64,000 bases of DNA from Actinomyces provencensis (GTDB taxonomy: Bacteria; Actinomycetota; Actinomycetes; Actinomycetales; Actinomycetaceae): NCBI RefSeq assembly GCF_900155435.1, contig NZ_LT700212.1:398944-462943 (forward strand). Reading direction: 5' to 3'. Made by a program: the position numbers and the translations under genes. The notes below the pieces were generated by a model, which did not search any database, had not been told where the DNA came from, and was given only the letters and a program-made list of their open reading frames with translations. Shown one piece after another: positions 1 through 64,000 of this stretch. How positions within the stretch are numbered: the stretch's first letter is position 1; every line of letters begins with the position of its first letter.

Positions 1-1
1 G

Positions 2-1381
2 CTGGTCCCCACCCGCTCCATGGTGTGGGGCTGGGTGGGGCTGGTCGCCGTGGTGTGCCTCATCGACGCGATCGTGGCGCTCTCCCCGCGCGAGTTCCGC
101 ATCGAGCGTCGCGTGTCGGGCCCCATCCGCGCCGACGAGACCACTCAGTCCGAGGTCACCGTGTCCAACCCGACCCGGCGCGGCGCCCACGTCGAGGTGC
201 GTGACGCCTGGGTCCCCTCGCTGCACCCCACGCCCTCGCGCCACCGCGTGGCCCTGCCCGGTGGCGGCTCGGTGGGTGTCGTGACGCGCCTCTCCCCGGA
301 GCGTCGCGGCAAGCGCCGGGCGGACTACGTGACGATCCGCGTGTGGGGGCCACTCGGGCTGGCCGCACGCCAGGTGTCCGTGGCCGTGCCCGCGACCCTG
401 GCGGTGCTGCCGGAGTTCCGCTCCCGGCGCCTCCTGCCCTCGCGACTGGCGCGCCTGCACGAACTGGAGGGCTCCACCGCGACGATCCTGCGTGGCCCGG
501 GCACCGAGTTCGACTCCCTGCGCGAGTACGTGCGCGGCGACGATCCCCGCGACATCGACTGGCGGGCCTCCGCACGCTCCCGCGACCTGGTGGTGCGCAC
601 GTGGCGCCCGGAACGTGACCGGCACGTGGTCCTCGTCCTGGACACCGGCCGCGCCTCGGCCCTGCTGCTGGGTGCGCCCGGCGCCCACGTCAGCGCTTCG
701 GCGCTGCCACCCATCCCGGCGGGTTCCTCCCCCGCCCTCCGCCTCCCGCTCGCTTCCGACATCGACGAGGGCGGCCACGACCCTTCAGCCGCGCCGGTGG
801 ACCTGCTGGACCTGGGCGTCGCACCCCGGTTGGACGCGGGCATCGAGGCGGCATTGCTGCTGGCCGCCCTGGCGGACCGGGCCGGCGACAACGTGCACCT
901 CGTGGCGATCGACCGTCAGGTCCGGGCCCGGATCTCGGGTGTGCGCGGGGCGGGACTGATGCGCCAGATCGCGGACTCCCTGACCGATGTGGTCCCCGAT
1001 CTCCAGCCCGTCGACTGGGAGCTGGTGACGGCAGAGGTGCGTCGCACGGTCCACCACCGAGCGCTCGTCGTCCTGGTCACCGAGGTGCCACCTGTGGGTG
1101 CTGATCCCGACTTCCTCCAGGCGGTCTCGGAACTGTCCTCCTCGCACCTCGTGGTCGTCGCGTCGGCCACCGACCCCGAGCTGGCACGCCTGGCCGCCGG
1201 GCGCGGGGACGCGGAGGCGGTGTACGCCTCGGCCGCCGCCGGTTCGACCCTGAACGAGTCACGGGTGGGGGCACGCGACGCGGAGCGCGCCGGCGCCCTG
1301 GTGCTGGACGTGGATGCGGGTCTCCTGGCCGCACGCCTGTCTGACACCTACATCGCCCTCAAGAAGCAGGGGCGACTGTGA
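2..1381 (+). CDS. DUF58 domain protein, 5' end cut by window edge
   Basis: The frame is open to the window edge, and the first visible ATG (20) lies inside a hydrophobic segment (MVWGWVGLVAVVCLIDAIVAL), so the true start is probably upstream. After this membrane segment comes a beta-rich region and then the DUF58 hallmark near residues 160-200: GTEFDSLREYVRGDDPRDIDW followed by a VVLVLDTGR strand resembling a von Willebrand A fold. DUF58 proteins usually sit beside MoxR ATPases and transglutaminase-like membrane proteins in actinobacteria; those partners would lie to the left. The SpoIIM-like and RDD genes nearby belong to the same commonly seen cluster. The molecular function is not known. 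Confidence 0.85.
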   Translation: MVPTRSMVWGWVGLVAVVCLIDAIVALSPREFRIERRVSGPIRADETTQSEVTVSNPTRRGAHVEVRDAWVPSLHPTPSRHRVALPGGGSVGVVTRLSPERRGKRRADYVTIRVWGPLGLAARQVSVAVPATLAVLPEFRSRRLLPSRLARLHELEGSTATILRGPGTEFDSLREYVRGDDPRDIDWRASARSRDLVVRTWRPERDRHVVLVLDTGRASALLLGAPGAHVSASALPPIPAGSSPALRLPLASDIDEGGHDPSAAPVDLLDLGVAPRLDAGIEAALLLAALADRAGDNVHLVAIDRQVRARISGVRGAGLMRQIADSLTDVVPDLQPVDWELVTAEVRRTVHHRALVVLVTEVPPVGADPDFLQAVSELSSSHLVVVASATDPELARLAAGRGDAEAVYASAAAGSTLNESRVGARDAERAGALVLDVDAGLLAARLSDTYIALKKQGRL

Positions 1382-1425
1382 TCGGCGCCTCCGGGCGCTG
1401 ATCGCGCCCGGTGGACGGGGTGGTC

Positions 1426-1437
1426 CATAGTGGACGG
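1426..1437 (+). promoter_or_regulatory. leaderless promoter -10 of the ClC gene
   Basis: CATAGT at 1426-1431 (one mismatch to TANNNT), then six bases, then GTG 1438. The spacing matches the other leaderless starts in the window and selects GTG 1438 over the in-frame GTG at 1411. Confidence 0.5.
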
Positions 1438-2754
1438 GTGAACGAAGTGCTCGGAATTCACCCGTGGCGGATCGCGGCCAGGGCCCTGCTGGTCGGCCTC
1501 GTCTCCGGCGTCCTCGCGATCCTCTTCCGGGCGCTCTTGGAGGCGTGCCTGGACCTGGCGCGCAGAATCGCCCCAATCCTGCGTGAGGACTGGCGCGTCA
1601 CCGCGGCGTGGGTGGTCGCGGCGGGCCTGGCCGTCGCGGCCCTCACGGTCCTGCTGAGGTGGGAACCGGACGCCGGCGGGTCCGGGATCCCGCAGGTCAA
1701 GGGCGTGATCCAGGGGCGTCTGGGGCTGCGTCCCCTGCGCGTCCTGGTCGTGCGCTTCCTGGCCGGGGCACTGGCGGGGGTCTTCGGCCTGTCCCTGGGA
1801 CGCGAGGGCCCCAGCATCCACATCGGTGCCTCCGGCGGCAAGCTCGTGGCCTCCTCCATGCGGGCGGACGAGGTGACGACCGACTACCTGGTCACCGCGG
1901 GCGGTGCGGCGGGACTGGCGGCGGCCTTCTCCGCACCGCTGTCGGGTCTGTTCTTCGCCCTGGAGGGCCTGCACCGGTCCTTCTCCCGGCCCGTCATGCT
2001 GGCGGCCGCGGCAGGGGCCTTCCTGGCCGGGGGGCTGGCCAGCGCCGTGTTCGGACTGACGCCGATCCTCGCGTTCTCCACCCTGCAGCCCCTGCCCATC
2101 GGCGACTACCCATGGATGGTGGCCATCGGAGTGGTCTCCGGCCTCACCGGTGTCGCGATGACCCGGGGTCTCCTCGGCTTCCAGGACCTCTACGCCCGCG
2201 TCCCGGTGCCGGCACGTCTCGGCGTGGCGCTGGGGATCGCCATCGTGGTCCAGATGACCGTCCCGGACCTGCTGGGAGGTGGGGAGAACCTCATCGCCCT
2301 GGCACAGCGGGCCGGTACCGGCCTGGGGGTCCTCGCACTGCTGTGGGTCGGCAAGGCGCTGTTCACCATGACGAGTTTCTCCTCGGGGGTACCCGGGGGC
2401 ATCTTCATGCCGATCCTCACTGTCGGCGCCCTCTCCGGCGCAGTGGGTGCGGGTCTGTTGGCCCGGGCCGATCTCCTGCCGGCAGGAGCCGTCCCGGTCG
2501 CCGCGGTGGCCGCAATGGCCGGAGCGCTGGCGGGCAGCGTGAAGAGCCCCGTGACGACGATCATGCTCACCGTGGAGATGGTCGGCAACGTCCAGCACAT
2601 CCTCCCCGTGGCACTGTGCGCCTTCACAGCCCTGGGCGTCGCGGACCTGGTCGGTTCACCCGACATCTACGGGGCACTGCTGCGCCGCCGGATCGCCGCC
2701 GCCCACCACGGCGTCACCGCCACGCGCGCGGCGCGCCCGGGACACGGAGCCTGA
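1438..2754 (+). CDS. ClC-family chloride channel / H+-Cl- antiporter
   Basis: Multi-pass membrane protein of 438 aa carrying the three ClC filter motifs: GSGIP near residue 80, GREGP near 120 with the gating glutamate, and GVPGGIFMP near 317. A C-terminal tyrosine (IYGALL) sits where the pore tyrosine is expected. In PLSGLFFALEGLHRSF the position that by eye matches the internal proton glutamate of the E. coli antiporter (second E of IIEE) is glycine, so proton coupling is uncertain. It ends with RRR-rich cytoplasmic sequence and no CBS domains. The next gene is convergent. GTG 1438 is chosen because a promoter-like box precedes it; GTG 1411 would add nine residues. Confidence 0.88.
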   Translation: MNEVLGIHPWRIAARALLVGLVSGVLAILFRALLEACLDLARRIAPILREDWRVTAAWVVAAGLAVAALTVLLRWEPDAGGSGIPQVKGVIQGRLGLRPLRVLVVRFLAGALAGVFGLSLGREGPSIHIGASGGKLVASSMRADEVTTDYLVTAGGAAGLAAAFSAPLSGLFFALEGLHRSFSRPVMLAAAAGAFLAGGLASAVFGLTPILAFSTLQPLPIGDYPWMVAIGVVSGLTGVAMTRGLLGFQDLYARVPVPARLGVALGIAIVVQMTVPDLLGGGENLIALAQRAGTGLGVLALLWVGKALFTMTSFSSGVPGGIFMPILTVGALSGAVGAGLLARADLLPAGAVPVAAVAAMAGALAGSVKSPVTTIMLTVEMVGNVQHILPVALCAFTALGVADLVGSPDIYGALLRRRIAAAHHGVTATRAARPGHGA

Positions 2755-2803
2755 CCGGGCGCAGCGCGGTGGCCCCGGGCGCGCCACGGTGGACGTGGTG
2801 ACC

Positions 2804-3817
2804 TCAGTCGGCCACGGGCACGGCGTACCCGGCGTCGGACTCCAGGTCCCCGGAGTACCCGGCCCGCGCGGCGCGGCCCCCGACGACCAGGACGTAGACC
2901 CACACCGCAGCAGTCACCGACGCGCCCAGTGCGATCTTCAGCCACACCGGCAGGCCCGAGGGCGTCACGAAGCCCTCCAGGACACCCGAGACGAAGAGCA
3001 GGATCACCAGACCCAGCGCGATCGTGACCATTGCCCGCCCGGTCGCTGCCACCGCCTGCAGCCGTGTCCTCGCCCCGGGCACCAGCATCGACCAGAAAAC
3101 CCTCAAGCCAGCCGCCCCCGCGATGAAGATGGCGGTGAGCTCGGGGATCCCGTGGGGCAGGATGAACCCGAAGAACTGGCCCGGTCCCGCGTACTCGATG
3201 ACGACGGCCGCCGAGGTCCCCAGGCTCTGGGCATTCTGGAAGAGGACGTAGACGGGGAACACGCCGGTGATCCCCCCGCCGATGCACTGCAGGGCGATGA
3301 AGGCGTTGTTGAACCACACGGAGGCCCCGAACTCCGAGGCCGTGTCCTGGCTGTAGTAGGCGACGAAGTCCCGCTGGGCGTAGGTCTCCAGTTCCGAGGG
3401 CGACCCGAGTGCCGCGAACAGCGTGGGGTCACGCAGCAACCACCAGGCCTGCAGGGAGGCCACCAGCAGGAAGGCTGCGGTGACGCCGATGATCCACCAG
3501 CGGGTCACGAAGAGTGCTGCCGGCAGGGAGACCCTGAACCAGCGGGACAGCGATGCGGTGGAGGCCCCCGGGGCTCCGGTCAACCGGGCGCGCGCGGCCG
3601 CGAGATCGCGAGAGAGTGCCCGGATGAGGTCCGGGTCCGGGTTCTGCGCCCGCACGGATGCGAGGTCCGCTGCTCCCTGTCGGTAGAGCACGGACAGCTC
3701 GTCGATCTCGGCGCCCGCCATGCGGCGTCTGCGGGCGAGCTCGTGCAGCCGGTCCCAGGATCCGGCCCGTGCAGCCCTCAGCGCATCGATGTCCACGTCG
3801 GCTAGCGTGTCACACAT
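2804..3817 (-). CDS. stage II sporulation protein M (SpoIIM)-like membrane protein
   Basis: About 337 aa. The N-terminal third is helical and arginine-rich (SWDRLHELARRRRMAGAEIDEL), followed by at least five hydrophobic segments and the SpoIIM-family signature region with FNNAFIALQCIGGGITGVFPVY and ILPHGIPELTAIFIAGAAGL. Actinobacterial homologues occur next to RDD and DUF58 proteins in non-sporulating species, so a sporulation role should not be inferred from the name. The start is uncertain: ATG 3817 would overlap the divergent RDD start in a CATG palindrome, while GTG 3796 (VDIDAL) fits the usual family N-terminus and leaves a short gap. Neither has a clear ribosome binding site. Confidence 0.85.
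   Translation of the reverse strand: MCDTLADVDIDALRAARAGSWDRLHELARRRRMAGAEIDELSVLYRQGAADLASVRAQNPDPDLIRALSRDLAAARARLTGAPGASTASLSRWFRVSLPAALFVTRWWIIGVTAAFLLVASLQAWWLLRDPTLFAALGSPSELETYAQRDFVAYYSQDTASEFGASVWFNNAFIALQCIGGGITGVFPVYVLFQNAQSLGTSAAVVIEYAGPGQFFGFILPHGIPELTAIFIAGAAGLRVFWSMLVPGARTRLQAVAATGRAMVTIALGLVILLFVSGVLEGFVTPSGLPVWLKIALGASVTAAVWVYVLVVGGRAARAGYSGDLESDAGYAVPVAD
3803..3815 (+). promoter_or_regulatory. leaderless promoter -10 of the RDD gene
   Basis: TAGCGT at 3803-3808, seven bases, then ATG 3816. The box decides the start, because the frame is open well upstream. Confidence 0.6.
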
Positions 3818-4649
3818 GAGCACCCAGGTCGTCCCCGTCCGGCGCATCCGCGAGGAGTCGATCGTCACCGGGGAGGCCGTCGAGCTGGAGGTCCGCCCCG
3901 CCTCTCCCCTGCTCCGCGTCGCTGCCGGCCTCGTCGACGGTGCCTGCATGCTGCTGGGCTACGCGGTGGCGGTCCTCGTGGCCTCCCGCATCGTGCAGAA
4001 CCCCTCGGGCTCGACCGTGAGGGTCCTGCTCATCGGCTCGATCGTCCTGGTCACGGTCATCCTGCCCATGTCCGTTGAGGTCGCCACACGGGGGCGCTCG
4101 CTCGGCAAGTGGGCCTGGGGCCTGCAGGTGGTGCGCGACGACGGCGGGGTGGTCACGGCCCGTCACAGCCTGGTCCGCGCACTGGCGGGCATCCTGGAGC
4201 TGTGGCTCACCCTGGGAGCCATCGCGGTCCTCTCGGCGACGATCACGCCACGCTCCAAGCGTCTGGGGGACCTGGCTGCGGGAACGATGGTGGTGCGCCT
4301 GCCCGAACCCGCCTGGAACGCGCCGCTCCTCATGCCCCCGGAGCTGGGTGGGTGGGCGTCCTCGGCCCAGGTCCTCCCCCTGCCGGCGGGCCTCCAGGCC
4401 GAGGCGCTCGGTCTCCTGCGCGGGACCTCACAGGTGCGGCCGCAGGTACGGGACCGGGCCGGCGCCGCCCTCGCCCAGCGTCTGGCCATGCGCGTCGCCC
4501 CGCCACCGCCGCCGGGGACGAACCCCGAGCGCTTCATCGCGGCCGTCCTCGTGGTGCTGCGGGACCGCGAGTACCGGCGCGCCCTCACCCGCGACGCGCT
4601 GGCGGAGGAGCGTCGCCGCATCGCGGACCGGCCCCCGTTCGGGATCTGA
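3816..4649 (+). CDS. RDD family membrane protein
   Basis: 277 aa. The RDD domain covers roughly residues 25-165: an Arg/Asp-containing first helix (LLRVAAGLVDGACML), a second membrane segment, the conserved TRGRSLGKWAWGLQVVRDDGG loop, and a third helix ending in KRLGDLAAGTMVV. The remaining 110 residues form a soluble, arginine-rich tail (ERFIAAVLVVLRDREYRR). It is divergent from the SpoIIM-like gene, with starts that touch, as often seen for this pair in actinobacteria. RDD proteins are variously linked to ion transport or protein assembly; nothing here narrows that. Confidence 0.88.
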   Translation: MSTQVVPVRRIREESIVTGEAVELEVRPASPLLRVAAGLVDGACMLLGYAVAVLVASRIVQNPSGSTVRVLLIGSIVLVTVILPMSVEVATRGRSLGKWAWGLQVVRDDGGVVTARHSLVRALAGILELWLTLGAIAVLSATITPRSKRLGDLAAGTMVVRLPEPAWNAPLLMPPELGGWASSAQVLPLPAGLQAEALGLLRGTSQVRPQVRDRAGAALAQRLAMRVAPPPPPGTNPERFIAAVLVVLRDREYRRALTRDALAEERRRIADRPPFGI

Positions 4650-4785
4650 GTCGGGCAGGGTCCGGACACGGCCCGAGGACTCGCGCCGGCCGCCTGGATC
4701 CGTGTCGCGGGGTGGGCGCCGTGCTCGTGCGCGCGGCCGCATGCCGTGGTCGGAGGGGGCCGCAGAGCCGGTCCGGGGGACCGGC

Positions 4786-5220
4786 TCAGTCCTCGGGGTC
4801 GGCGATGACCCGGAACTGGGCGCGCCTGCGCGCGTACGGCGACTCCGGGTCCAGCGGGGACTCCTCCGAGGCCTCGGCCACGGCAGTCGCGAAGGGGCCG
4901 CGGTCGGGTGTCCGGCGCGGGGCGCTGTGGGTGGAGCGGGGAGGTTCGTTGCGGGCGGCCTCGCGCACGGCGTCCACCAGTGCCAGGAGATCATCAGGCG
5001 AGGGCGGGGCCGGATCGAAACTGGTCTGCAGGCGCACCACCTGCCATCCCACGGGGGCTGTGAGGTGCTCGGCATGGATGTCGCAGAGATCGTAGGCATG
5101 GGGCTCGGCAGCGGTCGCCAGGGGACCCAGGACCGCGGTCGAGTCCGCGTAGTCATAGGTCAGGGTGGCCACCGCGGGTCTGCCGCATCCCGGTTTCGAG
5201 CAATGCCGTGCCGCTATCAC
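4786..5220 (-). CDS. DUF3499 family protein
   Basis: 144 aa. The N-terminal region reads ARHCSKPGCGRPAVATLTYDYADSTAVLG, then DLCDIHAEHLTAPVGWQV: a four-cysteine/histidine zinc-binding arrangement typical of DUF3499, a small actinobacterial family of unknown function. The C-terminal half is low complexity and acidic. The frame is open far upstream, but GTG 5220 is preceded at six bases by TATGGT, and translation from there gives the usual family N-terminus. The gene is divergent from the GerW-like gene and close to whiB and the zincin gene, a neighbourhood also seen in other actinobacteria. Confidence 0.88.
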   Translation of the reverse strand: MIAARHCSKPGCGRPAVATLTYDYADSTAVLGPLATAAEPHAYDLCDIHAEHLTAPVGWQVVRLQTSFDPAPPSPDDLLALVDAVREAARNEPPRSTHSAPRRTPDRGPFATAVAEASEESPLDPESPYARRRAQFRVIADPED

Positions 5221-5232
5221 GGTCACACCATA
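5221..5232 (-). promoter_or_regulatory. leaderless promoter -10 of DUF3499 gene
   Basis: On the minus strand TATGGT (5232-5227) is followed by six bases and GTG 5220. Confidence 0.55.
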
Positions 5233-5304
5233 CGGCTCATCGCCACGCAACGGCCGCAGGCACGCAGAAGCCCCGCATCGCCCACTGCGTGCGTTCGAGC
5301 TCTG

Positions 5305-5316
5305 TACGCTGTGCAC
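5305..5316 (+). promoter_or_regulatory. leaderless promoter -10 of GerW-like gene
   Basis: TACGCT at 5305-5310, six bases, ATG 5317. Confidence 0.6.
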
Positions 5317-5634
5317 ATGCCCGACATCACATTGCACCTTCGCGAGCTCTCCGCCTCCATCGGCGTCAACGCCGCCTACGGGGAGGCACGCACGGTCGAC
5401 GGTCAGGAGCTCGTCCCGGTCGCGCTCGTCACCGGCGGCTTCGGTTCCGGCGATGACGAGGGACGCATTGGCGCAGGGGCCGGCGGGGTCTGCGTTCCCG
5501 TAGGGGCATACGTGCGCCGTGGTGACCGCCTGCACTTCGCACCGAACCCGGTCGTCGCCCTCGCCGTGGGAGTGCCCTTCGCCTACGCGACCGGGCGTGC
5601 CCTCGTCGGCGTCATCCGGGCACTGCGGGCCTGA
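5317..5634 (+). CDS. GerW/YtfJ-like family protein
   Basis: 105 aa. It shows the GerW (YtfJ) pattern: GEARTVDGQELVPVALVTGGFGSG, a glycine-rich core with GAGAGGVCVPVGAYVRRGD, and a closing hydrophobic tail (PVVALAVGVPFAYATGRAL). In Bacillus the family is linked to spores. In actinobacteria it is widespread and its role is unknown. The frame extends far upstream, but a TANNNT box six bases before ATG 5317 and the family N-terminus (ITLHLRELSASIG) fix the start. It is divergent from DUF3499, with about 95 bp between the starts for both promoters. Confidence 0.8.
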   Translation: MPDITLHLRELSASIGVNAAYGEARTVDGQELVPVALVTGGFGSGDDEGRIGAGAGGVCVPVGAYVRRGDRLHFAPNPVVALAVGVPFAYATGRALVGVIRALRA

Positions 5635-5687
5635 CGGACTCTCCGGTGGGCCACACACCTCTCGGAGGCAGAGGCATCCGACACGGG

Positions 5688-5699
5688 TAGGCTGGATCC
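5688..5699 (+). promoter_or_regulatory. leaderless promoter -10 of zincin-like gene
   Basis: TAGGCT at 5688-5693, six bases, GTG 5700. Confidence 0.6.
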
Positions 5700-6119
5700 G
5701 TGTCATTCCACGCCCGACCCCGACGCGACCGCCACGGTCGTGGTCCGCGCGGACCCATGCTCTTCCCCGGCACACCCGCATGGCGCACGCGCCGGGAGAG
5801 GTTCGACGAGCTCGTGGCCGACATGGTGGAGGACTTCATCCGCCGCTGGCCCATCGTCTCCACCATCGAGTTCGCCATCGAGGACGTGCCCCCCTCGGAC
5901 CCGGCGGACTGGGAGGACCACTCCACGGTCCTGGCGCGCCTGTTCCCCTCGGACCGTCGGCGCGGGCTCGCCGACCGGATCGTCGTCTACCGTCTCCCCG
6001 TCGAACAGCGCGCCGCCCGCGGCAGTGAGTTGGAGGACCTGGTGCGCGCGCTCCTCATCGACCGCATCTCCCGGGTGGTGGCGGTCTCCCCCGAGGACCT
6101 CGACCACGGGGCTGCCTGA
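5700..6119 (+). CDS. metallopeptidase (zincin) family protein, active site degenerate
   Basis: 139 aa. The fold-level pattern of the small zincin family is visible: RRERFDELVADMVEDFI at the N-terminus, then FAIEDVPPSDPADWED, then RIVVYRLPVEQRA and ELEDLVRALLIDRISRVVAVSPEDLD. In family members with zinc the last segment contains HExxH; here by eye the matching positions are D, R and R, so zinc-dependent peptidase activity is unlikely. Actinobacterial copies beside DUF3499 are often degenerate in the same way. Start is GTG 5700, set by the box at 5688. It converges with the DUF5719 gene. Confidence 0.8.
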   Translation: MSFHARPRRDRHGRGPRGPMLFPGTPAWRTRRERFDELVADMVEDFIRRWPIVSTIEFAIEDVPPSDPADWEDHSTVLARLFPSDRRRGLADRIVVYRLPVEQRAARGSELEDLVRALLIDRISRVVAVSPEDLDHGAA

Positions 6120-6183
6120 GGCACGTCGGGAGGCACCCACCTGTGGGTGTCCGGGCACCACCCGGGCACGGAGCACGGACCCC

Positions 6184-7650
6184 CTACGGGCCGACGTCCA
6201 CCGCCACGTCCAGCGAGTCGATGCCGGTGGTGCCCAGCGGCCACACGGCCACCTGGTCCCCGGTCGGCGTCCCGGCCGTGACGACGAGTGCGACGTGCAC
6301 CGGGTGGTCGGCGCTCAGCGCGCCCGCTGCCCCGGGCAGGTCGACCGTGACGCTTCCGCCTGCGGGAACCTCCACGCTGGTGCCGCCCGGGCCACCGGAC
6401 CCACCCGACTGGGCACCGCCACCGGACTGGGCGGGGTCGCCCCCTGCCCCGCCGATCCGGACGGTGGCCCCCTGGTCGGCGGGCGCGCTCAGCACCAGCT
6501 GTGCCTTGACGTCTCCTCCCCCGCTGGGTGTCCCGACCGAGGTGGCTCGCAGCACGTCGGCCCCGAGCTGTTCCTCGACCAGACCCGAGAGATCCCCCGC
6601 ACCGGGCAGGTCCACTCCCGTGGTGACAGTGCTCGGAACCACCAGGGTCCGGGAACCCCACTGCTGGTCGGAGTCGGGCCACCGGGAGCCCGTCCCACGC
6701 ACATCGGCCGTCGCCACGACAGGCACGTCGGAACTGACCACAAGGGAGACCGGATCGGCGGCGACACCACTGAGGTCCACGTCCAGGGGCACGCCGGGGT
6801 CGACCTCGAGGTCCTCGGCCCCCGCCAGGGGCGTGACACCCGAGTCGTCGGAAACGCCCAGGGACACCGTCGCAGCCTTGTCCCCCGGTGCGACCAGGCG
6901 CACGGATGCGCCACTCCCGGCGCTCACACCGGGCAGCACGAGGTCCGTTCCCGCAGTGGTCGCGGGTGCAGCACCCACACCGGTGGGCACCTCACCGTCC
7001 AGGCCCGAGGTCTGGACCCATGCGGAGACGCCGGGCCCGTCGGCCACGACGTGGAAAGCCGGGCGTTCCTCATCGGGGAACCACGTGGCCGGGGCCAGGA
7101 CGACGACCTGACCGGCGGGGACATTGACGGACTGGGGGGCGTCCGGCGACTTCCCGGAAGCCCCGTAGGAGGTGATGCTGACCTGGGAGGCCACCGTGGA
7201 CGGATTGGAGAGGAGCAGGAGCAGGTCCTCACCCACCACCGTGGAGCCCGAGGCGATCCACTGGTCGCTGGTGGGGGCGGTGCAGGGCAGCAGCGACAGA
7301 CCCCTCAACTCGCCACCCCCCTGCCCGACCACCATCACGCCGGAAGGCACCGCTGTCGAGGCTCCCCTGGTCGACACGGTGAGGGAGGGCGTTGCGCCCG
7401 TGGTGACGCTGCCGCGTGAGGACCACCCCGCCCCCGCGGCAACGGTGGCACCCGCGTCGTAGGGGTCCTCCGTGCCGGGAGCGCAGGCCAGTGTCATGGA
7501 CGAGGGCGCGACCGAGTACGAAGGCAGGTCGGGGTCCTGGTCGCCGGTGCCCGGGATCCACAGGTCGGCGGTGCCGACGGCCGCCAGGGAGGCCACCATC
7601 GCCACGGACACCAGGACCCCGAGGAGCCGTGAACGCGAGGGACGCGTCAT
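6184..7650 (-). CDS. DUF5719 family secreted/anchored protein
   Basis: 488 aa. An N-terminal hydrophobic segment (LLGVLVSVAMVASLAAVGTADLW) acts as signal peptide or anchor. The rest is an extracytoplasmic beta-sheet-like protein rich in V, S, T, G and D, with a glycine/serine stretch near residue 415 (GGAGGDPAQSGGGAQSGGSG). It matches the DUF5719 family found downstream of the large WhiB-linked glycosyltransferase in actinobacteria. The start overlaps the stop of that gene by four bases (ATGA, 7647-7650), so it is translationally coupled and is the last gene of the whiB operon. Function is unknown; a role in handling the product of the upstream enzyme at the cell surface is an inference from coupling. 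Confidence 0.82.
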   Translation of the reverse strand: MTRPSRSRLLGVLVSVAMVASLAAVGTADLWIPGTGDQDPDLPSYSVAPSSMTLACAPGTEDPYDAGATVAAGAGWSSRGSVTTGATPSLTVSTRGASTAVPSGVMVVGQGGGELRGLSLLPCTAPTSDQWIASGSTVVGEDLLLLLSNPSTVASQVSITSYGASGKSPDAPQSVNVPAGQVVVLAPATWFPDEERPAFHVVADGPGVSAWVQTSGLDGEVPTGVGAAPATTAGTDLVLPGVSAGSGASVRLVAPGDKAATVSLGVSDDSGVTPLAGAEDLEVDPGVPLDVDLSGVAADPVSLVVSSDVPVVATADVRGTGSRWPDSDQQWGSRTLVVPSTVTTGVDLPGAGDLSGLVEEQLGADVLRATSVGTPSGGGDVKAQLVLSAPADQGATVRIGGAGGDPAQSGGGAQSGGSGGPGGTSVEVPAGGSVTVDLPGAAGALSADHPVHVALVVTAGTPTGDQVAVWPLGTTGIDSLDVAVDVGP

Positions 7651-10600
7651 CGGTGTCTCCTCAGTGGGAGTGCGGCAGCGGCCGCGCCGACCAGCACCAC
7701 TCCTGATGCGATGCGCCAGCCGAGCAGCCACCAGGGGCTGAACTCCACGACCAGGTGACCGCTCGCAGGAAGTGCGAATGCCTGTCGCCAGGTCCCCGAT
7801 GCCGGCTGGGCTGCCTGCAGTGGCACACCGTCGAGGGTGGCACGCCAGCCGGGGTCCGCGCGTTCCGCCAGGACCAGGGTGCCCGAGACGCCCTCGTCCA
7901 GGGTGACGTCGGTGCGCAACCACCCGGTGTCGACGAGCGTCTCCGAGTCGGTTCCCTCCACGGTGAGGCGTGCGGGGACGATGTCGTCGGGGCGCACCCT
8001 CCACAGGTCCCCGACGTCGGTGGTGCCGACCTTCTCGACACCGGGAGCCCGGCCCAGGGCGTCGGCCATGCGCTTGCCGTCCTCGGAGGAGACATCGGGC
8101 AGGAGGACGGTGTCGATGGCGTGTTCGGCCAGCACGCGCACGGAGGAGTCGTCCGGGTACTCGACCAGGGTGACCGCGGCCCGGGCGAGGTCCTCGTCCG
8201 CGGGGTCCTGCCCACCCGCGCGCAGCGCGTGCAGCTCCGACAGGCGCGAGCCCGCCGAGGCGTCCGTGACCGACACCCCGGGGCCGCGCAGGACCTCGGC
8301 GTGGACGCCGAGCTGGTCGCGGGTGAGGACGAGGACACGGCCCGCCCTGGGCGAGAGCTGCGCCTGCAGGCTCACCGCGGGCACGTCCGGGCCGTCCGAC
8401 GGGCTCACGTGGTCCCACGTGTCCGCCTGCAGTGGGCCGGGCAGCGCCCAGGCCCCCAGGGTCGCAACCGCGCAGATGCCCACGACCGTGGCGAGGACCC
8501 GTGTGGGTCGGTGGCGCGGGTCGTCCCAGGGCAGGGGGGAGGCCGAGGCACGCAGACAGGCGATGAGCAGGGCGAGTCCGGCCAGTGACAGTGCCGGTGC
8601 GGCCCAGGCGTGGGCGACACCTGAGGTGGTCCCCGTCGCGCCGACCACGGCCGCCTCCGAGGAGGGCGTGAAGGCGACGTCGACGTGCCCCAGGGCCAGG
8701 GCGACGACCATGGCACCCACGGCCACGGCGAGGGCGCCACGCACCATCCAGACCCCCGGGACGTCACGCAGGCCGCCCGCCACCGCGATGACCAGCAGCA
8801 GGGCGCCGGGGAGGCCGAGCAGCCACACCCAGGGGTGCCAGGTCACGGCCGAGGGGATGCCGAGCAGGACCTGCCAGGACGCGGCCGGGTCCACGGCCAG
8901 GGCAGGACCACCCGTGGTCAGCAGCGCTGCCCAGCCTCCGGCCTGGCGCAGTTGGTGGACCACCGTCGGCGCCACCAGCACCAGAGCGGGTACCACGGCC
9001 ATGGCCACGCCCAGCGCACGTCGGCGCCGGAGTGCCAGCGCGAGCGCTGCGAGGAGCACCGCAGGCAGCAGCAGCCACGGTGCCGCGCATGCGGCGCCCG
9101 CCAGTGCCAGGGCACCGACGCCGATCGCGCCCGAGCGATGACGCGCCGTCGATGCCGTCACGTCTCCTTCCGCCCCGGCTGCCACCAGGAGGGGCACGGG
9201 CACCAGCAGACGCAACCAGCTCCAGGCGAGCACCGGGAGCAGCACGTGGACCAGCACCGCACCGAGTCGGCCCTGGGAGGCGGAGACCGTCAGCGCCGGC
9301 AGCGCCGCCCACGCCAGGGCTCCCGCCACTCGCGCGGGCACCGACGTGGTCAGGGCACCACCCAGCAGCCAGGCCGACCAGGCGGCGAGGGGGAGGGCCA
9401 GTACCAGCAGCCAGGTCCAGGTCGTGCCCGCACTGACGCCGAGGAGGGTGAAGGGGGCACTGAGCAGGGACAGGGGGATCAGGAGGGGATCCGCGGGCCC
9501 GGGTGTCCCGTCCCCTCCGGGGATCCAGGCGGACCAGGTGGCACTCCAGAGGTCACCCCACCGGGTGGGAGCCCCGGCCCATGCTGCTCCCCGCACACCC
9601 GACAGGTACCGCGCCCCCACGATGAGCGATGCGAGTGTGGTGCACAGGAGCAGGGCCGTCACGGCGCCTCGAGTGCGCCGACCGTGCCGACGCAGGGAGG
9701 ACACGACCAGGGGGTCCACCGGTGCTGCCGCCAGGCCCGCGCGCCGGATGCGGTGCACCAGCCGACGCTCCTCGGCCAGGGCGCGCGGTGTCGCCTCCAG
9801 GGGGCGCAGCACGGACCGCGGCAGGGTCGCCTGGCGGGCATTGCGGAGACGGGAGCGCACCAGTCGCGGGGTGTGGCGCACCAGGTCCCACCAGGCCCCG
9901 ACCTCGGCAGGAGCCAACTGGGAGGCTCCGGTGAGCAGTCTGCCGACCGACCGCAGGGGGCTCCACAGGGTCAGGGCCGCCACCAAGAGCGGTACCTGCC
10001 ACCAGGGAACGGCCAGGAACCAGTTGACCAGCTGTGCTGCGCGGCGTGCACGGAAGGAGGCGTCCCGGGCGTGTGGACGGCCGGTGGGTGGACAGGGCTC
10101 CAGGGAGCGGCGGGCGTGGCGGATGCGCGCCCTGGGTGCCAGGACGACCCGGTAGCCGGCCCGGCGTACGCGACGACCGAACTCCAACCCGTCCCCGAAG
10201 GGGCCGAGGAGGGGATCGGTTCCCCCCAGGTCCTCCCAGACCTCACGGTCGACCAGCATCCCTGCCGTCCCCACCGCCAGGACGTCGGAGCGGTCGTCGT
10301 ACTGCCCCTGGTCGATCTCACCCGGGGCGATGGCCTCCAAGCGGCGCCCCGCGCGCGTGGCGTCGATGCCGACCTCAAGGACCTGGTCGCCGTCCCAGGA
10401 GACCTGTTTGGGGCCGATGACGGCAGTGGTGCGTCCCTCGTCCGCGACCTCCCAGAGCTCCCGCAGGCAGGTGGGCTCGGGAGCCGAGTCGTCATGGAGG
10501 ATCCACCACCAGCGCGCCGCCTCCAGGGCCGGACCCGAGTCAGGGGTCCTCGCGGCGCGACGCACGGCCTCGCCCAGGGTCCGGGCACCCGGAGCACGCA

Positions 10601-10790
10601 CGACCAGTGCCGTGGGGGGAGCGGACTCCGGGAGCACCGCACGCACGGGTGTGGTCCCACCCACGTCGATGACGAGAACACGATCCGGGGCCAGGGTCTG
10701 GGAGGACAGCGCGCCCAGGGTGGTGCCGAGGAACTGGGTGTCCCCGCGGGTGACGACCAGCGCGACGACCCCGCTGCGTGCCGTGCTCAC
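7647..10790 (-). CDS. large GT2-membrane fusion glycosyltransferase
   Basis: 1047 aa. Residues about 1-270 form a GT2 domain: VVALVVTRGDTQFLGTTLGAL at the start, HDDSAP as the metal-binding acidic motif near residue 97, and FGDGLEFGRRVRRAGY further on. From about residue 275 to the end there are a dozen or more hydrophobic helices with an extracytoplasmic region (TLDEGVSGTLVLAERADPGW) before the last helix. This is a conserved actinobacterial architecture encoded between whiB and the DUF5719 gene. It probably transfers a sugar at the membrane to a surface glycan; the acceptor is not known. Both ends overlap neighbours by four bases (GTGA with whiB, ATGA with DUF5719). Confidence 0.87.
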   Translation of the reverse strand: MSTARSGVVALVVTRGDTQFLGTTLGALSSQTLAPDRVLVIDVGGTTPVRAVLPESAPPTALVVRAPGARTLGEAVRRAARTPDSGPALEAARWWWILHDDSAPEPTCLRELWEVADEGRTTAVIGPKQVSWDGDQVLEVGIDATRAGRRLEAIAPGEIDQGQYDDRSDVLAVGTAGMLVDREVWEDLGGTDPLLGPFGDGLEFGRRVRRAGYRVVLAPRARIRHARRSLEPCPPTGRPHARDASFRARRAAQLVNWFLAVPWWQVPLLVAALTLWSPLRSVGRLLTGASQLAPAEVGAWWDLVRHTPRLVRSRLRNARQATLPRSVLRPLEATPRALAEERRLVHRIRRAGLAAAPVDPLVVSSLRRHGRRTRGAVTALLLCTTLASLIVGARYLSGVRGAAWAGAPTRWGDLWSATWSAWIPGGDGTPGPADPLLIPLSLLSAPFTLLGVSAGTTWTWLLVLALPLAAWSAWLLGGALTTSVPARVAGALAWAALPALTVSASQGRLGAVLVHVLLPVLAWSWLRLLVPVPLLVAAGAEGDVTASTARHRSGAIGVGALALAGAACAAPWLLLPAVLLAALALALRRRRALGVAMAVVPALVLVAPTVVHQLRQAGGWAALLTTGGPALAVDPAASWQVLLGIPSAVTWHPWVWLLGLPGALLLVIAVAGGLRDVPGVWMVRGALAVAVGAMVVALALGHVDVAFTPSSEAAVVGATGTTSGVAHAWAAPALSLAGLALLIACLRASASPLPWDDPRHRPTRVLATVVGICAVATLGAWALPGPLQADTWDHVSPSDGPDVPAVSLQAQLSPRAGRVLVLTRDQLGVHAEVLRGPGVSVTDASAGSRLSELHALRAGGQDPADEDLARAAVTLVEYPDDSSVRVLAEHAIDTVLLPDVSSEDGKRMADALGRAPGVEKVGTTDVGDLWRVRPDDIVPARLTVEGTDSETLVDTGWLRTDVTLDEGVSGTLVLAERADPGWRATLDGVPLQAAQPASGTWRQAFALPASGHLVVEFSPWWLLGWRIASGVVLVGAAAAALPLRRHR

Positions 10791-11083
10791 ACCGCCAGGC
10801 GCTTGTAACGTCGACGCTCACGCTCCGACAGCCCACCCCAGATGCCGAAACGCTCGTCATTGGCGAGGGCGTACTCCAGACATTCGGCACGCACGGTGCA
10901 GGACTCGCACACGGCCTTGGCCTCGCGGGTGGACCCGCCCTTCTCCGGGAAGAACGCCTCCGGGTCGGTCTGGGCGCACAGGGCGTGCTGCTGCCAGGCC
11001 AGCGGACCGTCGGTTCGGGCGAAGCTGTCGGCGTCCGACGCCTCGGACCACGTCAAGGGCCCGTCGCCCAAGATGTTCCACAC
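10787..11083 (-). CDS. whiB: WhiB-family iron-sulfur transcription regulator (WhiB/WhiB2 type)
   Basis: 98 aa. The four cluster-binding cysteines are visible: ALCAQTD, then VCESC, then AECLEYAL. They are followed by the GIWGG turn and the basic tail SERERRRYKRL that contacts DNA. The run DPEAFFPEKGGSTREAK is characteristic of the WhiB/WhiB2 (WhmD) branch, which controls septation and differentiation in Streptomyces and mycobacteria. Start is GTG 11083 with a GAGGAG ribosome binding site eight bases upstream, so unlike many genes here it has a leader. It leads an operon with the large glycosyltransferase and DUF5719 protein. Confidence 0.95.
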   Translation of the reverse strand: MWNILGDGPLTWSEASDADSFARTDGPLAWQQHALCAQTDPEAFFPEKGGSTREAKAVCESCTVRAECLEYALANDERFGIWGGLSERERRRYKRLAV

Positions 11084-11350
11084 GGTGCCGTCTCCTCGCC
11101 TCTACAACACGGTATGTGAATTACACGCGTGTCATACGCCTGAGTCAAGCCGGATGGATGTAATTGGACGCCCGTGCAGGGCCCCTGCGAGGACACCCCC
11201 GCACGCCACGCCCGGAAACCTGTTCCAATCAGGTTGCCCCCCGATGGCATGGGGAACCGGCTGCAACGTGGGACGTTGGGCCCGGACACGGGTCGGTGAC
11301 ACTGGTGATTCGCATCACCTGCGCGGGTTCTCGGACGGGCGCACGTGGTC

Positions 11351-11362
11351 TAGCGTGACGTC
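11351..11362 (+). promoter_or_regulatory. leaderless promoter -10 of TIGR03089 gene
   Basis: TAGCGT at 11351-11356, six bases, ATG 11363. The 280 bp between this gene and whiB otherwise holds only the divergent whiB promoter/leader. Confidence 0.6.
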
Positions 11363-12181
11363 ATGGAACTACCGGAGTTGATCGCCTCGCTCGCTGCCCG
11401 ACCGGGTCCCGTCCTCACCTGGTACGGGGAGTCCCGCACGGAGTTGGGGGGCGGGGTGGCCGCACGTTGGCTGGCCAAGACCGCCAACCTCTTGGCCGGG
11501 GACCTGGCGGGTGACCTCTTCGGGGGCGTCCCCGCTGCCCCCTCCGCCCCACCCGTTGCGGGCGGCGAGCGGGCTGAGCCAGTCGAGGAACCTGTCGGTC
11601 TGCTGCGCATGGACCTGGGATCCAGTTGGCAGGGGGTCATCTGGACCTGCGCGGCATGGCTGTCGGGTTGGCGCACCCTGGGCCCTGCCCTCCCCGGCAC
11701 CGACCAGGTCGACCCCGACGTGTGGGTGGTGGACTCTGCCGAGGAAGCTGGCGATGCGCTGGCACAGGGAACCCCGTGGGTGCTGGTCCAGGCGATGGGA
11801 CCCCTGGCCGTGTCCTGGACGGGGACGTTGCCGGAGGGGGCCCTGGACGCACTGGCGGAGTTGGCGGCACAGTCCGATGCATTGGAGGTCTCCCCGATGG
11901 TCTCCCCCCGGACCGTCGTGTGCGAGCGGGCGGCAACCAGGGGGTCCGAGACACCGCTCCTCCGGCGGGACCTCGACCGCCGTGTCGCCCAACTCATCGC
12001 GGGCAACGTCGATCGTGGCCCCCGGCGGGTCCTGCTGACCTCGCTCGACCCCATCGAGGACACTCTCACCGTCCTCGCCCATTGGGCAGCGGGTCACTCC
12101 GTGGTGCTGGTGGACGGCGGCAGTGCCACAGCTAGGGACCTCAACAGGATCGCAGCGCGCGAAAGGGCTATGCGCGTGTGA
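11363..12181 (+). CDS. TIGR03089 family protein
   Basis: 272 aa. The N-terminus has the family pattern GPVLTWYGESRTELGG, then WLAKTANLLAGDLAGDLF, as in TIGR03089 proteins, which look like a fragment of an AMP-binding (acyl-adenylate) enzyme: a lid-less remnant with GWRTLGPALPG and a later VLAHWAAGHSVVLVD strand. The adenylation motifs are not obvious, so catalytic function is doubtful. In many actinobacteria this gene sits between an LCP protein and whiB-type genes at the edge of rhamnose/cell-wall polysaccharide clusters, and here it marks the left border of the glycan locus. It converges with the acyltransferase. Confidence 0.82.
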   Translation: MELPELIASLAARPGPVLTWYGESRTELGGGVAARWLAKTANLLAGDLAGDLFGGVPAAPSAPPVAGGERAEPVEEPVGLLRMDLGSSWQGVIWTCAAWLSGWRTLGPALPGTDQVDPDVWVVDSAEEAGDALAQGTPWVLVQAMGPLAVSWTGTLPEGALDALAELAAQSDALEVSPMVSPRTVVCERAATRGSETPLLRRDLDRRVAQLIAGNVDRGPRRVLLTSLDPIEDTLTVLAHWAAGHSVVLVDGGSATARDLNRIAARERAMRV

Positions 12182-12235
12182 CGCGCGCCTTCCGATCGAG
12201 AAGCGATCCGAGCGGCGCGGCGGAGCCTTCGAAGG

Positions 12236-14329
12236 CTATTGCGGCAGTTCCAGGGCTGCCAAGACCCTCGAAGAGAAGTACGGTGCGACAGTCGCCGAAT
12301 AGGTCGCCCCAACGTGGCTGTTGTCGAGGTAGACATGGACGTTGCCGATGATGGTCGGACACACTCCGTCGACGCAGTAGGCGTCACTCATGTCGATGAG
12401 CTTGAACCCCTCGATGCCCTCCAACTCCGCAGCTGGCCCCGAGCTGGGGAGGTACTGCGACTGCAGCAACAGACAACCGCCATAGGGCGAATCACTGGGC
12501 CTCTCCGACGAGCATTCATAGAGATCCTCCTGTGAGCGAGGATTGTCACGGACGCCGAGGACCGTGATCCCCCTGGAGGTGAGTTCCTCGATCAGACCAC
12601 GAACTCCAGGCCGAAGTGTCTCATCGGGGGAGTCTGCCGCCGCGGAGGTGACCATCAGCGCGACATAGTCGGGATCAAACTCGTCCACATAGCCAAGGAG
12701 AGACTCGTTGCGTTCTGCGCACCGCCCCTCGTAGGCCTCAGGAAGACCCCATGAGCAGGCGGCTCCGAACACAGACTGCGCCATCCAGTTCTGATCTTCG
12801 AGCAACGGCTCGATCTGGCCGACAATCAGCTGAAAGGTGTGAGAGTCTCCTCCGATGAGTACACGGGCTGCAGCATCTGCATCGTCTCCGAACTGACGGC
12901 AGTAGTAGTTGTGGTCGACGTCATCAAAGCGGTCGCCACCCGTCCCCTCACAGCGCTCGGTGAAGCCAGCCCATTCCGCATCCAGCGCCAAGGGACCGGG
13001 GACAGCAGGCTCAGTGAAGTCAGCCCGAGCCTCTCCGAGGAGTACGGACGCTCCGGGATGTTCTGCGTCTTCCACGGCAAGCTGGTCCTCTGACTGCTGT
13101 GCGGACGCCCGGTCCAGCAGGACCAACCCCACGCCTACTGGTGCCGTGCCGAGCGCCAGACTCACGAGGACTGTCACACCCTTTGTCCAGATGGTCGCAT
13201 TGATCCGGGGCGAGGTGCGGATTGGGTCCTCGACCAGTCTTGTGAAGAGCCAAGCTGCCCCGACCGACGCCACGATCAGAAGCGCCCCTTCCCACACCCC
13301 CAACCGTGACTGACCGGTTGCTCCCAGATAGATGACGAACAGCGGCCAGTGGCTGAGGTACACCGCATATGAAATGCCTCCCAGCCCCGTCAATGGGCGG
13401 AGGGAGAGGATGCGCCCCACTCCCGTCTCACTCTGTTCGGATGGGAAAAGGAGGATCGCGCTCGTCGCCAGGATCGGTATCGCGGCCATCGGACCGGGAT
13501 AGGTCCCGATCGACACCAGGCCGAAGAGGAGGAGAACAGCCAGTCCCGTCCAGCTCAGCAGACGCGCGTACCTCGGCGCCACCCGGATCCAGGGTGCTGC
13601 GACTGCAAGGGCCGATCCGAGGGAGAACTCCCAAATCCGCGCCCGGGTGTCGAAATAGGCAGATCCATCAGTGGGGGCCGCCCCCAGCAACCACAGGAGC
13701 GAGGCAACAGTGAGGCTAGTGAACGCGAAGAACGCGACCGGTCGAACCTTCGTGTGAAGTGCACGAGCCCCCATCACGCACAGGGTCAGGAGAACTGGCC
13801 ACACCAGGAACACCTGCCCCTGCATCGACATCGACCACCACAGATGTTGGAGGGGACTAGCTGCCGCGTGGTCACCTGCAAAGTAGTCGGCGGACACCGT
13901 GACGAGCCGCCAATTCTGCCAGTAGGTCATCGACGCGAACGCCTGAACCAGAATCTCCCGCCACCGTGAGGCCGGAAGGACCACGAGACTCGCCCCCACC
14001 GTCGACAGTACGACGATCGCAAGAGGCGGAAGGAGTCGCTTGAACGTCGTGGCCCACCGCTCAACGAAGAAGGGCATGGCCCCGGCCTCCGAGCGTCGGA
14101 CGAAGGACGAGGTCATCAGGAAAGCGGAGATCATGATGAAGGCGTCCACCCCGATGGGCGAACCGACGTTCCACGCATGGAACAGGAGGACCTGCACCAT
14201 GCACAGGGCTCGTAGTCCCTGAATGTCTGCCCTGTGGTTCGAACCAGCACCCCGCACCCCAGCCTTGGGGCGGGGCAGAGCCGGAGAAGAGTGCACGACT
14301 GAAGTCGTGGAGATGTCTGAGGCAGGCAT
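12236..14329 (-). CDS. acyltransferase 3 (OafA-type) with C-terminal SGNH domain
   Basis: 697 aa. An N-terminal acyltransferase_3 domain with about ten membrane helices opens with RADIQGLRALCMVQVLLFHAW and GVDAFIMISAFLM, the catalytic-histidine and glycine motifs of this family. A linker follows from about residue 410, then an SGNH-like domain with ARVLIGGDSHTFQL near residue 490 and a late histidine (NSHVGATYSATV). Such fusions O-acetylate surface polysaccharides: the membrane part moves the acyl group and the SGNH part transfers it outside the cell. It is the last gene of the leftmost glycan block. A TAGCAT box lies nine bases before ATG 14329. Confidence 0.9.
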   Translation of the reverse strand: MPASDISTTSVVHSSPALPRPKAGVRGAGSNHRADIQGLRALCMVQVLLFHAWNVGSPIGVDAFIMISAFLMTSSFVRRSEAGAMPFFVERWATTFKRLLPPLAIVVLSTVGASLVVLPASRWREILVQAFASMTYWQNWRLVTVSADYFAGDHAAASPLQHLWWSMSMQGQVFLVWPVLLTLCVMGARALHTKVRPVAFFAFTSLTVASLLWLLGAAPTDGSAYFDTRARIWEFSLGSALAVAAPWIRVAPRYARLLSWTGLAVLLLFGLVSIGTYPGPMAAIPILATSAILLFPSEQSETGVGRILSLRPLTGLGGISYAVYLSHWPLFVIYLGATGQSRLGVWEGALLIVASVGAAWLFTRLVEDPIRTSPRINATIWTKGVTVLVSLALGTAPVGVGLVLLDRASAQQSEDQLAVEDAEHPGASVLLGEARADFTEPAVPGPLALDAEWAGFTERCEGTGGDRFDDVDHNYYCRQFGDDADAAARVLIGGDSHTFQLIVGQIEPLLEDQNWMAQSVFGAACSWGLPEAYEGRCAERNESLLGYVDEFDPDYVALMVTSAAADSPDETLRPGVRGLIEELTSRGITVLGVRDNPRSQEDLYECSSERPSDSPYGGCLLLQSQYLPSSGPAAELEGIEGFKLIDMSDAYCVDGVCPTIIGNVHVYLDNSHVGATYSATVAPYFSSRVLAALELPQ

Positions 14330-14344
14330 CGGTGAAAGATGCTA
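14330..14344 (-). promoter_or_regulatory. possible near-leaderless promoter of the acyltransferase
   Basis: Minus strand TAGCAT (14344-14339), nine bases, ATG 14329. The spacing is longer than in the other examples, so support is weaker. Confidence 0.35.
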
Positions 14345-14382
14345 CCTCAGTGGGCCGGACCTGTCCTCGTGAGCTCCGCTCC

Positions 14383-15660
14383 TCACTCTTGCTCGGTGCC
14401 GAGCCTCCTGAACAAGATCATCAGGTGCCCAAGCATGATCGCAGCGCCAACCCCGGAAGCAAGGATGCCAGTGAAACTGACCCCGTTCATCGTCCACTCA
14501 CGGACAAAGAAGTAGCTGGCCGGCAACGCGACGAGGACCGACACAACGTTCCCAATGAAACTTGCCTTGAACTCGCGCAGTGCGACCAGAAGATCGCTGA
14601 AGAACCATACGTAGGCGGACACCACGGTGTTCACGATGATGGGGAGGAGGAGGTACGTGTACTCCCGAATGCTCTCGTCGAAGATGAGGGGGAGGAGGGT
14701 TGGACCGGCAAGCTGGAAGAACGCTGCCGCGAGCACCCCGATTGCCATTATTCCGAGAACGACCTTCCTGAAGGCTCGCACCAGATCAGAGATCCGGCGC
14801 TCAAGAAAAGCTGCGGAGAACACGCTCAGGAGGGGGTTGTAGATGTAGCTGGCGCCCATCTGGATGACAGCGATCGGAGCCGCGACAGAAGCGTAGATCC
14901 CGAGAGCGCTCGCGCCCTCGAGGTGGGCCAGATACTGGCGTGGGACCGAGGGGGCCGTCGCGACTGCAATCGCCGCAATGACGATGGGCAAGCAGTACGC
15001 GAGAAGGTGCAGCATCTTCACCCTCGTGATGCGCACTCTGATCGGACCGAACTGACGCGTCCTCGGCAGGTCGAAGAGGAACCCGATCGCAACTGTGACC
15101 ACGGCCATCCCCACGAATGCAAGTTCCAGACTCGATGTCGTACCGAAGATCCCCACGAAGGCAGCGAAAGTGAAGACACCCTGGATCATCAGCGACTGAC
15201 CGATGTAGTCCATTCGACCGTTCAGCTGGTCGCAACCGTGGAGCACGTCGATCACGAGCGAGAGTATCTTGACGATCGCATAAAGCGTGATCGCCAAGAT
15301 GGCCTGTGGGGCAGTGATTGCGGCATAGACCACACATCCCACCAGTGCGGCACCAGCAGTTGCCAACCGAAAAGCCACGTACTCCCCGACCGAGTTCTCC
15401 CTTCGAATGTCGGAGACCTGGTAGGTATACATCCGGTAGATGGCCAAGGGCTGGAAGATGTTGAAAACAGCCATTGCAAGAGCCAGAACGCCCGCTGCCT
15501 CATAGTCATCGGAGAGCTTGACCACCAGAACGGTCATCAGCCACTGGAACACCAGGTAGGTCATGGAACCGGCGGAGTTCCAGAGCATGTTCGCCCGAAT
15601 CGACAGGCCTTCGGGCACCGGCTTCCCGGAATCTGCGGGGTCCGGCAACGCGTCAGCCAT
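14383..15660 (-). CDS. Wzx-like polysaccharide flippase (MOP superfamily)
   Basis: 425 aa with about twelve hydrophobic helices and short loops, typical of polysaccharide-transporter (PST) flippases that move undecaprenyl-linked repeat units across the membrane. Readable segments include SIRANMLWNSAGSMTYLVFQW at the start and FSAAFLERRISDLVRAFRK in the middle. The start overlaps the stop of the LicD gene by eight bases, so the two are co-translated. No Wzy polymerase is recognisable beside it. It is one of three export systems in the window. Confidence 0.85.
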   Translation of the reverse strand: MADALPDPADSGKPVPEGLSIRANMLWNSAGSMTYLVFQWLMTVLVVKLSDDYEAAGVLALAMAVFNIFQPLAIYRMYTYQVSDIRRENSVGEYVAFRLATAGAALVGCVVYAAITAPQAILAITLYAIVKILSLVIDVLHGCDQLNGRMDYIGQSLMIQGVFTFAAFVGIFGTTSSLELAFVGMAVVTVAIGFLFDLPRTRQFGPIRVRITRVKMLHLLAYCLPIVIAAIAVATAPSVPRQYLAHLEGASALGIYASVAAPIAVIQMGASYIYNPLLSVFSAAFLERRISDLVRAFRKVVLGIMAIGVLAAAFFQLAGPTLLPLIFDESIREYTYLLLPIIVNTVVSAYVWFFSDLLVALREFKASFIGNVVSVLVALPASYFFVREWTMNGVSFTGILASGVGAAIMLGHLMILFRRLGTEQE

Positions 15661-16459
15661 GCATCACCCCGTCCCTCCAATAGGCCTCACAGTAGTGGGG
15701 AAGCCTGTCCCTCTCCGGAGGCGGAGTCATGTAGTCGCCGTAGATCGACGTCAGATATGCGTCGTAGTCTCGCGGCGCCGTGAACGTCGATCCTTCAAAC
15801 TCCAGCTCTGTCGACTCAAGGAAGGAGTATGGCATTCGCTCGCACGGTCCATAACTCCAGATGATGTACCCCACGTCCCGGCCTGGCCGGATGGGTAGGG
15901 CTGAAGCGCGCCGGTCGAGCTTCGCTGCCACCGCGAAGATGTCGCGACGACGGGCGATCGGCGTGACCACCTTCTTGATCGCCTTTCTGGTAGGCGATGT
16001 CGCGACGTCAGGATTGGCGACGATCACGTCATACATTCGCTTGACCCTTTCGGCCTTCCGGAAGACCTCATCGGTGTCGGGGAGCCCCTCCAGAGGGAAG
16101 ATGTCGACCCAGACCCCACTGCTGAAGCGGGGATCGACGTACTTCTCAACGACGAGGGTGCGGCTGTCGACGATCTTGAAGAACGGATAGATCGAGGAGC
16201 GGTCCCGGTAGGACACGAGCCTGAAGTTCGAGTCTTCGTGCGAGGCATTGAAGGTGCGGAACAGCTCTTCGTAGTCCGCACGTGGCATCGTGAGGTCGAT
16301 GTCATCGTCCCACGGGATGAAACCCTTGTGCCGCACAGCTCCCAAGAGGGTCCCGGCCGTCAGGTAGTAAGTCAGTCCCCTGTCGCGACAGAATGAATCG
16401 ATTTCCCTGAGGATGTCGAGTTCCAGAGCCTTCATCTCTGCGAGTTGTATACGTTGCAT
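15653..16459 (-). CDS. licD: LicD-family phosphotransferase (first copy)
   Basis: 268 aa. It carries the LicD signature: YYLTAGTLLGAVRHKGFIPW followed by DDDIDLTMPRADYEEL, the acidic metal/nucleotidyl site, and FSSGVWVDIFPLEGLPD. LicD enzymes transfer phosphocholine (in other systems phosphoribitol or related groups) from a CDP-linked donor onto sugars. The licCA fusion at 35,855-37,651 supports phosphocholine here. ATG 16459 has an AGGAG site six bases upstream. Lies in an operon with a GT2 upstream and the flippase downstream, so the modified glycan is probably the one this flippase exports. Confidence 0.9.
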   Translation of the reverse strand: MQRIQLAEMKALELDILREIDSFCRDRGLTYYLTAGTLLGAVRHKGFIPWDDDIDLTMPRADYEELFRTFNASHEDSNFRLVSYRDRSSIYPFFKIVDSRTLVVEKYVDPRFSSGVWVDIFPLEGLPDTDEVFRKAERVKRMYDVIVANPDVATSPTRKAIKKVVTPIARRRDIFAVAAKLDRRASALPIRPGRDVGYIIWSYGPCERMPYSFLESTELEFEGSTFTAPRDYDAYLTSIYGDYMTPPPERDRLPHYCEAYWRDGVMHG

Positions 16460-16485
16460 GTCGTGCTCCTATTCCTTGTCCCGCC

Positions 16486-17355
16486 TCAGCGGTAGACGGT
16501 CTTCGTCAGGACGAACGCGGGCAGCAAAGCCAGTGCCGCAATGAGTGGACACGGAGCGGACCGGACGCCATGAGGAGTACCACTCAGCCGACACCCCACG
16601 AGGTAGAGCACCGAGTTCACGAACTTCAATCGGAACGTCTTGGAGTACCCGATGTACATGCGCTTGAGCATCATGTACCCCAATGGATTGGCCTTCGTCA
16701 CCTTGCGGACGTTCTGGGTGTACCCGTCAGGAAGATACTCACGGACCAACAGCACACGATTGATCAGACGGAGCACGTACTCCTGATCGATCTGGTGGTA
16801 GACGTACGGCTCGGCCATGAACTTCTCCCCCGATGCCACCTTGAAGGGGAATCGCCTCAGGACGTCAACGCGGTGTGCACAAACGGTGTCCCCCTTGTGA
16901 CCGTGGACATAGTAGAGGTCCCACAAGGTGGAGTAAGAGACGTGAGGCGGCATGACGCTTCCCAGTGGGGTCTCGGCAGTTCTCCCGCACAGGCCCACGA
17001 CTCCCGCCACGCGCGCATCGTCCCGACAGTCCAACCAGGTGGAGAGGATCTGGGCGACGGCATCAGGCACCAAGGTGTCGTCCGAGTCAACGCAGACAAA
17101 GAGCTCGGACTCGCAAAGCTCGACTCCCCTGTTGTGAGCGCGCTGCTTGCCACCATTCGGCTGCTTCGCATACTCGATGCGGAACGGGCTCTCGGACTGC
17201 ATGGTCCGTACCAAGTCGGCGGTTGCGTCCGTTGATCCGTCATCCACGACCAACCAGTAGAAGTCACCAGAGGACTGAGCCTTCAGACTCTCGAAGAGAG
17301 CCCTAAGCGTGTGTGCGCGGTTGTAGGTCGGCGTGAAGACGCACAGTTGTTCCAT
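16486..17355 (-). CDS. GT2 family glycosyltransferase
   Basis: 289 aa. Family 2 motifs: LCVFTPTYNRAHTLRALFESL at the start, [16 protein letters not shown], and FVCVDSDDTLVPDAV as the DxD region. Two hydrophobic stretches close the protein. The specificity is unknown. The frame is open about 70 codons further upstream, but that part overlaps the preceding glycosyltransferase and is not GT2-like. ATG 17355 follows a TAACAT box at seven bases, so this gene probably starts a new transcript carrying licD, the flippase and perhaps the acyltransferase. Confidence 0.88.
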   Translation of the reverse strand: MEQLCVFTPTYNRAHTLRALFESLKAQSSGDFYWLVVDDGSTDATADLVRTMQSESPFRIEYAKQPNGGKQRAHNRGVELCESELFVCVDSDDTLVPDAVAQILSTWLDCRDDARVAGVVGLCGRTAETPLGSVMPPHVSYSTLWDLYYVHGHKGDTVCAHRVDVLRRFPFKVASGEKFMAEPYVYHQIDQEYVLRLINRVLLVREYLPDGYTQNVRKVTKANPLGYMMLKRMYIGYSKTFRLKFVNSVLYLVGCRLSGTPHGVRSAPCPLIAALALLPAFVLTKTVYR

Positions 17356-17368
17356 CGATGGAATGTTA
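17356..17368 (-). promoter_or_regulatory. leaderless promoter -10 of GT2/licD/flippase unit
   Basis: Minus strand TAACAT (17368-17363), seven bases, ATG 17355. The same hexamer and spacing occur before the DUF2142 gene at 31427. Confidence 0.6.
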
Positions 17369-17443
17369 CTCGCACCGCTTCTGAGGAAGTCGACCTCCCG
17401 CTCCGATGTGATGGCAAACTCCTCTGCAGAAACGGGAGGACAC

Positions 17444-19487
<2,044 letters not shown>

Positions 19488-19548
19488 TCAGTCCGTGCAA
19501 GTCCTTCCGATCGCACCCCAATCTCCCCGCACATCACTGGAGCAACAC

Positions 19549-22332
19549 ATGTCCGCATTCTCTCCAATCGCAGCCGGAACCGTCCTGACGCTGGTTCTGT
19601 CCGGTCTCGCATCCCTGGACACCGATGTCGCCTCGCCGGAGCCCGCAGGCCATGCACCGGCCCAAGTGCTCCAGCTGACCACGGAGGAACAAGAACCGAC
19701 CCCCGTGGCGACCTCAGCACTGACAGGGACAACGGTCGGCGACGGAGGAAGCTCCGTACGGAGGACGACCAGGGCTGCCGTTTCCATGTTGGGGGCATCC
19801 CCGGAGGCGCTCGATCCCTCGGCGGACGCAGCCGTGCTCACAGAGCCACTTGAGGTACCAGCATTCTTCGTCACAGGCTTCACCTGGGACTCCCCTGAGG
19901 ACCTGCCCGAGGGCACGTCCATCTTCCTCCGCGTGCGTGAGGATGGGGAGTGGTCCGAGTGGTTCGAAGCCGAGGCCGAGGCGTCTGCCCGGGACGACGG
20001 GAAGGGAGTGGTGGGAACTGAACCCTTCGTCACCGGCGGTTCGGACGGCATTCAGGTGAGAGTGACCGGAGAGGTCTCGGACCTGCCTTCGAACCTCGCC
20101 GTCACGATGATCCCGGATTCCCCGGACAGGACCGAGGACCTCGACCCGTCGACCATCAGCGAGGTGCCAGCCCCCGCCAGCGCCCTCAGTGACAACGAAC
20201 CTGATTCCACGACTCCCACGGTGGACATGTCTACTGTGACGCCCCAATCAGGGGCTGCTGTGACGCCGCAATCAGGGGGCGTTCCTGCCTCCGGGACAGG
20301 CGGTGAGGCAGGGAGCTCCCTTGGCACCACTCCACTGAGTTCTGTCTTCCCCTCCTCGACGACCGGCAATGGACTCCCAGTCTCTGTTTCGTCCCGGTCC
20401 GACTGGGGGGCCAATGAGTCACTGAGGAACTGGGATCCTGAACTCGCTTCGGCGTCATTCGTCGTGGTGCACCACACAGCCGGAACCAACAACTACTCGA
20501 TGGACCAGTCCGCATCTGTGGTACGCGGAATCTACTACTACCACGCTGTCACGAACGGCTGGGGCGACATCGGCTACAACTTCTTGGTCGACAAGTGGGG
20601 ACGAGCCTTCGAAGGCCGTTCCGGCTCCTTGTCCGCACCAGCGGCGCAGATGGTGATCGGCGCACACGACCGGGGCTTCAACACCGGCACCATGGGCATC
20701 TCCATGATGGGCGACTACTCCTCCGTCACTCCTTCGAGTGCAACGATCGACACCGTCGGGAAGCTCGCAGGTTGGTTCCTGGGCAGAGCGGGCGTCTCAC
20801 CCGACGGAACTGGCCGCTTCACACCGACCCTCTCCAACGGCACCCTCGTAGCCGGGCGAACCGTCACGGTCAATCGGATCTCAGGCCACCGTGACACATT
20901 CCCGACATCCTGCCCGGGCAACTCGGGCTATGCACAGCTGCCTACGATCAGAGGAATCGCCACCGCGACGGCCGCTCCGGCAGGAGCCAACCCGGTGGGG
21001 CGTATCGAAGCCTCCACACCCGATACGGGTGAACAGGCCATCTACGTCTCCGGATGGGCCTACGACACCGACGTCACCTCCCCCATCAAGGTCCGCATCA
21101 CCCTTGACGGCACACCCACCACCATCACCACCGACCTCGCCCGACCCGACGTCAAGGCCGCCTTCAACCTCTCCCACGACAAGGCCGGATTCAGCACCAA
21201 ACTCACCACCACCCCCGGCACCCACACCATCTGCGCCACAGCACTGAACCAGAAGGGTGGGACCGACACTTCCATGGGGTGCACCACCACCACCCTCAAG
21301 ACCAACACCACGACCAAAGCCAACCCGGTGGGGCGTATCGAAGCCTCCACACCCGATACGGGTGAACAGGCCATCTACGTCTCCGGATGGGCCTACGACA
21401 CCGACGTCACCTCCCCCATCAAGGTCCGCATCACCCTTGACGGCACACCCACCACCATCACCACCGACCTCGCCCGACCCGACGTCAAGGCCGCCTTCAA
21501 CCTCTCCCACGACAAGGCCGGATTCAGCACCAAACTCACCACCACCCCCGGCACCCACACCATCTGCGCCACAGCACTGAACCAGAAGGGTGGGACCGAC
21601 ACTTCCATGGGGTGCACCACCACCACCCTCAAGACCAACACCACGACTCCCGCGTCCTTTGACCCTGGCAACATCATCTCGGACGAGGTGATGTTCGACT
21701 CGAGCTCCATGACCCAGGCTGAGGTCCAGGCCTTCCTCGACATGAAGAACCCGCATTGCGCTTCTGCGCCTTCCGGGATCCGTTGCCTCAAGGACTTCAC
21801 GGTGTCGACGACCCGGATGACCGCCAAGTACTGCAGCCCCTACGAGGCTGCCTCCCAGGAGTCGGGGGCGTCCGTGATCTGGAGATCGGCAACGCTGTGC
21901 GACGTGAACCCCCAAACCCTGCTCGTCATGCTCCAGAAGGAACAGGGTCTCGTCACTGCGACCGGTTCGTCACTGACATCGAAGCGATATGCCCAGGCCA
22001 TGGGCTTCCAACTTGCGAACGCGTCCTACGCGAGCTTCCCCGCACAGGTCTACCAGGCAGCGGCGCGTCTTCGACAGTACGGTGAGGAACCAGCGTCATT
22101 CCGGTACAGGGCCGGGCAGACGACGAACATCCCGTACTTCACCACTGCCTCATGCGGTTCCTCAGAGGTGACGATCCAGAACCGCGCCACTGCAGCTCTG
22201 TACAACTACACGCCCTACCAACCCAACGCCGCCGCACTGGCGAACATGTATGGGGAGGGTGACACCTGCTCGACCTACGGAAACCGCAACTTCTGGCGGT
22301 ACTTCAAGGACTGGTTCCCGTCCGCAGGCTGA
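19549..22332 (+). CDS. secreted PGRP/N-acetylmuramoyl-L-alanine amidase with duplicated surface domain
   Basis: 927 aa. A signal-like segment opens it (SPIAAGTVLTLVLSGLASLD). Residues about 60-180 form a beta domain found in actinobacterial peptidoglycan-recognition proteins (VREDGEWSEWFEAEAE). The amidase_2/PGRP domain covers about 280-480, with zinc ligands in FVVVHHTAG and ISGHRDTFPTSCPG, so it should be active. Two identical 111-residue repeats (NPVGRIEAS...GWAYDTD) follow. The C-terminal 230 residues (FDPGNIISDEVMF, LLVMLQKEQGLV, NFWRYFKDWF) match a domain recurrent at the end of actinobacterial wall proteins. ATG 19549 has GGAG six bases upstream. It is divergent from rmlB and precedes the Wzm/Wzt exporter. 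Confidence 0.9.
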   Translation: MSAFSPIAAGTVLTLVLSGLASLDTDVASPEPAGHAPAQVLQLTTEEQEPTPVATSALTGTTVGDGGSSVRRTTRAAVSMLGASPEALDPSADAAVLTEPLEVPAFFVTGFTWDSPEDLPEGTSIFLRVREDGEWSEWFEAEAEASARDDGKGVVGTEPFVTGGSDGIQVRVTGEVSDLPSNLAVTMIPDSPDRTEDLDPSTISEVPAPASALSDNEPDSTTPTVDMSTVTPQSGAAVTPQSGGVPASGTGGEAGSSLGTTPLSSVFPSSTTGNGLPVSVSSRSDWGANESLRNWDPELASASFVVVHHTAGTNNYSMDQSASVVRGIYYYHAVTNGWGDIGYNFLVDKWGRAFEGRSGSLSAPAAQMVIGAHDRGFNTGTMGISMMGDYSSVTPSSATIDTVGKLAGWFLGRAGVSPDGTGRFTPTLSNGTLVAGRTVTVNRISGHRDTFPTSCPGNSGYAQLPTIRGIATATAAPAGANPVGRIEASTPDTGEQAIYVSGWAYDTDVTSPIKVRITLDGTPTTITTDLARPDVKAAFNLSHDKAGFSTKLTTTPGTHTICATALNQKGGTDTSMGCTTTTLKTNTTTKANPVGRIEASTPDTGEQAIYVSGWAYDTDVTSPIKVRITLDGTPTTITTDLARPDVKAAFNLSHDKAGFSTKLTTTPGTHTICATALNQKGGTDTSMGCTTTTLKTNTTTPASFDPGNIISDEVMFDSSSMTQAEVQAFLDMKNPHCASAPSGIRCLKDFTVSTTRMTAKYCSPYEAASQESGASVIWRSATLCDVNPQTLLVMLQKEQGLVTATGSSLTSKRYAQAMGFQLANASYASFPAQVYQAAARLRQYGEEPASFRYRAGQTTNIPYFTTASCGSSEVTIQNRATAALYNYTPYQPNAAALANMYGEGDTCSTYGNRNFWRYFKDWFPSAG
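20985..21647 (+). repeat. perfect tandem duplication, 330 bp identical, 333-bp period
   Basis: Bases 20985-21314 and 21318-21647 appear identical at nucleotide level and lie in frame inside the amidase gene. Each unit encodes one Ig-like surface domain. Lack of synonymous differences means recent duplication or gene conversion. Confidence 0.92.
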
Positions 22333-22479
22333 GCCCGGGCCCCAGTCCCCGATGCGTTAGCATGGCGTGCAGCCACCCACAATGAAGACGAGGAACTGAA
22401 CCTCGACGTGCGGACCCTCGCCAGCCCCGCACGACATCGAACAGCCACCGCGTCACCGCAACGAGAGGTAAGTGGTTTC

Positions 22480-23319
22480 ATGACCGGACCCGCCAACAGC
22501 GGTGTCCGCCCTGTCAGGGCTTTCTGGCAGGAGTGGAATTTGATCAATGCCTTCGGGCAGCGAGACCTCAAAGCCAAGTTCAACGGCACGGCGTTGGGAT
22601 GGTTGTGGTCCTTGGTCGTCCCTTTGGCCACGCTGGGAATCTACACACTCATCTTCGGTGGTCTTTTCTCGATGGCGCCTCCCGGCATCGCCTCCCGGCA
22701 CCAAGGCATCGGGATTTTCGCCGTCTGGCTGTTCGCTGGACTCACCGTCTGGGGTTTCTTCCAGAACTCGATCAACGCCGGCATCAACGGCCTGTTGAGT
22801 TCAGGCGGGATTCTCCAGAAGGTCTACTTCCCCGCGTATGCACCAATACTCGGCGCCAGCCTCGCCGTGGGTGTTCAGTCCTTGATCGAGGTCGGCCTCC
22901 TCCTGATGGTCATGGCTCTCCTCACAAACATCTCGTGGACCTGGCTGCTCCTCCCCTTCTTCCTCTTGCTGCTGACCGTGTTCACGGGTGCGATGTCCGT
23001 GATGCTCGCCGTCTGGAATGTCTACGTACGCGATCTCGCCCACCTGATCGGGGTGTTCCTCCAGCTGATGTTCTACGCGACCCCAATCATCTACCAGGCG
23101 AACTTGGTCCCAGAGCAGCTCTTCGGGCTACCGGCGCGAGCACTCATCGAGGCGATGCCGATGGCAGAGTTCATCACTCTCTTCCGTTCACTGGTCTATG
23201 ACCTGACTCCCGGAACACCCCAGGTGTGGGGTGCCTCTGTCGCTTGGACCGTCGTCGCCTTGCTCGGTGCGGTATGGGTCTTCCGCAGGTGGGGTTCCGA
23301 TCTGGGAGAGAGGATCTGA
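22480..23319 (+). CDS. wzm: polysaccharide ABC exporter permease
   Basis: 279 aa, six hydrophobic helices. It begins with the amphipathic entry helix of ABC-2 polysaccharide permeases (NLINAFGQRDLKAKFNGTALGWLW), and has GGILQKVYFPAYAPIL, VYVRDLAHLIGVFLQLMFYATPIIY and the end pattern WVFRRWGSDLGERI, as in Wzm/TagG/RgpC. It works with the ATPase encoded six bases downstream to export an undecaprenyl-linked polymer. The start is uncertain: ATG 22480 has a GAGAGG about eleven bases upstream, and an in-frame GTG at 22408 would add 24 residues. Confidence 0.9.
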   Translation: MTGPANSGVRPVRAFWQEWNLINAFGQRDLKAKFNGTALGWLWSLVVPLATLGIYTLIFGGLFSMAPPGIASRHQGIGIFAVWLFAGLTVWGFFQNSINAGINGLLSSGGILQKVYFPAYAPILGASLAVGVQSLIEVGLLLMVMALLTNISWTWLLLPFFLLLLTVFTGAMSVMLAVWNVYVRDLAHLIGVFLQLMFYATPIIYQANLVPEQLFGLPARALIEAMPMAEFITLFRSLVYDLTPGTPQVWGASVAWTVVALLGAVWVFRRWGSDLGERI

Positions 23320-23324
23320 TCGGC

Positions 23325-24599
23325 GTGCGAGACAGCGAGGACTCCACGGAGTTCGCCATCCGAGTCAGAGACGTCTCCAAGTCGTTCACGGTCCACAACG
23401 ACCAGCGGAGCACGCTGAAGGAGCGGTTTGTCCGGGGCCGCTCCCGTCACAAGAACACCTTCCGCGCTCTGGACCACGTCTCATTCGACGTGCGCAAGGG
23501 CACGACCTTCGGGCTGATCGGCCACAACGGCTCCGGCAAGTCCACGATGCTCAAGATCCTGGCGGGGGTCTACCGCCCCACCTCCGGGGAGGTGAGCGTC
23601 TCCGGGAAGGTGGATGCGCTCCTCGAGCTAGGAGCCGGATTCCACGGCGAGCTGACCGGTCGCGAGAACATCTACCTAAATGGAGCGATCCTCGGTCGCA
23701 GCCACAAGGAGATCGAAGAGTCTCTCGACTGGATCATCGACTATGCCGACATCGGCAACTTCATCGACGAACCGGTCAAGGTCTACTCCTCGGGCATGAC
23801 GGTTCGTCTCGGGTTCGCCGTCGCGGTGGCGATCCACCCCAAGATTCTCATCGTCGACGAGATCATCGCCGTGGGAGACGAGGAGTTCCAACGCAAGTGC
23901 TTCGACCTGATGCGAGACCTCCGAAGGTCGGGCACTACGATCGTCCTGGTCACCCACTCCCTGAGTCTGGCCCAGGACATGTGTGATGAGGTCGTCTGGC
24001 TCGATCACGGGCGTGTCCGCAGCGTCGGGGATGCTGACGAGGTCGTCTCCGCCTACCTCGCCCATGTCAATGCGCTCGAGCGTTCGAAACGTTCAGCCGA
24101 GCTCGGTTCTGCCGACCTTCCTGAGGAAGGCGACTCTTCCGAGAACCGGGGGACCGGGGAGTGCCGCATGACACAGGTCGAGTATCTCGATGAGCAGAGA
24201 CGCGCGGTTCCCTTCCTCACCAGCGGGCAGGACGGAACGATCAGGGTCCACATTCTTGCCCGACGACCTCTTGAGAACGTGGAGCTCGGACTGGCATTCA
24301 CGACCGATGACGGGACCACCGTCGCGGGGCCGAACTCCCGCCACGCGGATCGTCTGTACTCTCTCCCGATGGGGAGCAGCTACGTCGACTACACGATGCG
24401 CCCGGTGCGCCTCCTCCCAGCCCATTTCCTCCTCACGACTGCTCTCCTCGATTCCCAGGGGAGAACCTTCGATTACTCGGACAGGAGGACTGACCTCCTG
24501 GTTCGCGGGGACAAGGTGGTCGACGAGCCCGGTCTGGTGCAACTCCCTCTCGGCGAGTGGAGTGACTCACCCACGCCCATCCAGATGGAACAGGAGTGA
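23325..24599 (+). CDS. wzt: polysaccharide ABC exporter ATPase with Wzt-type C-terminal domain
   Basis: 424 aa. ABC domain (residues 1-250): Walker A GHNGSGKST, signature YSSGMTVRLGFAVAV, Walker B ILIVDEIIAVGD and the H-loop VTHS; the LLELGAGFHGELTGREN segment marks the polysaccharide/teichoic-acid exporter group. Residues about 290-410 form a beta-rich Wzt_C domain (VRLLPAHFLLTTALLDSQG). In O-antigen systems that domain binds a terminal modification on the finished chain and couples chain ending to export, so the glycan may carry a cap. GTG 23325 lies six bases after the permease stop. The next gene overlaps by four bases. Confidence 0.92.
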   Translation: MRDSEDSTEFAIRVRDVSKSFTVHNDQRSTLKERFVRGRSRHKNTFRALDHVSFDVRKGTTFGLIGHNGSGKSTMLKILAGVYRPTSGEVSVSGKVDALLELGAGFHGELTGRENIYLNGAILGRSHKEIEESLDWIIDYADIGNFIDEPVKVYSSGMTVRLGFAVAVAIHPKILIVDEIIAVGDEEFQRKCFDLMRDLRRSGTTIVLVTHSLSLAQDMCDEVVWLDHGRVRSVGDADEVVSAYLAHVNALERSKRSAELGSADLPEEGDSSENRGTGECRMTQVEYLDEQRRAVPFLTSGQDGTIRVHILARRPLENVELGLAFTTDDGTTVAGPNSRHADRLYSLPMGSSYVDYTMRPVRLLPAHFLLTTALLDSQGRTFDYSDRRTDLLVRGDKVVDEPGLVQLPLGEWSDSPTPIQMEQE

Positions 24600-24826
24600 T
24601 CAAGTTGAGCGACCCTGAAGAAGAAGTCCTTCGTCTGCGCGCTGCCCTGCGCCAGTCCCAACGTGAGCTCTCCGTCCTTGGGCATCGTGTGACGGAGCTC
24701 GAGGACGAACTTGAGAGGAAGTCCGCCGTCCTGGAAGGGGCATGGGCACAGCTGGATGTACTCAGGCACTCGACCTCATGGCGCATCACGGCCCCCATCA
24801 GGCTCATCAAGGCTCCCATTCGATGA
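24596..24826 (+). CDS. small coiled-coil protein with SWRITAP motif
   Basis: 76 aa, not recognised as a named family. Residues about 5-55 give a heptad-like, charged helix (EEEVLRLRAALRQSQREL, RVTELEDELERK), and the end reads STSWRITAPIRLIKAPIR. The SWRIT-x-P-hydrophobic ending resembles the segment at the end of coiled-coil spacers in surface-glycan glycosyltransferases. The gene is held by GTGA overlap with wzt (24596-24599) and ATGA overlap with the next gene (24823-24826), which is strong evidence for translation. It may be a scaffold for the Wzt/RgpF machinery (inference). Confidence 0.75.
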   Translation: MIKLSDPEEEVLRLRAALRQSQRELSVLGHRVTELEDELERKSAVLEGAWAQLDVLRHSTSWRITAPIRLIKAPIR

Positions 24827-25647
24827 CTCGTCGACCGAAGCGCGGTCCACTGGTGGCTGATGCGAGCCGGGGTCGCGTGCGTCTCGAGCGCGGTGTTGTT
24901 CCGCAGGACACCCCCACGAAGGTCGCGCTCATCGCGCAGTACTCCGCCGGTCCCACACAGCCTCGTTCCATCTCCGAGTACACCCGCCAGCTGGCTGACA
25001 ACGAGTTCACACCCGTGATTGTCTCCGCCTGTGAGAGCAGTGAGCACCTCCGCTTCCCCCACGGTTTGCCCGAGTCCACCATCATCATCCGCCGTCCGAA
25101 TGTCGGGTACGACTTCGGTTCATGGGCTACCGCCCTGGGCATGATCCCCCAGATCCGACGCAGTGAGGTGGTCCTTCTGACCAATGACTCACTCGTCGGG
25201 CCCTTCTCCGACATCCGTCCGATCCTCGACTGGGCCACGCATCCCGGTCCCAACATCAGGGCCCTGACCTCTTCCTTCCAGTTCGTCAGACACATGCAGA
25301 GTTACTTCTTGGCCTTCCGGGGCGGAATCTTGGACGATGACGCCTGGAGGCACTTCTTCAACTCGGTGCGTGTGCAGCCCGACAAGTCCTCGGTGGTGCT
25401 GAAGTACGAGCTCGGCCTCTCGCGATTCGCCTTCCAGGAGGCCTACTCCGTGCAGGAGTACATCAGTGGGCCCGACATCGGTGTTCCGGATGACAATCCG
25501 ACGATCGCCGGCTGGAAGGAGTTGGTCGAGGCTGGCGTGCCATTCGTCAAGCGAACGATGCTCACGGATCCGTCGACGGCAGAGGCCGCACCGGAGGTGC
25601 GCTCCTTCATCAAGACCACGTACCACACAGATGTTGAGGAATGGTAG
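24823..25647 (+). CDS. rhamnan synthesis protein F (RgpF)-like
   Basis: 274 aa. The central region, VALIAQYSAGPTQPRSISEY followed by RRPNVGYDFGSWATALG and VVLLTNDSLVGPFSDIRPIL, is typical of the RgpF family, which acts in rhamnose-glucose polysaccharide assembly in streptococci. It also has SYFLAFRGG and, near the end, a GVPFVKRTMLTDP segment. RgpF proteins are thought to be glycosyltransferase-like. ATG 24823 overlaps the previous stop (ATGA). The next gene, also RgpF-like at its N-terminus, follows after eight bases. Confidence 0.82.
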   Translation: MTRRPKRGPLVADASRGRVRLERGVVPQDTPTKVALIAQYSAGPTQPRSISEYTRQLADNEFTPVIVSACESSEHLRFPHGLPESTIIIRRPNVGYDFGSWATALGMIPQIRRSEVVLLTNDSLVGPFSDIRPILDWATHPGPNIRALTSSFQFVRHMQSYFLAFRGGILDDDAWRHFFNSVRVQPDKSSVVLKYELGLSRFAFQEAYSVQEYISGPDIGVPDDNPTIAGWKELVEAGVPFVKRTMLTDPSTAEAAPEVRSFIKTTYHTDVEEW

Positions 25648-25655
25648 GAAGAGCA

Positions 25656-27710
25656 ATGCGTCAGTTCACCAAGGCAGGTGCGGTTCGCCGCCTCAACCAC
25701 CTGGGGTTCCGTGCCCGTCAGGCCGGGGTAAACCTGCTGACCACGGGCTCGCTCCATGGCGCCCGCGCCCAGCACCCGGCGGACTTCCTGAACTTCGTCG
25801 AGCGGCAGGGCGGGAGGCAGGGCTCCGGATTCCCCGACCGGTGGAGGATCGATCCGCGTCTCCACTTCGATGACCCGGCGCGCGTCGGGGTCGTGCTGAA
25901 CTGCTTCTATCCTGACCTCCTCGACGAGATCCTCGAGCATCTCAAGCTGATCCCGGTCCCCTTCGATCTCTTCGTCACCAACGTGTCCGGGACCCCAATC
26001 GACCTCCCCGCCGAACTTGGGCAGATGCACCACGGCGTCGTCCTCGATTGCGAGAACCATGGTCGGGACATCCTTCCGATGATCCACCTGGTCAATGCGG
26101 GCCTCCTGAACCCCTACGACCTCATCCTCAAGGTTCACACCAAGAAGAGTCCTTGGCGTGAAGAGCACGCCGAGCTGTCAGGGACTGGCGCTCAGTGGCG
26201 CTCTGAACTGCTGGGGGCGCTCCTGCCCTCGCCGGAGGCCATTGCGGACATCCTGACGTCGTTTGCAAATGACGCGCATCTCGGTGTCGTCACAGCTCCG
26301 GGCAATGTCGCTGGTCCGCAGTTCTGGGGCGGTGACCGCAGGATCGTGAATGAACTGTTGCGCAGACTGGAGCTCGACGTCGAGACTTCAGCATTGGAGT
26401 TCCCTGCGGGATCGATGTACTGGTGCAGGGGGTTCGTCCTCCAAGGCCTGCGCGCACTGAACCTCCTCTCCGAGGACTTCGACGAGGAGGCAGGACAGAT
26501 CGACGGGACCACTGCACATGCGGTCGAGCGCATCATCGGAATACTCACCCGCGAAGCTGGCCTGAACATCGAGACCAGCGATCGCATCGAGGTCGGGCTG
26601 TCGTCACGGGCCCCTTTCTCCTTGCAGCGCTACGACGTCGGGGGGGAGCGAACTGCCCGCGCAACGGTTCTCCCCTTTTATCTCCCACAATTCCACCCCT
26701 CTGCTCACAATGACGTGTGGTGGGGGACTGGTTTCACCGAGTGGACAAACGTCGCAGCGGCAGTTCCCATGTACCGCGGTCACTACCAACCCAAGATTCC
26801 CACCGAGTTGGGTTTCTATGACCTGCGCCTGGATGATGTGCGTGAACGCCAGATGGATCTGGCGCGCGCGCACGGTATTGCCGGGTTCATGTACTACTAC
26901 TATTGGTTCTCGGGAGAACGCGTCCTGAGTCTCCCTGTTGAGAAGCTCCACAAGTCTGAGATGGATGCGCCGTTCTGCTTGATGTGGGCCAACGAGAACT
27001 GGACGCGCCGCTGGGACGGGCGTTCGGAGGACGTCCTCATTGGCCAGGACTACGACAAGGTGCCGGCCGAGGACTTCATCGACGACGTCATGGAATTCCT
27101 CCTCGACCCCCGGTACATCCGGATCGGTGGTCGCGCGGTCCTCGCCGTCTACCGTCCGGGACAGATGCACGATTTCGCCGCTGTCTCCCGGGAGTGGCGC
27201 AAGCGTGCACGTGCCGCGGGTGTGGGAGAGCTCATCCTTCTCTCGGTGTCAGTGTCACAGGACTTCGATGCCATCGATCCCTCTGCCGCCACTGCAGTCG
27301 ACGGTACCTTGGAGTTCCCCCCACACAACCTCCCCTGGATCACCGGACCGGTGAAGAAGGCCGGTTTCGACCGCCGTTGGCGGGGAAACTTCATGAGCTA
27401 CGAAGCGACTGTGCGTGCCTCTGTGACCAAAGCTCGCGAGATGGACGACAAGACCTATCCGGGTGTCATGGTCAACTTCGACAACACCGCTCGGCGCCAG
27501 TGGAAACCCGATGTTTGGTACGGCGCGAACCCGTACACCTTCCGCCGATGGATCGGGTCCCAAGTCGATTCTCTGATGGTCCGTCCCCCTGAGTCCAGGT
27601 TGCTGTTCGTCAACGCCTGGAACGAGTGGGCGGAAGGCGCAGTCCTGGAGCCGACCACTCGATTCGGTCGGACCTACCTCCAAGCCATCCGGGATGCAGT
27701 TGTCTCCTGA
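25656..27710 (+). CDS. RgpF-like / WbsX (GTWX) fusion protein
   Basis: 684 aa, two domains. Residues about 65-310 are RgpF-like: VGVVLNCFYPDLLDEILEHL, the HGRDILPMIHLV motif and LILKVHTKKSPWR. Residues about 325-680 form a WbsX/GTWX domain: VLPFYLPQFHPSAHNDVWWG, GFTEWTNVAAA, YYYYWFSGERVL, WANENWTRRWDG and FVNAWNEWAEGAVLEP, the full hallmark series of that group. WbsX domains occur in O-antigen and surface-glycan loci and probably act on the polymer; the exact reaction is not established. ATG 25656 is preferred because AGGAAG lies four bases upstream. Last gene of the wzm-wzt operon; a bidirectional hairpin follows. Confidence 0.88.
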   Translation: MRQFTKAGAVRRLNHLGFRARQAGVNLLTTGSLHGARAQHPADFLNFVERQGGRQGSGFPDRWRIDPRLHFDDPARVGVVLNCFYPDLLDEILEHLKLIPVPFDLFVTNVSGTPIDLPAELGQMHHGVVLDCENHGRDILPMIHLVNAGLLNPYDLILKVHTKKSPWREEHAELSGTGAQWRSELLGALLPSPEAIADILTSFANDAHLGVVTAPGNVAGPQFWGGDRRIVNELLRRLELDVETSALEFPAGSMYWCRGFVLQGLRALNLLSEDFDEEAGQIDGTTAHAVERIIGILTREAGLNIETSDRIEVGLSSRAPFSLQRYDVGGERTARATVLPFYLPQFHPSAHNDVWWGTGFTEWTNVAAAVPMYRGHYQPKIPTELGFYDLRLDDVRERQMDLARAHGIAGFMYYYYWFSGERVLSLPVEKLHKSEMDAPFCLMWANENWTRRWDGRSEDVLIGQDYDKVPAEDFIDDVMEFLLDPRYIRIGGRAVLAVYRPGQMHDFAAVSREWRKRARAAGVGELILLSVSVSQDFDAIDPSAATAVDGTLEFPPHNLPWITGPVKKAGFDRRWRGNFMSYEATVRASVTKAREMDDKTYPGVMVNFDNTARRQWKPDVWYGANPYTFRRWIGSQVDSLMVRPPESRLLFVNAWNEWAEGAVLEPTTRFGRTYLQAIRDAVVS

Positions 27711-27725
27711 GCCGTTCACCAAGTC

Positions 27726-27755
27726 TGATCGGCCCGGCTGTGGCGGGGCCGATCA
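27726..27755. terminator. bidirectional terminator-like hairpin
   Basis: A perfect 10-bp stem (TGATCGGCCC / GGGCCGATCA) with a 10-nt loop sits in the 53-bp gap between convergent operons. There is no strong T-run on either side. Confidence 0.6.
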
Positions 27756-27763
27756 AGCGGCTC

Positions 27764-28693
27764 TCACTGGTGGGGAATCGGGCCACTGCGCCCGCGCAGC
27801 CCATCCCGGAAGCCCCGGAGGATCATCCGCGTCCGACGCCAACGTTGATTTGCCAGGAGCGCGTTGAACGCCACGTACTTGATCAACCAGACGACATAGC
27901 CGATCGACCATTTGGGTCCCAGAACTCCCGACCCGATCAGGAGGATCGTGTTGCGTACCAAGTAGTAGTTGCGAACCGGCTGATGGACATGGACTGGCTG
28001 TCTCCTGCCCATCACGTGCGCCGTCTCATCGCCGAGGCTGTGTCGCATACGTGCCTCGGGCACGACCAGCAACACGAATCCTTGCCTCCGCGCCCGCAGG
28101 CCCCATTCGAGGTCCACATGGTCGATGAAGAGCCGCTCATCCATGGAACCGATGGAGTCCAGGGCTTCGATGTCGATCAGGCAGCCCGAGGCGATCAGGA
28201 AGGCGACAGGCAACGGTCCGTGTCCCAGCTCGGCACTGGTGGCGCGTCTGGGACCCCAAGTACGCGACACGTAGACGAGTTGATCGCCTCCAGGCTTCTC
28301 CTCCCCCACCAAAGGACCCACCGCTGCCAGAGGCTCTCTCCCCTTCCAGGTGGCAAGGACATCCTCCAGTTGTCTCACCATCAGTTCAGAAGGCCGGGAG
28401 TCGTCATCCGAAAGAAGGACCCGGCGCGCACCCAACTCCCGCGCCCTTTCGATTCCGGCATTCTGGGCGGCCGCGATTCCGGTGTTGTGGCGGAGCTCAA
28501 TGAGAAGGGCACCCAAGTCCCTGCACCAGTTCCTCAGGAGCGCGGTCTCTTGCGGCGTCGATCCGTTGTCCACCACGATGACATGTCCGCACTGCTGTGC
28601 CAGCGTCATGAGCAAGTCCCTGCAGGCGGCTGCCGGATGGTAGGTGACGACGACTGCCGCCACGTGGGGGACCTGCTGTGCATGAACGTTCAT
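27764..28693 (-). CDS. GT2 glycosyltransferase, rhamnosyltransferase-like (WbbL/RfbN type)
   Basis: 309 aa. It contains VAAVVVTYHPAAACRDLL, VIVVDNGST, LRHNTGIAAAQNAGIERA, LLSDDDSRPSELMV and FIDHVDLEWGLRARRQGF, the layout of the rhamnosyltransferase group related to RfbN, followed by C-terminal membrane-associated helices (SIGYVVWLIKYVAFNALLANQR). Starts at 28693, 28708 and 28717 are in frame; 28693 is chosen because the family motif begins soon after. It lies two bases from the upstream GT4 stop, so it is in the same operon. Confidence 0.86.
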   Translation of the reverse strand: MNVHAQQVPHVAAVVVTYHPAAACRDLLMTLAQQCGHVIVVDNGSTPQETALLRNWCRDLGALLIELRHNTGIAAAQNAGIERARELGARRVLLSDDDSRPSELMVRQLEDVLATWKGREPLAAVGPLVGEEKPGGDQLVYVSRTWGPRRATSAELGHGPLPVAFLIASGCLIDIEALDSIGSMDERLFIDHVDLEWGLRARRQGFVLLVVPEARMRHSLGDETAHVMGRRQPVHVHQPVRNYYLVRNTILLIGSGVLGPKWSIGYVVWLIKYVAFNALLANQRWRRTRMILRGFRDGLRGRSGPIPHQ

Positions 28694-28694
28694 G

Positions 28695-29816
28695 TCATGC
28701 CATCCCATTGGTCCCACAGTTGTTGATCGTCTCCTGGATGATCGTCTCGTACTCCTTGACCCGTTCGGGCCACGTCCACTGCTGGATCAAAGCTTCGGGC
28801 GCGAGCGGGAGTGGAGCACGGAGACTCGCCTGCAGGAGCGACTGAAGTTCACTTTCCTTGCGCTCAGACGTCACCGACACAGGCTGCCCCTGCTTGCGCA
28901 GCAGATCGGCACCTGGCACGGGATAGGTGACGACGCGCCCCCGTTCGGCCAATGCCTCCAGCAAAGTCGTCTGGAAACCCTCCGACAGCACCGTGGGGTT
29001 GAGCAGGGTGGCCCCGGCCAGCGCTTCACGTACCTTGGGAGGACTGACCCTGCCGCGGACCTGGACCACGCCCGTCAACCCGAGTTCGGACACGCGCTCA
29101 CGAACCCGGGAGATGTCTGCACCCGTTCCGAGGATCTCGGCGTCGACCCGGGAATCCGCTTGGTGCAAACGCGCCACCGCGTCCAGGAAGGTCTCCCATC
29201 CCTTGCCAGGGACCAGCCGTCCTACGAAGACCAAGTGCTGCGGCCGGTCACGGACCGGCCCGGCGTGAGTGGCGGGAGTGATCGCATTGTGGAACACCGA
29301 CGCGGGGACATGCCCCAGACGGGAGGCAAAGGCGGCAGCCTCGTCCGAGACTGCCAGCACCGTGTCCGCATGGCTCAGCACGTAGCGCCCGAGTGTCAGG
29401 TCGACGAAGCGACTGCCCAGCGAGATCACGGGGGAGGGCGAGGCCACAAAACCGCTTCCGTGCTCCGTGTGGACAACAGGGACGCCGACGGAGTGCGCCG
29501 CCTGAAGACCGACGAAGCTCATCGGGAAGAACCGCGTGTGGGTCGACACCACGTCCACGTGTTCATCACTGAGGAAGCGAGCGATGCGTCGGCGGCTCCC
29601 CAGCCTCGGGAAACTGATCACACCCGCAATGGGGAAGTTGGACCTGCCGGTGAGAACTCGGACCTTCCCATCGCTGCGAACACCTGTGTGCTCGGAGATG
29701 GTGAGCACCAGGACCTCGTGCCCGTCCTGCGCAAGCCCGTGCGCGAGGTTCTCCAAGTGCTGTTCAAGTCCTCCCAGACGGGGAGGATAGCTGTTGACGA
29801 CAAAAGCGATTTTCAT
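28695..29816 (-). CDS. GT4 family glycosyltransferase
   Basis: 373 aa, GT-B fold. The N-terminal lobe begins MKIAFVVNSYPPRLGGLEQHL. The C-terminal lobe has LVFVGRLVPGKGWETFLDAV and the E-x7-E motif in VLSEGFQTTLLEALAERG, which binds the nucleotide sugar. Specificity unknown. An AGGAAGG ribosome binding site precedes ATG 29816. It and the following GT2 form a pair downstream of the DUF2142 gene. Confidence 0.9.
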   Translation of the reverse strand: MKIAFVVNSYPPRLGGLEQHLENLAHGLAQDGHEVLVLTISEHTGVRSDGKVRVLTGRSNFPIAGVISFPRLGSRRRIARFLSDEHVDVVSTHTRFFPMSFVGLQAAHSVGVPVVHTEHGSGFVASPSPVISLGSRFVDLTLGRYVLSHADTVLAVSDEAAAFASRLGHVPASVFHNAITPATHAGPVRDRPQHLVFVGRLVPGKGWETFLDAVARLHQADSRVDAEILGTGADISRVRERVSELGLTGVVQVRGRVSPPKVREALAGATLLNPTVLSEGFQTTLLEALAERGRVVTYPVPGADLLRKQGQPVSVTSERKESELQSLLQASLRAPLPLAPEALIQQWTWPERVKEYETIIQETINNCGTNGMA

Positions 29817-29909
29817 GGGTCAAACCTTCCTACCGGGCGCCGACGCCCTCGCGGGGTTGCTCCCCGACCGTCAACAGGAATCCGTGGCGAGAGGCGAGGC
29901 GACGATCCA

Positions 29910-31427
29910 TCACCTGTCGACAAGGCTCCGACCGTGACTGATGTCCTCCTCCTGCCGGGTCGCCACGAACAACAGCAGTGCCAGTCCCACTGCCATTGCA
30001 AACGCACCGGTGATCCACACGACCGAAGGCCCGACGGACCAGGGCCACCACTGCGGGTCCTCCAACCCCTCAACGGAGAACGAGCTATCCAGTCCGACCG
30101 TGTAGCGCAGCAGGATGCGGCGCAATGCTGATCCATTCGCCACCGCGACGACCACGACCAGCAGTGCCATCTGCCCGGGTGTGCGCATCGGGGCCCAGCG
30201 ACCGCGCTGGAGCCAGAAGAAGAAGAGAACGGCGAGGAGGGGCAGCATATACCGGCCCTGGTAGTAGATGACGGGCTGCACGTGCCGCAATGTGAGGCTC
30301 ACAACGGGGACCCCCACAAGGGCGCCCAGGATCACACCACTGGCGAGGAACTTCCGCAGGTCCACGTGTGCGGCGCCGGCCATGACGAGTCCGCCCGCAA
30401 GGAAGACCATCGTGAGGGTCGACCACCCGCGCAACGGGACATCGAACCAGCCGGGACCCCAGGTCAGCCCCCACATACTGGCGATGAACTCCGGCACCTG
30501 TTGCAAGTTCTTGGAGAGGATGAATCGCACGGATCCCTCGGTGACGGGCCAACCGCCGTCGCCCTTGAGGTTGCCTGCCTGACCGCTGTTCACCATGATC
30601 AGAAGTCCGACGGCGGCGGCGCATAGGGAGATGACCAGTGCGGGGATCCTGGCGCGCGTGAACCTAGTGAAGAACCATACTGCCAGTGTGATCACCGCCA
30701 GGAAGAACGCGGAGTCTGCCCGGCTCGTGGCGGCAAGCACGGCCCCGTACGCCGACAACGCGAGGAGCCCCCACCGCCGGGGGCCTTCTGCTTCGAGTGC
30801 CGAGAGCATCCCCGTTGCGTAGATGAGGCATCCGCTGATCGCCCACGAACTCGGGTTGTTGGATGCGATGAAGTAGACGCCCATCGGAACCCATGCAACC
30901 ATCGCCGCCATGATGACCTTGTCCTTCATCCCTCGTGGGGCCACGAGCGCGACTCCGATGAGTCCCCCAATCCCAAGGACGATGTTGACCAATCTCATGG
31001 TGACGACCGACCGGTGCACGTCGGGACCAACGAAGAGGTGGTGCAACTGGTAGTAGCCCCACGGATAGGCACCTGCATCGAATCGCTCCGTGAAGCCGGA
31101 ACGGTCATCCGACCGTGACAAGGCGCAGGATGCATTCTGCTCGGGCTTGAAGGCGAAACAGTCCTGCGCGTTCAGGATGGAATCAGGCACCTTGACCGCG
31201 GTGATCGTCCCGTTCGTCTCCCGGAACTCACATCCTGAGTCCTCGATCGGTCGGGGGCACCAGATGCTCCCCAAGTGGTAGTCATCGTCGGGGGAACCCG
31301 CGACGGGCGAGGAGACCGCCCAAGATGCGAAGCCGATGAGTACCGCCACGGCTCCGAGGACCGTCAGAAGGATCGTCCCGGAGCGACCGAGTCGGCGCGT
31401 CTCGAGCCGCCCCTTGTGAGAAATCAT
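29910..31427 (-). CDS. DUF2142 family polytopic membrane protein
   Basis: 505 aa with about eleven hydrophobic helices. After the first helix a periplasm-side region has the DUF2142 pattern SSPVAGSPDDDYHLGSIWC with paired cysteines, then GAYPWGYYQLHHLFVG. The family resembles GT-C glycosyltransferases and occurs in surface-polysaccharide loci; as no Wzy polymerase is seen, a polymerase-like or lipid-sugar transferase role is possible but unproven. ATG 31427 is set by a TAACAT box seven bases upstream; an upstream in-frame ATG at 31436 overlaps that box. Followed by the GT4/GT2 pair. Confidence 0.82.
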   Translation of the reverse strand: MISHKGRLETRRLGRSGTILLTVLGAVAVLIGFASWAVSSPVAGSPDDDYHLGSIWCPRPIEDSGCEFRETNGTITAVKVPDSILNAQDCFAFKPEQNASCALSRSDDRSGFTERFDAGAYPWGYYQLHHLFVGPDVHRSVVTMRLVNIVLGIGGLIGVALVAPRGMKDKVIMAAMVAWVPMGVYFIASNNPSSWAISGCLIYATGMLSALEAEGPRRWGLLALSAYGAVLAATSRADSAFFLAVITLAVWFFTRFTRARIPALVISLCAAAVGLLIMVNSGQAGNLKGDGGWPVTEGSVRFILSKNLQQVPEFIASMWGLTWGPGWFDVPLRGWSTLTMVFLAGGLVMAGAAHVDLRKFLASGVILGALVGVPVVSLTLRHVQPVIYYQGRYMLPLLAVLFFFWLQRGRWAPMRTPGQMALLVVVVAVANGSALRRILLRYTVGLDSSFSVEGLEDPQWWPWSVGPSVVWITGAFAMAVGLALLLFVATRQEEDISHGRSLVDR

Positions 31428-31440
31428 GACCTTCATGTTA
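31428..31440 (-). promoter_or_regulatory. leaderless promoter -10 of DUF2142 unit
   Basis: Minus strand TAACAT (31440-31435), seven bases, ATG 31427. Confidence 0.6.
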
Positions 31441-31517
31441 GCCGACCCGCATGCCACTCCGACGCCGTCAGCACGCCGCCAAGGGCGGTCTGAAGTGCAG
31501 GATGCGGGGGTTCGACA

Positions 31518-32420
31518 TCAGGAGGCAGATCTGGAGCCGAAGTCGCCCAGATCAACACGAACAGGTTCATGGGTCTTGCGCTTGTCAACCGGCGGGAGTT
31601 CCATGTAGTCACCGTAGCCACGGGTCAACACCGCGTCGTACTCACGGGGAATCTTCACGGTGATGTCCTCGAACGGTACCTCGAGAGGGGGAAAGAGGTC
31701 GTCAGGCGTCACGGCCCAAGCCATCGGGTCTCGATCGGTGTAATCGGTCATCCGAGAACCATGGGAACCCTCAAAACGGCGCGCAGCGCGTTCCCACCTA
31801 CCTTGGATCATCTCGGGGCGAACCCTGAGAAGAGCTAGGGCTAAGTGGACGAGTTGGGTCGCGGCGAGCACTGCATGCTTCTTGGCTCCGTCGATCTCAA
31901 GGTAGGGACGCCCCGTTCCCTGGAGATACAACAGGCGTCCCCAGAACCATGTGGCGCGGACCTGCCGTCGATACTGTCGCGGGTCCTGTGGCATCGTGTC
32001 GAGAGGGAAGATGTCAAGCGCGATCGGCATCCTGAATGGGTTGTCCCTCATAGGGACCGAGATGAACAACGTTCCCGGAAGGGCGAGCTTTGAGAACATG
32101 TTCGGATAGCCAGATGTGTTCCTGGAATTGATCACCGAAATGCCGTCCGACAGTATTGCAGGTGCCTCTGCGAGGAATCGCTCGTAGTCCGCCCTTGGCA
32201 TGCACACGTCTGCATCGTCGTCCCATGGGATGAACCCGTGATGACGCACGGCTCCGATCGCGGTGCCCCCATAAGCGACGTAGGCGAGGTCGAGTTCGTT
32301 ACACACCCTGTCGAACTCGGCCAGAAGGTGAGTGAGCGCCCGCTGAACCTGCCGAAGAGTGTCCGTGTCGCCGCTTCCACTCGTGCCCACTTCATCCTCT
32401 TTCCGTTGCGCCCAGTACAT
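31518..32420 (-). CDS. licD: LicD-family phosphotransferase (second copy)
   Basis: 300 aa. LicD core: LAYVAYGGTAIGAVRHHGFI, PWDDDADVCMPRADYERFL, then IALDIFPLDTMPQD, and near the end REYDAVLTRGYGDYMELPP, matching the other copy at 15,653. It is encoded just downstream of the DMT transporter and in the same direction as licCA, so this copy is the best candidate for phosphocholine transfer; two LicD enzymes with different acceptor sites are common in lic loci. No good ribosome binding site is seen before ATG 32420; GTG at the VGTSGSG segment is an alternative start. Confidence 0.9.
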   Translation of the reverse strand: MYWAQRKEDEVGTSGSGDTDTLRQVQRALTHLLAEFDRVCNELDLAYVAYGGTAIGAVRHHGFIPWDDDADVCMPRADYERFLAEAPAILSDGISVINSRNTSGYPNMFSKLALPGTLFISVPMRDNPFRMPIALDIFPLDTMPQDPRQYRRQVRATWFWGRLLYLQGTGRPYLEIDGAKKHAVLAATQLVHLALALLRVRPEMIQGRWERAARRFEGSHGSRMTDYTDRDPMAWAVTPDDLFPPLEVPFEDITVKIPREYDAVLTRGYGDYMELPPVDKRKTHEPVRVDLGDFGSRSAS

Positions 32421-32468
32421 CTCAAATCGCCGCCCGCACCTTGCCGCTCCTGCAGACCACCGACCCGT

Positions 32469-33431
32469 TCACGCAGGTATGGAGTCCTGGTCGGCCGCTC
32501 GGGCCCGTCCACCCCAGAACCGGAGTTCCTTCCAGTCGGCTGACGCGGAGAGGACAGTCCCACAGATGATCGCGACGCAGCAGACGACCTGGAGGACACC
32601 CGGAATCTCTCCCAGGAACACGATCCCGAACACGACAGCCCAAGCAGAGTACGAGATGTTGACCGCCATTCCCCGTGCGGCACCGATCTGGTCGATCGCC
32701 TTGTAGTAGAAGAGGTAGGACAGGGTGCCTGCTACTGCAGCCAGGGCGATGACCGCCGTGGGAGCCGTGAAAGTGAAGTCCCACGCCGTTCCCAGGGCAC
32801 CCGCCACGGGAACGACGAGGAGGCCATAGACCAACGCCGAAGTCGTCTCACGGATCTGAAGGGCGGTTTCATTGTCGACTGCGTCATCCCGCATTCCCCA
32901 TGCGAGCAGTACGGCCTCGGATCCCCACCCGACCATGCAGACGACGGCGGCAACAACACCGACCAGCGCATTTCCACCGTCAGCAACCCCGGTGGAACTC
33001 CACCCCATGACCATGATCGCAACGAGTGCAACGGCGAGCGCGATCACTTGACGCATTCGCATCCGTTCCTTGAGGAAGACCACCGCAAGCACGGTGCCCA
33101 CCGCAGGGTAGAAGGAGGAGAGAATCGCCGTGTATCCGGGACCAATGTTGTCGATGGCCACGAGGTAGCCCGTCATGCCGATGGGACCACCGAGGAGAGC
33201 ACCGACCATCACCACCTTGCCGCTGCGCGTGCGCAGTGCGGTGGCGGTGTCACGAAGCCGTCCCCGTGCCGCCATGTAGACGAACAGGATGATCATGCAG
33301 GCTGCATCGTGGAGCAAAGCCCCAACCAGCGCGGAGTCGGGGGAATCCGCGAAGAGGCCCATACCCAGCGCGATGCCGAGCACCACCGTGTCGAGGCCCC
33401 ACAGGAGACCACTCAGAACTCCGAACTTCAT
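32469..33431 (-). CDS. DMT/EamA-family transporter, LicB-like candidate choline importer
   Basis: 320 aa with ten hydrophobic helices in two EamA halves: GVLSGLLWGLDTVVLGIALG at the start, GYTAILSSFYPAVGTVLAVVFLKERM closing the first half, and ARGMAVNISYSAWAVVFGIVFLGE closing the second. LicB, the choline transporter of lic operons, belongs to this superfamily. The gene lies between a small coupled ORF and licD, and licCA is upstream on the same strand, which makes choline uptake the most economical reading. Substrate cannot be proven from sequence. The start overlaps the previous stop (ATGA, 33428-33431). Confidence 0.85.
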   Translation of the reverse strand: MKFGVLSGLLWGLDTVVLGIALGMGLFADSPDSALVGALLHDAACMIILFVYMAARGRLRDTATALRTRSGKVVMVGALLGGPIGMTGYLVAIDNIGPGYTAILSSFYPAVGTVLAVVFLKERMRMRQVIALAVALVAIMVMGWSSTGVADGGNALVGVVAAVVCMVGWGSEAVLLAWGMRDDAVDNETALQIRETTSALVYGLLVVPVAGALGTAWDFTFTAPTAVIALAAVAGTLSYLFYYKAIDQIGAARGMAVNISYSAWAVVFGIVFLGEIPGVLQVVCCVAIICGTVLSASADWKELRFWGGRARAADQDSIPA

Positions 33432-33661
33432 CGGACCAACTCCTCGGTAGTGTCTGCGTCGACCCCTGTCGGGACGTGACTCTCTACGACTCCATACGCC
33501 TGCTCATGGAACTGTACAGCGATGGTCTGGGCGTAGCGGCGCAGACGCGCAACCACATGTTGGGCCGCACTCCACGGGCCCGACAAGGCGCGACCACAGA
33601 GCGGACAGGAACGTGCCCCCGACGCCACGACGGCTCGGGGCGCCCGGGGGCATCGGACCAT
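33428..33661 (-). CDS. small protein with CPLCG zinc-knuckle, unknown function
   Basis: 77 aa, not recognised. The N-terminal part has RSCPLCGRAL, half of a zinc-ribbon, with another cysteine near residue 4; the rest is a possible helix (AAQHVVARLRRYAQTIAVQFHEQ). Its reality rests on context: the stop overlaps the transporter start by four bases (ATGA), the start lies 18 bp after the DUF2304 stop, and a G-rich ribosome binding site precedes ATG 33661. With only three cysteines it may bind zinc as a dimer or not at all. Confidence 0.55.
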   Translation of the reverse strand: MVRCPRAPRAVVASGARSCPLCGRALSGPWSAAQHVVARLRRYAQTIAVQFHEQAYGVVESHVPTGVDADTTEELVR

Positions 33662-33679
33662 TCCCCAGCGCTGCCCCCT

Positions 33680-34066
33680 TCAGTCCCCGGTCCCCGCATT
33701 GTCGTCGGGATCCTCGGCCCGGAGGCGTCCCTGGAGCTCCTCGACATCGGCCCGCAGGATCGCCACCTCCTCCGCGAGACGTCGCCGATTCTCGGCCGCG
33801 TGGGACAGGTCGACACTGAACTGCAGTGACATCAGGAGGATGACAACCCCTGCCAGGAAGAATGCCAGGTTCAAGGGCACGACGATCCCGATAAGATCCG
33901 ACAGCCACTTGAGCACACCGGGGAAGGCACTGATGAGAATGAGGAAGAAAGCGATCACGAGCCACCACGTGGCGTACCTCTCCTGCATCCTCGAGTTGCG
34001 CAGGCGAAGGAATATCACAACGAGGACCAACAGGGAGAAGACCAGTCCGAGACTGTAGGCGTTCAT
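33680..34066 (-). CDS. DUF2304 family membrane protein (first copy)
   Basis: 128 aa with three hydrophobic helices followed by a charged, coiled-coil-like tail (AAENRRRLAEEVAILRADVEELQ). The MQERYATWWLVIAFFLIL segment is characteristic of DUF2304. The family is encoded beside dolichyl-phosphate-mannose-synthase-like GT2 enzymes and probably forms a membrane partner for them. The start overlaps the stop of that GT2 (ATGA, 34063-34066). A second GT2-DUF2304 pair is at 54,051-55,188. Confidence 0.85.
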   Translation of the reverse strand: MNAYSLGLVFSLLVLVVIFLRLRNSRMQERYATWWLVIAFFLILISAFPGVLKWLSDLIGIVVPLNLAFFLAGVVILLMSLQFSVDLSHAAENRRRLAEEVAILRADVEELQGRLRAEDPDDNAGTGD

Positions 34067-34863
34067 GCGACCACCTCACGAGCGTTCGCGGGAGCGGGCC
34101 TCGGACGACTGAGGGACACCGCCAAAGCCAGGAACGCGCGCAGGAGAAAGAACCCAGAGGACAGTGGGTTGTGCGAGGGGGTGCCCCCGGCCCGGGGTCG
34201 CATGACGACTCCCACCTGTGCGACCTTGAGGTCGGCCCGGGCTGCGATGACGAGCGCCTCGACGGTGTCACCCAGATACTCCGCAGGGTAGTCTCGGGCG
34301 AACAGGGCGACAGCGCGGGGGCCACTCAGCTTGAATCCCGACGTCGTGTCGGTGAGCTTCGTGTGACACACCCGCGACAGCGTGTGGGACAACAACGACA
34401 TCGCCCACCGTCGGGGCCCCCGGACCCTGTAATCGCCCTTCCCCGCGAAACGGGCACCTATGACGACATCGGCACCGTTCTTGCGTTGGGTCTCAAGCAG
34501 TGAGGGGATTTCTCCGGGATCGTGCTGGCCGTCGGCATCCAACTGGACCGCAAACCGGTATCCGTGTCGGAGCGCGTAGAGGTAACCGGCCCGCATCGCG
34601 CCACCGACCCCCAAGTTGATCGGTAGGTCGAGGACCCTGACCCCTGCGCGCCGGGCGATGTCCGCCGTGGCATCCGTCGAACCGTCCGAGACCACGAGGA
34701 CGTCAGCATTCGGCGGCCTTCGCTCGAGCACATCGACAAGGACGCCCCCCAGCACCTCGGCCTCGTTCCAGGCGGGGATGATGATCAGGAGGCGTGGGGA
34801 CCCACACGCCGGATACCCGCGCCCCGCTCGGGACCCGCGGGTGGTCTCCGCACCCCCGCTCAT
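34063..34863 (-). CDS. DPM1-like GT2 polyprenyl-phosphate glycosyltransferase (first copy)
   Basis: 266 aa. It reads [50 protein letters not shown] and [15 protein letters not shown], the DPM1/DPMS-like GT2 pattern, with [16 protein letters not shown] later. Such enzymes make polyprenyl-phosphate monosaccharides used as donors outside the membrane. A short disordered N-terminus precedes the domain. It overlaps rmlA and DUF2304 by four bases each, so rmlA-GT2-DUF2304 are coupled. Confidence 0.88.
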
Positions 34864-35729
34864 TTCTCCCCGTCGAGGAGATCCAGCAGGTAACGTCCGT
34901 AGCCCGACTTCAACAATGGCGTGGCCCGCTCGCGCAGTCCGTCATCGTCGATGAACCCCATCCTCCACGCAACTTCTTCCGGGCACCCGATCTTCATGGC
35001 CTGACGCGACTCGACCGTGCGGACGAAGCTCGTGGCATCGGCCAGCGAGTCGAAGGTCCCTGTGTCCAGCCACGCCGTTCCACGGGGCAAGACCTCGACG
35101 TTCAACAGACCCGCCCTGAGATAGACGCGATTGACATCCGTGATCTCGTACTCCCCGCGCGCCGACGGCTTGAGATCCTTGGCGATCGCCACGACGTCAT
35201 TGTCATAGAAGTAGAGGCCTGGGACCGCATAGTTCGACTTCGGCTTGGTCGGCTTCTCCTCGATGGAGAGCGCGCGGAAGTCCTCGTCGAACTCCACGAC
35301 CCCGTACTCGCGGGGGTTGGACACGTGATAGGCGAAGACCGCGCCGCCTTCCGGGTCCACGTGTCGGCGCAGCTTGGTACCCATGCCGTGCCCATAGAAG
35401 ATGTTGTCGCCCAGGACCAGCCCCACCGAGTCGCCACCGATGTGATCGGCACCCAGCACGAACGCCTGCGCCAACCCGTTGGGTACGTGCTGGACGGCGT
35501 AAGAGATGTTGACACCCAGCTGGGAACCGTCGCCGAGCAGCCGGTGGAAGGACGGAGCGTCCTGCGGTGTGGTGATGACCAGGACATCGCGAATTCCCGC
35601 CAGCATGAGGGTGGTCAGCGGGTAGTAGATCATCGGCTTGTCGTAGACCGGCACCAACTGCTTGGAGGTGCCCAGCGTGATCGGGTTCAGACGACTCCCG
35701 GATCCACCCGCCAGAATGATCCCCTTCAT
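34860..35729 (-). CDS. rmlA: glucose-1-phosphate thymidylyltransferase
   Basis: 289 aa, full length for the family. Nucleotide-binding [20 protein letters not shown] at the N-terminus, [48 protein letters not shown] and [13 protein letters not shown], all diagnostic of RmlA. It makes dTDP-glucose, the first step to dTDP-rhamnose, feeding RmlB. ATG 35729 has GGAGGG nine bases upstream; GTG 35735 is an alternative. The promoter has GGCATAATGG and a 12-bp palindrome (CGACGATCGTCG, 35764-35775) between it and the gene. It heads a transcript running through GT2, DUF2304, the small ORF, the transporter and licD. Confidence 0.95.
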
Positions 35730-35763
35730 TGCCACACACCCTCCGAGCGACCAACCACGCCGA

Positions 35764-35775
35764 CGACGATCGTCG
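35764..35775. promoter_or_regulatory. 12-bp palindrome in rmlA leader
   Basis: CGACGATCGTCG is a perfect palindrome placed between the presumed rmlA -10 and its ribosome binding site. It could be an operator or a small hairpin; no regulator is identified. Confidence 0.3.
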
Positions 35776-35783
35776 GCCTCCCA

Positions 35784-35793
35784 CCATTATGCC
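35784..35793 (-). promoter_or_regulatory. -10 region of rmlA promoter
   Basis: Minus-strand GGCATAATGG with CATAAT as the likely -10, 55 bases before ATG 35729; identical ten bases precede rmlB. Confidence 0.45.
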
Positions 35794-35854
35794 AAGCGTT
35801 CGCGCGCAGGGGCGCCGGCCCGGCCGCCACCCCCACGGTGGACGAAGGCGTCCT

Positions 35855-37651
35855 TCACGCGCTCCGAAGCTCCACGGAACGTTGAGCCGTGTCATCCCCC
35901 GAATCGGACGTGGCCCGGTACCAAGCGAGGACCCTGTCGACGTTCGAGGCAGCGTACCGGTGATAGATCTCCCTCCACTCACCGATGTCATCGCCCTCGG
36001 CCTCCTTGGCCAGTGCCCACACATACCAGCACCACCCCGCCAGAGCGACATAGGCCCAGAAATGCCGAACGTCCGCGGAACACGGTGTGCGTCCCAAGTA
36101 GTGCCCCAGCGCCTCCTCAGCTGTGTCGTCCCCCAGTTGTGCGCACACGGTGAACGTGGCCAGGTCACTGGTGATGTCAGACATCCCTGCGTACTCCCAG
36201 TCGATGAGTGTCAGCCCCCCGTCCTCGTCCACGAGGATGTTCAAGGGGAAGAAGTCATTGTGGTTGAGGCAGACCGGGAAGGCATCCGCCACCGCGTATT
36301 CCTTGATGGTGCGGACCTTCTCCCTCAACTCCGTGTAGCCGGGAACAGCCTCCAAGTCACCCGGCCCCATCAGTGCCTCGTACTTCTGCCCCTCGACGTA
36401 GAAGTCGAAGGAACGTTCAAGGACGGCCCCGCTCTCGTGGAGGCGCCGTGCCAGCTCCATGGCCCCTTGGAGTTCCGAGGGATCCGACGGGTCGACGCTG
36501 TGGGCATTGGGGATGAAGTGCGAGAGCTTCCATCCGGTCTTCTCGTCCTCGTGGATGAACGTGTGGTCAAGGCCCAACTCGCGAGCCAGGAGCAGGGCCT
36601 TGGTCTCATTTGCCCGGTCGATCATCTTGTCCGTTCCCAGGCCGGGATGACGGTACACGTACTCGTGATCGCCGACGGAGAAGTGGAAGGAAAGGTTCGT
36701 CAACCCCTCGGACAGGGCCGAGAAGTCATGGACCTCTCGACGCGCACATCCGAGGACACCGACGATGTTGTCGATGATCGTCGAGGGGACGGTGTCGAGG
36801 AAGGCGGGATCGAAGGCCTCCACCTCATCCACGGAGTCGAACTCGTGGATGACACCGGAGGGGAAGCGACGCACCGACATCCTCAACTCTGGGAGATGCT
36901 CCGCAAAGATCGCCTCCCACAGCTTCCCGGCCGTCTCGGGTCGGAAGTACTCCTGCTCCAGGATGCTTCTGAAGTGCTCGGAGAATGCCTCGTCGAAGAA
37001 AACGTGCCCGAGCATGATCCATGAGTCGGATCCCCCGACCCTCACCCCCTCGATCATGTCGTCCGACGAGATGGTGAGACACCATTCGTCGGTGGGCCCC
37101 TCGACGTACTGCGAGGCATAGTAGGCGCCTCGCACGAAGGTCGTGAAGGGATTGTCCGTGAAGTAGTTGTCCGACGAACAGATGTAGGTGTTGCCGAGTA
37201 GCTCACGCACGTGCCACAACGTCGAGTTGTTGTTCCGGACCTTGTAGTCGGGGTTCTCGACGATCCGAACCCCGAACTCGTCAGCCAAGTAACGGAACCT
37301 GTCTGCCAGGTATCCAACCACCACCGTGATGTCCATGATCCCGGCCTCGCGCAGCTGGCGGATCTGGCGCTCAATCTGGACCTCGCCCCTGACGGGGAGC
37401 AGGCCCTTGGGAAGCTCGTAGGAGAACGGGACGAACCGGGAGGACACTCCTGCAGCCATGATCACCGCGTTGTGCACCCGATGAGGTTCCAGGAGCTTCC
37501 AGCCCTCCGGGGTGGGCACGTCGTCCGCCAGAAGGCCCATCGTCTCCAGGTCTGCCATCGCCCGGTCCACATCCGCCGACAGGCATGGCGCACCCCCGTG
37601 GGGGCCAGTCGTTGACGCGAGGACCTCAAACTGAGTTGCGGTGAGAACCAT
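35855..37651 (-). CDS. fused phosphocholine cytidylyltransferase-choline kinase with N-terminal HTH (LicC-LicA)
   Basis: 598 aa, three parts. Residues 1-58 look like a winged helix (LTATQFEVLA, DVDRAMADLETMGLLA, PTPEGWKLLEP). Residues about 60-290 are a LicC-type nucleotidyltransferase: NAVIMAAGVSSRFVPFSYEL, PKGLLPVRGE, then ICSSDNYF. Residues about 305-580 are a choline/ethanolamine-kinase fold: VCLNHNDFFPLNILVDE with the catalytic HxD and Asn, and LTLIDWEYAGMSDITSDLA with the metal Asp. The protein should phosphorylate choline and activate it to CDP-choline for LicD. Separate licA and licC genes are the rule in Haemophilus and pneumococcus; fusions are known in other bacteria. A GGAGGGG site precedes ATG 37651. 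Confidence 0.92.
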   Translation of the reverse strand: MVLTATQFEVLASTTGPHGGAPCLSADVDRAMADLETMGLLADDVPTPEGWKLLEPHRVHNAVIMAAGVSSRFVPFSYELPKGLLPVRGEVQIERQIRQLREAGIMDITVVVGYLADRFRYLADEFGVRIVENPDYKVRNNNSTLWHVRELLGNTYICSSDNYFTDNPFTTFVRGAYYASQYVEGPTDEWCLTISSDDMIEGVRVGGSDSWIMLGHVFFDEAFSEHFRSILEQEYFRPETAGKLWEAIFAEHLPELRMSVRRFPSGVIHEFDSVDEVEAFDPAFLDTVPSTIIDNIVGVLGCARREVHDFSALSEGLTNLSFHFSVGDHEYVYRHPGLGTDKMIDRANETKALLLARELGLDHTFIHEDEKTGWKLSHFIPNAHSVDPSDPSELQGAMELARRLHESGAVLERSFDFYVEGQKYEALMGPGDLEAVPGYTELREKVRTIKEYAVADAFPVCLNHNDFFPLNILVDEDGGLTLIDWEYAGMSDITSDLATFTVCAQLGDDTAEEALGHYLGRTPCSADVRHFWAYVALAGWCWYVWALAKEAEGDDIGEWREIYHRYAASNVDRVLAWYRATSDSGDDTAQRSVELRSA

Positions 37652-37963
37652 CCTGAACTACCCCTCCCACCCTGTCGATGAGGTCGCGGGAATGCGACCG
37701 AGCACATCAGGCAAGTCACTGGTTGACACATGTTGGCTTCCATCCCCCCTCGGGAGGAAACGGAACAGCTTCCTCGACGGAAGCCACGTGTGAGAATAAC
37801 AGCACACCCACAGGTGAACGGCAGGTGACTCTACGGTGTCCGGCACGTGGGTGCCCAGCCCTCGGTCCCCGGCGGCGGGGATCCAGCCGCGCGATGAGCC
37901 GCGAGGAACGGTCGCCACTCCCCATCGCGGCTGGTCAGACCTCCGTCAACCCAGAAAGTTGAC
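37652..37963. other. 312-bp intergenic region upstream of licCA
   Basis: No credible gene. On the minus strand it must hold the licCA promoter; a TATTCT box lies near 37795-37800. A 6-bp-stem hairpin (GCTTCC...GGAAGC, 37768-37784) lies between this box and the gene, so an untranslated leader of over 100 nt is possible. It also marks the change from the less G+C-rich left half to the very G+C-rich right half of the locus. Confidence 0.5.
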
Positions 37964-39283
37964 TCAGTTCACCTTGAGCATCGGCGTGGTGTTCCGCACA
38001 CTCCCCACGACCATGCGAGGAGTCCCACACCACAGCGCCGGATCCGTCACACGCCGTCCGTCGAAGAGCAGGCGCACACCCGGCAGGTCACCCGGGGTCA
38101 GCTCCCGGTACTGCGCGTGGTCCGCCTGCACCACCGCCGCATCCACGGGCTCCCCCAGGTGGTACGGCGCCCAACCGAAGCCCTCCAGCTCCTCGTCGGT
38201 GTACATGGGGTCGTGCACCAGCACATGTGCTCCCCGCTCCCGCAGCGCGTCGACCGTGGCGAAGACCCCGGAGAACGCGGTCTCCTTCACCCCCCTGCGG
38301 TAGGACGCACCCAGCACGACGACCCGCAACCCACCCAGGTCGCCGAGCACCTCCGCCACCCGGGCCACGACGTACGCGGGCATACCCGCATTGAAGGTGC
38401 GCGCAGTGCGCACGATGGAGGCATCAGGGTCGGTGGACAGGTACAGCCTCGGGTAGACCGGGATGCAGTGCCCACCCACGGCGATCCCGGGCTGGTGGAT
38501 GTGGCTGTAGGGCTGGGAGTTGCAGGCCCGGATGACGCGCTCCACGTCGATACCCGCCCGGTCCGCGTACACCGCGAACTGGTTCGCCAACCCGATGTTC
38601 ACGTCCCGGTAGGTGGTCTCGGCCAGCTTCGCCATCTCGGCCGCCTCCGCTGAACCCATGTCCCAGACACCGTTGGGCCGGTCCAGGTCCGGGCGCTCGT
38701 CGAACTGGAGCACGCTTCGGTAGAAGTCGATGCCGGCCCGGGTCCCCTCCTCGTCCAGTCCTCCGACGAGCTTCGGGTAACGCTGCAGGTCGGAGAACAC
38801 GCGGCCGGTGAGCACCCTCTCCGGGGAGAACACCAGGTGGAAGTCCTCCCCTTCCCGCAGGCCGGAGATCTCCTCGATCATCGGCTTCCAACGCCCCCGA
38901 GTGGTGCCCACCGGCAGGGTCGTCTCGTAGGAGACGAGGGTTCCGGGCGTGAGGTTGTGGGCCAGGGAGGTGGTCGCCGCATCCATCCACCCGAAGTCGG
39001 GCCTGGACTCGGCATCCACGAACAGCGGCACCACCAGCACGACCGCGTCGGCACCGGGAACGGCCTCCGCGTAGTCCGTGGTCGCACGCAGGCGCCCGGT
39101 GGGGACCAACTCCTCCAGGTACTCCTGCAGGTGGGCCTCGCCGGGGAAGGGCTCCTTCGCCTCATTGACGAGGGCGACCGTGGTGGCGTTCGTGTCGACG
39201 CCGATCACCTCGTGTCCGCTGCGCGCGTACTGGACGGCCAGTGGCAGTCCGATCTTCCCCAGTGCCACGACGGCGATGCGCAT
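37964..39283 (-). CDS. wbpA: UDP-N-acetylhexosamine 6-dehydrogenase (WbpA/WecC type)
   Basis: 439 aa, three-domain nucleotide-sugar dehydrogenase. NAD site VVALGKIGLPLAVQYA at the N-terminus, FSPERVLTGRVF mid-protein, LAETTYRDVNIGLANQFA, and catalytic cysteine in AVGGHCIPVYP near residue 258. These motifs place it with UDP-HexNAc dehydrogenases (WbpA, WecC, TviB) rather than UDP-glucose dehydrogenases. With the WbpB/E/D-like genes at 51-54 kb and the 2-epimerase at 48.8 kb it can complete a pathway to UDP-ManNAc(3NAc)A. Whether the substrate is UDP-GlcNAc or UDP-ManNAc cannot be read from sequence. ATG 39283 starts the Rossmann strand. Confidence 0.88.
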   Translation of the reverse strand: MRIAVVALGKIGLPLAVQYARSGHEVIGVDTNATTVALVNEAKEPFPGEAHLQEYLEELVPTGRLRATTDYAEAVPGADAVVLVVPLFVDAESRPDFGWMDAATTSLAHNLTPGTLVSYETTLPVGTTRGRWKPMIEEISGLREGEDFHLVFSPERVLTGRVFSDLQRYPKLVGGLDEEGTRAGIDFYRSVLQFDERPDLDRPNGVWDMGSAEAAEMAKLAETTYRDVNIGLANQFAVYADRAGIDVERVIRACNSQPYSHIHQPGIAVGGHCIPVYPRLYLSTDPDASIVRTARTFNAGMPAYVVARVAEVLGDLGGLRVVVLGASYRRGVKETAFSGVFATVDALRERGAHVLVHDPMYTDEELEGFGWAPYHLGEPVDAAVVQADHAQYRELTPGDLPGVRLLFDGRRVTDPALWCGTPRMVVGSVRNTTPMLKVN

Positions 39284-39307
39284 GCCCGGTCTCTCCCTGT
39301 TCCTCCA

Positions 39308-39325
39308 CCACCGGGTCCCCGGTGG
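39308..39325. repeat. inverted repeat before the dehydrogenase gene
   Basis: CCACCGGG and CCCGGTGG separated by two bases, in the 72-bp gap between the GT4 stop and the dehydrogenase start. May be a terminator or operator; no T-run. Confidence 0.35.
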
Positions 39326-39355
39326 GCGTCTCCCAGTATCCCCCACCCCTGTTGC

Positions 39356-40522
39356 TCAGGCGCCCATGAGGTCGGAGACCACCTGGCGGGCCCGCGCCTC
39401 CCAGGTGTGCTGGGGCGCCACGCCTCGCACGTGGGCCGCGACGTCGGCCACCTCCTCGGGATGGTCGCGCAGCCGTCCCAGCAACGCCGAGAGGGCGTCG
39501 ACCTCGTAGGGGACGGTCCACCCGATCCCGTGTTCCTGGACCATGTCCCCGGCCAGCGTGCCGAGGCTGGCGATGACGGGGATCCCGTGGCCGATGTACT
39601 CGAAGAGCTTGAAGGGGACGGCGAACTCCCGGTAGGGCTGTGGTTCCACCGCCAGCACCGCCACGTCCGCACCCGCGTAGAGGGGCTCGAGCTCCGCCCC
39701 GGAGAGGTGCGCCACCTGAGTGTGCCCACCCAGGAGCGGCTGGTACTCCCCGCTCAGGGCCTCCCAGCCGTCCTTGCGCGTGCACAACACCATCGACGCC
39801 CCCTCCGTGCGTGCCACTGCCTCCACGCAGCGGTGCATCCGGTAGTGGTCGTTGAGGCCCCCGACGTAGAAGAGTGAGAGGGCCCCGGGGCGTGCATGGT
39901 GATCCCTGGCGACGATCTCGCACCCGGGTGGCAGCGCCCGGGTGAGGGGGACGGGGATGCCCGGGACGTGTGCCGCCATCTGCGCCGAGGGCAGGTAGAG
40001 GCGGGTGAGGCTGTGGCGGTAGGCCCACAGGTCGACCTCGTACAGGGGGACGGTCCCGGCCGCCACGAGGGCCCCGACCCGCTGCCGGTACTCGGGGAAG
40101 CGCCAGTACACGTCGCGGTAGAACAGCCCCACAGGCACACCCCGGCGCCCCAGCCCGTGCAGGAACCCCAGGTCCAGGAAGGGGTGGGTGGGCAGGTGGC
40201 GGACCCCGGTCAGCAGGGTCGGCAGAGTTGCGGACTCCGAGTACGCCAGGTCGATCCCACCTCCGCGACGCAGGTGGTCGCGCACCGCGCGCACCCCGCG
40301 TCGCCGTGACTGTGCATCCCCCGACACCTCCCACACGCGGCACCCGATGCGGGTGAAGGCCTCGCGCATGCGCACGGGTCGGATGCCCGAGGCTGAGGTC
40401 GCGGTCGGGTCCAGCGGGTAGGGCACGTGGTAGACGACGTCGGGACCCCCCGTGTTCGTCCCTCCCCCACCGGCTTCGATGTCGTCCTCCCCGCCCCCAC
40501 TGCTCCGTCCCGGAGTGGTCAT
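39356..40522 (-). CDS. GT4-like glycosyltransferase
   Basis: 388 aa. A low-complexity N-terminal stretch (GGGEDDIEAGGGG) precedes a GT-B domain: VVYHVPYPLDPTATSASGIRP, ALSLFYVGGLNDHYRM as the nucleotide-lobe start, and FAVPFKLFEYIGHGIPVIAS as the sugar-nucleotide motif. Specificity unknown. ATG 40522 overlaps the previous stop by four bases (ATGA), so this is the last of four coupled glycosyltransferases read from 44,073. Confidence 0.83.
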   Translation of the reverse strand: MTTPGRSSGGGEDDIEAGGGGTNTGGPDVVYHVPYPLDPTATSASGIRPVRMREAFTRIGCRVWEVSGDAQSRRRGVRAVRDHLRRGGGIDLAYSESATLPTLLTGVRHLPTHPFLDLGFLHGLGRRGVPVGLFYRDVYWRFPEYRQRVGALVAAGTVPLYEVDLWAYRHSLTRLYLPSAQMAAHVPGIPVPLTRALPPGCEIVARDHHARPGALSLFYVGGLNDHYRMHRCVEAVARTEGASMVLCTRKDGWEALSGEYQPLLGGHTQVAHLSGAELEPLYAGADVAVLAVEPQPYREFAVPFKLFEYIGHGIPVIASLGTLAGDMVQEHGIGWTVPYEVDALSALLGRLRDHPEEVADVAAHVRGVAPQHTWEARARQVVSDLMGA

Positions 40523-41703
40523 CGCAGCGCCTCCTCCCAGACCTGCTCACAGCGTGCGACGAATGCCGGGGGTCCGAAGCGGCGCAGGCAGCGCTCCCGG
40601 CGGGCTCCGCGCGACATCGGGAGGTCTCCCCCCTCCCCCAGGACCTCGACCAGGGCGCCCGCGAGCGCCTGGACCGGGGATGCTGTCCCTCCACCCACGA
40701 CCTTCCCGTCGCCCTCGCCCACCACGTCCAGGGCGCCCCAGGTGGGTGTGGCCACCACAGGGGTCCCCTGGACCAGCGCCTCGGCCATGACCACACCGAA
40801 TGTCTCGGAGTCGGAGGGCACCAGCAGCGCGTCCAGTCCGGCCAGGAAGCTCGGCACGCGATCGCGGGCCAGGGCTCCCACGAGGTCGATGGAGCCGCGT
40901 GCCGGGCTCTCCCCGACCAGGGTGCGTGTGCGTTCCCCGTCCACACCCTCCAGGGGGCCGGCCAGCGTCAGTCGGGCGCCGGGGACGGCGCGGCTCAGCG
41001 CGGTGAAGACCTCCACCACCAGGTCCGGGCGCTTGACGGGCACCAGGGACGAGAGGTGCCCGATGCGCGGACCGTCACCGGGAAGCCGGTCCCGCGCAGC
41101 GAGCGGGGTCTCCGGCACCAGGTTGTGCAGGACCTCCCAGGTGCCACCTCCAGGTCCGAAGCGCCGCGCCAGGTGGCGGGCGTGGCCCGCGGAGACGCCG
41201 CAGCGAACGGCCGCGTGGGAGACGACGCGGGCCTCACGGCTCGCCCCCCACGGGGTGAGTACACGCAGGTGGTCGAGGCTGCGGTGCTCGGTGAGGACCC
41301 AGGGGATCCCCCACCGGCGTGACAGTGCCTCCGCCACGTACCCGCCGGGGTAGAGGGAGTGGGCGTGCAGCACGTCGGGGCGTCCCCGGTGGCGGACGTA
41401 GTCGGACATGGCCTGCTGGACGGCCCCCCACCGGCCGGCGACCAGCCACGCCTCCAGGGTGCGCGCACGGGGCGCCACCTGGACCAGGTCCAGTCTCCCC
41501 ACCCGGACCCCACCCTCGGCACTCCAGCGCACGCCGGGGTGTGGGGGTCGCTGGCGCAGATCGGTGAGGGAGGTGACACGGGGGGCCAGGACGCCCACAC
41601 GGTGCCCGCTGGTCGCCAGCACCTCCGCCTGCTCCCGGAAGAAGGAGCCACTGAGGTCCCCGGCGGAGCGGGGGTACCACGAGGGGAGCATGAGCACGTG
41701 CAC
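40519..41703 (-). CDS. GT4 family glycosyltransferase
   Basis: 394 aa. It opens VHVLMLPSWYPRSAGDLSGS and has RIGHLSSLVPVKRPDLVVEV in the C-terminal lobe and the E-x7-E motif in SDSETFGVVMAEALVQGTPV. The frame is open far upstream over the neighbouring gene, but GTG 41703 has AAGGA seven bases before it and begins the GT-B strand. It starts five bases after the upstream stop and overlaps the next start by four. Confidence 0.88.
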   Translation of the reverse strand: MHVLMLPSWYPRSAGDLSGSFFREQAEVLATSGHRVGVLAPRVTSLTDLRQRPPHPGVRWSAEGGVRVGRLDLVQVAPRARTLEAWLVAGRWGAVQQAMSDYVRHRGRPDVLHAHSLYPGGYVAEALSRRWGIPWVLTEHRSLDHLRVLTPWGASREARVVSHAAVRCGVSAGHARHLARRFGPGGGTWEVLHNLVPETPLAARDRLPGDGPRIGHLSSLVPVKRPDLVVEVFTALSRAVPGARLTLAGPLEGVDGERTRTLVGESPARGSIDLVGALARDRVPSFLAGLDALLVPSDSETFGVVMAEALVQGTPVVATPTWGALDVVGEGDGKVVGGGTASPVQALAGALVEVLGEGGDLPMSRGARRERCLRRFGPPAFVARCEQVWEEALR

Positions 41704-41707
41704 GGAC

Positions 41708-42922
41708 TCATCCTTCCATCCGGGTGCCGAGCGCCCGGGGCCCGCACGTGCGGGTCCCGCCACGGCCGCGGTGGTCCGCGCGCGCCGGATCCGAGGATCC
41801 GGGGTGGTCCCCCCGTGCGCCGCGGTGCTCGGCGCGCGCCAGGGAGTACAGCTCGAGGTAGGCCCCTGCCAGGGCGTGCGCGCTGAAGTGCTGGACCGAG
41901 TGGGCGATCTGCCGGGCGTCAATGCCTGCCGTGTCCTCCCAGACCTGTTCCACCGCGCGCGCCCAGTCCTGGGGGTCCTCGGAGTCGACCAGCCGTCCCC
42001 AGGGTCGGGCGACGAAGGAACGCGGGCCCGCGCTGTCCCCGACGACCACGGGGCGCCCTGCTGCCAGTGCCTCGGCCGCTCCCAGGAAGAAGGTCTCCGC
42101 ACGGCTGGGCACCAGGAAGACGTCGGCGCTGGCCAGGGACTGCGGGACGAGTTCGGGCGCCACCGCACCCGTCAGGGTCAGGGGGACACCGAGGGAGCGG
42201 GCCTCCCGGCGCACCTGGTCCTCCAGTGGCCCCTCACCGACCCAGGTCAGGTGCACGGGTGTCCCGCGGGTGGCCAGCGCCGCCGCCGTGCGCACGGCCA
42301 GCAGCGGACGTTTGCGTTCGATCAACCCTCCGACTCCGACCAGTCGGAGTTCCTCACCCGCAGCACGTGTGCGACGCGGGGTGGGAGGTGGGGCCTCCAC
42401 GATGTTGGGCACCACCTCCACCCGGCGCCCTGCGAGTTCCCCCAGCCTCCCCGCCAGGTCCGGGGAGACGGTCGCGACGACGTCCGGGAGACGCTCGGCC
42501 CGGGCGATTCCCCGCAGGACCAGGGCACGGGCCCCGCCGGTCCGCTGCGCGAAGGCCGACCAGTGCTCGGTGTGCACCCAGGGGACACGCACCCGCAGGA
42601 GCGCCAACGGGACCAGGGAGGACACGGCCACGGAGTGGACCAGATCGGCACCCCGCAGGGCGGCGCGCAGTGGGCCCAGAGCCCTGAGCACCGAGAGTGG
42701 GTGTGAGGGAGCCAGGGGGATGCGCAGTACCGGCACGTCCCCGATACGGTCCCGTCCCGGACCCTCCAGGGTGGCCGGCGGCACCAGGTGGACGACCCGG
42801 ACATCGGCCACCGTGGCCAGTGCGCGGATGTCACGCTGGACGAAGATGCCGGAGACAGGATTGCGCCGGGTCGGCAGCCACGTCGTGACCACCACGACGC
42901 GGGGGCGCGGGGGGCCGCTCAT
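41708..42922 (-). CDS. GT4 family glycosyltransferase
   Basis: 404 aa. VVVVTTWLPTRRNPVSGIFV at the N-terminus, LVGVGGLIERKRPLLAVRTA opening the C-terminal lobe, and SRAETFFLGAAEALAAGRPV as the E-x7-E motif. The last 45 residues are basic, low complexity and likely disordered (GARGDHPGSSDPARADHRG). It is similar in length and order to the next GT4, suggesting an old duplication. ATG 42922 overlaps the upstream stop (ATGA). Confidence 0.88.
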   Translation of the reverse strand: MSGPPRPRVVVVTTWLPTRRNPVSGIFVQRDIRALATVADVRVVHLVPPATLEGPGRDRIGDVPVLRIPLAPSHPLSVLRALGPLRAALRGADLVHSVAVSSLVPLALLRVRVPWVHTEHWSAFAQRTGGARALVLRGIARAERLPDVVATVSPDLAGRLGELAGRRVEVVPNIVEAPPPTPRRTRAAGEELRLVGVGGLIERKRPLLAVRTAAALATRGTPVHLTWVGEGPLEDQVRREARSLGVPLTLTGAVAPELVPQSLASADVFLVPSRAETFFLGAAEALAAGRPVVVGDSAGPRSFVARPWGRLVDSEDPQDWARAVEQVWEDTAGIDARQIAHSVQHFSAHALAGAYLELYSLARAEHRGARGDHPGSSDPARADHRGRGGTRTCGPRALGTRMEG

Positions 42923-44073
42923 GCCCGGCCCGCCCCGTCCAGGCCTCGTGCCCGCTCCAGGAGTTCCCCGACCGCCCGGTCCCATCCGACCACCTGCGCG
43001 CCCGCGGAGAGCTCCACCGTGTGTTCGTCCGCGTGGTGCTTCATCTCCCGGATGCGTCCGGGGGTGAGACGGGCGAGGACTTCCGCCAGGTCCTGTGACC
43101 CGTAGCCGGGAGCGACCTCCCCGAAGTCGTTGTCACGCACCACGGCCGCCATCTCGGGGCTCGGGCCGACGATTGCACCGATGCGGGCCTGGGCGAAGTC
43201 GAAGATCTTGTTGGGCAGGGCGTTGGCGAAGTTGAAGTTGCGGGGAGGCAACAGGTGCACCCCCAGATCGAACTGGTTGAGGGTGCGCACCAGGTCCTCG
43301 TAGGCGACAGGATCGTGGACCGTCAGTCGGGGCTCACCCTCCGCCCGCGCTCGCAGCTCCGCCAGGTGCACGGGGTCGGTCGGGGTGAGGAAGAGGTCCA
43401 GGGTGTACCCGGGAACCGCCAGCACCCCCTCGACCAGGGCCATGAGGTTGCGTTCACGGTGACTGGTCCCGGAGTGGACCACGCGCACGGGGTCGTGCAC
43501 CGGGGTGGGGTGGAGGTCCGCCAGGGGCGTCGCATTGGTGACCACCCCGACCTCCACGCCGAACTGTCGGGTGTACTCCGCGGCGATCGCCCGCCCGACG
43601 GTGGTCACCGAGGCCGCTCGGGGCAGGTGGGTGCGGCACAGCCACGTGTACCAGGGGCCGATCCGACGCCTCCAGGGCCCGTGCTCCTCCTGGAGTCGGG
43701 GGAAGTACTCGTGCAGGTCGGAATGGACACCGCCACCCGCCCCCAGGGAGAGGGCCAGGGGCAGTGTGTCGATGTCGTCGGCCAGGACCGCGTCGAAGGC
43801 CCGCCCGCGCAGGGCGCGGTGTGCTGCGCGCACGTCGGGCAGCAACCAGTAGCCCGCGCGGTAGGCACGCAGCTGCAGCAGGGCATCCCAGCTGCGTCCC
43901 GGCAGGGAACGGTGGGTGATCTCCAGGTGGTGGTCGGCCCCCGCCGGGGCCGGACCGAACCCACAGGTGGTGAGTTCCGTGTGCCCGGCGAAGAGTGCGA
44001 CCTGCTTGAGGACACGTGCGTCCTGAGCGATGGGTGAGAACGACAGGATGAGCAGTCGTGGGCGCCGCGCCAT
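42919..44073 (-). CDS. GT4-like glycosyltransferase
   Basis: 384 aa. LLILSFSPIAQDARVLKQVA at the start is typical of a GT4 subgroup seen in actinobacterial glycan loci, with HSDLHEYFPRLQEEHG, VRVVHSGTSHRERNLMAL, and FNFANALPNKIFDFAQARIG in place of a standard E-x7-E motif. It starts a four-gene coupled set with a leaderless promoter (TAGGAT seven bases before ATG 44073). Confidence 0.85.
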   Translation of the reverse strand: MARRPRLLILSFSPIAQDARVLKQVALFAGHTELTTCGFGPAPAGADHHLEITHRSLPGRSWDALLQLRAYRAGYWLLPDVRAAHRALRGRAFDAVLADDIDTLPLALSLGAGGGVHSDLHEYFPRLQEEHGPWRRRIGPWYTWLCRTHLPRAASVTTVGRAIAAEYTRQFGVEVGVVTNATPLADLHPTPVHDPVRVVHSGTSHRERNLMALVEGVLAVPGYTLDLFLTPTDPVHLAELRARAEGEPRLTVHDPVAYEDLVRTLNQFDLGVHLLPPRNFNFANALPNKIFDFAQARIGAIVGPSPEMAAVVRDNDFGEVAPGYGSQDLAEVLARLTPGRIREMKHHADEHTVELSAGAQVVGWDRAVGELLERARGLDGAGRA

Positions 44074-44086
44074 GGATCACATCCTA
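44074..44086 (-). promoter_or_regulatory. leaderless promoter -10 of the four-GT operon
   Basis: Minus strand TAGGAT (44086-44081), seven bases, ATG 44073. Confidence 0.6.
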
Positions 44087-44134
44087 TCGGTGCAGGTGCA
44101 GGCCCCCGGACCGGGAGCCCGGAGCGGGCACGCC

Positions 44135-45913
44135 TCAGACCAGTCCCGCCAGGTGGGCCTGGAGGGCGAACTCGGGCTCGCTGGCCACGAGTTCCTCGAA
44201 GGAGCCTCGCGCGGTCATCCGCCCGGCGCGCATGAAGCACACGGTGTCGGCGGTGCGGATGGTGGACAGGCGGTGGGCCACCGAGACGACGGTGACGCGC
44301 CCGTGGAGTGCATGGATAGCCCGGGTGACGGCGTCCTCCGTGGCAGTGTCCAGGGCGCTCGTCGCCTCGTCGAGCACCAGGACCAGGGGGTCGGCGTACA
44401 GGGCTCGCGCGATGCCCAGGCGTTGACGCTCCCCACCGGACAGGGCGATGCCCCGCTCCCCGATCCTCGCGTGGATCCCCCCGGGGCGCTCCCGCACCAG
44501 GTCCGCCAACTGCGCCTGTTCCACGGCCTGCCACACACGTTCCTCGTCCAGGTCATCGCCCCAGGTCAGGGCGATGTTCTGGGCGATGGTCGCATCGAAG
44601 AGGGAGGCCTCCTGGGGCACGTAGCCCACCCGCGAGCGCCACGCGGCCAGCACATCGGTCAGGGGATGGTCGTCGATGGAGATCCGGCCGGACTGGGGCA
44701 CCAACAGTCCCAGCACCAGGTCCACCAACGTGGACTTCCCCGATCCGGAGGCCCCCACGATCCCCAGGGAGCTGCCCATGGTGACCTCCAGGTCCACGGC
44801 CCGGACGGCGGGGGCGGGTGCCCCCGGATAGGTGAAGGTGACGCCCTCCAGGCGCAGCGCACGGGGGTCCTCGGGCAGCGGGGAGTGCCCGACGACCTCT
44901 GCGTGCTCCTCATAGCCGCGGGCCGAGGCAATGTCGCGCAGCACCGCCTCCAGGTGGGGCAGTGAGTTGGCGGTGGTGGTCATCACGCCCTGGAAGGAGA
45001 CGATGGAGGGCACCATCCGGAACCCGGCGACCGCGAAGAGGGCGATCGAGGCGGAGGCGGCCGCGGCCCCGTCCTGCAGGTAGGCGACCCCACCCACCAG
45101 GACGAACCCACCGATCAGCGCCGCCTCGACCACGCGCTGGGGCACGGCCCCCAGGAACTGGGTGTTGGCGCGGGCGCGGGTGGAACGCTCGCGCGTCGCG
45201 TGGACCACGCGTGCGACGTCGTCGAAGCGGTCGCGCAGCGTGATCTCCTTGAGGGCGGCGACCATCTCCGTCATCAGTGCGGTGATGCGCAGGGAGTAGC
45301 GCAGGTTCACCCGCCCGGCCACGACGGCCTGGCGGGAGATCCCGAAGTACATGAAGGCCGCCACCAGCCCCAGGTAGACCAGCGTGATCAGCGCGGTGAC
45401 GGGTTGGGCGACGACCAGGACCAGCAGCACCGCCAGGAAGGTCACCGCCAGTTGGGGCAGGGTGATGGCCGGCAGCAGGACACCCGAGACCGTGTTCGCG
45501 ATGCCCACGTCGGCCAGGCGCACGATCTCGGCTGTGGACCGGGAGAGCCGGTCGGTCCAGGGCGCGCGGATGTAGGCGTCGAAGAGGGCATCCCCGACGC
45601 CCAGCTCGTATGCCGCGAAGCGGCGGGTGGCCACCCACTGGATGACCAGCGCGAGGACGGCCTTGAGCACCATGAGCAGGCACACCGCTCCCAGCACCCA
45701 CGGATACGTGTCAGGTGTGACGGTGCCGACCACCGGCAGGTTCGTGGGCTCGGCGCGCATCATCGGGGTGAGGATGGCGGCCAGCAGCCCCAGGGCGGCG
45801 ATGTCGAGGAGGGCCAGCGCGGAGGTGAGGACCATGTAGAGGCGCAGGAACCCCGACGCGCCCTCGGGAAGGAGGGGGATCAGGCGCCTGAGTGCCTCAG
45901 TGAGTCTGCGCAC
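44135..45913 (-). CDS. ABC exporter, fused membrane-ATPase (MsbA/PglK type)
   Basis: 592 aa. A six-helix membrane domain (about residues 25-300) is followed by an ABC domain: FTYPGAPAPAVRAVDLEV, Walker A GASGSGKST, Q-loop VGYVPQEASLFDATIAQNI, signature LSGGERQRLGIARAL, Walker B LVLVLDEATSALD and H-loop AHRLS. Half-transporters like this flip lipid-linked oligosaccharides (PglK) or lipids (MsbA). Its place among glycosyltransferases favours a glycan flippase. GTG 45913 has GGAGGGG five bases upstream; the frame extends to 45970 without a ribosome binding site. Confidence 0.88.
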   Translation of the reverse strand: MRRLTEALRRLIPLLPEGASGFLRLYMVLTSALALLDIAALGLLAAILTPMMRAEPTNLPVVGTVTPDTYPWVLGAVCLLMVLKAVLALVIQWVATRRFAAYELGVGDALFDAYIRAPWTDRLSRSTAEIVRLADVGIANTVSGVLLPAITLPQLAVTFLAVLLVLVVAQPVTALITLVYLGLVAAFMYFGISRQAVVAGRVNLRYSLRITALMTEMVAALKEITLRDRFDDVARVVHATRERSTRARANTQFLGAVPQRVVEAALIGGFVLVGGVAYLQDGAAAASASIALFAVAGFRMVPSIVSFQGVMTTTANSLPHLEAVLRDIASARGYEEHAEVVGHSPLPEDPRALRLEGVTFTYPGAPAPAVRAVDLEVTMGSSLGIVGASGSGKSTLVDLVLGLLVPQSGRISIDDHPLTDVLAAWRSRVGYVPQEASLFDATIAQNIALTWGDDLDEERVWQAVEQAQLADLVRERPGGIHARIGERGIALSGGERQRLGIARALYADPLVLVLDEATSALDTATEDAVTRAIHALHGRVTVVSVAHRLSTIRTADTVCFMRAGRMTARGSFEELVASEPEFALQAHLAGLV

Positions 45914-45957
45914 GTCGTCCCCTCCCCCACACGGCGGGTCCGCTCCCGCACCGCACC

Positions 45958-45963
45958 AATCTA
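45958..45963 (-). promoter_or_regulatory. possible -10 of ABC exporter
   Basis: Minus strand TAGATT about 45 bases before GTG 45913, leaving room for a short leader with the GGAGGGG site. Confidence 0.35.
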
Positions 45964-45966
45964 CCG

Positions 45967-47070
45967 TCACCCACGCCAGGGGCCCGGTCGCAGCAGTCGG
46001 GAGGCGAGGTGCCGGAGCCGGGCCTCCGGGTCACACAGTCCCATGGGCGAGGGCGGGAGGATCCTGGCCAGGCGGTTCCCGGAGTCCAGGGCCTGTGCGG
46101 CACGGGAGACGGCGACCACGTCGGGTGTGCGCAGCAGCACCCCCAGGGCGCGGGTCTCGCTCAGGGACAGGGGCCTGGCCACACCGGGATCCAACGCCCG
46201 CCAGGCCGTGGCGACCTCGTGGGCGCGCTGCGCCCCGCCCTCGTCGATGTCGGTGGCACGGGTGCGGAGTGCACGCAGGAGCGACTCGCGCACCACCCTC
46301 ACCGCCAGGGCGTGGCGCCGGGCGGGGGTGAGGTCGTGCACCCAGGCCTCACCTGCCAGCCTGCGTGCGGGTTCCAGGAGCTCGACGAGGGGGAAGGGTG
46401 TGGCGGTGACGCGGGGACCCGACTGGTCCTCGACGTAGCACGGGGAGCCCGGCTCCAGCAGGTCGATGCGGCGGGCAGCCATCCACACGTGGGTGGACCA
46501 GGCCAGGTCCTCCCCCGTGCGCAGGCCCTCGGTCATGCGGATCCCGCGGGAGCGCAGCAGCTGGGTGCGCACCAGGGCCAGTGGGCCGGTGCGGTGACAG
46601 AGGCGGTCGCGCACCGGGTCCAGGTCACGCAGCCTCCCGGGTCGCACCGGGGGGATGTCGACGCGCCCGGTTGCCGCGCGGCGCACGGGCAGGATGAGCG
46701 CATCGACGGGGCGGGCGCGCAGGTGCTCGGTCCAGGCGCCCGTGGCGCCCGGCTCCTCGTGGTCGTCGGACCCCATGCACGTCACCCAGGGCGCACGGGC
46801 GGCGTCGAGTCCCATGTTCAACGGGCCTGCCGGGGAGGGGACACCGTCGTGGAGTTCCAGGACCCGCACCGCCTCCCCGAACCGGGTCAGTCGCTCACCC
46901 AGGGCGGCTGCGGGCATGTTGTGGCACACGACGATGGGATGCACCCCGCGTGCCGGATCCAGCACGGAGGCGACGGCGCGCTCGATGGGACGTTCCACAC
47001 GGTGGACGGGGATGACGACCTCGACCTGCGGGGCGGCTGCGCCGGAGCGGGGGGCCCGGGGACCGGTCAC
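45967..47070 (-). CDS. GT2 family glycosyltransferase
   Basis: 367 aa. GT2 motifs: VEVVIPVHRVERPIERAVAS, PLNMGLDAARAPWVTCMGSD with the DxD-like SDDHEE, and GLRTGEDLAWSTHVWMAARR. The C-terminal 150 residues are arginine-rich and helical. Specificity unknown. The frame is open well upstream over the next gene, but GTG 47070 overlaps that gene's stop by four bases (GTGA), showing coupling. Confidence 0.83.
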   Translation of the reverse strand: MTGPRAPRSGAAAPQVEVVIPVHRVERPIERAVASVLDPARGVHPIVVCHNMPAAALGERLTRFGEAVRVLELHDGVPSPAGPLNMGLDAARAPWVTCMGSDDHEEPGATGAWTEHLRARPVDALILPVRRAATGRVDIPPVRPGRLRDLDPVRDRLCHRTGPLALVRTQLLRSRGIRMTEGLRTGEDLAWSTHVWMAARRIDLLEPGSPCYVEDQSGPRVTATPFPLVELLEPARRLAGEAWVHDLTPARRHALAVRVVRESLLRALRTRATDIDEGGAQRAHEVATAWRALDPGVARPLSLSETRALGVLLRTPDVVAVSRAAQALDSGNRLARILPPSPMGLCDPEARLRHLASRLLRPGPWRG

Positions 47071-48752
47071 GACCCTCCACCTCCGATGAGGTCGTCGACC
47101 AGGGGCAGCGTGGTGGAGGCGTCCAGGTGCTCCAGGACCCACCGTGAGGCGGTCCGTGCCCACGTGCTGTCGGCCGGTCCGAACCGGCCGACCTCCGGGG
47201 CGTGTGCGGCCTCGAGGATGCGCCGGGCCGCCTGCTCGGGGGTCGTGACCACCCAGTCCCGGGGATAGATGTCCGAGGGCCCACCGAAGGCCGCGATCCC
47301 CGGCCAGTCGCGCACCACCGGCAGGCAGCCGGAGGCCACCCCCTCCTGCAGGGCCAGGTGGGCGCTCTCCACCAGCGAGGAGGAGAGGACCACCGAGACG
47401 TCGCGCAGGACCTCGGGGATGTCGCCACGTTGCCCCAGGGAGACCACTGAGTCCCCGAACCCCGCCACCCGCATGGTCAGGGCCTGCACCCAGGTGCGTT
47501 CCGCGGCACCGTCCCCACCCGTGGGGGCCGCACCCACCAGCAGCAGCCGCCAGGAGGGGTCCTGGGCCAGCAGGCACTCCAGCACGTCCAACGCCCAGTC
47601 GGGGTCCTTCATGGGCCGGTCCCAGCCGATGAGGGCCAGGGTGCGGGCGGCCGCGGGACGCTTGGGGAGGACGTTGCGGTGCAGGTCGACGACATTGCCG
47701 ATGACATGGACCCTGGTGCGGCGCCCGATGTCCGGCACGGAGGACTCGAGCAGCCGCCCGATGGCTCCCGAGACGACCACCAGGTCGTCGACGCCCTCCC
47801 AGTGGGTCACCTGCGGGTACATGGTGAAGGCCTCGTAGCGGTGCAGTCGCACGATGACTCGCGTGTCGGGAAGGTCTGCGGCGGAGAGCCGTGCGGCCAG
47901 CGCCCCGCCCCACTCGACCCACACGACCTCCGCCCGGCGGAGGTCGTCGCCCAGGGACTGCGGCGCTGCGGGCACGGTGCCTGTCAGCCGGTCCCCGACC
48001 GTGGCCCGCAGGGACCACCACCTCGCGTCGGCGCCCTCCGCCCGCAGGTCACGCACCCGCAGGTCGACGTCCTCCCGGGCCTCCCAGTGCCGCAGGAGCC
48101 CCGGCATGAACGTGAGGTTGGTGTCGGTGAGCACCAGGAGGCGCAGGGGTGCGTCCGCGGTGGGCGTGCGGGAGTGGGCGTGTGAACGGCCCGGGACACC
48201 GTCCGTGGTGACCTCCGCGGGCCGGGACGGCCCACGGACAGCGTCGGTGTCGATGTCGGTGTCGGTGCCCGTCCCCTGGGGCGTGGTGCGTGCCCGCAGG
48301 AGGTCCAGGACCGCATGCCCCTCCAGGAGCGCTCCGAACCCCTGCGGATCGGCGACGAGGGGCGAGGTCCGTCTCCCCTGCTGGAGGCGGGGGTGGAAGG
48401 CGAGGGTGAGGGCCTCCACCGTCGCACCCACCAGGTCCGGCGCGGAGGCAGCGCCACCCGACGCCGCGAGTCCGTTGTCCAGTTCGGACAGGAGCGCCCC
48501 CAGCGCAGCGGCCCAGCCACCTCCCGCAACCGTCGACGTCCGGGGGAGCCCCCGGTGCCCCAGGTCGAGGGTCTCGCGCAGCACGGCGGCCCGGGCCGCG
48601 GTGAGCCCGCGGGTGCCCCCGGTGAGGATCTGCGCCAGGGTACGAGCGGCCCGCGTGTGCCCACGGTTGGCCAGGACGTGGACGAGGGCCAGCGCCCTCC
48701 CACCGAGCGGGATGGTCACGGGGACCCTGCGCGCAACACCGTGTGAGGACAC
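47067..48752 (-). CDS. GT4-like glycosyltransferase with long N-terminal extension
   Basis: 561 aa. The first 190 residues are helical with repeated arginine/leucine pairs (VLANRGHTRAARTLAQIL) and then a disordered Thr/Asp segment near residue 185. The GT-B domain begins near 215 (RLLVLTDTNLTFMPGLLRHW) and has TLALIGWDRPMKDPDWALDV and SLVESAHLALQEGVASGCLP as the donor-site motif. The frame is open upstream across the opposite-strand epimerase, which is not credible coding. GTG 48752 with GAGGGGG four bases upstream is the chosen start, fed by a TAGTCT box at 48804-48799. Confidence 0.78.
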   Translation of the reverse strand: MSSHGVARRVPVTIPLGGRALALVHVLANRGHTRAARTLAQILTGGTRGLTAARAAVLRETLDLGHRGLPRTSTVAGGGWAAALGALLSELDNGLAASGGAASAPDLVGATVEALTLAFHPRLQQGRRTSPLVADPQGFGALLEGHAVLDLLRARTTPQGTGTDTDIDTDAVRGPSRPAEVTTDGVPGRSHAHSRTPTADAPLRLLVLTDTNLTFMPGLLRHWEAREDVDLRVRDLRAEGADARWWSLRATVGDRLTGTVPAAPQSLGDDLRRAEVVWVEWGGALAARLSAADLPDTRVIVRLHRYEAFTMYPQVTHWEGVDDLVVVSGAIGRLLESSVPDIGRRTRVHVIGNVVDLHRNVLPKRPAAARTLALIGWDRPMKDPDWALDVLECLLAQDPSWRLLLVGAAPTGGDGAAERTWVQALTMRVAGFGDSVVSLGQRGDIPEVLRDVSVVLSSSLVESAHLALQEGVASGCLPVVRDWPGIAAFGGPSDIYPRDWVVTTPEQAARRILEAAHAPEVGRFGPADSTWARTASRWVLEHLDASTTLPLVDDLIGGGGS

Positions 48753-48797
48753 AGTTCCCCCTCGTCGCGCCCGCTCCGGGCCTCGTTCGCCTGTCCG

Positions 48798-48809
48798 TAG
48801 ACTACCGTC
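48798..48809. promoter_or_regulatory. overlapping divergent -10 elements (bidirectional promoter)
   Basis: Plus strand TAGACT (48798-48803) with six bases to ATG 48810; minus strand TAGTCT (48804-48799) about 47 bases before GTG 48752. The two hexamers overlap by five bases in a near-palindrome. Confidence 0.55.
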
Positions 48810-49880
48810 ATGCGCATCGTCTCGGTCGTGGGTGCCCGCCCGCAGTTCGTCAAGCTCGCCCCCATCTCCCACGCCTTCGCCCGTGCCGACCTCGACCACG
48901 TCATCATCCACACGGGACAGCACTACGACCCCATGCTCTCCGACGTCTTCTTCGACGAACTCGACATCCCCTCCCCCGACATCCACCTGGGAGTCGGTTC
49001 GGGCTCCCACGGGCACCAGACGGGCGCCATGATGGCGGCCCTGGACGATGTCCTTCCGGGGCTGGAACCCGACTGGGTACTGGTCTACGGGGACACCAAC
49101 TCCACGCTGGCGGCGGCTGTGTGTGCCGCCAAGCTCCACCTGCCGCTCGCGCACCTGGAGGCGGGGCTGCGTTCCTTCGAGCGACGCATGCCCGAGGAGG
49201 TGAACCGTGTCCTCACCGACCACGCGGCCGACCTGCTGCTGGCACCCACCTCGGTCGCGGCCGCACACCTGGCCGACGAGGGCCTGTCGGGCAGGACCGT
49301 CGTGGTGGGCGACGTCATGACGGACGTGCTCATGGCGGTGCGTGACCGGATCCTGGAGCTGGGCACCCCCTCCCCGATCGCTGCGGAACTCGGCCTGGAG
49401 GACGGCTCCTACACCGTTGCCACCATCCACCGGGCGGAGAACACGGACGACCCCCGGCGTCTGGCGGCCGTGCTGGAGTCCCTGCGCCGGGTGGGCCATC
49501 CCGTGGTGCTCCTGGCCCATCCACGTCTGGTGGCCCGCTGCTCCGAGTTCGGCCTCGAACTGGGAGGAGGGGCGGTCCTCTCCCATCCCCCGGTGGGCTA
49601 CCGCGAGCTGGTGGCCTCCGTCATGCGTTCCCGTGGCGTCATCACCGACTCGGGTGGACTGCAGAAGGAGGCCTTCCTGCTGCGGATCCCCACGACCACG
49701 GTACGACCCTCCACCGAGTGGGTGGAGACCGTTGGGCTGGGATGGAACGTCCTGGCGGAACCCGGCCCCGCCCTCGTCGCTGCCGCCTCACGACCGCGGC
49801 CACAGGACACGGAGGCCACCCCCTACGGGGACGGACACGCCGCCGACCGCGTCGTGCAGGCACTCCGGCAGGACCTCTGA
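48810..49880 (+). CDS. wecB: UDP-N-acetylglucosamine 2-epimerase (non-hydrolysing)
   Basis: 356 aa. VVGARPQFVKLAPISHAF, IIHTGQHYDPMLSDVFFDEL, LVYGDTNSTLAAAVCAAKL, HLEAGLRSFERRMPEEVNR, VATIHRAENTDDP and ITDSGGLQKEAF, every hallmark of the WecB/WbpI family. The enzyme inverts C2 of UDP-GlcNAc or, as WbpI, of the diacetamido uronic acid donor. Given WbpB/E/D-like genes nearby the WbpI role is plausible; the family cannot be split by motif here. It is alone on the plus strand amid minus-strand glycosyltransferases. Confidence 0.93.
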   Translation: MRIVSVVGARPQFVKLAPISHAFARADLDHVIIHTGQHYDPMLSDVFFDELDIPSPDIHLGVGSGSHGHQTGAMMAALDDVLPGLEPDWVLVYGDTNSTLAAAVCAAKLHLPLAHLEAGLRSFERRMPEEVNRVLTDHAADLLLAPTSVAAAHLADEGLSGRTVVVGDVMTDVLMAVRDRILELGTPSPIAAELGLEDGSYTVATIHRAENTDDPRRLAAVLESLRRVGHPVVLLAHPRLVARCSEFGLELGGGAVLSHPPVGYRELVASVMRSRGVITDSGGLQKEAFLLRIPTTTVRPSTEWVETVGLGWNVLAEPGPALVAAASRPRPQDTEATPYGDGHAADRVVQALRQDL

Positions 49881-49897
49881 GCGCCCCGGGGCACGTG

Positions 49898-51103
49898 TCA
49901 GCGTGACCCCGTGAGGGCACCCAGCACGATCTCGGCCGCCCTGCGCCCGGTGGTGTCCAACGAGCGGTGCTCCAGGACCCAGGCGCGCAGGTGCCCGCGG
50001 TCCCGGGGACGATCCAGCACGTCCCGGATCGCCTCGGCCACCGCGCCCGGCTCATGGTCGGCCACGGCACCGAGGTCGGCACCGGTGATGTCCTCCACGA
50101 CAGGTCCGACCCCGGCGAAGACCACCGGTGTCCCGCAGGCCAGCGCGGCCAGCACCTTGGTGGGGTAGGCGAAGTCGTACCCCTTGCCCGGGACGACGGA
50201 CACGAGGGCGACCTCGGCCGCCGCCTGCCACCGCGCGGCTTCCACCGCCGGCCGCTGACCGATGAAGTGGATCCGGGGGTCGCCCCCGGCACGGTCCCAG
50301 ATCGAGGGAAGAGCTGTCCCCTGGCCCATGAACACCAGGTGCAGGTGCGGGTGGGTGGCCCCAAGTTCGCGGAATGCGTCGACGAAGACCCCCGCTCCCT
50401 GCCACTCCGAGGCGGTGCCGGCGTAGACGAGGAAGTGCTCGGGCATCTGCTCCGAGGATCCCGGGGGCGGTGGGGTGTCGGGGGAGGTCGCGGGGTCCTC
50501 CCGGTGGGTGCCCCCCTGCGGTGCGAAGACCTCCGTGTCGATGCCGTTGGGCACCACCCGCACATCGCGCGCACCGAGCTCCCGGACCCGCTGGGCGACC
50601 CCGTCACTGACGGCGATGACGCGGGAGGCACCTCGCAGGACGAAGCGCTCGACCATGCGCAGACCGGCCACGACCGGACGGGGCACATCCATGGACACCG
50701 CGGCGTCCGACCAGACGTCGGCGGCGTAGTGGACATAGGGCACGTGCCGCAGCGCGGCGACGACGCGCACCACGGCCCCGGTGGTGGGCGGCGGCTCGGC
50801 GACGATGACATCGGGCCGCGGGTGCATCTCCAGGAGCCGGAAGAAGAGGGGGAGGTCGAAGGACAGGTACTGCGCGTACCCGCGCAGGTAGCCGTCCCTG
50901 CCGCGCAGGGTGCGTGCCCGCAGGACCCGCAGCCCTGACTCCTCCTCGACGGATCGGGTGCCGGCAGGTCGTGACGTGAGCACGCGGACCTGGGCACCGG
51001 CCCTCCCCAGCGACCTCGCCACTGCCGTGAGCCGGAAGGCGGCGGCCGCGACCTCGGGGGCGTAGATCCGCGTGGCGATGACGACACGAGGGCGCTGGGA
51101 CAC
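49898..51103 (-). CDS. GT4 family glycosyltransferase (WbuB-like)
   Basis: 401 aa. VVIATRIYAPEVAAAAFRLT and DVIVAEPPPTTGAVVRVVAA resemble the WbuB/fucosamine-transferase branch of GT4. The C-terminal lobe has HFLVYAGTASEWQGAGVFVD and PGKGYDFAYPTKVLAALACG, with the conserved YPxKxxE-like donor loop. A proline-rich disordered insert sits near residue 215. GTG 51103 has GGAGG four bases upstream; the frame is open further but lacks domain signal. Convergent with the epimerase. Confidence 0.85.
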   Translation of the reverse strand: MSQRPRVVIATRIYAPEVAAAAFRLTAVARSLGRAGAQVRVLTSRPAGTRSVEEESGLRVLRARTLRGRDGYLRGYAQYLSFDLPLFFRLLEMHPRPDVIVAEPPPTTGAVVRVVAALRHVPYVHYAADVWSDAAVSMDVPRPVVAGLRMVERFVLRGASRVIAVSDGVAQRVRELGARDVRVVPNGIDTEVFAPQGGTHREDPATSPDTPPPPGSSEQMPEHFLVYAGTASEWQGAGVFVDAFRELGATHPHLHLVFMGQGTALPSIWDRAGGDPRIHFIGQRPAVEAARWQAAAEVALVSVVPGKGYDFAYPTKVLAALACGTPVVFAGVGPVVEDITGADLGAVADHEPGAVAEAIRDVLDRPRDRGHLRAWVLEHRSLDTTGRRAAEIVLGALTGSR

Positions 51104-51255
51104 TCTGCCTCCCGTTCTGCTGGACTGTGGTCCAAGTGTGCACCACGACGGCACCGGGAACACCGGAGCTCTCGGATGCCCAACCCCTGTGCTGTCAGGC
51201 CTCCCGGAGTCGGTCGCACCGCCGCACCGTGCCGGACGTGCGCGGGGGTGGGGAC

Positions 51256-52242
51256 TCACATCCGCATGACCTCACCCGTCCGGGCCGATTCGAGCACCGC
51301 CTCCACCACGCGCAGGGTCGACACGGCCTCGGCCATGGTCACGTGGTCCGCCCCGACCCCCAGGATCGCGTCCCTGAAGTGCTCCAGCTCCACGGCGATC
51401 GGCTCACGCTTGACCAGGGCGTAGCGGGTCATCGTCCCCTCCGACACTCCGCGGAATGCCGCGATCTGGTCCCACTGGACGGGCAGGCGACCGTTCTCGA
51501 AGAAGGTGAGGTCCCCCATCGCGGTGTCCGCGACCAGGGCGCCGTGCTCACCGGTGACGATGGTCGTGCGGTCCTTGAAGGGGGTCAGCCAGTTGACGAG
51601 GTGGTTGACCAGGACCCCGTTGGCCAGGCGTCCCGATGCGACCAGCATGTCCTCGTGCGCGCGGCCCGACCGGTACGCGGTCTGGGCGTAGACCGAGGCG
51701 TAGGTGGATCCTGACACCCACGCCGTCAGGTCGATGTCGTGGGTCGCCAGGTCCTTGACCACGCCCACGTCGGAGATGCGGGCCGGGAAGGGTGACTGAC
51801 GGCGGGTGACGATCTGGTGGATGGCGCCGAGCTGTCCGGCCGCGATCCGCCTGCGCATGTCCAGCAGGGCCGGGTTGCAGCGCTCCACGTATCCCACGGC
51901 ACCCACGAGGCCGGCCCGTTCGAAGGCCGCAGCCACGCGCTCCCCCGTGGCCACGTCGATGGCCAGGGGCTTCTCCACCAGGGTGTGCACACCCGCTCCC
52001 GCGAGCGCCAGGGCGGCCTCCTCGTGGAACGAGGTGGGCACCGCGACGATGGCCGCATCGATCCCGGCAGCGATGAGCGCCTCCACGTCGGCCAGGACCT
52101 CCAGGTCACCGGCCACCCCGAAGTGGTCACCCCCGGGATCCGCCACCGCCGCCAGTTCCAGTCCCTCGGTGGCACGGACGTTGCGCACGTGGTGGCGTCC
52201 CATGGATCCGATGCCCAGGACCCCCACCCGGATGTCCGCCAT
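51256..52242 (-). CDS. wbpB: Gfo/Idh/MocA oxidoreductase, WbpB-like
   Basis: 328 aa. NAD-binding GVLGIGSMGRHHVRNVRA, LVEKPLAIDVATGE (the EKP motif) and VKDLATHDIDLTAWVSG with the catalytic histidine. With an aminotransferase one base upstream and a hexapeptide acyltransferase beyond it, the order matches wbpB-wbpE-wbpD, where WbpB oxidises C3 of UDP-GlcNAc-uronate. WbpB itself is an inference from the trio; other 3-keto sugar oxidoreductases in this family look alike. Confidence 0.85.
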   Translation of the reverse strand: MADIRVGVLGIGSMGRHHVRNVRATEGLELAAVADPGGDHFGVAGDLEVLADVEALIAAGIDAAIVAVPTSFHEEAALALAGAGVHTLVEKPLAIDVATGERVAAAFERAGLVGAVGYVERCNPALLDMRRRIAAGQLGAIHQIVTRRQSPFPARISDVGVVKDLATHDIDLTAWVSGSTYASVYAQTAYRSGRAHEDMLVASGRLANGVLVNHLVNWLTPFKDRTTIVTGEHGALVADTAMGDLTFFENGRLPVQWDQIAAFRGVSEGTMTRYALVKREPIAVELEHFRDAILGVGADHVTMAEAVSTLRVVEAVLESARTGEVMRM

Positions 52243-52243
52243 C

Positions 52244-53347
52244 TCAGGCACCCGCCTTCGCACACGCATTGACGCCCTCGACGATGCGCTCCAGATCCGC
52301 GCTGCTGAGCGCAGGGTGGACGGGCAGGGAGAGGACCTCGCGGGCGGCGCGCTCGGTCTCGGGCAGGTCCAGGCCGGGGGCGAAGTGCTCCAGGGAGGGC
52401 AGGCGGTGGTTGGGGATGGGGTAGTACACGCCCGACCCGATCTGCCACTCCTCCCGCAGGGCCTGCTGGAAGCGGTCCCGCTCGCCTCCCTGCACGCGGA
52501 TCGTGTACTGGTGGTAGACGTGCTCGGCGCCCGCGGCCACCGGCGGCACCACGACACCCTGCAGGTGCGCGTCCAGGAAGGCGGCATTGGCACGGCGCTG
52601 CTCGGTCCACCCCGCAACCTTGCCCAGCTGCACCCGTCCGATGGCGGCGTGGATGTCGGTCATCCGGTTGTTCAGTCCCACCAGTTCATTCGCGTAGCGA
52701 CGCTCCATCCCCTGGTTGCGCAGCAGCCGCACCCGACGTGCCACCTCCGGGATGCGGGTGGTGACCATGCCGCCCTCACCCGAGGTCATGTTCTTCGTCG
52801 GGTAGAGGCTGAAGGCCCCGAAGGTGCCGAAGGTGCCGACCCTGGTCCCCCCCAGGGCGGCGCCGTGTGCCTGGGCGGCGTCCTCGAAGACGGCCAGGCC
52901 GTGGCGCTCGGCCACTGCCAGGATCCGGTCCATGGCAGCTGGGTGCCCGTAGAGGTGCACCGGCATGACGGCGCGGGTGCGCGGGGTGATGGCCGCCTCG
53001 ACGGCGTCCGGGTCCAGGCAGAAGGTCTCAGGATCGATGTCGGCGAAGACGGGGCTGGCCCCGGTGATGGCCACCGAGTTCGCGGTGGCGGCGAAGGTGA
53101 AGGAGGGGACGATCACCTCGTCCCCCACCCCGATGCCCGAAGCCAGCAACCCGAGGTGCAGCGCGGAGGTCCCGGAGTTGACGGCGACTGCCTCGGCCCC
53201 GTCGACCAGTGCCGCGGAGAACTCCTCCTCGAAGGCTGCCACCTGCGGGCCCTGGGCCACCATGCCCGAGCGCAGAACGGCGGAGACCGCGGCCACCTCC
53301 TCCTCTCCGATGAGTGGGTGGGCGGCGGGGATCAGTTCACGGGTCAT
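52244..53347 (-). CDS. wbpE: DegT/DnrJ/EryC1 aminotransferase, WbpE-like
   Basis: 367 aa PLP enzyme. AVNSGTSALHLGLLASGIGV, VIVPSFTFAATANSV, VFEDAAQAHGA, and the cofactor lysine in SLYPTKNMTSGEGGM; NNRMTDIHAAIGRVQL is a family landmark. In the Wbp pathway it aminates C3 of the keto-uronate nucleotide. The start overlaps the acyltransferase stop by four bases (ATGA) and its stop is one base from the next start, so the three proteins are translated together. Confidence 0.9.
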   Translation of the reverse strand: MTRELIPAAHPLIGEEEVAAVSAVLRSGMVAQGPQVAAFEEEFSAALVDGAEAVAVNSGTSALHLGLLASGIGVGDEVIVPSFTFAATANSVAITGASPVFADIDPETFCLDPDAVEAAITPRTRAVMPVHLYGHPAAMDRILAVAERHGLAVFEDAAQAHGAALGGTRVGTFGTFGAFSLYPTKNMTSGEGGMVTTRIPEVARRVRLLRNQGMERRYANELVGLNNRMTDIHAAIGRVQLGKVAGWTEQRRANAAFLDAHLQGVVVPPVAAGAEHVYHQYTIRVQGGERDRFQQALREEWQIGSGVYYPIPNHRLPSLEHFAPGLDLPETERAAREVLSLPVHPALSSADLERIVEGVNACAKAGA

Positions 53348-53949
53348 GCGGGATCGACTTCCTCAAGGTGGTCGGGTGTGCTCAGGCGGTACAGGGCGCC
53401 GGTGCGCGGACAGCGCAGCAGGTCGGGCTCCCCCTCGACGGGTTCCAGGCGGACACCTGCGCGCCCCACCCACCCGATGCGGCGCGCAGGGACCCCGGCG
53501 ACGAGGGCGAATGCGGGGACGTCGCGGGTGACGACGGCACCTGCGGCGACGCTGGCCCAAGCTCCGACGTGGACCGGGGCCACGCACACGGACCTGGCTC
53601 CGATCGCGGCGCCCTCGTCGATGGTGACACCGACGGGCTCCCAGTCCTGGGTGGACTTGAGCGATCCGTCGGGGTTGACGGCGCGGGGCGAGTGGTCATT
53701 GGTGAGGACCACCGCGGGGCCGATGAAGACGCCGTCGCCCAGGCGGGCGGGTTCGTAGACCAGGGCGTAGTTCTGCACCTTGCAGTGGTCACCCATCCTC
53801 ACCCCGGTGCCGATGTAGGCACCCCGCCCGATGACGCATCCCCGGCCCAGCACCGCGTCCTCGCGGACCTGGGCGAGGTGCCAGACCTGTGATCCCTCGC
53901 CGATGGTCGCACCGGCGGCGACATCGGCCGAGTCAGAAATCCGTGGCAT
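53344..53949 (-). CDS. wbpD: left-handed beta-helix N-acetyltransferase, WbpD-like
   Basis: 201 aa. Hexapeptide repeats from residue 8 (ADVAAGATIGEGSQVWHLA, AVLGRGCVIGRGAYIGTGV), the FIGPAVVLTNDHSPRAV loop typical of WbpD/WlbB, and a C-terminal cap with GVPARRIGWVGRAG. It acetylates the 3-amino group made by WbpE. ATG 53949 has GGAGG upstream, with TAGGAT at 53983-53978 as likely -10. First gene of the trio, divergent from a GT2. Confidence 0.88.
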   Translation of the reverse strand: MPRISDSADVAAGATIGEGSQVWHLAQVREDAVLGRGCVIGRGAYIGTGVRMGDHCKVQNYALVYEPARLGDGVFIGPAVVLTNDHSPRAVNPDGSLKSTQDWEPVGVTIDEGAAIGARSVCVAPVHVGAWASVAAGAVVTRDVPAFALVAGVPARRIGWVGRAGVRLEPVEGEPDLLRCPRTGALYRLSTPDHLEEVDPA

Positions 53950-53977
53950 GTGCCCTCCGATCCACACGGCTCCCGCA

Positions 53978-53983
53978 ATCCTA
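53978..53983 (-). promoter_or_regulatory. -10 of the wbpD-wbpE-wbpB operon
   Basis: Minus strand TAGGAT, about 28 bases before ATG 53949, leaving a short leader containing GGAGG. Confidence 0.4.
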
Positions 53984-54037
53984 CGATCCCGGCACCGCCC
54001 CACACCGTCTCGGTCGTGTGCGCGGCGCGCGTGATGC

Positions 54038-54050
54038 CACAATGGTGCCC
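54038..54050 (+). promoter_or_regulatory. leaderless promoter -10 of second GT2-DUF2304 pair
   Basis: CACAAT at 54038-54043 (one mismatch), seven bases, ATG 54051; favours 54051 over ATG 54042. Confidence 0.4.
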
Positions 54051-54725
54051 ATGTCGAGCAGTGACGACGTGTGGGTGGTGGTGCCCCTGCACAATGAGGC
54101 CACCGTCATCGCCGACGTCCTCACCGAGTTGCTCGGGTCCTTCCCCCACGTCCTGTGTGTGGACGACGGGTCTGCGGACGGGTCCGGGGACCTGGCGCTC
54201 GCCGCAGGCGCGGCCGTGGCCACCCACCCCCTCAACCTCGGGCAGGGCGCGGCGCTCCAGACCGGTTTCGACTACGTCCTGCGCCACACCGACGCCCGCT
54301 ACGTCCTCACCTTCGACGCCGACGGCCAGCACCGCACCACGGATGCCGAGGCCATGGTGGCCGCTGCGCGCGCCGACGACCTGGCCATCGTCTTCGGATC
54401 GCGATTCCTCGAGGGCCCCACCGAGGTCGGCCGACTCCGACGCGTCATCCTGCGCACAGCGGCACTGGTGACGCGGATGCGCACCGGGATGAAACTGACG
54501 GATGCCCACAACGGGTTGCGCCTCATCCGGCGCGATGCCCTGTCCGGGATCCACCTGGACCAGAACCGCATGGCGCACGCCACCCAGATCGTCCACCAGC
54601 TCGCGGCCACGGGAATGACCTGGAGGGAGATGCCCGTCCACATCCGCTACACCGACTACTCGCGATCGAAGGGGCAGTCCCTCCTGAACTCCGTGAACAT
54701 CCTCGTCGAGCTGGTGCTGCGCTGA
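54051..54725 (+). CDS. DPM1-like GT2 polyprenyl-phosphate glycosyltransferase (second copy)
   Basis: 224 aa. VWVVVPLHNEATVIADVLTE, VLCVDDGSADGSGDLA, LGQGAALQTGFDYVL and LTFDADGQHRTTDAEAM, the same DPM1-like signature as the gene at 34,063 but shorter and with distinct sequence. It likely makes a polyprenyl-phosphate sugar for an extracytoplasmic transferase. The stop is one base from the DUF2304 start. Confidence 0.88.
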   Translation: MSSSDDVWVVVPLHNEATVIADVLTELLGSFPHVLCVDDGSADGSGDLALAAGAAVATHPLNLGQGAALQTGFDYVLRHTDARYVLTFDADGQHRTTDAEAMVAAARADDLAIVFGSRFLEGPTEVGRLRRVILRTAALVTRMRTGMKLTDAHNGLRLIRRDALSGIHLDQNRMAHATQIVHQLAATGMTWREMPVHIRYTDYSRSKGQSLLNSVNILVELVLR

Positions 54726-54726
54726 C

Positions 54727-55188
54727 ATGGACAGCTACTGGCTGATCAAGATCGTCCTCCTGGCGGGCCTGCTGGTGGTGGCGTGGTTCCTCATGCGCCC
54801 CGTGCGCTCCCAGGGGCACCTGGCGCTACGGCGCCTCGGCATGATCCTCATGATCGTCTTCGCCATGTTCGCCGTGCTCTTCCCGGGTCTGCTCAACCGC
54901 GTCGCATGGCAGCTCGGTGTGGACCGCGGGATCAACCTGTTGGTCTATGTCCTGGTGCTGGCCTTCTTCGCACAGGTGGCGACCGCCTACAGGCGGGACT
55001 CCGCCAATGAGGCACGCCTGACGGGCCTGGCCCGGGCCATCGCCCTGGAGACGGTGCGCCTGCCCGGTCCACCTCGGCCGTCGCCGTCCCTCGGGGGCGA
55101 GGGGACCCCGGGCGTGGACGACACCCGCGGCCCCCTCGACACCGGGGACGAGGGCGACACCACCGCGCCGGGAGCCCCGCACAGCTGA
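54727..55188 (+). CDS. DUF2304 family membrane protein (second copy)
   Basis: 153 aa. Three hydrophobic helices, with RRLGMILMIVFAMFAVLFPG and VLVLAFFAQVATAYRRDS matching DUF2304, then an acidic, proline- and glycine-rich tail of about 45 residues. Immediately follows the GT2. The pairing repeats that at 33,680-34,863, supporting a functional GT2-DUF2304 unit. Confidence 0.83.
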   Translation: MDSYWLIKIVLLAGLLVVAWFLMRPVRSQGHLALRRLGMILMIVFAMFAVLFPGLLNRVAWQLGVDRGINLLVYVLVLAFFAQVATAYRRDSANEARLTGLARAIALETVRLPGPPRPSPSLGGEGTPGVDDTRGPLDTGDEGDTTAPGAPHS

Positions 55189-55239
55189 GCCACAGGCGCG
55201 CTGTGGGTGACCGGACAGGAGACATGCCGCACCGGGCGC

Positions 55240-55253
55240 TAGGATCAAGCCCA
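55240..55253 (+). promoter_or_regulatory. leaderless promoter -10 of LCP pair
   Basis: TAGGAT at 55240-55245, eight bases, ATG 55254. Confidence 0.5.
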
Positions 55254-56603
55254 ATGAGTGAACACAACGGGGGCACATTCGCCCCGGTCCTCCACGCAGC
55301 GACGAATCCCTACCGGTTCGGCGCGGCGCGGGGCGTCCTCGCTGCCCTGCTCTCCGTGATGCTCTTCGTCGGCTCGACGGGCTGGTTCGTCTATCGGGAC
55401 CTCGCCGGCTCCATCTCCAGCAACGCCATCGACATCACCGGACTGGGTGCGCAGAGCGGCTCCGAGGACACCACGGAGGAGGAAGAGGCTCCGGCCGACT
55501 CCTTCGCCGGACACGCCCTCAACATCCTCATCGTGGGCATCGACTCGCGTGAGGACCAGGGCTCCGATGCCTACGGCTCCACCAGTGACGTGGAGGGCAT
55601 CCGTGGCGACACCACGATGCTCATGCACGTCTCCGCCGACCGCTCACGGGTGCAGATCGTGTCCATCCCGCGTGACCTCATCACCGACATCCCCGCCTGC
55701 ACCCGGACCGATGGCAGCGTCTCGGGAGCCACCACCGGTCAGTTCAACTCCGCGATCACCATCGGGGCGAACTACGGGTACGACGTCGCCTCCGGCATCG
55801 CCTGCACCAAGGCGACCACGGAGAAGCTCACGGGGCTCACTGTCGACGCCTTCGCCGTGGTCGACTTCAAGGGCTTCCAGGGCATGATCAATGCCCTGGG
55901 TGGTGTCTGGTTCAACCTGGACGAGCCGGTGTCCGACTCCTATGCGCAGCTCGACCTTCCCGCCGGTTGCCAACGCCTCGACGGGACGCAGGCACTCGCC
56001 TACGCGCGCGCCCGCTACGAGCTGGGCGACGGGTCGGACATCTCCCGGATCGGTCGCCAGCAGCAGCTAGTGGCCGCGATCTTCCGGGAGGCGCTCTCGA
56101 AGAACTTCGTGACCGACCTGCCGGCCCTGCTCAGCTTCGTCAAGCAGACCCTGGAGTCCGTCCAGCCCTCGACCAACCTCTCCGGGCTCAACAACGATGC
56201 GGGCCTGTTGCTCTCCGTGGCCGACATCGACAAGGAGAACATCCAGTTCGTCACCATGCCGGTGGGCGCCGCGTCATGGGACCCCAACCGTGTGGTCGCC
56301 ACCGAGCCGATGGCGTCCGACCTCTGGGCGGCCCTGGCAGCGGACGGGGCCCTGCCCGTGGGCATCACCTACACCGATGGCACCGGTGCGGAGAGGACCG
56401 TCCCTGAGCCGAGCACTGCCCAGAGCGGCGCGACCGGCTCCGAGGACCAGTCCACCACTGAACCGGCACCTGCCGAGACGGTCACACCCGACCAGGGGGC
56501 GTCCCCGGAGCCGTCGGTCGTCGAGGAGCAGTGCCCCCCGGCCGACGACAAGGCCTCCGGTCGGGCGGTGGATCCCGCTGATGTGTGGGTTCCGGTGTCC
56601 TGA
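55254..56603 (+). CDS. LytR-CpsA-Psr (LCP) family glycopolymer transferase
   Basis: 449 aa. A cytoplasmic N-terminus of about 25 residues, one membrane helix (VLAALLSVMLFVGSTGWFVY), then the LCP domain from about residue 85: ILIVGIDSREDQG, GIRGDTTMLMHVSADRSRVQ, VSIPRDLITDIP with the conserved Arg-Asp, and LDGTQALAYARARYELGDGSD near residue 245. LCP enzymes move glycopolymers from undecaprenyl diphosphate onto peptidoglycan. A Ser/Thr/Pro-rich tail ends the protein. The stop overlaps the next start by one base (TGATG). Confidence 0.92.
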   Translation: MSEHNGGTFAPVLHAATNPYRFGAARGVLAALLSVMLFVGSTGWFVYRDLAGSISSNAIDITGLGAQSGSEDTTEEEEAPADSFAGHALNILIVGIDSREDQGSDAYGSTSDVEGIRGDTTMLMHVSADRSRVQIVSIPRDLITDIPACTRTDGSVSGATTGQFNSAITIGANYGYDVASGIACTKATTEKLTGLTVDAFAVVDFKGFQGMINALGGVWFNLDEPVSDSYAQLDLPAGCQRLDGTQALAYARARYELGDGSDISRIGRQQQLVAAIFREALSKNFVTDLPALLSFVKQTLESVQPSTNLSGLNNDAGLLLSVADIDKENIQFVTMPVGAASWDPNRVVATEPMASDLWAALAADGALPVGITYTDGTGAERTVPEPSTAQSGATGSEDQSTTEPAPAETVTPDQGASPEPSVVEEQCPPADDKASGRAVDPADVWVPVS

Positions 56604-58108
56604 TGGTGGGCCAGCCGCCCTCGTTCCGCCCGGGTGAGTCGAGGGAGCGTCCCGACGAGTCCGGAGCAAGGACGATTGGCCCCGAGTCCGGGACGACGGC
56701 GTCCGAGGAGGGCGCGGCGGTCAGGCGCGAGTCGGTGAGCAGGCGCGGGTTCTCCGACCAAGCGGTCCCCGACCGCACCGCTGATCCGGATGCGGCCCGC
56801 CAGTGGCAGGTCAGGCGTGGTGGGGCCCCGGAGCCGGGTTCCGGGCAGCCGCCCTCGTTCCCACCCAGGGGCATGCCCACGGACGGTGACACCCCCGGGG
56901 CGGGGAGCACCCAGTCCCCGCGCAGCACCGGTGGCCCTCGCGCCATGCCTCCCTCCATCCCGCCCGCGCGGAACGCGCAGGGCACCTGGGCTGCTCCCAC
57001 CGGTCAGGACCGCCACGGCGCATCCGCCCACTCGTCATCGCCACGCGCACCGGCGGCCGCTGCCCCCCGCGCTTTCACGCAGTCCACCCCGCCCCGTCAG
57101 GCGGCCAGTGGTTGGCGCCCCGCCACCCCCGTGACCCGTCCGGGCGTCCCCACTCCGCCGCGGGATGCGCGACCGCGGCGGCGGAGGCGCCGGCGGTGGC
57201 CGCGTCTCCTGGTCCTGCTCCTGCTCGTGGTCCTGGCGTGGCCGGCGTTCCTCCTCTGGGACGCCAACCGGAACCTGGGCCGGACCGATGCCCTCTCCTC
57301 CGGTACCGGCACTCCCGGGACCACCTACCTGCTGGCCGGTTCCGACTCCCGCGCCGACGGTGCCGTCCAGGACGGGACCGAGGGCCAGCGCGCCGACTCG
57401 ATCATGCTCGTCAACGTCGCGCCCAACGGCCAGGCCTCCGCGACGTCCCTGCCGCGTGACACCTATGTCGACATCCCCGGTTACGGGTGGAACAAGCTGA
57501 ATGCCTCCTACTCCTTCGGTGGCGCGCCCCTGCTGGTCGAGACGGTCGAGACCCTGACCGGTCTGCACGTCGACCACTTCGTCGAGATCGGCATGGGCGG
57601 TGTCGGCAACATCGTCGATGCCATCGGAGGTGTCGAACTCTGCCTCGACATGGACGTCAACGATGCCTACTCGGGCCTGGTGTGGCAGTCGGGGTGCCAC
57701 GAGGCCGACGGCACGACCGCTCTGGCCTTCTCCCGCATGCGCTACTCGGATCCCCTGGGTGACATCGGACGGGCCCAACGCCAACGCCAGGTGGTGGAGA
57801 AGACGGTCTCCACGGCGATGTCGCCTTCCGTGCTGCTCAACCCCGTCTCCGCGTTCCGCCTGGAACGGGCGGGCTCCGGCGCCCTGACGGTCGATGAGGA
57901 CTCGGACGTCATCGACATCGCCCGTCTCGTCCTGGCGTTCCGCAGTGCCGGAGGCGCCTCACTGACCGGTGCCCCGCCGATCGAGTCCCTCGGGTACGGG
58001 ACGGCCGCCGGCTCCGTGGTCCTGCTCGAGGACCAGACGGCACCCGACTTCTTCCAGAAGGTCCGCGAGGGGACACTGACTCCGGCGGACATGGAGCAGA
58101 GTTTCTGA
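56603..58108 (+). CDS. LytR-CpsA-Psr (LCP) family glycopolymer transferase with long disordered N-terminus
   Basis: 501 aa. The first 190 residues are Pro/Gly/Arg/Ser-rich and likely disordered in the cytoplasm, ending in an RPRRRRRRRWP stretch before one helix (LLVLLLLVVLAWPAFLLW). The LCP domain follows: YLLAGSDSRADGAVQ, QRADSIMLVNVAPNGQAS, SLPRDTYVDIPGYG, NKLNASYSFGG and ADGTTALAFSRMRYSDP. The long tail may be a regulatory target, for example of Ser/Thr kinases (inference). Coupled to the preceding LCP gene; convergent with galE. Confidence 0.92.
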   Translation: MVGQPPSFRPGESRERPDESGARTIGPESGTTASEEGAAVRRESVSRRGFSDQAVPDRTADPDAARQWQVRRGGAPEPGSGQPPSFPPRGMPTDGDTPGAGSTQSPRSTGGPRAMPPSIPPARNAQGTWAAPTGQDRHGASAHSSSPRAPAAAAPRAFTQSTPPRQAASGWRPATPVTRPGVPTPPRDARPRRRRRRRWPRLLVLLLLVVLAWPAFLLWDANRNLGRTDALSSGTGTPGTTYLLAGSDSRADGAVQDGTEGQRADSIMLVNVAPNGQASATSLPRDTYVDIPGYGWNKLNASYSFGGAPLLVETVETLTGLHVDHFVEIGMGGVGNIVDAIGGVELCLDMDVNDAYSGLVWQSGCHEADGTTALAFSRMRYSDPLGDIGRAQRQRQVVEKTVSTAMSPSVLLNPVSAFRLERAGSGALTVDEDSDVIDIARLVLAFRSAGGASLTGAPPIESLGYGTAAGSVVLLEDQTAPDFFQKVREGTLTPADMEQSF

Positions 58109-58126
58109 CCGAGCACCGGTCTGCGC

Positions 58127-58144
58127 CGGGGACAGGTGTCCCCG
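58127..58144. terminator. terminator-like inverted repeat between LCP and galE genes
   Basis: CGGGGACA and TGTCCCCG separated by GG in the 66-bp gap between convergent genes. Short stem, no T-run. Confidence 0.45.
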
Positions 58145-58174
58145 AGCCACTGGTGCCCGTGTCGGGACGAGCCC

Positions 58175-59167
58175 TCAGGCGGTGGGGGTGTCGATGTGGC
58201 GCGGACCCGCCTGCCAGGCCTCCCACGCGGACTCGAGGATCTCCTCGACACCGAGGTTCGCCTTCCAGTCCAGGTCGACGGCGATCCTGTGGGGGTCCCC
58301 GATGAGCTCCGGTGGGTCACCTGCACGCCGGGGCAACTCCTCGACGGGGAAGTCCCAGCCGGAGACCCGGCGCAGACCGTCGATGATCTGGCGGACCGAG
58401 GTGCCGATGCCGGTCCCGACGTTGAAGACGTGGTGCCCGGGCGCACTGCCCGTGAGCTTGTCCAGGGCGTGCACGTGGGCCTCGGCGAGGTCCAGGACGT
58501 GGATGTAGTCGCGGATGCAGGTCCCGTCCGGTGTCGGGTAGTCCGTGCCGAAGATCTTCACGGAGTCCCCCCGCGCCAGGCGGTCCAGCAGCATCGGGAC
58601 CAGGTTGAGGACGGCCGGGTCGGCCAGGTCGGTCCACCCGGCGCCCGCGACGTTGAAGTAGCGCAGCCCGATCCACTTCAGGCCCCAGGCGCGTTCGCAG
58701 TCGGCCATCATCCACTCACCGATCAGCTTCGTCTCCCCGTAGGGGTTGATCGGGTGCTTCTCCACGTCCTCGGACACGACGTCGACCGGGGGCATGCCGT
58801 AGACGGCCGCCGAGGAGGAGAAGATCATCTGGTCGACACCCGCGTCCTCCATGGCCAGCAGCATGTTGGCCAGGCCGCCGATGTTCTGCTGGTAGTACCA
58901 GGCGGGACGTTCCACCGACTCGCCGACCTGCTTGCGGGCCGCGAAGTGGATGACGGCGGCGACGTCCTCGTCGACCATCGTGTCCGAGAGGACCTGCCGT
59001 GCCCCGTCCGAGGACACGTCGACCTGGACCAGCTTCGCGTCCCCGATGCGCGATGCCTTCCCGTAGGAGAGGTCGTCGGCGACGACGACCTTCTCACCGC
59101 GTTGCTGGAGGACCCGGACGACATGTGCGCCGATGTAGCCGGCGCCTCCGCTCACGAGAATGCTCAT
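58175..59167 (-). CDS. galE: UDP-glucose 4-epimerase
   Basis: 330 aa SDR enzyme. VSGGAGYIGAHVVRVL, VIHFAARKQVGESVERPAWY, FSSSAAVYGMPP, the YGETKLIGEWM catalytic Tyr-Lys pair, GLRYFNVAGA and GTCIRDYIHVLDLAEAHVHA, matching GalE along its length. It supplies UDP-galactose for the glycan locus or handles galactose. The first of the background genes on the right side. ATG 59167 is preceded at six bases by TAGACT. Confidence 0.95.
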   Translation of the reverse strand: MSILVSGGAGYIGAHVVRVLQQRGEKVVVADDLSYGKASRIGDAKLVQVDVSSDGARQVLSDTMVDEDVAAVIHFAARKQVGESVERPAWYYQQNIGGLANMLLAMEDAGVDQMIFSSSAAVYGMPPVDVVSEDVEKHPINPYGETKLIGEWMMADCERAWGLKWIGLRYFNVAGAGWTDLADPAVLNLVPMLLDRLARGDSVKIFGTDYPTPDGTCIRDYIHVLDLAEAHVHALDKLTGSAPGHHVFNVGTGIGTSVRQIIDGLRRVSGWDFPVEELPRRAGDPPELIGDPHRIAVDLDWKANLGVEEILESAWEAWQAGPRHIDTPTA

Positions 59168-59179
59168 GGCCCCAGTCTA
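59168..59179 (-). promoter_or_regulatory. leaderless promoter -10 of galE
   Basis: Minus strand TAGACT (59179-59174), six bases, ATG 59167. Confidence 0.6.
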
Positions 59180-59346
59180 TAGCCCGTCGGGTGGGCGTCG
59201 GGGCACGTCGCGGTGGGGACGGGGAGAGGTCCGGACGGACGGGGTCGCAGGACGGACCCGGTACCTGCGGACACGGAGCCGGTCTGCGGCGTACGGAGTC
59301 GCCGGACCGTCGCCGGAGCTTGCGGGCCCGACCCCGGGGCGCAGCG

Positions 59347-59946
59347 TCAGGCGCCGGGCTCTCCTCCCGCGCGCGAGGCGTCCTCCACCCGTCGGGCCAG
59401 TGCTGCGCCCTTGTCCATCGCCATTCCCCTGAGGTCGGCCTGGAACCCACGCATCCGTGAGCGCAGGGCGGCGGCGCCCTCGTCCGCACCCGCGGCGAGG
59501 ATGCGCACGGCGAGCAGGCCCGCATTGCGTGCGCCCCCCACCGAGACGGTGGCCACCGGCACACCGGCGGGCATCTGGACGATGGAGAGCAACGAGTCGA
59601 CGCCGTCGAAGTGCTTGAGCGGCACGGGAACCCCCACCACGGGCAGTTCCGTCAGTGCGGCGAGCATGCCGGGCAGGTGGGCCGCTCCCCCGGCGCCCGC
59701 GATGAGGACCCGCAGCCCGCGCGCGGATGCCGAGCGCCCGTAGGTGACCATGTCCTCGGGCATGCGGTGGGCCGAGATGACGCCGACCTCCGCGTCGATC
59801 CCGAACTCGGCGAGGGCCTCGACGGCGGGGCGCATGGTCGGCCAGTCGGAGTCCGACCCCATGACCACGCCGACCACGGGGCGCTCACCGGTCGGGGTGA
59901 GGAGGGGGGAGTCCCCCACCGGCGGGGGTGTCGCTGTGTGGTCCAT
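59347..59946 (-). CDS. purE: N5-carboxyaminoimidazole ribonucleotide mutase
   Basis: 199 aa. After a 25-residue extension comes the class I PurE domain: [40 protein letters not shown] with the catalytic histidine, [24 protein letters not shown] (split by eye) and [20 protein letters not shown]. It converts N5-CAIR to CAIR in purine synthesis, working after PurK. ATG 59946 has GGAGG eight bases upstream; GTG 59961 with GGGGAGG is an equally good alternative. In contrast to the common adjacent purEK arrangement, 800 bp separate it from purK. Confidence 0.93.
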
Positions 59947-59961
59947 CGCTGTGTCCTCCAC

Positions 59962-60389
59962 GGGTTCCTCCCCGGGCCTGGGCCCGTCGCCAACCGGGCC
60001 GGTCAGTCAAGATTCCCGGCCCCTCGTCATTGTCCCCCAGATGGCTGTCGAATGGCACGCCCCCTGCCGCCCGTCCCGACCGACGCTGGCATCGCCACCT
60101 GTACTTCTCCTGCCGGTGGACTCCGGAAGTCTCCGGAGTCCACCGGGGCAAACGTGCCCGCAGCCCACGGAGCCCTCGATGGTCTGAGTTGACACAGCGA
60201 CGGACATGGCAACGGTGCAGTCGACTCCTGCCCCCGGACATCCACAGCCGGTGCAGGGCAGGCGGAGGTCCGCCACCAATGGAGATGAGGGGGTCATGAT
60301 GCCCACGAAGACTTCACGTACCACTGCCAGACGCACCGCATCCCGGACGCACCGCATCACGGAGGCGGACGTCCTGGCCGCTCGCCGTC
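59962..60389. other. 428-bp region without a supported gene between purE and a small membrane-protein gene
   Basis: Holds the purE upstream region, a strong hairpin at 60113-60146, and weak plus-strand reading frames (for example from ATG 60299) that are arginine/threonine-rich and show no domain. One such frame could be the original start of the membrane protein at 60390 if a frameshift has occurred. Confidence 0.5.
60113..60146. repeat. 15-bp perfect hairpin upstream of purE
   Basis: Stem CCGGTGGACTCCGGA / TCCGGAGTCCACCGG with loop AGTC. No T-run follows on either strand. On the minus strand it lies between purK and purE, so it could stop or modulate purine transcription. Confidence 0.75.
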
Positions 60390-60755
60390 GTGGTCGGCGT
60401 CCCACTGGGCCTGCTCCTCTACACATGGGCCAGCCTGGGGTCCTACAACTGGTTCTACAGCACCGGTCGGTTCGAGCTCTACGCGGGCATGCTCGCCAGT
60501 TCACTGGCGGCGACGACGGGCGCATTCCTGGGTGCTTCGTGGCCCCGGACCGGACTCGTCACGGGGACCACTGCGGCCGTCATCCTCGTGGGAGCACTGG
60601 TCGCGGAGCTGATCGTGGGACCCGACATTGCCTCAGGTGCGTCCTCCGTTCTCAGGCCCGCTCTCGCGCACGGCGGAACGAGCGTGGTGACAGGCGCCGT
60701 CGTCTGCGCGACCTTGGTGTGTTCAGCCGAGTGCGCACGCGACCGCCACCGGTGA
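60390..60755 (+). CDS. small hypothetical membrane protein antisense within purK-purE
   Basis: 121 aa from GTG 60390, three to four hydrophobic helices (VGVPLGLLLYTWASLG, AGMLASSLAATTGAFLGA, TAAVILVGALVAELIVG, SVVTGAVVCATLVC). Not recognised. The start is uncertain: there is no ribosome binding site or TANNNT box, and the frame is open upstream only to a stop at 60297 without another good start codon. The hydrophobic pattern supports coding; a frameshifted or decayed gene is possible. It ends seven bases before the convergent purK stop. Confidence 0.5.
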   Translation: MVGVPLGLLLYTWASLGSYNWFYSTGRFELYAGMLASSLAATTGAFLGASWPRTGLVTGTTAAVILVGALVAELIVGPDIASGASSVLRPALAHGGTSVVTGAVVCATLVCSAECARDRHR

Positions 60756-60762
60756 CGCCAGC

Positions 60763-61923
60763 TCACTCCCCGCGGAGTGCCGTCACCGCCGCCTCAGCCT
60801 GGGCGCGCGCGGCGGCCAGGTCATCACCGCACACGGTGACATGGCCGAGCTTGCGTCCCGGCCGGACCGACTTGCCGTAGAGGTGCACACGCGCGTCGGG
60901 TGAGGCGGCAAATGCACCACCCAGCCCCAAGGCCGGGTCGGGCAGCTCGCTGCCCAGCAGGTTGACCATCACGGACCACGGGGCCCGGGGACTCGGGTCA
61001 CCCAGCGGGAGGTCGAGGACGGCGCGCAGGTGCTGCTCGAACTGGCTGGTGACGGCGCCGTCGATGGTCCAGTGCCCGGAGTTGTGGGGCCGCATGGCCA
61101 ACTCGTTGACGAGGATGCGTTGGCCGCCCTCGTCCCCGGGTCCCTCCACGAGGAACATCTCGACGGCCAGAACTCCGGTGACCCCGAGCTCGCGTGCGAT
61201 GGTCTCCCCGATCACGCGGGCCTCCTCGGCGACGCCCGGGGCGAGCCCCGGGGCGGGGGCCTCGACCTCGGCGCAGACGCCGTGGCGCTGGATGGTGCGT
61301 GCGACGGGCCAGGAGCGGACCTCGCCGGAGGGGCGGCGGGCGAGCAGGGCGGCGAGCTCGCCGGTGAAGGGGACCTTCTCCTCCGCCAGCAGGGGGCCAC
61401 CGTGGGCGAACCAGTCGTCGACGTCCGAGGCGGTGCGGACCACGCGCACGCCGTGGCCGTCGTAACCACCCACGGGGGTCTTGACGATGACGGGCCAACC
61501 GACCTCGTCGCCGAAGCGGTGCAGGTCTGCGGGGGTGTCGAGTCGCGCCCACCGGGGGCAGGGAATGCCGAGGGCGGACAGCCGTTCGCGCATGGCGAGC
61601 TTGTCCTGGGCGTAGAGCAGCGCGGAGGCCGGGGGGTTGACGGGCAGGTCCGGGGGCAGGGACGCCAGGACCGACTGGGGGACGTGCTCGTGTTCGAAGG
61701 TGAGGACGTCGGCGCCCCGGCACAGGTCCACCACGGCCGGGGCGTCGGAGGCCTCCCCGACGCTCGAGTCCACGACCACCTGTCCGGTCGAACCGTCCCG
61801 CGCCTCCACGAGTGCCCTGAGGTGCACCCCCAGCGCAATGGCACTCTCCTGCATCATCCTGGCCAGCTGGCCCCCGCCCACGACGGCGACCACGGGTGCT
61901 TGGGTTCCTCTGGTGTCCGACAC
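60763..61923 (-). CDS. purK: N5-carboxyaminoimidazole ribonucleotide synthase
   Basis: 386 aa ATP-grasp enzyme. VVAVVGGGQLARMMQESAIA at the N-terminus, TFEHEHVPQSVLASLP, QDKLAMRERLSALGIPCPRW, VIVKTPVGGYDGHGVRVV, LAEEKVPFTGELAAL, and NELAMRPHNSGHWTIDGA with the metal and substrate residues. It makes N5-CAIR from AIR, ATP and bicarbonate, before PurE. GTG 61923 follows a TAGGTT box at six bases. Divergent from gtrA. Confidence 0.95.
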   Translation of the reverse strand: MSDTRGTQAPVVAVVGGGQLARMMQESAIALGVHLRALVEARDGSTGQVVVDSSVGEASDAPAVVDLCRGADVLTFEHEHVPQSVLASLPPDLPVNPPASALLYAQDKLAMRERLSALGIPCPRWARLDTPADLHRFGDEVGWPVIVKTPVGGYDGHGVRVVRTASDVDDWFAHGGPLLAEEKVPFTGELAALLARRPSGEVRSWPVARTIQRHGVCAEVEAPAPGLAPGVAEEARVIGETIARELGVTGVLAVEMFLVEGPGDEGGQRILVNELAMRPHNSGHWTIDGAVTSQFEQHLRAVLDLPLGDPSPRAPWSVMVNLLGSELPDPALGLGGAFAASPDARVHLYGKSVRPGRKLGHVTVCGDDLAAARAQAEAAVTALRGE

Positions 61924-61935
61924 GCGCCCAACCTA
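61924..61935 (-). promoter_or_regulatory. leaderless promoter -10 of purK
   Basis: Minus strand TAGGTT (61935-61930), six bases, GTG 61923. Confidence 0.6.
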
Positions 61936-62028
61936 CCGCGAAGGATGCCGCCCCGGCCCAGCGGGACCAGCCCACGGAAACCCACCCCGCCCCCGGCCCC
62001 GGGTGGAACACCGCCCAGTCGTGCGGGA

Positions 62029-62040
62029 TACCATGCCCGG
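62029..62040 (+). promoter_or_regulatory. leaderless promoter -10 of interrupted gtrA
   Basis: TACCAT at 62029-62034, six bases, GTG 62041. Confidence 0.6.
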
Positions 62041-62202
62041 GTGGATCCACGTCCCCCGCTGCTCGACCGACTTCCGGGCGTGCGCACCATGTCACCTGCC
62101 CGTCGGGCCCGGGTGACGGAGATCCTCCGGTTCCTCCTCGTCGGTGGGATGAACTGGGTGGTGGACCTCGCCGTGTTCAACATCGTGCGGGCCGCCACCT
62201 AG
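62041..62202 (+). pseudogene. GtrA-family protein, 5' fragment, cut by IS630
   Basis: 53 codons from GTG 62041: a basic N-terminus, then EILRFLLVGGMNWVVDLAVF, the first membrane helix of GtrA proteins, ending VRAAT and a TAG at 62200-62202 formed by the target TA and the first base of the insertion. GtrA proteins are four-helix membrane proteins linked to transfer of lipid-linked sugars. The rest of the gene lies beyond the insertion at 63,327-63,666. Confidence 0.88.
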
Positions 62203-63272
62203 TGTCGTGTTTCTGAAGTTGGTTGACGGTTCGCTTTCTTGAGGATCTCGTCGGCGGTCTTGGTCCAGACGAAGGCGTGTTTGCGGTTGTTCCAGCCGGT
62301 GATGAATTGGCGGATCTTCGCGTTGAGGTCTTTCACGCTGGTGAAGATGCCGCGGCGGATGGCTTGGCGATCGATGATCCCGAACCAGACCTCGACGAGG
62401 TTCAGCCACGACCCTGACGTTGGGGTGAAATGCACGTGGAAGCGCGGGTGCTTCTCCAGCCACGCCTTGACCTCGGGGGTCTTGTGGGTGGCGTAGTTGT
62501 CCATCACCAGGTGAAGTTCCTGGTCTGGGTAGGCCCGATCGAGTTGGCGCAGGAATGCGAGGAACTCCTGCCTGCGGTGCTTGGGCTTGACCGCACCGGT
62601 GACCTGTCCTGTCGCGATCTCCAACGCCGCGAACAAGGTCGTCGTGCCATGCCGCTTGTAGTCATGGGTGCGTTTCTCCGCGTCACCGATGCGCATCGGC
62701 AGCATCGGGGCGGTGCGATCCAACGCCTGGATCTGGCTCTTCTCGTCCACACACAACACGATCGCGTTCTCCGGCGGCGCCAAGTACAGGCCGACGACAT
62801 CGGTGACCTTGCCGGCCAACTCAGGGTCGGTGGAGAACTTGAACGTCTCAGACCGCCAGGGCTGCACGCCATACTTCCGCCACGCCCGCGCGACCGTCGC
62901 GTTCCCGATCTTCAGATGAGTCGCCAGCAGCCGCGAGGACCAGTGCGTCACCCCGTACTTCTTCGGCGGCGCCTGAAGCGTCGCGGTGATGATTCGTTCG
63001 TCATCGACGTGCTTCGGCCTGCCAGAACGCGGCGCATCGGCCAGCCCCGCGAGCCCAGCATCGACATACCGGTTCCGCCACTTCCACACCGAGGTCGTCG
63101 TTGTTCCCACCTCGGTAGCGATCCGCGCGTTCGCGACACCATCCGCAGCGAGCAACACGATCCGAGCCCTCAACGCCAGACCGGCACGAATTGTCGTGGA
63201 ACGCGTCCACGACGCCAACTCATCCCGATCGCCATCGAGAAGCACCAACGCCGGAGCCGGAGAATTCGCCAT
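62199..63272 (-). CDS. IS630-family transposase
   Basis: 357 aa, intact. N-terminal helix-turn-helix region (ARIVLLAADGVANARIATEV, TTTTSVWKWRNRYVDAGLAG), then the DDE catalytic core: IVLCVDEKSQIQALDR (first D), LHLVMDNYATHKTPEVKAWL (second D) and SGSWLNLVEVWFGIIDRQAI (E). ATG 63272 has GAGAG upstream; TTG 63278 is an alternative. The last codons run to the tip of the element and the stop TAG (62201-62199) is completed by the target TA plus a host base. No frameshift seen, so it may be active. Confidence 0.94.
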   Translation of the reverse strand: MANSPAPALVLLDGDRDELASWTRSTTIRAGLALRARIVLLAADGVANARIATEVGTTTTSVWKWRNRYVDAGLAGLADAPRSGRPKHVDDERIITATLQAPPKKYGVTHWSSRLLATHLKIGNATVARAWRKYGVQPWRSETFKFSTDPELAGKVTDVVGLYLAPPENAIVLCVDEKSQIQALDRTAPMLPMRIGDAEKRTHDYKRHGTTTLFAALEIATGQVTGAVKPKHRRQEFLAFLRQLDRAYPDQELHLVMDNYATHKTPEVKAWLEKHPRFHVHFTPTSGSWLNLVEVWFGIIDRQAIRRGIFTSVKDLNAKIRQFITGWNNRKHAFVWTKTADEILKKANRQPTSETRH

Positions 63273-63324
63273 GACCAAATTCTCTCAAACACCCAACCAT
63301 TGAGGAACTAACGACACGCGACAC
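62202..63324. mobile_element. IS630-family insertion sequence, 1,123 bp
   Basis: Flanked by TA on both sides (62200-62201 and 63325-63326), as expected for IS630/Tc1-type target duplication. The tips are inverted: GTGTCG at the left and CGACAC at the right, with further partial match (left GTGTCGTGT, right GTGTCGCGT on the other strand). One intact DDE transposase fills it. A 10-bp direct repeat GGGCCGCCAC also flanks the element just outside (62189-62198 and 63327-63336). Confidence 0.9.
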
Positions 63325-63326
63325 TA

Positions 63327-63666
63327 GGGCCGCCACGTCATGGCGGCCAAGATCGCGTCCGTCGCCGTCGCGACGCTCTTCTCCTGGGTGGTGAACCGCC
63401 ACTGGACCTTCTCCGCGCGCGCCACCGACAGCCCCTCCCGCGAGCTGGGTGGGTTCGTCCTCGTCAATGTCGCGGGAATGCTGCCGCCACTGGCATGCCT
63501 GTGGATCTCACACCACCTGCTGGGGTTCACATCGGTGCTGGCCGACAACATCTCCGCCAATGTGGTGGGCCTGGTGCTCGGGACCATCCTGCGTTACCTC
63601 GGCTACCGGGCCTTCGTCTTCACCGGGCGACGGGGGCGCGGGGACGGACTTCGAGGGTCGAACTGA
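63327..63666 (+). pseudogene. GtrA-family protein, 3' fragment
   Basis: From the right edge of the insertion; the readable frame continues the GtrA pattern: AAKIASVAVATLFSWVVNRHWTF, then GGFVLVNVAGMLPPLACLWI, ISANVVGLVLGTILRYLGYRAFVF. Removing the IS and one TA leaves this part in frame with the 5' fragment but with an in-frame TAG at the junction. The last codons (RGRGDGLRGSN) run into the 23-bp repeat array. ATG 63340 could in principle start a shortened protein. Confidence 0.88.
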
Positions 63667-63731
63667 GCGGACTTCACGGTCAGAACTGAGCGGACTTCGA
63701 GGGTCGAACTGAGCGGACTTCGCGGTCAGAA
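63647..63731. repeat. alternating 23-bp tandem repeats
   Basis: Three full units (63647-63669, 63670-63692, 63693-63715) and a partial fourth (from 63716). Units 1 and 3 are identical (GACTTCGAGGGTCG...); units 2 and 4 share a variant centre (GACTTC-C-GGTCAGAA). All full units end ACTGAGCG. The array covers the gtrA stop and reaches the kinase stop. Confidence 0.88.
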
Positions 63732-64000
63732 GCGGCGGGAGCGGCGTCCCATGGAGACCAGGGGCCCCTCCGGCATGACCCGGTCGGGATCCAGGGACGT
63801 CGGGATCGCAGCCAGGGAGGCGGTGAACACGGGTGGGCGCTGCTGGGTGAGCTCGAGACGCCCGCCCATGCCCTGCATGAGGTCGCGCGCCAGTGCCAGT
63901 CCGATGCCGGTCGACCCGTGGCCGGAGACGCCGTACTCGAAGATGTCGGGGGCCAGGTCCTCGTCCACCCCGTCCCCCTCGTCGGAGACGTCGATCATCA
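63726..64000 (-). CDS. sensor histidine kinase, C-terminal part, cut by window edge
   Basis: At least 90 aa of a HATPase_c domain: IDVSDEGDGVDEDL (G1-type box), and GVSGHGSTGIGLALARDLMQGMGG (G2 box), followed by LELTQQRPPVFTASLAA. A 25-residue basic tail ends at the 23-bp repeat. The sensor and dimerisation domains would lie to the right of the window. It converges with the gtrA remnant. Confidence 0.88.
   Translation of the reverse strand, partial: MIDVSDEGDGVDEDLAPDIFEYGVSGHGSTGIGLALARDLMQGMGGRLELTQQRPPVFTASLAAIPTSLDPDRVMPEGPLVSMGRRSRRF

Follow-up and report, generated by a model that had tools for sequence, protein, structure and literature searches.

We analyzed a window of 64,000 nucleotides (the whole stretch of DNA studied here) from Actinomyces provencensis, in which a sequence-only reading had proposed a phosphocholine-decoration module. 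All four open reading frames on which that proposal was built, coding for a fused LicC-LicA protein, a transporter and two LicD proteins, are present on the minus strand. The module was described as lying on one strand, which is correct, but it is not contiguous: rmlA, a GT2 gene and a DUF2304 gene occupy 2,423 bp between licCA and licB. The features of the locus are:

14383..15660, minus strand: probable polysaccharide flippase beside LicD2 (Polysacc_synt in family members)
15653..16459, minus strand: LicD2, the second LicD, with a less certain donor (PF04991 5.1e-42, separate clade)
16486..17565, minus strand: GT2 glycosyltransferase of the LicD2-flippase cassette (start uncertain)
18402..19457, minus strand: RmlB-like nucleotide-sugar dehydratase (GDP_Man_Dehyd 2e-71)
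22408..23319, plus strand: Wzm-type ABC permease for glycan export (ABC2_membrane)
23226..24599, plus strand: Wzt-type ATPase with a Wzt_C domain (start uncertain)
24742..25647, plus strand: RgpF-like protein
25641..27710, plus strand: RgpF-WbsX glycosyltransferase
27764..28717, minus strand: GT2 glycosyltransferase
28695..29816, minus strand: GT4-type glycosyltransferase
29910..31457, minus strand: DUF2142 membrane protein downstream of licD1 (start uncertain)
31518..32420, minus strand: LicD1, probable phosphocholine transferase travelling with LicB and LicCA (PF04991 1.3e-34, clade)
32469..33431, minus strand: LicB, predicted choline importer (PDB match to solved LicB, co-occurrence)
33680..34066, minus strand: DUF2304 protein next to the GT2
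34063..34863, minus strand: GT2, polyprenyl-phosphate sugar synthase-like (below NCBIfam cut-offs)
34860..35735, minus strand: RmlA, glucose-1-phosphate thymidylyltransferase, between licCA and licB (TIGR01207)
35855..37651, minus strand: fused LicC-LicA (Pfam, PDB sequence matches, predicted model)
Fused protein, residues about 1-57: N-terminal stretch, at the position of the winged helix in relatives
Fused protein, residues about 58-287: predicted CTP:phosphocholine cytidylyltransferase domain
Fused protein, residues about 288-576: predicted choline kinase domain

RmlA scores 478.5 bits with TIGR01207, above the NCBIfam cut-off of 360.65. With the RmlB-like and RgpF/WbsX proteins of the window and an RmlC located elsewhere in the genome, outside the window, the rhamnose-type glycan suggested earlier is plausible, and phosphocholine may be linked to this glycan. 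A search of 541 plasmid DNA records listed 20 matches, all of which cover the rmlA stretch only. A promoter scan found no sigma-70-like site, with 1.1 expected by chance, and is uninformative in this DNA; the same holds for a genome search for choline-binding repeats (PF01473), whose control matched in no genome.

The fused protein is 598 amino acids long and matches the Pfam families APH (1.8e-14), Choline_kinase (1.8e-9) and NTP_transf_3 (2e-11). In a PDB sequence search, its residues 59-278 match the solved pneumococcal LicC (6.1e-36), and residues 305-561 match the solved pneumococcal LicA (1.2e-23). The predicted model (pLDDT 89.8) folds like both enzymes, with Z 32.5 and 1.9 A over 228 residues for LicC and Z 28.8 and 2.6 A over 279 residues for LicA, while PntC (Z 25.3) and Plasmodium ethanolamine kinase (Z 24.5) score lower. 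The fusion of LicC- and LicA-like halves is thereby confirmed. When the genome was searched with the fused protein, only the query itself was returned at E<=1e-30 (all 7 candidates scored); the same was found at E<=1e-20 with 3 of 6 candidates scored, so that a weak second LicC is possible.

The transporter, which matches EamA in Pfam (1.5e-19), had been placed in the DMT superfamily that contains LicB. Searched against PDB sequences, it matches only the solved LicB at E<=1 (7b0k/7paf, 5e-34), and we can therefore sharpen the earlier assignment to LicB itself. Residues W17, W167 and E170 of the solved chain are kept. The protein has the features of a LicB choline importer, and choline transport is predicted from its sequence. 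No BCCT carrier was found in the genome.

We mapped active-site residues in an alignment of 17 fused proteins, comprising the window protein and 16 from a set of 80 named LicCA loci. The proteins of L077 (stop codon), L106, L124 and L127 were left out, and four of the 17 (L081, L097, L111, L113) lack the N terminus. Another alignment of relatives used 15 proteins chosen from loci found with searches of relatives. In the cytidylyltransferase half, LicC residues D107, E216 and D218, which we take to be catalytic, are present in 17/17 proteins together with W191, and the position of W136 holds Trp or Tyr throughout; with the sequence and fold matches, this identifies a LicC-type cytidylyltransferase. 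The pocket at the choline end is not kept: Y190, presumably a pocket residue, is replaced by L244, D105 by S159 and D192 by E246, and these changes are invariant in all 17 proteins. D105 and D192 are placed near the choline end in PMC6697681. Treponema denticola PntC has Glu at both equivalent positions.

In the kinase half, the catalytic LicA residues T29, D176, N181, D194 and E196 are conserved in 17/17 proteins, as are Trp-251 and Trp-254 of the choline box, with Tyr or Phe at the position of Y197. These residues indicate a LicA-type choline kinase, with the exception of E213, which contacts the quaternary amine according to PMC4364537 and is replaced by C503 in the window protein. V178 has become F468, and Y268 is a Trp here and in 12 of the 17 proteins. 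An aromatic cage is thus kept, with one aromatic residue gained (Y487, W542, W545, W559, F468). On the nucleotide side, Q31, N32, K45 and E89 are changed to L320, S321, R334 and H378, respectively, in the window protein.

LicB was found at E<=1e-30 in 20 of 98 relatives, the source genome included. All 20 carriers are among the 25 genomes with a fused LicCA, five of which have no LicB at this threshold, and none belongs to the 73 without LicCA (Fisher 1.6e-16, kinship ignored). In all 19 of these relatives besides the window, 8-56 bp separate the LicCA match from the LicB match downstream of it. Relatives thus carry LicB, LicCA and LicD1 jointly, as linked genes of a Lic-1 pathway, and the E-values and this co-occurrence exclude chance.

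LicD1 and LicD2 both score above the Pfam cut-off for PF04991, in agreement with the two LicDs of the sequence-only reading, and are the only LicDs of the genome. In the PDB they match Fukutin-related protein weakly (0.07 and 3.8e-5), and a single lipoprotein match was at chance level. Our data support a LicD assignment at the family level, while the LicA, LicB and LicC matches are specific to solved choline enzymes. In a tree of 41 LicDs plus the two from the window (ORFs of more than 180 residues only), LicD1 falls into a clade of 12 rows in which 11/11 other rows come from LicB loci. LicD2 belongs to a separate clade (99/99), together with seven rows from Actinomyces urogenitalis and Coriobacteriia. 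The protein encoded beside LicD2 has no Pfam match of its own; since four of the eight proteins in its family have Polysacc_synt matches (best 5.3e-8), the name flippase given to it earlier is reasonable. It had no PDB match at E<=1 by sequence or profile (the PDB copy may not include TacF), and no link by sequence or profile to TacF or the Streptococcus M334 flippase was found. In loci of A. urogenitalis and Olsenella, too, LicD2 has a relative of the adjacent GT2 glycosyltransferase (16486..17565) close by.

Phosphocholine decoration by a Lic-1 pathway is the best reading, given the family identities, the predicted fold, the conservation of catalytic residues and the joint presence of the genes in relatives, and we assign it a probability of about 0.8. 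The module can indeed be called complete, as LicA, LicB, LicC and LicD are all present by specific or family matches. LicB would import choline. With ATP, the kinase half of the fused protein would convert it to phosphocholine, from which the cytidylyltransferase half in the same chain would form CDP-choline with CTP. LicD1, and perhaps LicD2, would then move phosphocholine from CDP-choline onto sugars of a lipid-linked glycan, which may be built by the neighbouring glycosyltransferases; the flippase, the Wzm/Wzt transporter or both may export it to the surface. We infer that choline rather than a close relative is the substrate, and that a surface glycan displays the product.

The altered choline-end pocket speaks against this assignment. 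The pathway could instead use ethanolamine, its mono- or dimethyl form or a similar amino-alcohol, with the glycan carrying the corresponding phosphodiester: S159, E246 and L244 in the LicC half and the loss of the LicA glutamate (C503) would fit, and an ethanolamine kinase structure can be aligned to the kinase half as well (Z 24.5). The kinase half however keeps its aromatic cage and gains an aromatic, LicB is the usual LicCA partner in relatives (20/25), and choline enzymes are the best fold and sequence matches, making another amino-alcohol rather unlikely. Activation of a phosphonate (2-aminoethylphosphonate) by the LicC half appears highly improbable. PntC shares the fold and its E196 in T. 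denticola resembles E246, but the LicC half is fused to a choline kinase and the genome has no PEP mutase above the cut-off; the one match reaches 28.3 of the 31.5 bits needed and lacks the EDK motif. The window does not contain this motif, which was found in only three of the loci examined.

A further alternative concerns LicD2 and would limit, rather than contradict, the Lic-1 reading: phosphocholine may be transferred by LicD1 only, with LicD2 adding glycerol-, ribitol- or another phosphate. In the LicD2 clade, LicB is nearby in only 1/7 loci and a stand-alone LicC paralogue lies within 4/7 (L076, L077, L079, L114). There is a precedent in Streptococcus oralis LicD3, which reportedly adds ribitol phosphate (PMC4649388). 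Another CDP-alcohol is possible, since a TagD-like cytidylyltransferase ORF, of the type expected in a CDP-glycerol-using LicD system but below the cut-off (67.6 of 165.4 bits), lies beside a CDP-alcohol transferase-like ORF elsewhere in the genome. Against this, the genome showed no second LicC at E<=1e-30 and no TarI paralogue, and the licD2-GT2-flippase cassette of A. urogenitalis L075 is a direct neighbour of licCA-licB-licD1. CDP-ribitol was rejected, as no TarI-type paralogue was found and three PF01128 matches in two ORFs resemble IspD and GlmU (named by eye). We regard a different donor for LicD2 as a serious option, somewhat less probable than phosphocholine.

We compared the locus to known Lic systems. 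Like lic1/lic2 of S. pneumoniae (LicA, LicB, LicC, LicD1, LicD2, TacF), it encodes an importer, a kinase, a cytidylyltransferase and two LicDs, one of them beside a flippase. Unlike in S. pneumoniae, LicC and LicA form one chain, three sugar genes separate LicCA from LicB, the LicDs belong to different clades and lie 15 kb apart, and an ABC glycan exporter is found in the same region. T. denticola PntC has the same cytidylyltransferase fold and a Glu at one shared pocket position; unlike PntC, the LicC half is partnered here with a choline kinase. Fused LicCA proteins 54-59% identical to ours occur in A. urogenitalis (L075), A. succiniciruminis (L126), A. glycerinitolerans (L081) and Schaalia vaccimaxillae (L082), with LicB 61-63% and LicD1 46-53% identical. 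LicCA, LicB and LicD are contiguous in these loci, unlike in the window, and L126 also has Wzt, RgpF and WbsX. The genus of the source organism also includes S. vaccimaxillae and A. bouchesdurhonensis. Lic-1 enzymes were reported in silico, and surface reactivity with the phosphocholine antibody TEPC-15 tabulated, for Actinomyces viscosus and A. gerencseriae, which belong to the same family but another genus (PMC10434233). Our finding is therefore largely expected, as phosphocholine decoration is already reported in relatives.

Phosphocholine binds C-reactive protein and the PAF receptor. If our reading is correct, surface phosphocholine may be widespread in Schaalia/Actinomyces and many Coriobacteriia. 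The group also occurs in host lipids and is recognized by host C-reactive protein. TEPC-15-type signals from oral and gut samples would then not necessarily point to streptococci or Haemophilus.

The unusual fused enzyme is the most interesting part of the locus. A partial literature survey returned no description of a fused or helix-turn-helix LicC-LicA, nor of a lic locus with an NCS1 permease. The fused protein may be the local member of a widespread family combining a DNA-binding winged helix, LicC and LicA, an arrangement that recalls the NadR-like plan; a choline-salvage enzyme of this type could sense choline and control its own operon. Its importers may be exchangeable, and the NCS1 member may represent an undescribed choline or amino-alcohol importer. 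We offer these proposals tentatively and consider them doubtful as a whole. Neither a helix-turn-helix nor a winged-helix front domain could be detected in the window protein, and choline-sensing control has therefore likely been lost there. Both this type of fused enzyme, which often bears a winged helix, and the exchange of LicB and NCS1 importers raise testable questions about how commensals sense and import choline. LicB is found in 28/80 LicCA loci with a pneumococcal LicB query and in 32/80 with the window LicB, the four extra matches having 26-27% identity; several of these loci are short contigs, and gene absences there carry little weight. No LicB was detected at E<=1e-5 in 9 of 12 genomes with an NCS1-type permease beside LicCA. 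This permease (PF02133) lies right beside LicCA in 12/80 loci and, by either LicB count, never shares a locus with LicB.

We examined the lic genes named by the sequence-only reading and found all four to be open reading frames, with coordinates exactly as it gave them:

31,518-32,420, minus strand, LicD1
32,469-33,431, minus strand, LicB-like transporter
35,855-37,651, minus strand, fused LicC-LicA protein (LicCA)
15,653-16,459, minus strand, LicD2, beside a probable flippase (14,383-15,660)

The proposed fusion was borne out by a search of PDB sequences, in which LicCA residues 59-278 align with solved pneumococcal LicC (E 6.1e-36) and residues 305-561 with solved pneumococcal LicA (E 1.2e-23). 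The transporter, which had been placed in the DMT superfamily to which LicB belongs, has solved LicB as its sole PDB sequence match at E<=1 (E 5e-34). LicD1 and LicD2 both score above the Pfam cut-off and are the only two LicDs found in the 3.35-Mb genome. G+C is 59-65% across 12-38 kb of the window versus mostly 68-75% in the flanks; 4.7-kb fused-gene loci from the same genus have 54-67%. In two genomes of that genus these loci are identical in DNA sequence to Schaalia vaccimaxillae and Actinomyces bouchesdurhonensis, which places the window in Schaalia or a close genus; its assignment to Actinomycetaceae follows from those two names.

In the cytidylyltransferase half, D107, E216, D218, W136 and W191 (pneumococcal numbering) are retained in the alignment to LicC, and D105 is replaced by Ser, D192 by Glu and Y190 by Leu, three changes common to all 17 fused proteins compared. 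For D107, E216, D218, W136, W191 and Y190 the comparison of the 17 proteins speaks to conservation, and their functional roles are general background. The kinase half, aligned to LicA, retains T29, D176, N181, D194 and E196 together with Y197, W251 and W254 of the aromatic cage, in which Y268 is a Trp. Further substitutions are E213 to Cys (Cys in 16 of the 17 fused proteins, Ser in one), V178 to Phe and, on the nucleotide side, Q31 to Leu, N32 to Ser, K45 to Arg and E89 to His. Given these retained residues and the substitutions in both halves, choline is the likely, though short of proven, substrate of LicCA. The residue mapping combines the PDB-match alignments with roles given in the accessible parts of PMC4364537 (LicA) and PMC6697681 (LicC). 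A structure model of LicCA (pLDDT 89.8) aligns best with LicC (Z 32.5) and LicA (Z 28.8), followed at lower rank by PntC (Z 25.3) and Plasmodium ethanolamine kinase (Z 24.5).

The accessible part of PMC10434233 lists Actinomyces viscosus and A. gerencseriae as bound by the phosphocholine-specific antibody TEPC-15 and describes both as containing Lic-1 enzymes; that of PMC6697681 mentions that Atopobium rimae and Olsenella uli have lic genes. The window pathway thus belongs to a known one, and the reading of its genes as a further instance of Lic-1 is well supported. The literature searched, covered in part, yielded no description of the fused LicC-LicA layout.

LicCA matches 30 of 396 genomes in a phylum sample at E<=1e-20 (18, own genome included, across both halves and 12 in the kinase half alone), 27 of 396 in an order sample at E<=1e-30 (three partial) and 25 of 98 near relatives. 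The best 80 of at least 573 confirmed stretches include Actinomyces, Schaalia, Atopobium, Olsenella, Collinsella, Slackia and Gardnerella, as well as some Streptococcus and many Clostridia. Of the 98 near relatives, 20 have LicB, always within the LicCA set (Fisher 1.6e-16, uncorrected for kinship), and in all 19 besides the window the LicB match follows that of LicCA at a distance of 8-56 bp on the downstream side. In the window, rmlA, a GT2 glycosyltransferase and a DUF2304 gene (2,423 bp) separate licCA from licB; the nearest relative, L073, has the unbroken order glycosyltransferase, ugd, licCA, licB, licD1. The L073 locus (contig JAKECL010000001.1, from a MAG titled Propionibacterium sp.) is identical to one from the window's genus, and that title is probably wrong. 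Another genome (G153, contig 121, 80947-85339) carries a tandem pair of LicCA matches, the second in a 1159-codon open frame.

The two LicDs fall into separate clades in a tree of 43 LicDs. All 11 other rows of the LicD1 clade (support 98/91; 7 loci) come from LicB-bearing loci. LicD2 shares its clade (99/99) with seven A. urogenitalis and Coriobacteriia rows, one of them with a neighboring LicB; Olsenella L076 and L079 encode LicB elsewhere in the genome, and in the genome of Slackia L114 it was not found at E<=1e-5. GT2 and flippase genes lie near LicD2 in the A. urogenitalis and Olsenella loci, and in A. urogenitalis this LicD2-GT2-flippase cassette adjoins licCA-licB-licD1, which favors phosphocholine for LicD2. 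A donor other than CDP-choline is possible, as the LicD2 loci of L076, L077, L079 and L114 contain an unfused LicC paralogue (28-29% to the cytidylyltransferase half of LicCA). In pneumococcus, licD1, licD2 and tacF form a single unit (PMC4364537, part accessible), a likeness to the LicD2-flippase cassette in gene arrangement. Elsewhere in the window's own genome (L156, G000:C1:555097-555465), a TagD-like cytidylyltransferase ORF, a possible source of another CDP-alcohol, adjoins an ORF that by eye resembles a CDP-alcohol transferase.

A cytosine/purine-type permease lies at most about 320 bp from LicCA in 12 of the best 80 of at least 573 loci, downstream in eight and upstream in four:

L113, 11791-13218, NCS1/PF02133 permease adjoining LicCA
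L106, L108, L111, L112, L115, L117, L120, L124, L131, L136, L144, further NCS1/PF02133 permease loci

The PF02133 match was established for the query permease. None of these 12 loci contains LicB, which is present in 28 of the same best 80 (mutual exclusion, Fisher 0.006, uncorrected for kinship). LicB was not found at E<=1e-5 in nine of the 12 genomes, several of them MAGs that may be incomplete, and lies outside the locus in three (S. oralis DD15, Streptococcus M334 and Parvimonas). The permease is a candidate choline or amino-alcohol importer.

At least nine of the 17 fused proteins match a Pfam winged helix at E<=0.05 (HTH_24, best 9e-10), a lower bound because four alignment rows are truncated N-terminally, among them Streptococcus M334, which matches from its own start (8.5e-9). 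Winged-helix models give no match to the window LicCA at E<=0.05.

L113, 9824-10200, winged helix fused ahead of LicC-LicA (profile-tested; other alignment rows by eye)

The window further encodes RmlA, above its cut-off, an RmlB-like dehydratase, RgpF-like and WbsX-like genes and a Wzm/Wzt exporter with a Wzt_C domain; RmlC is encoded elsewhere in the genome. A rhamnose-containing glycan is plausibly made here. The glycan region also includes:

19090-22332, plus strand, secreted-looking amidase (Amidase_2, 1.8e-13)

Within the amidase gene a 333-bp unit is present in two identical tandem copies (20985-21647), which points to a recent duplication or to gene conversion.
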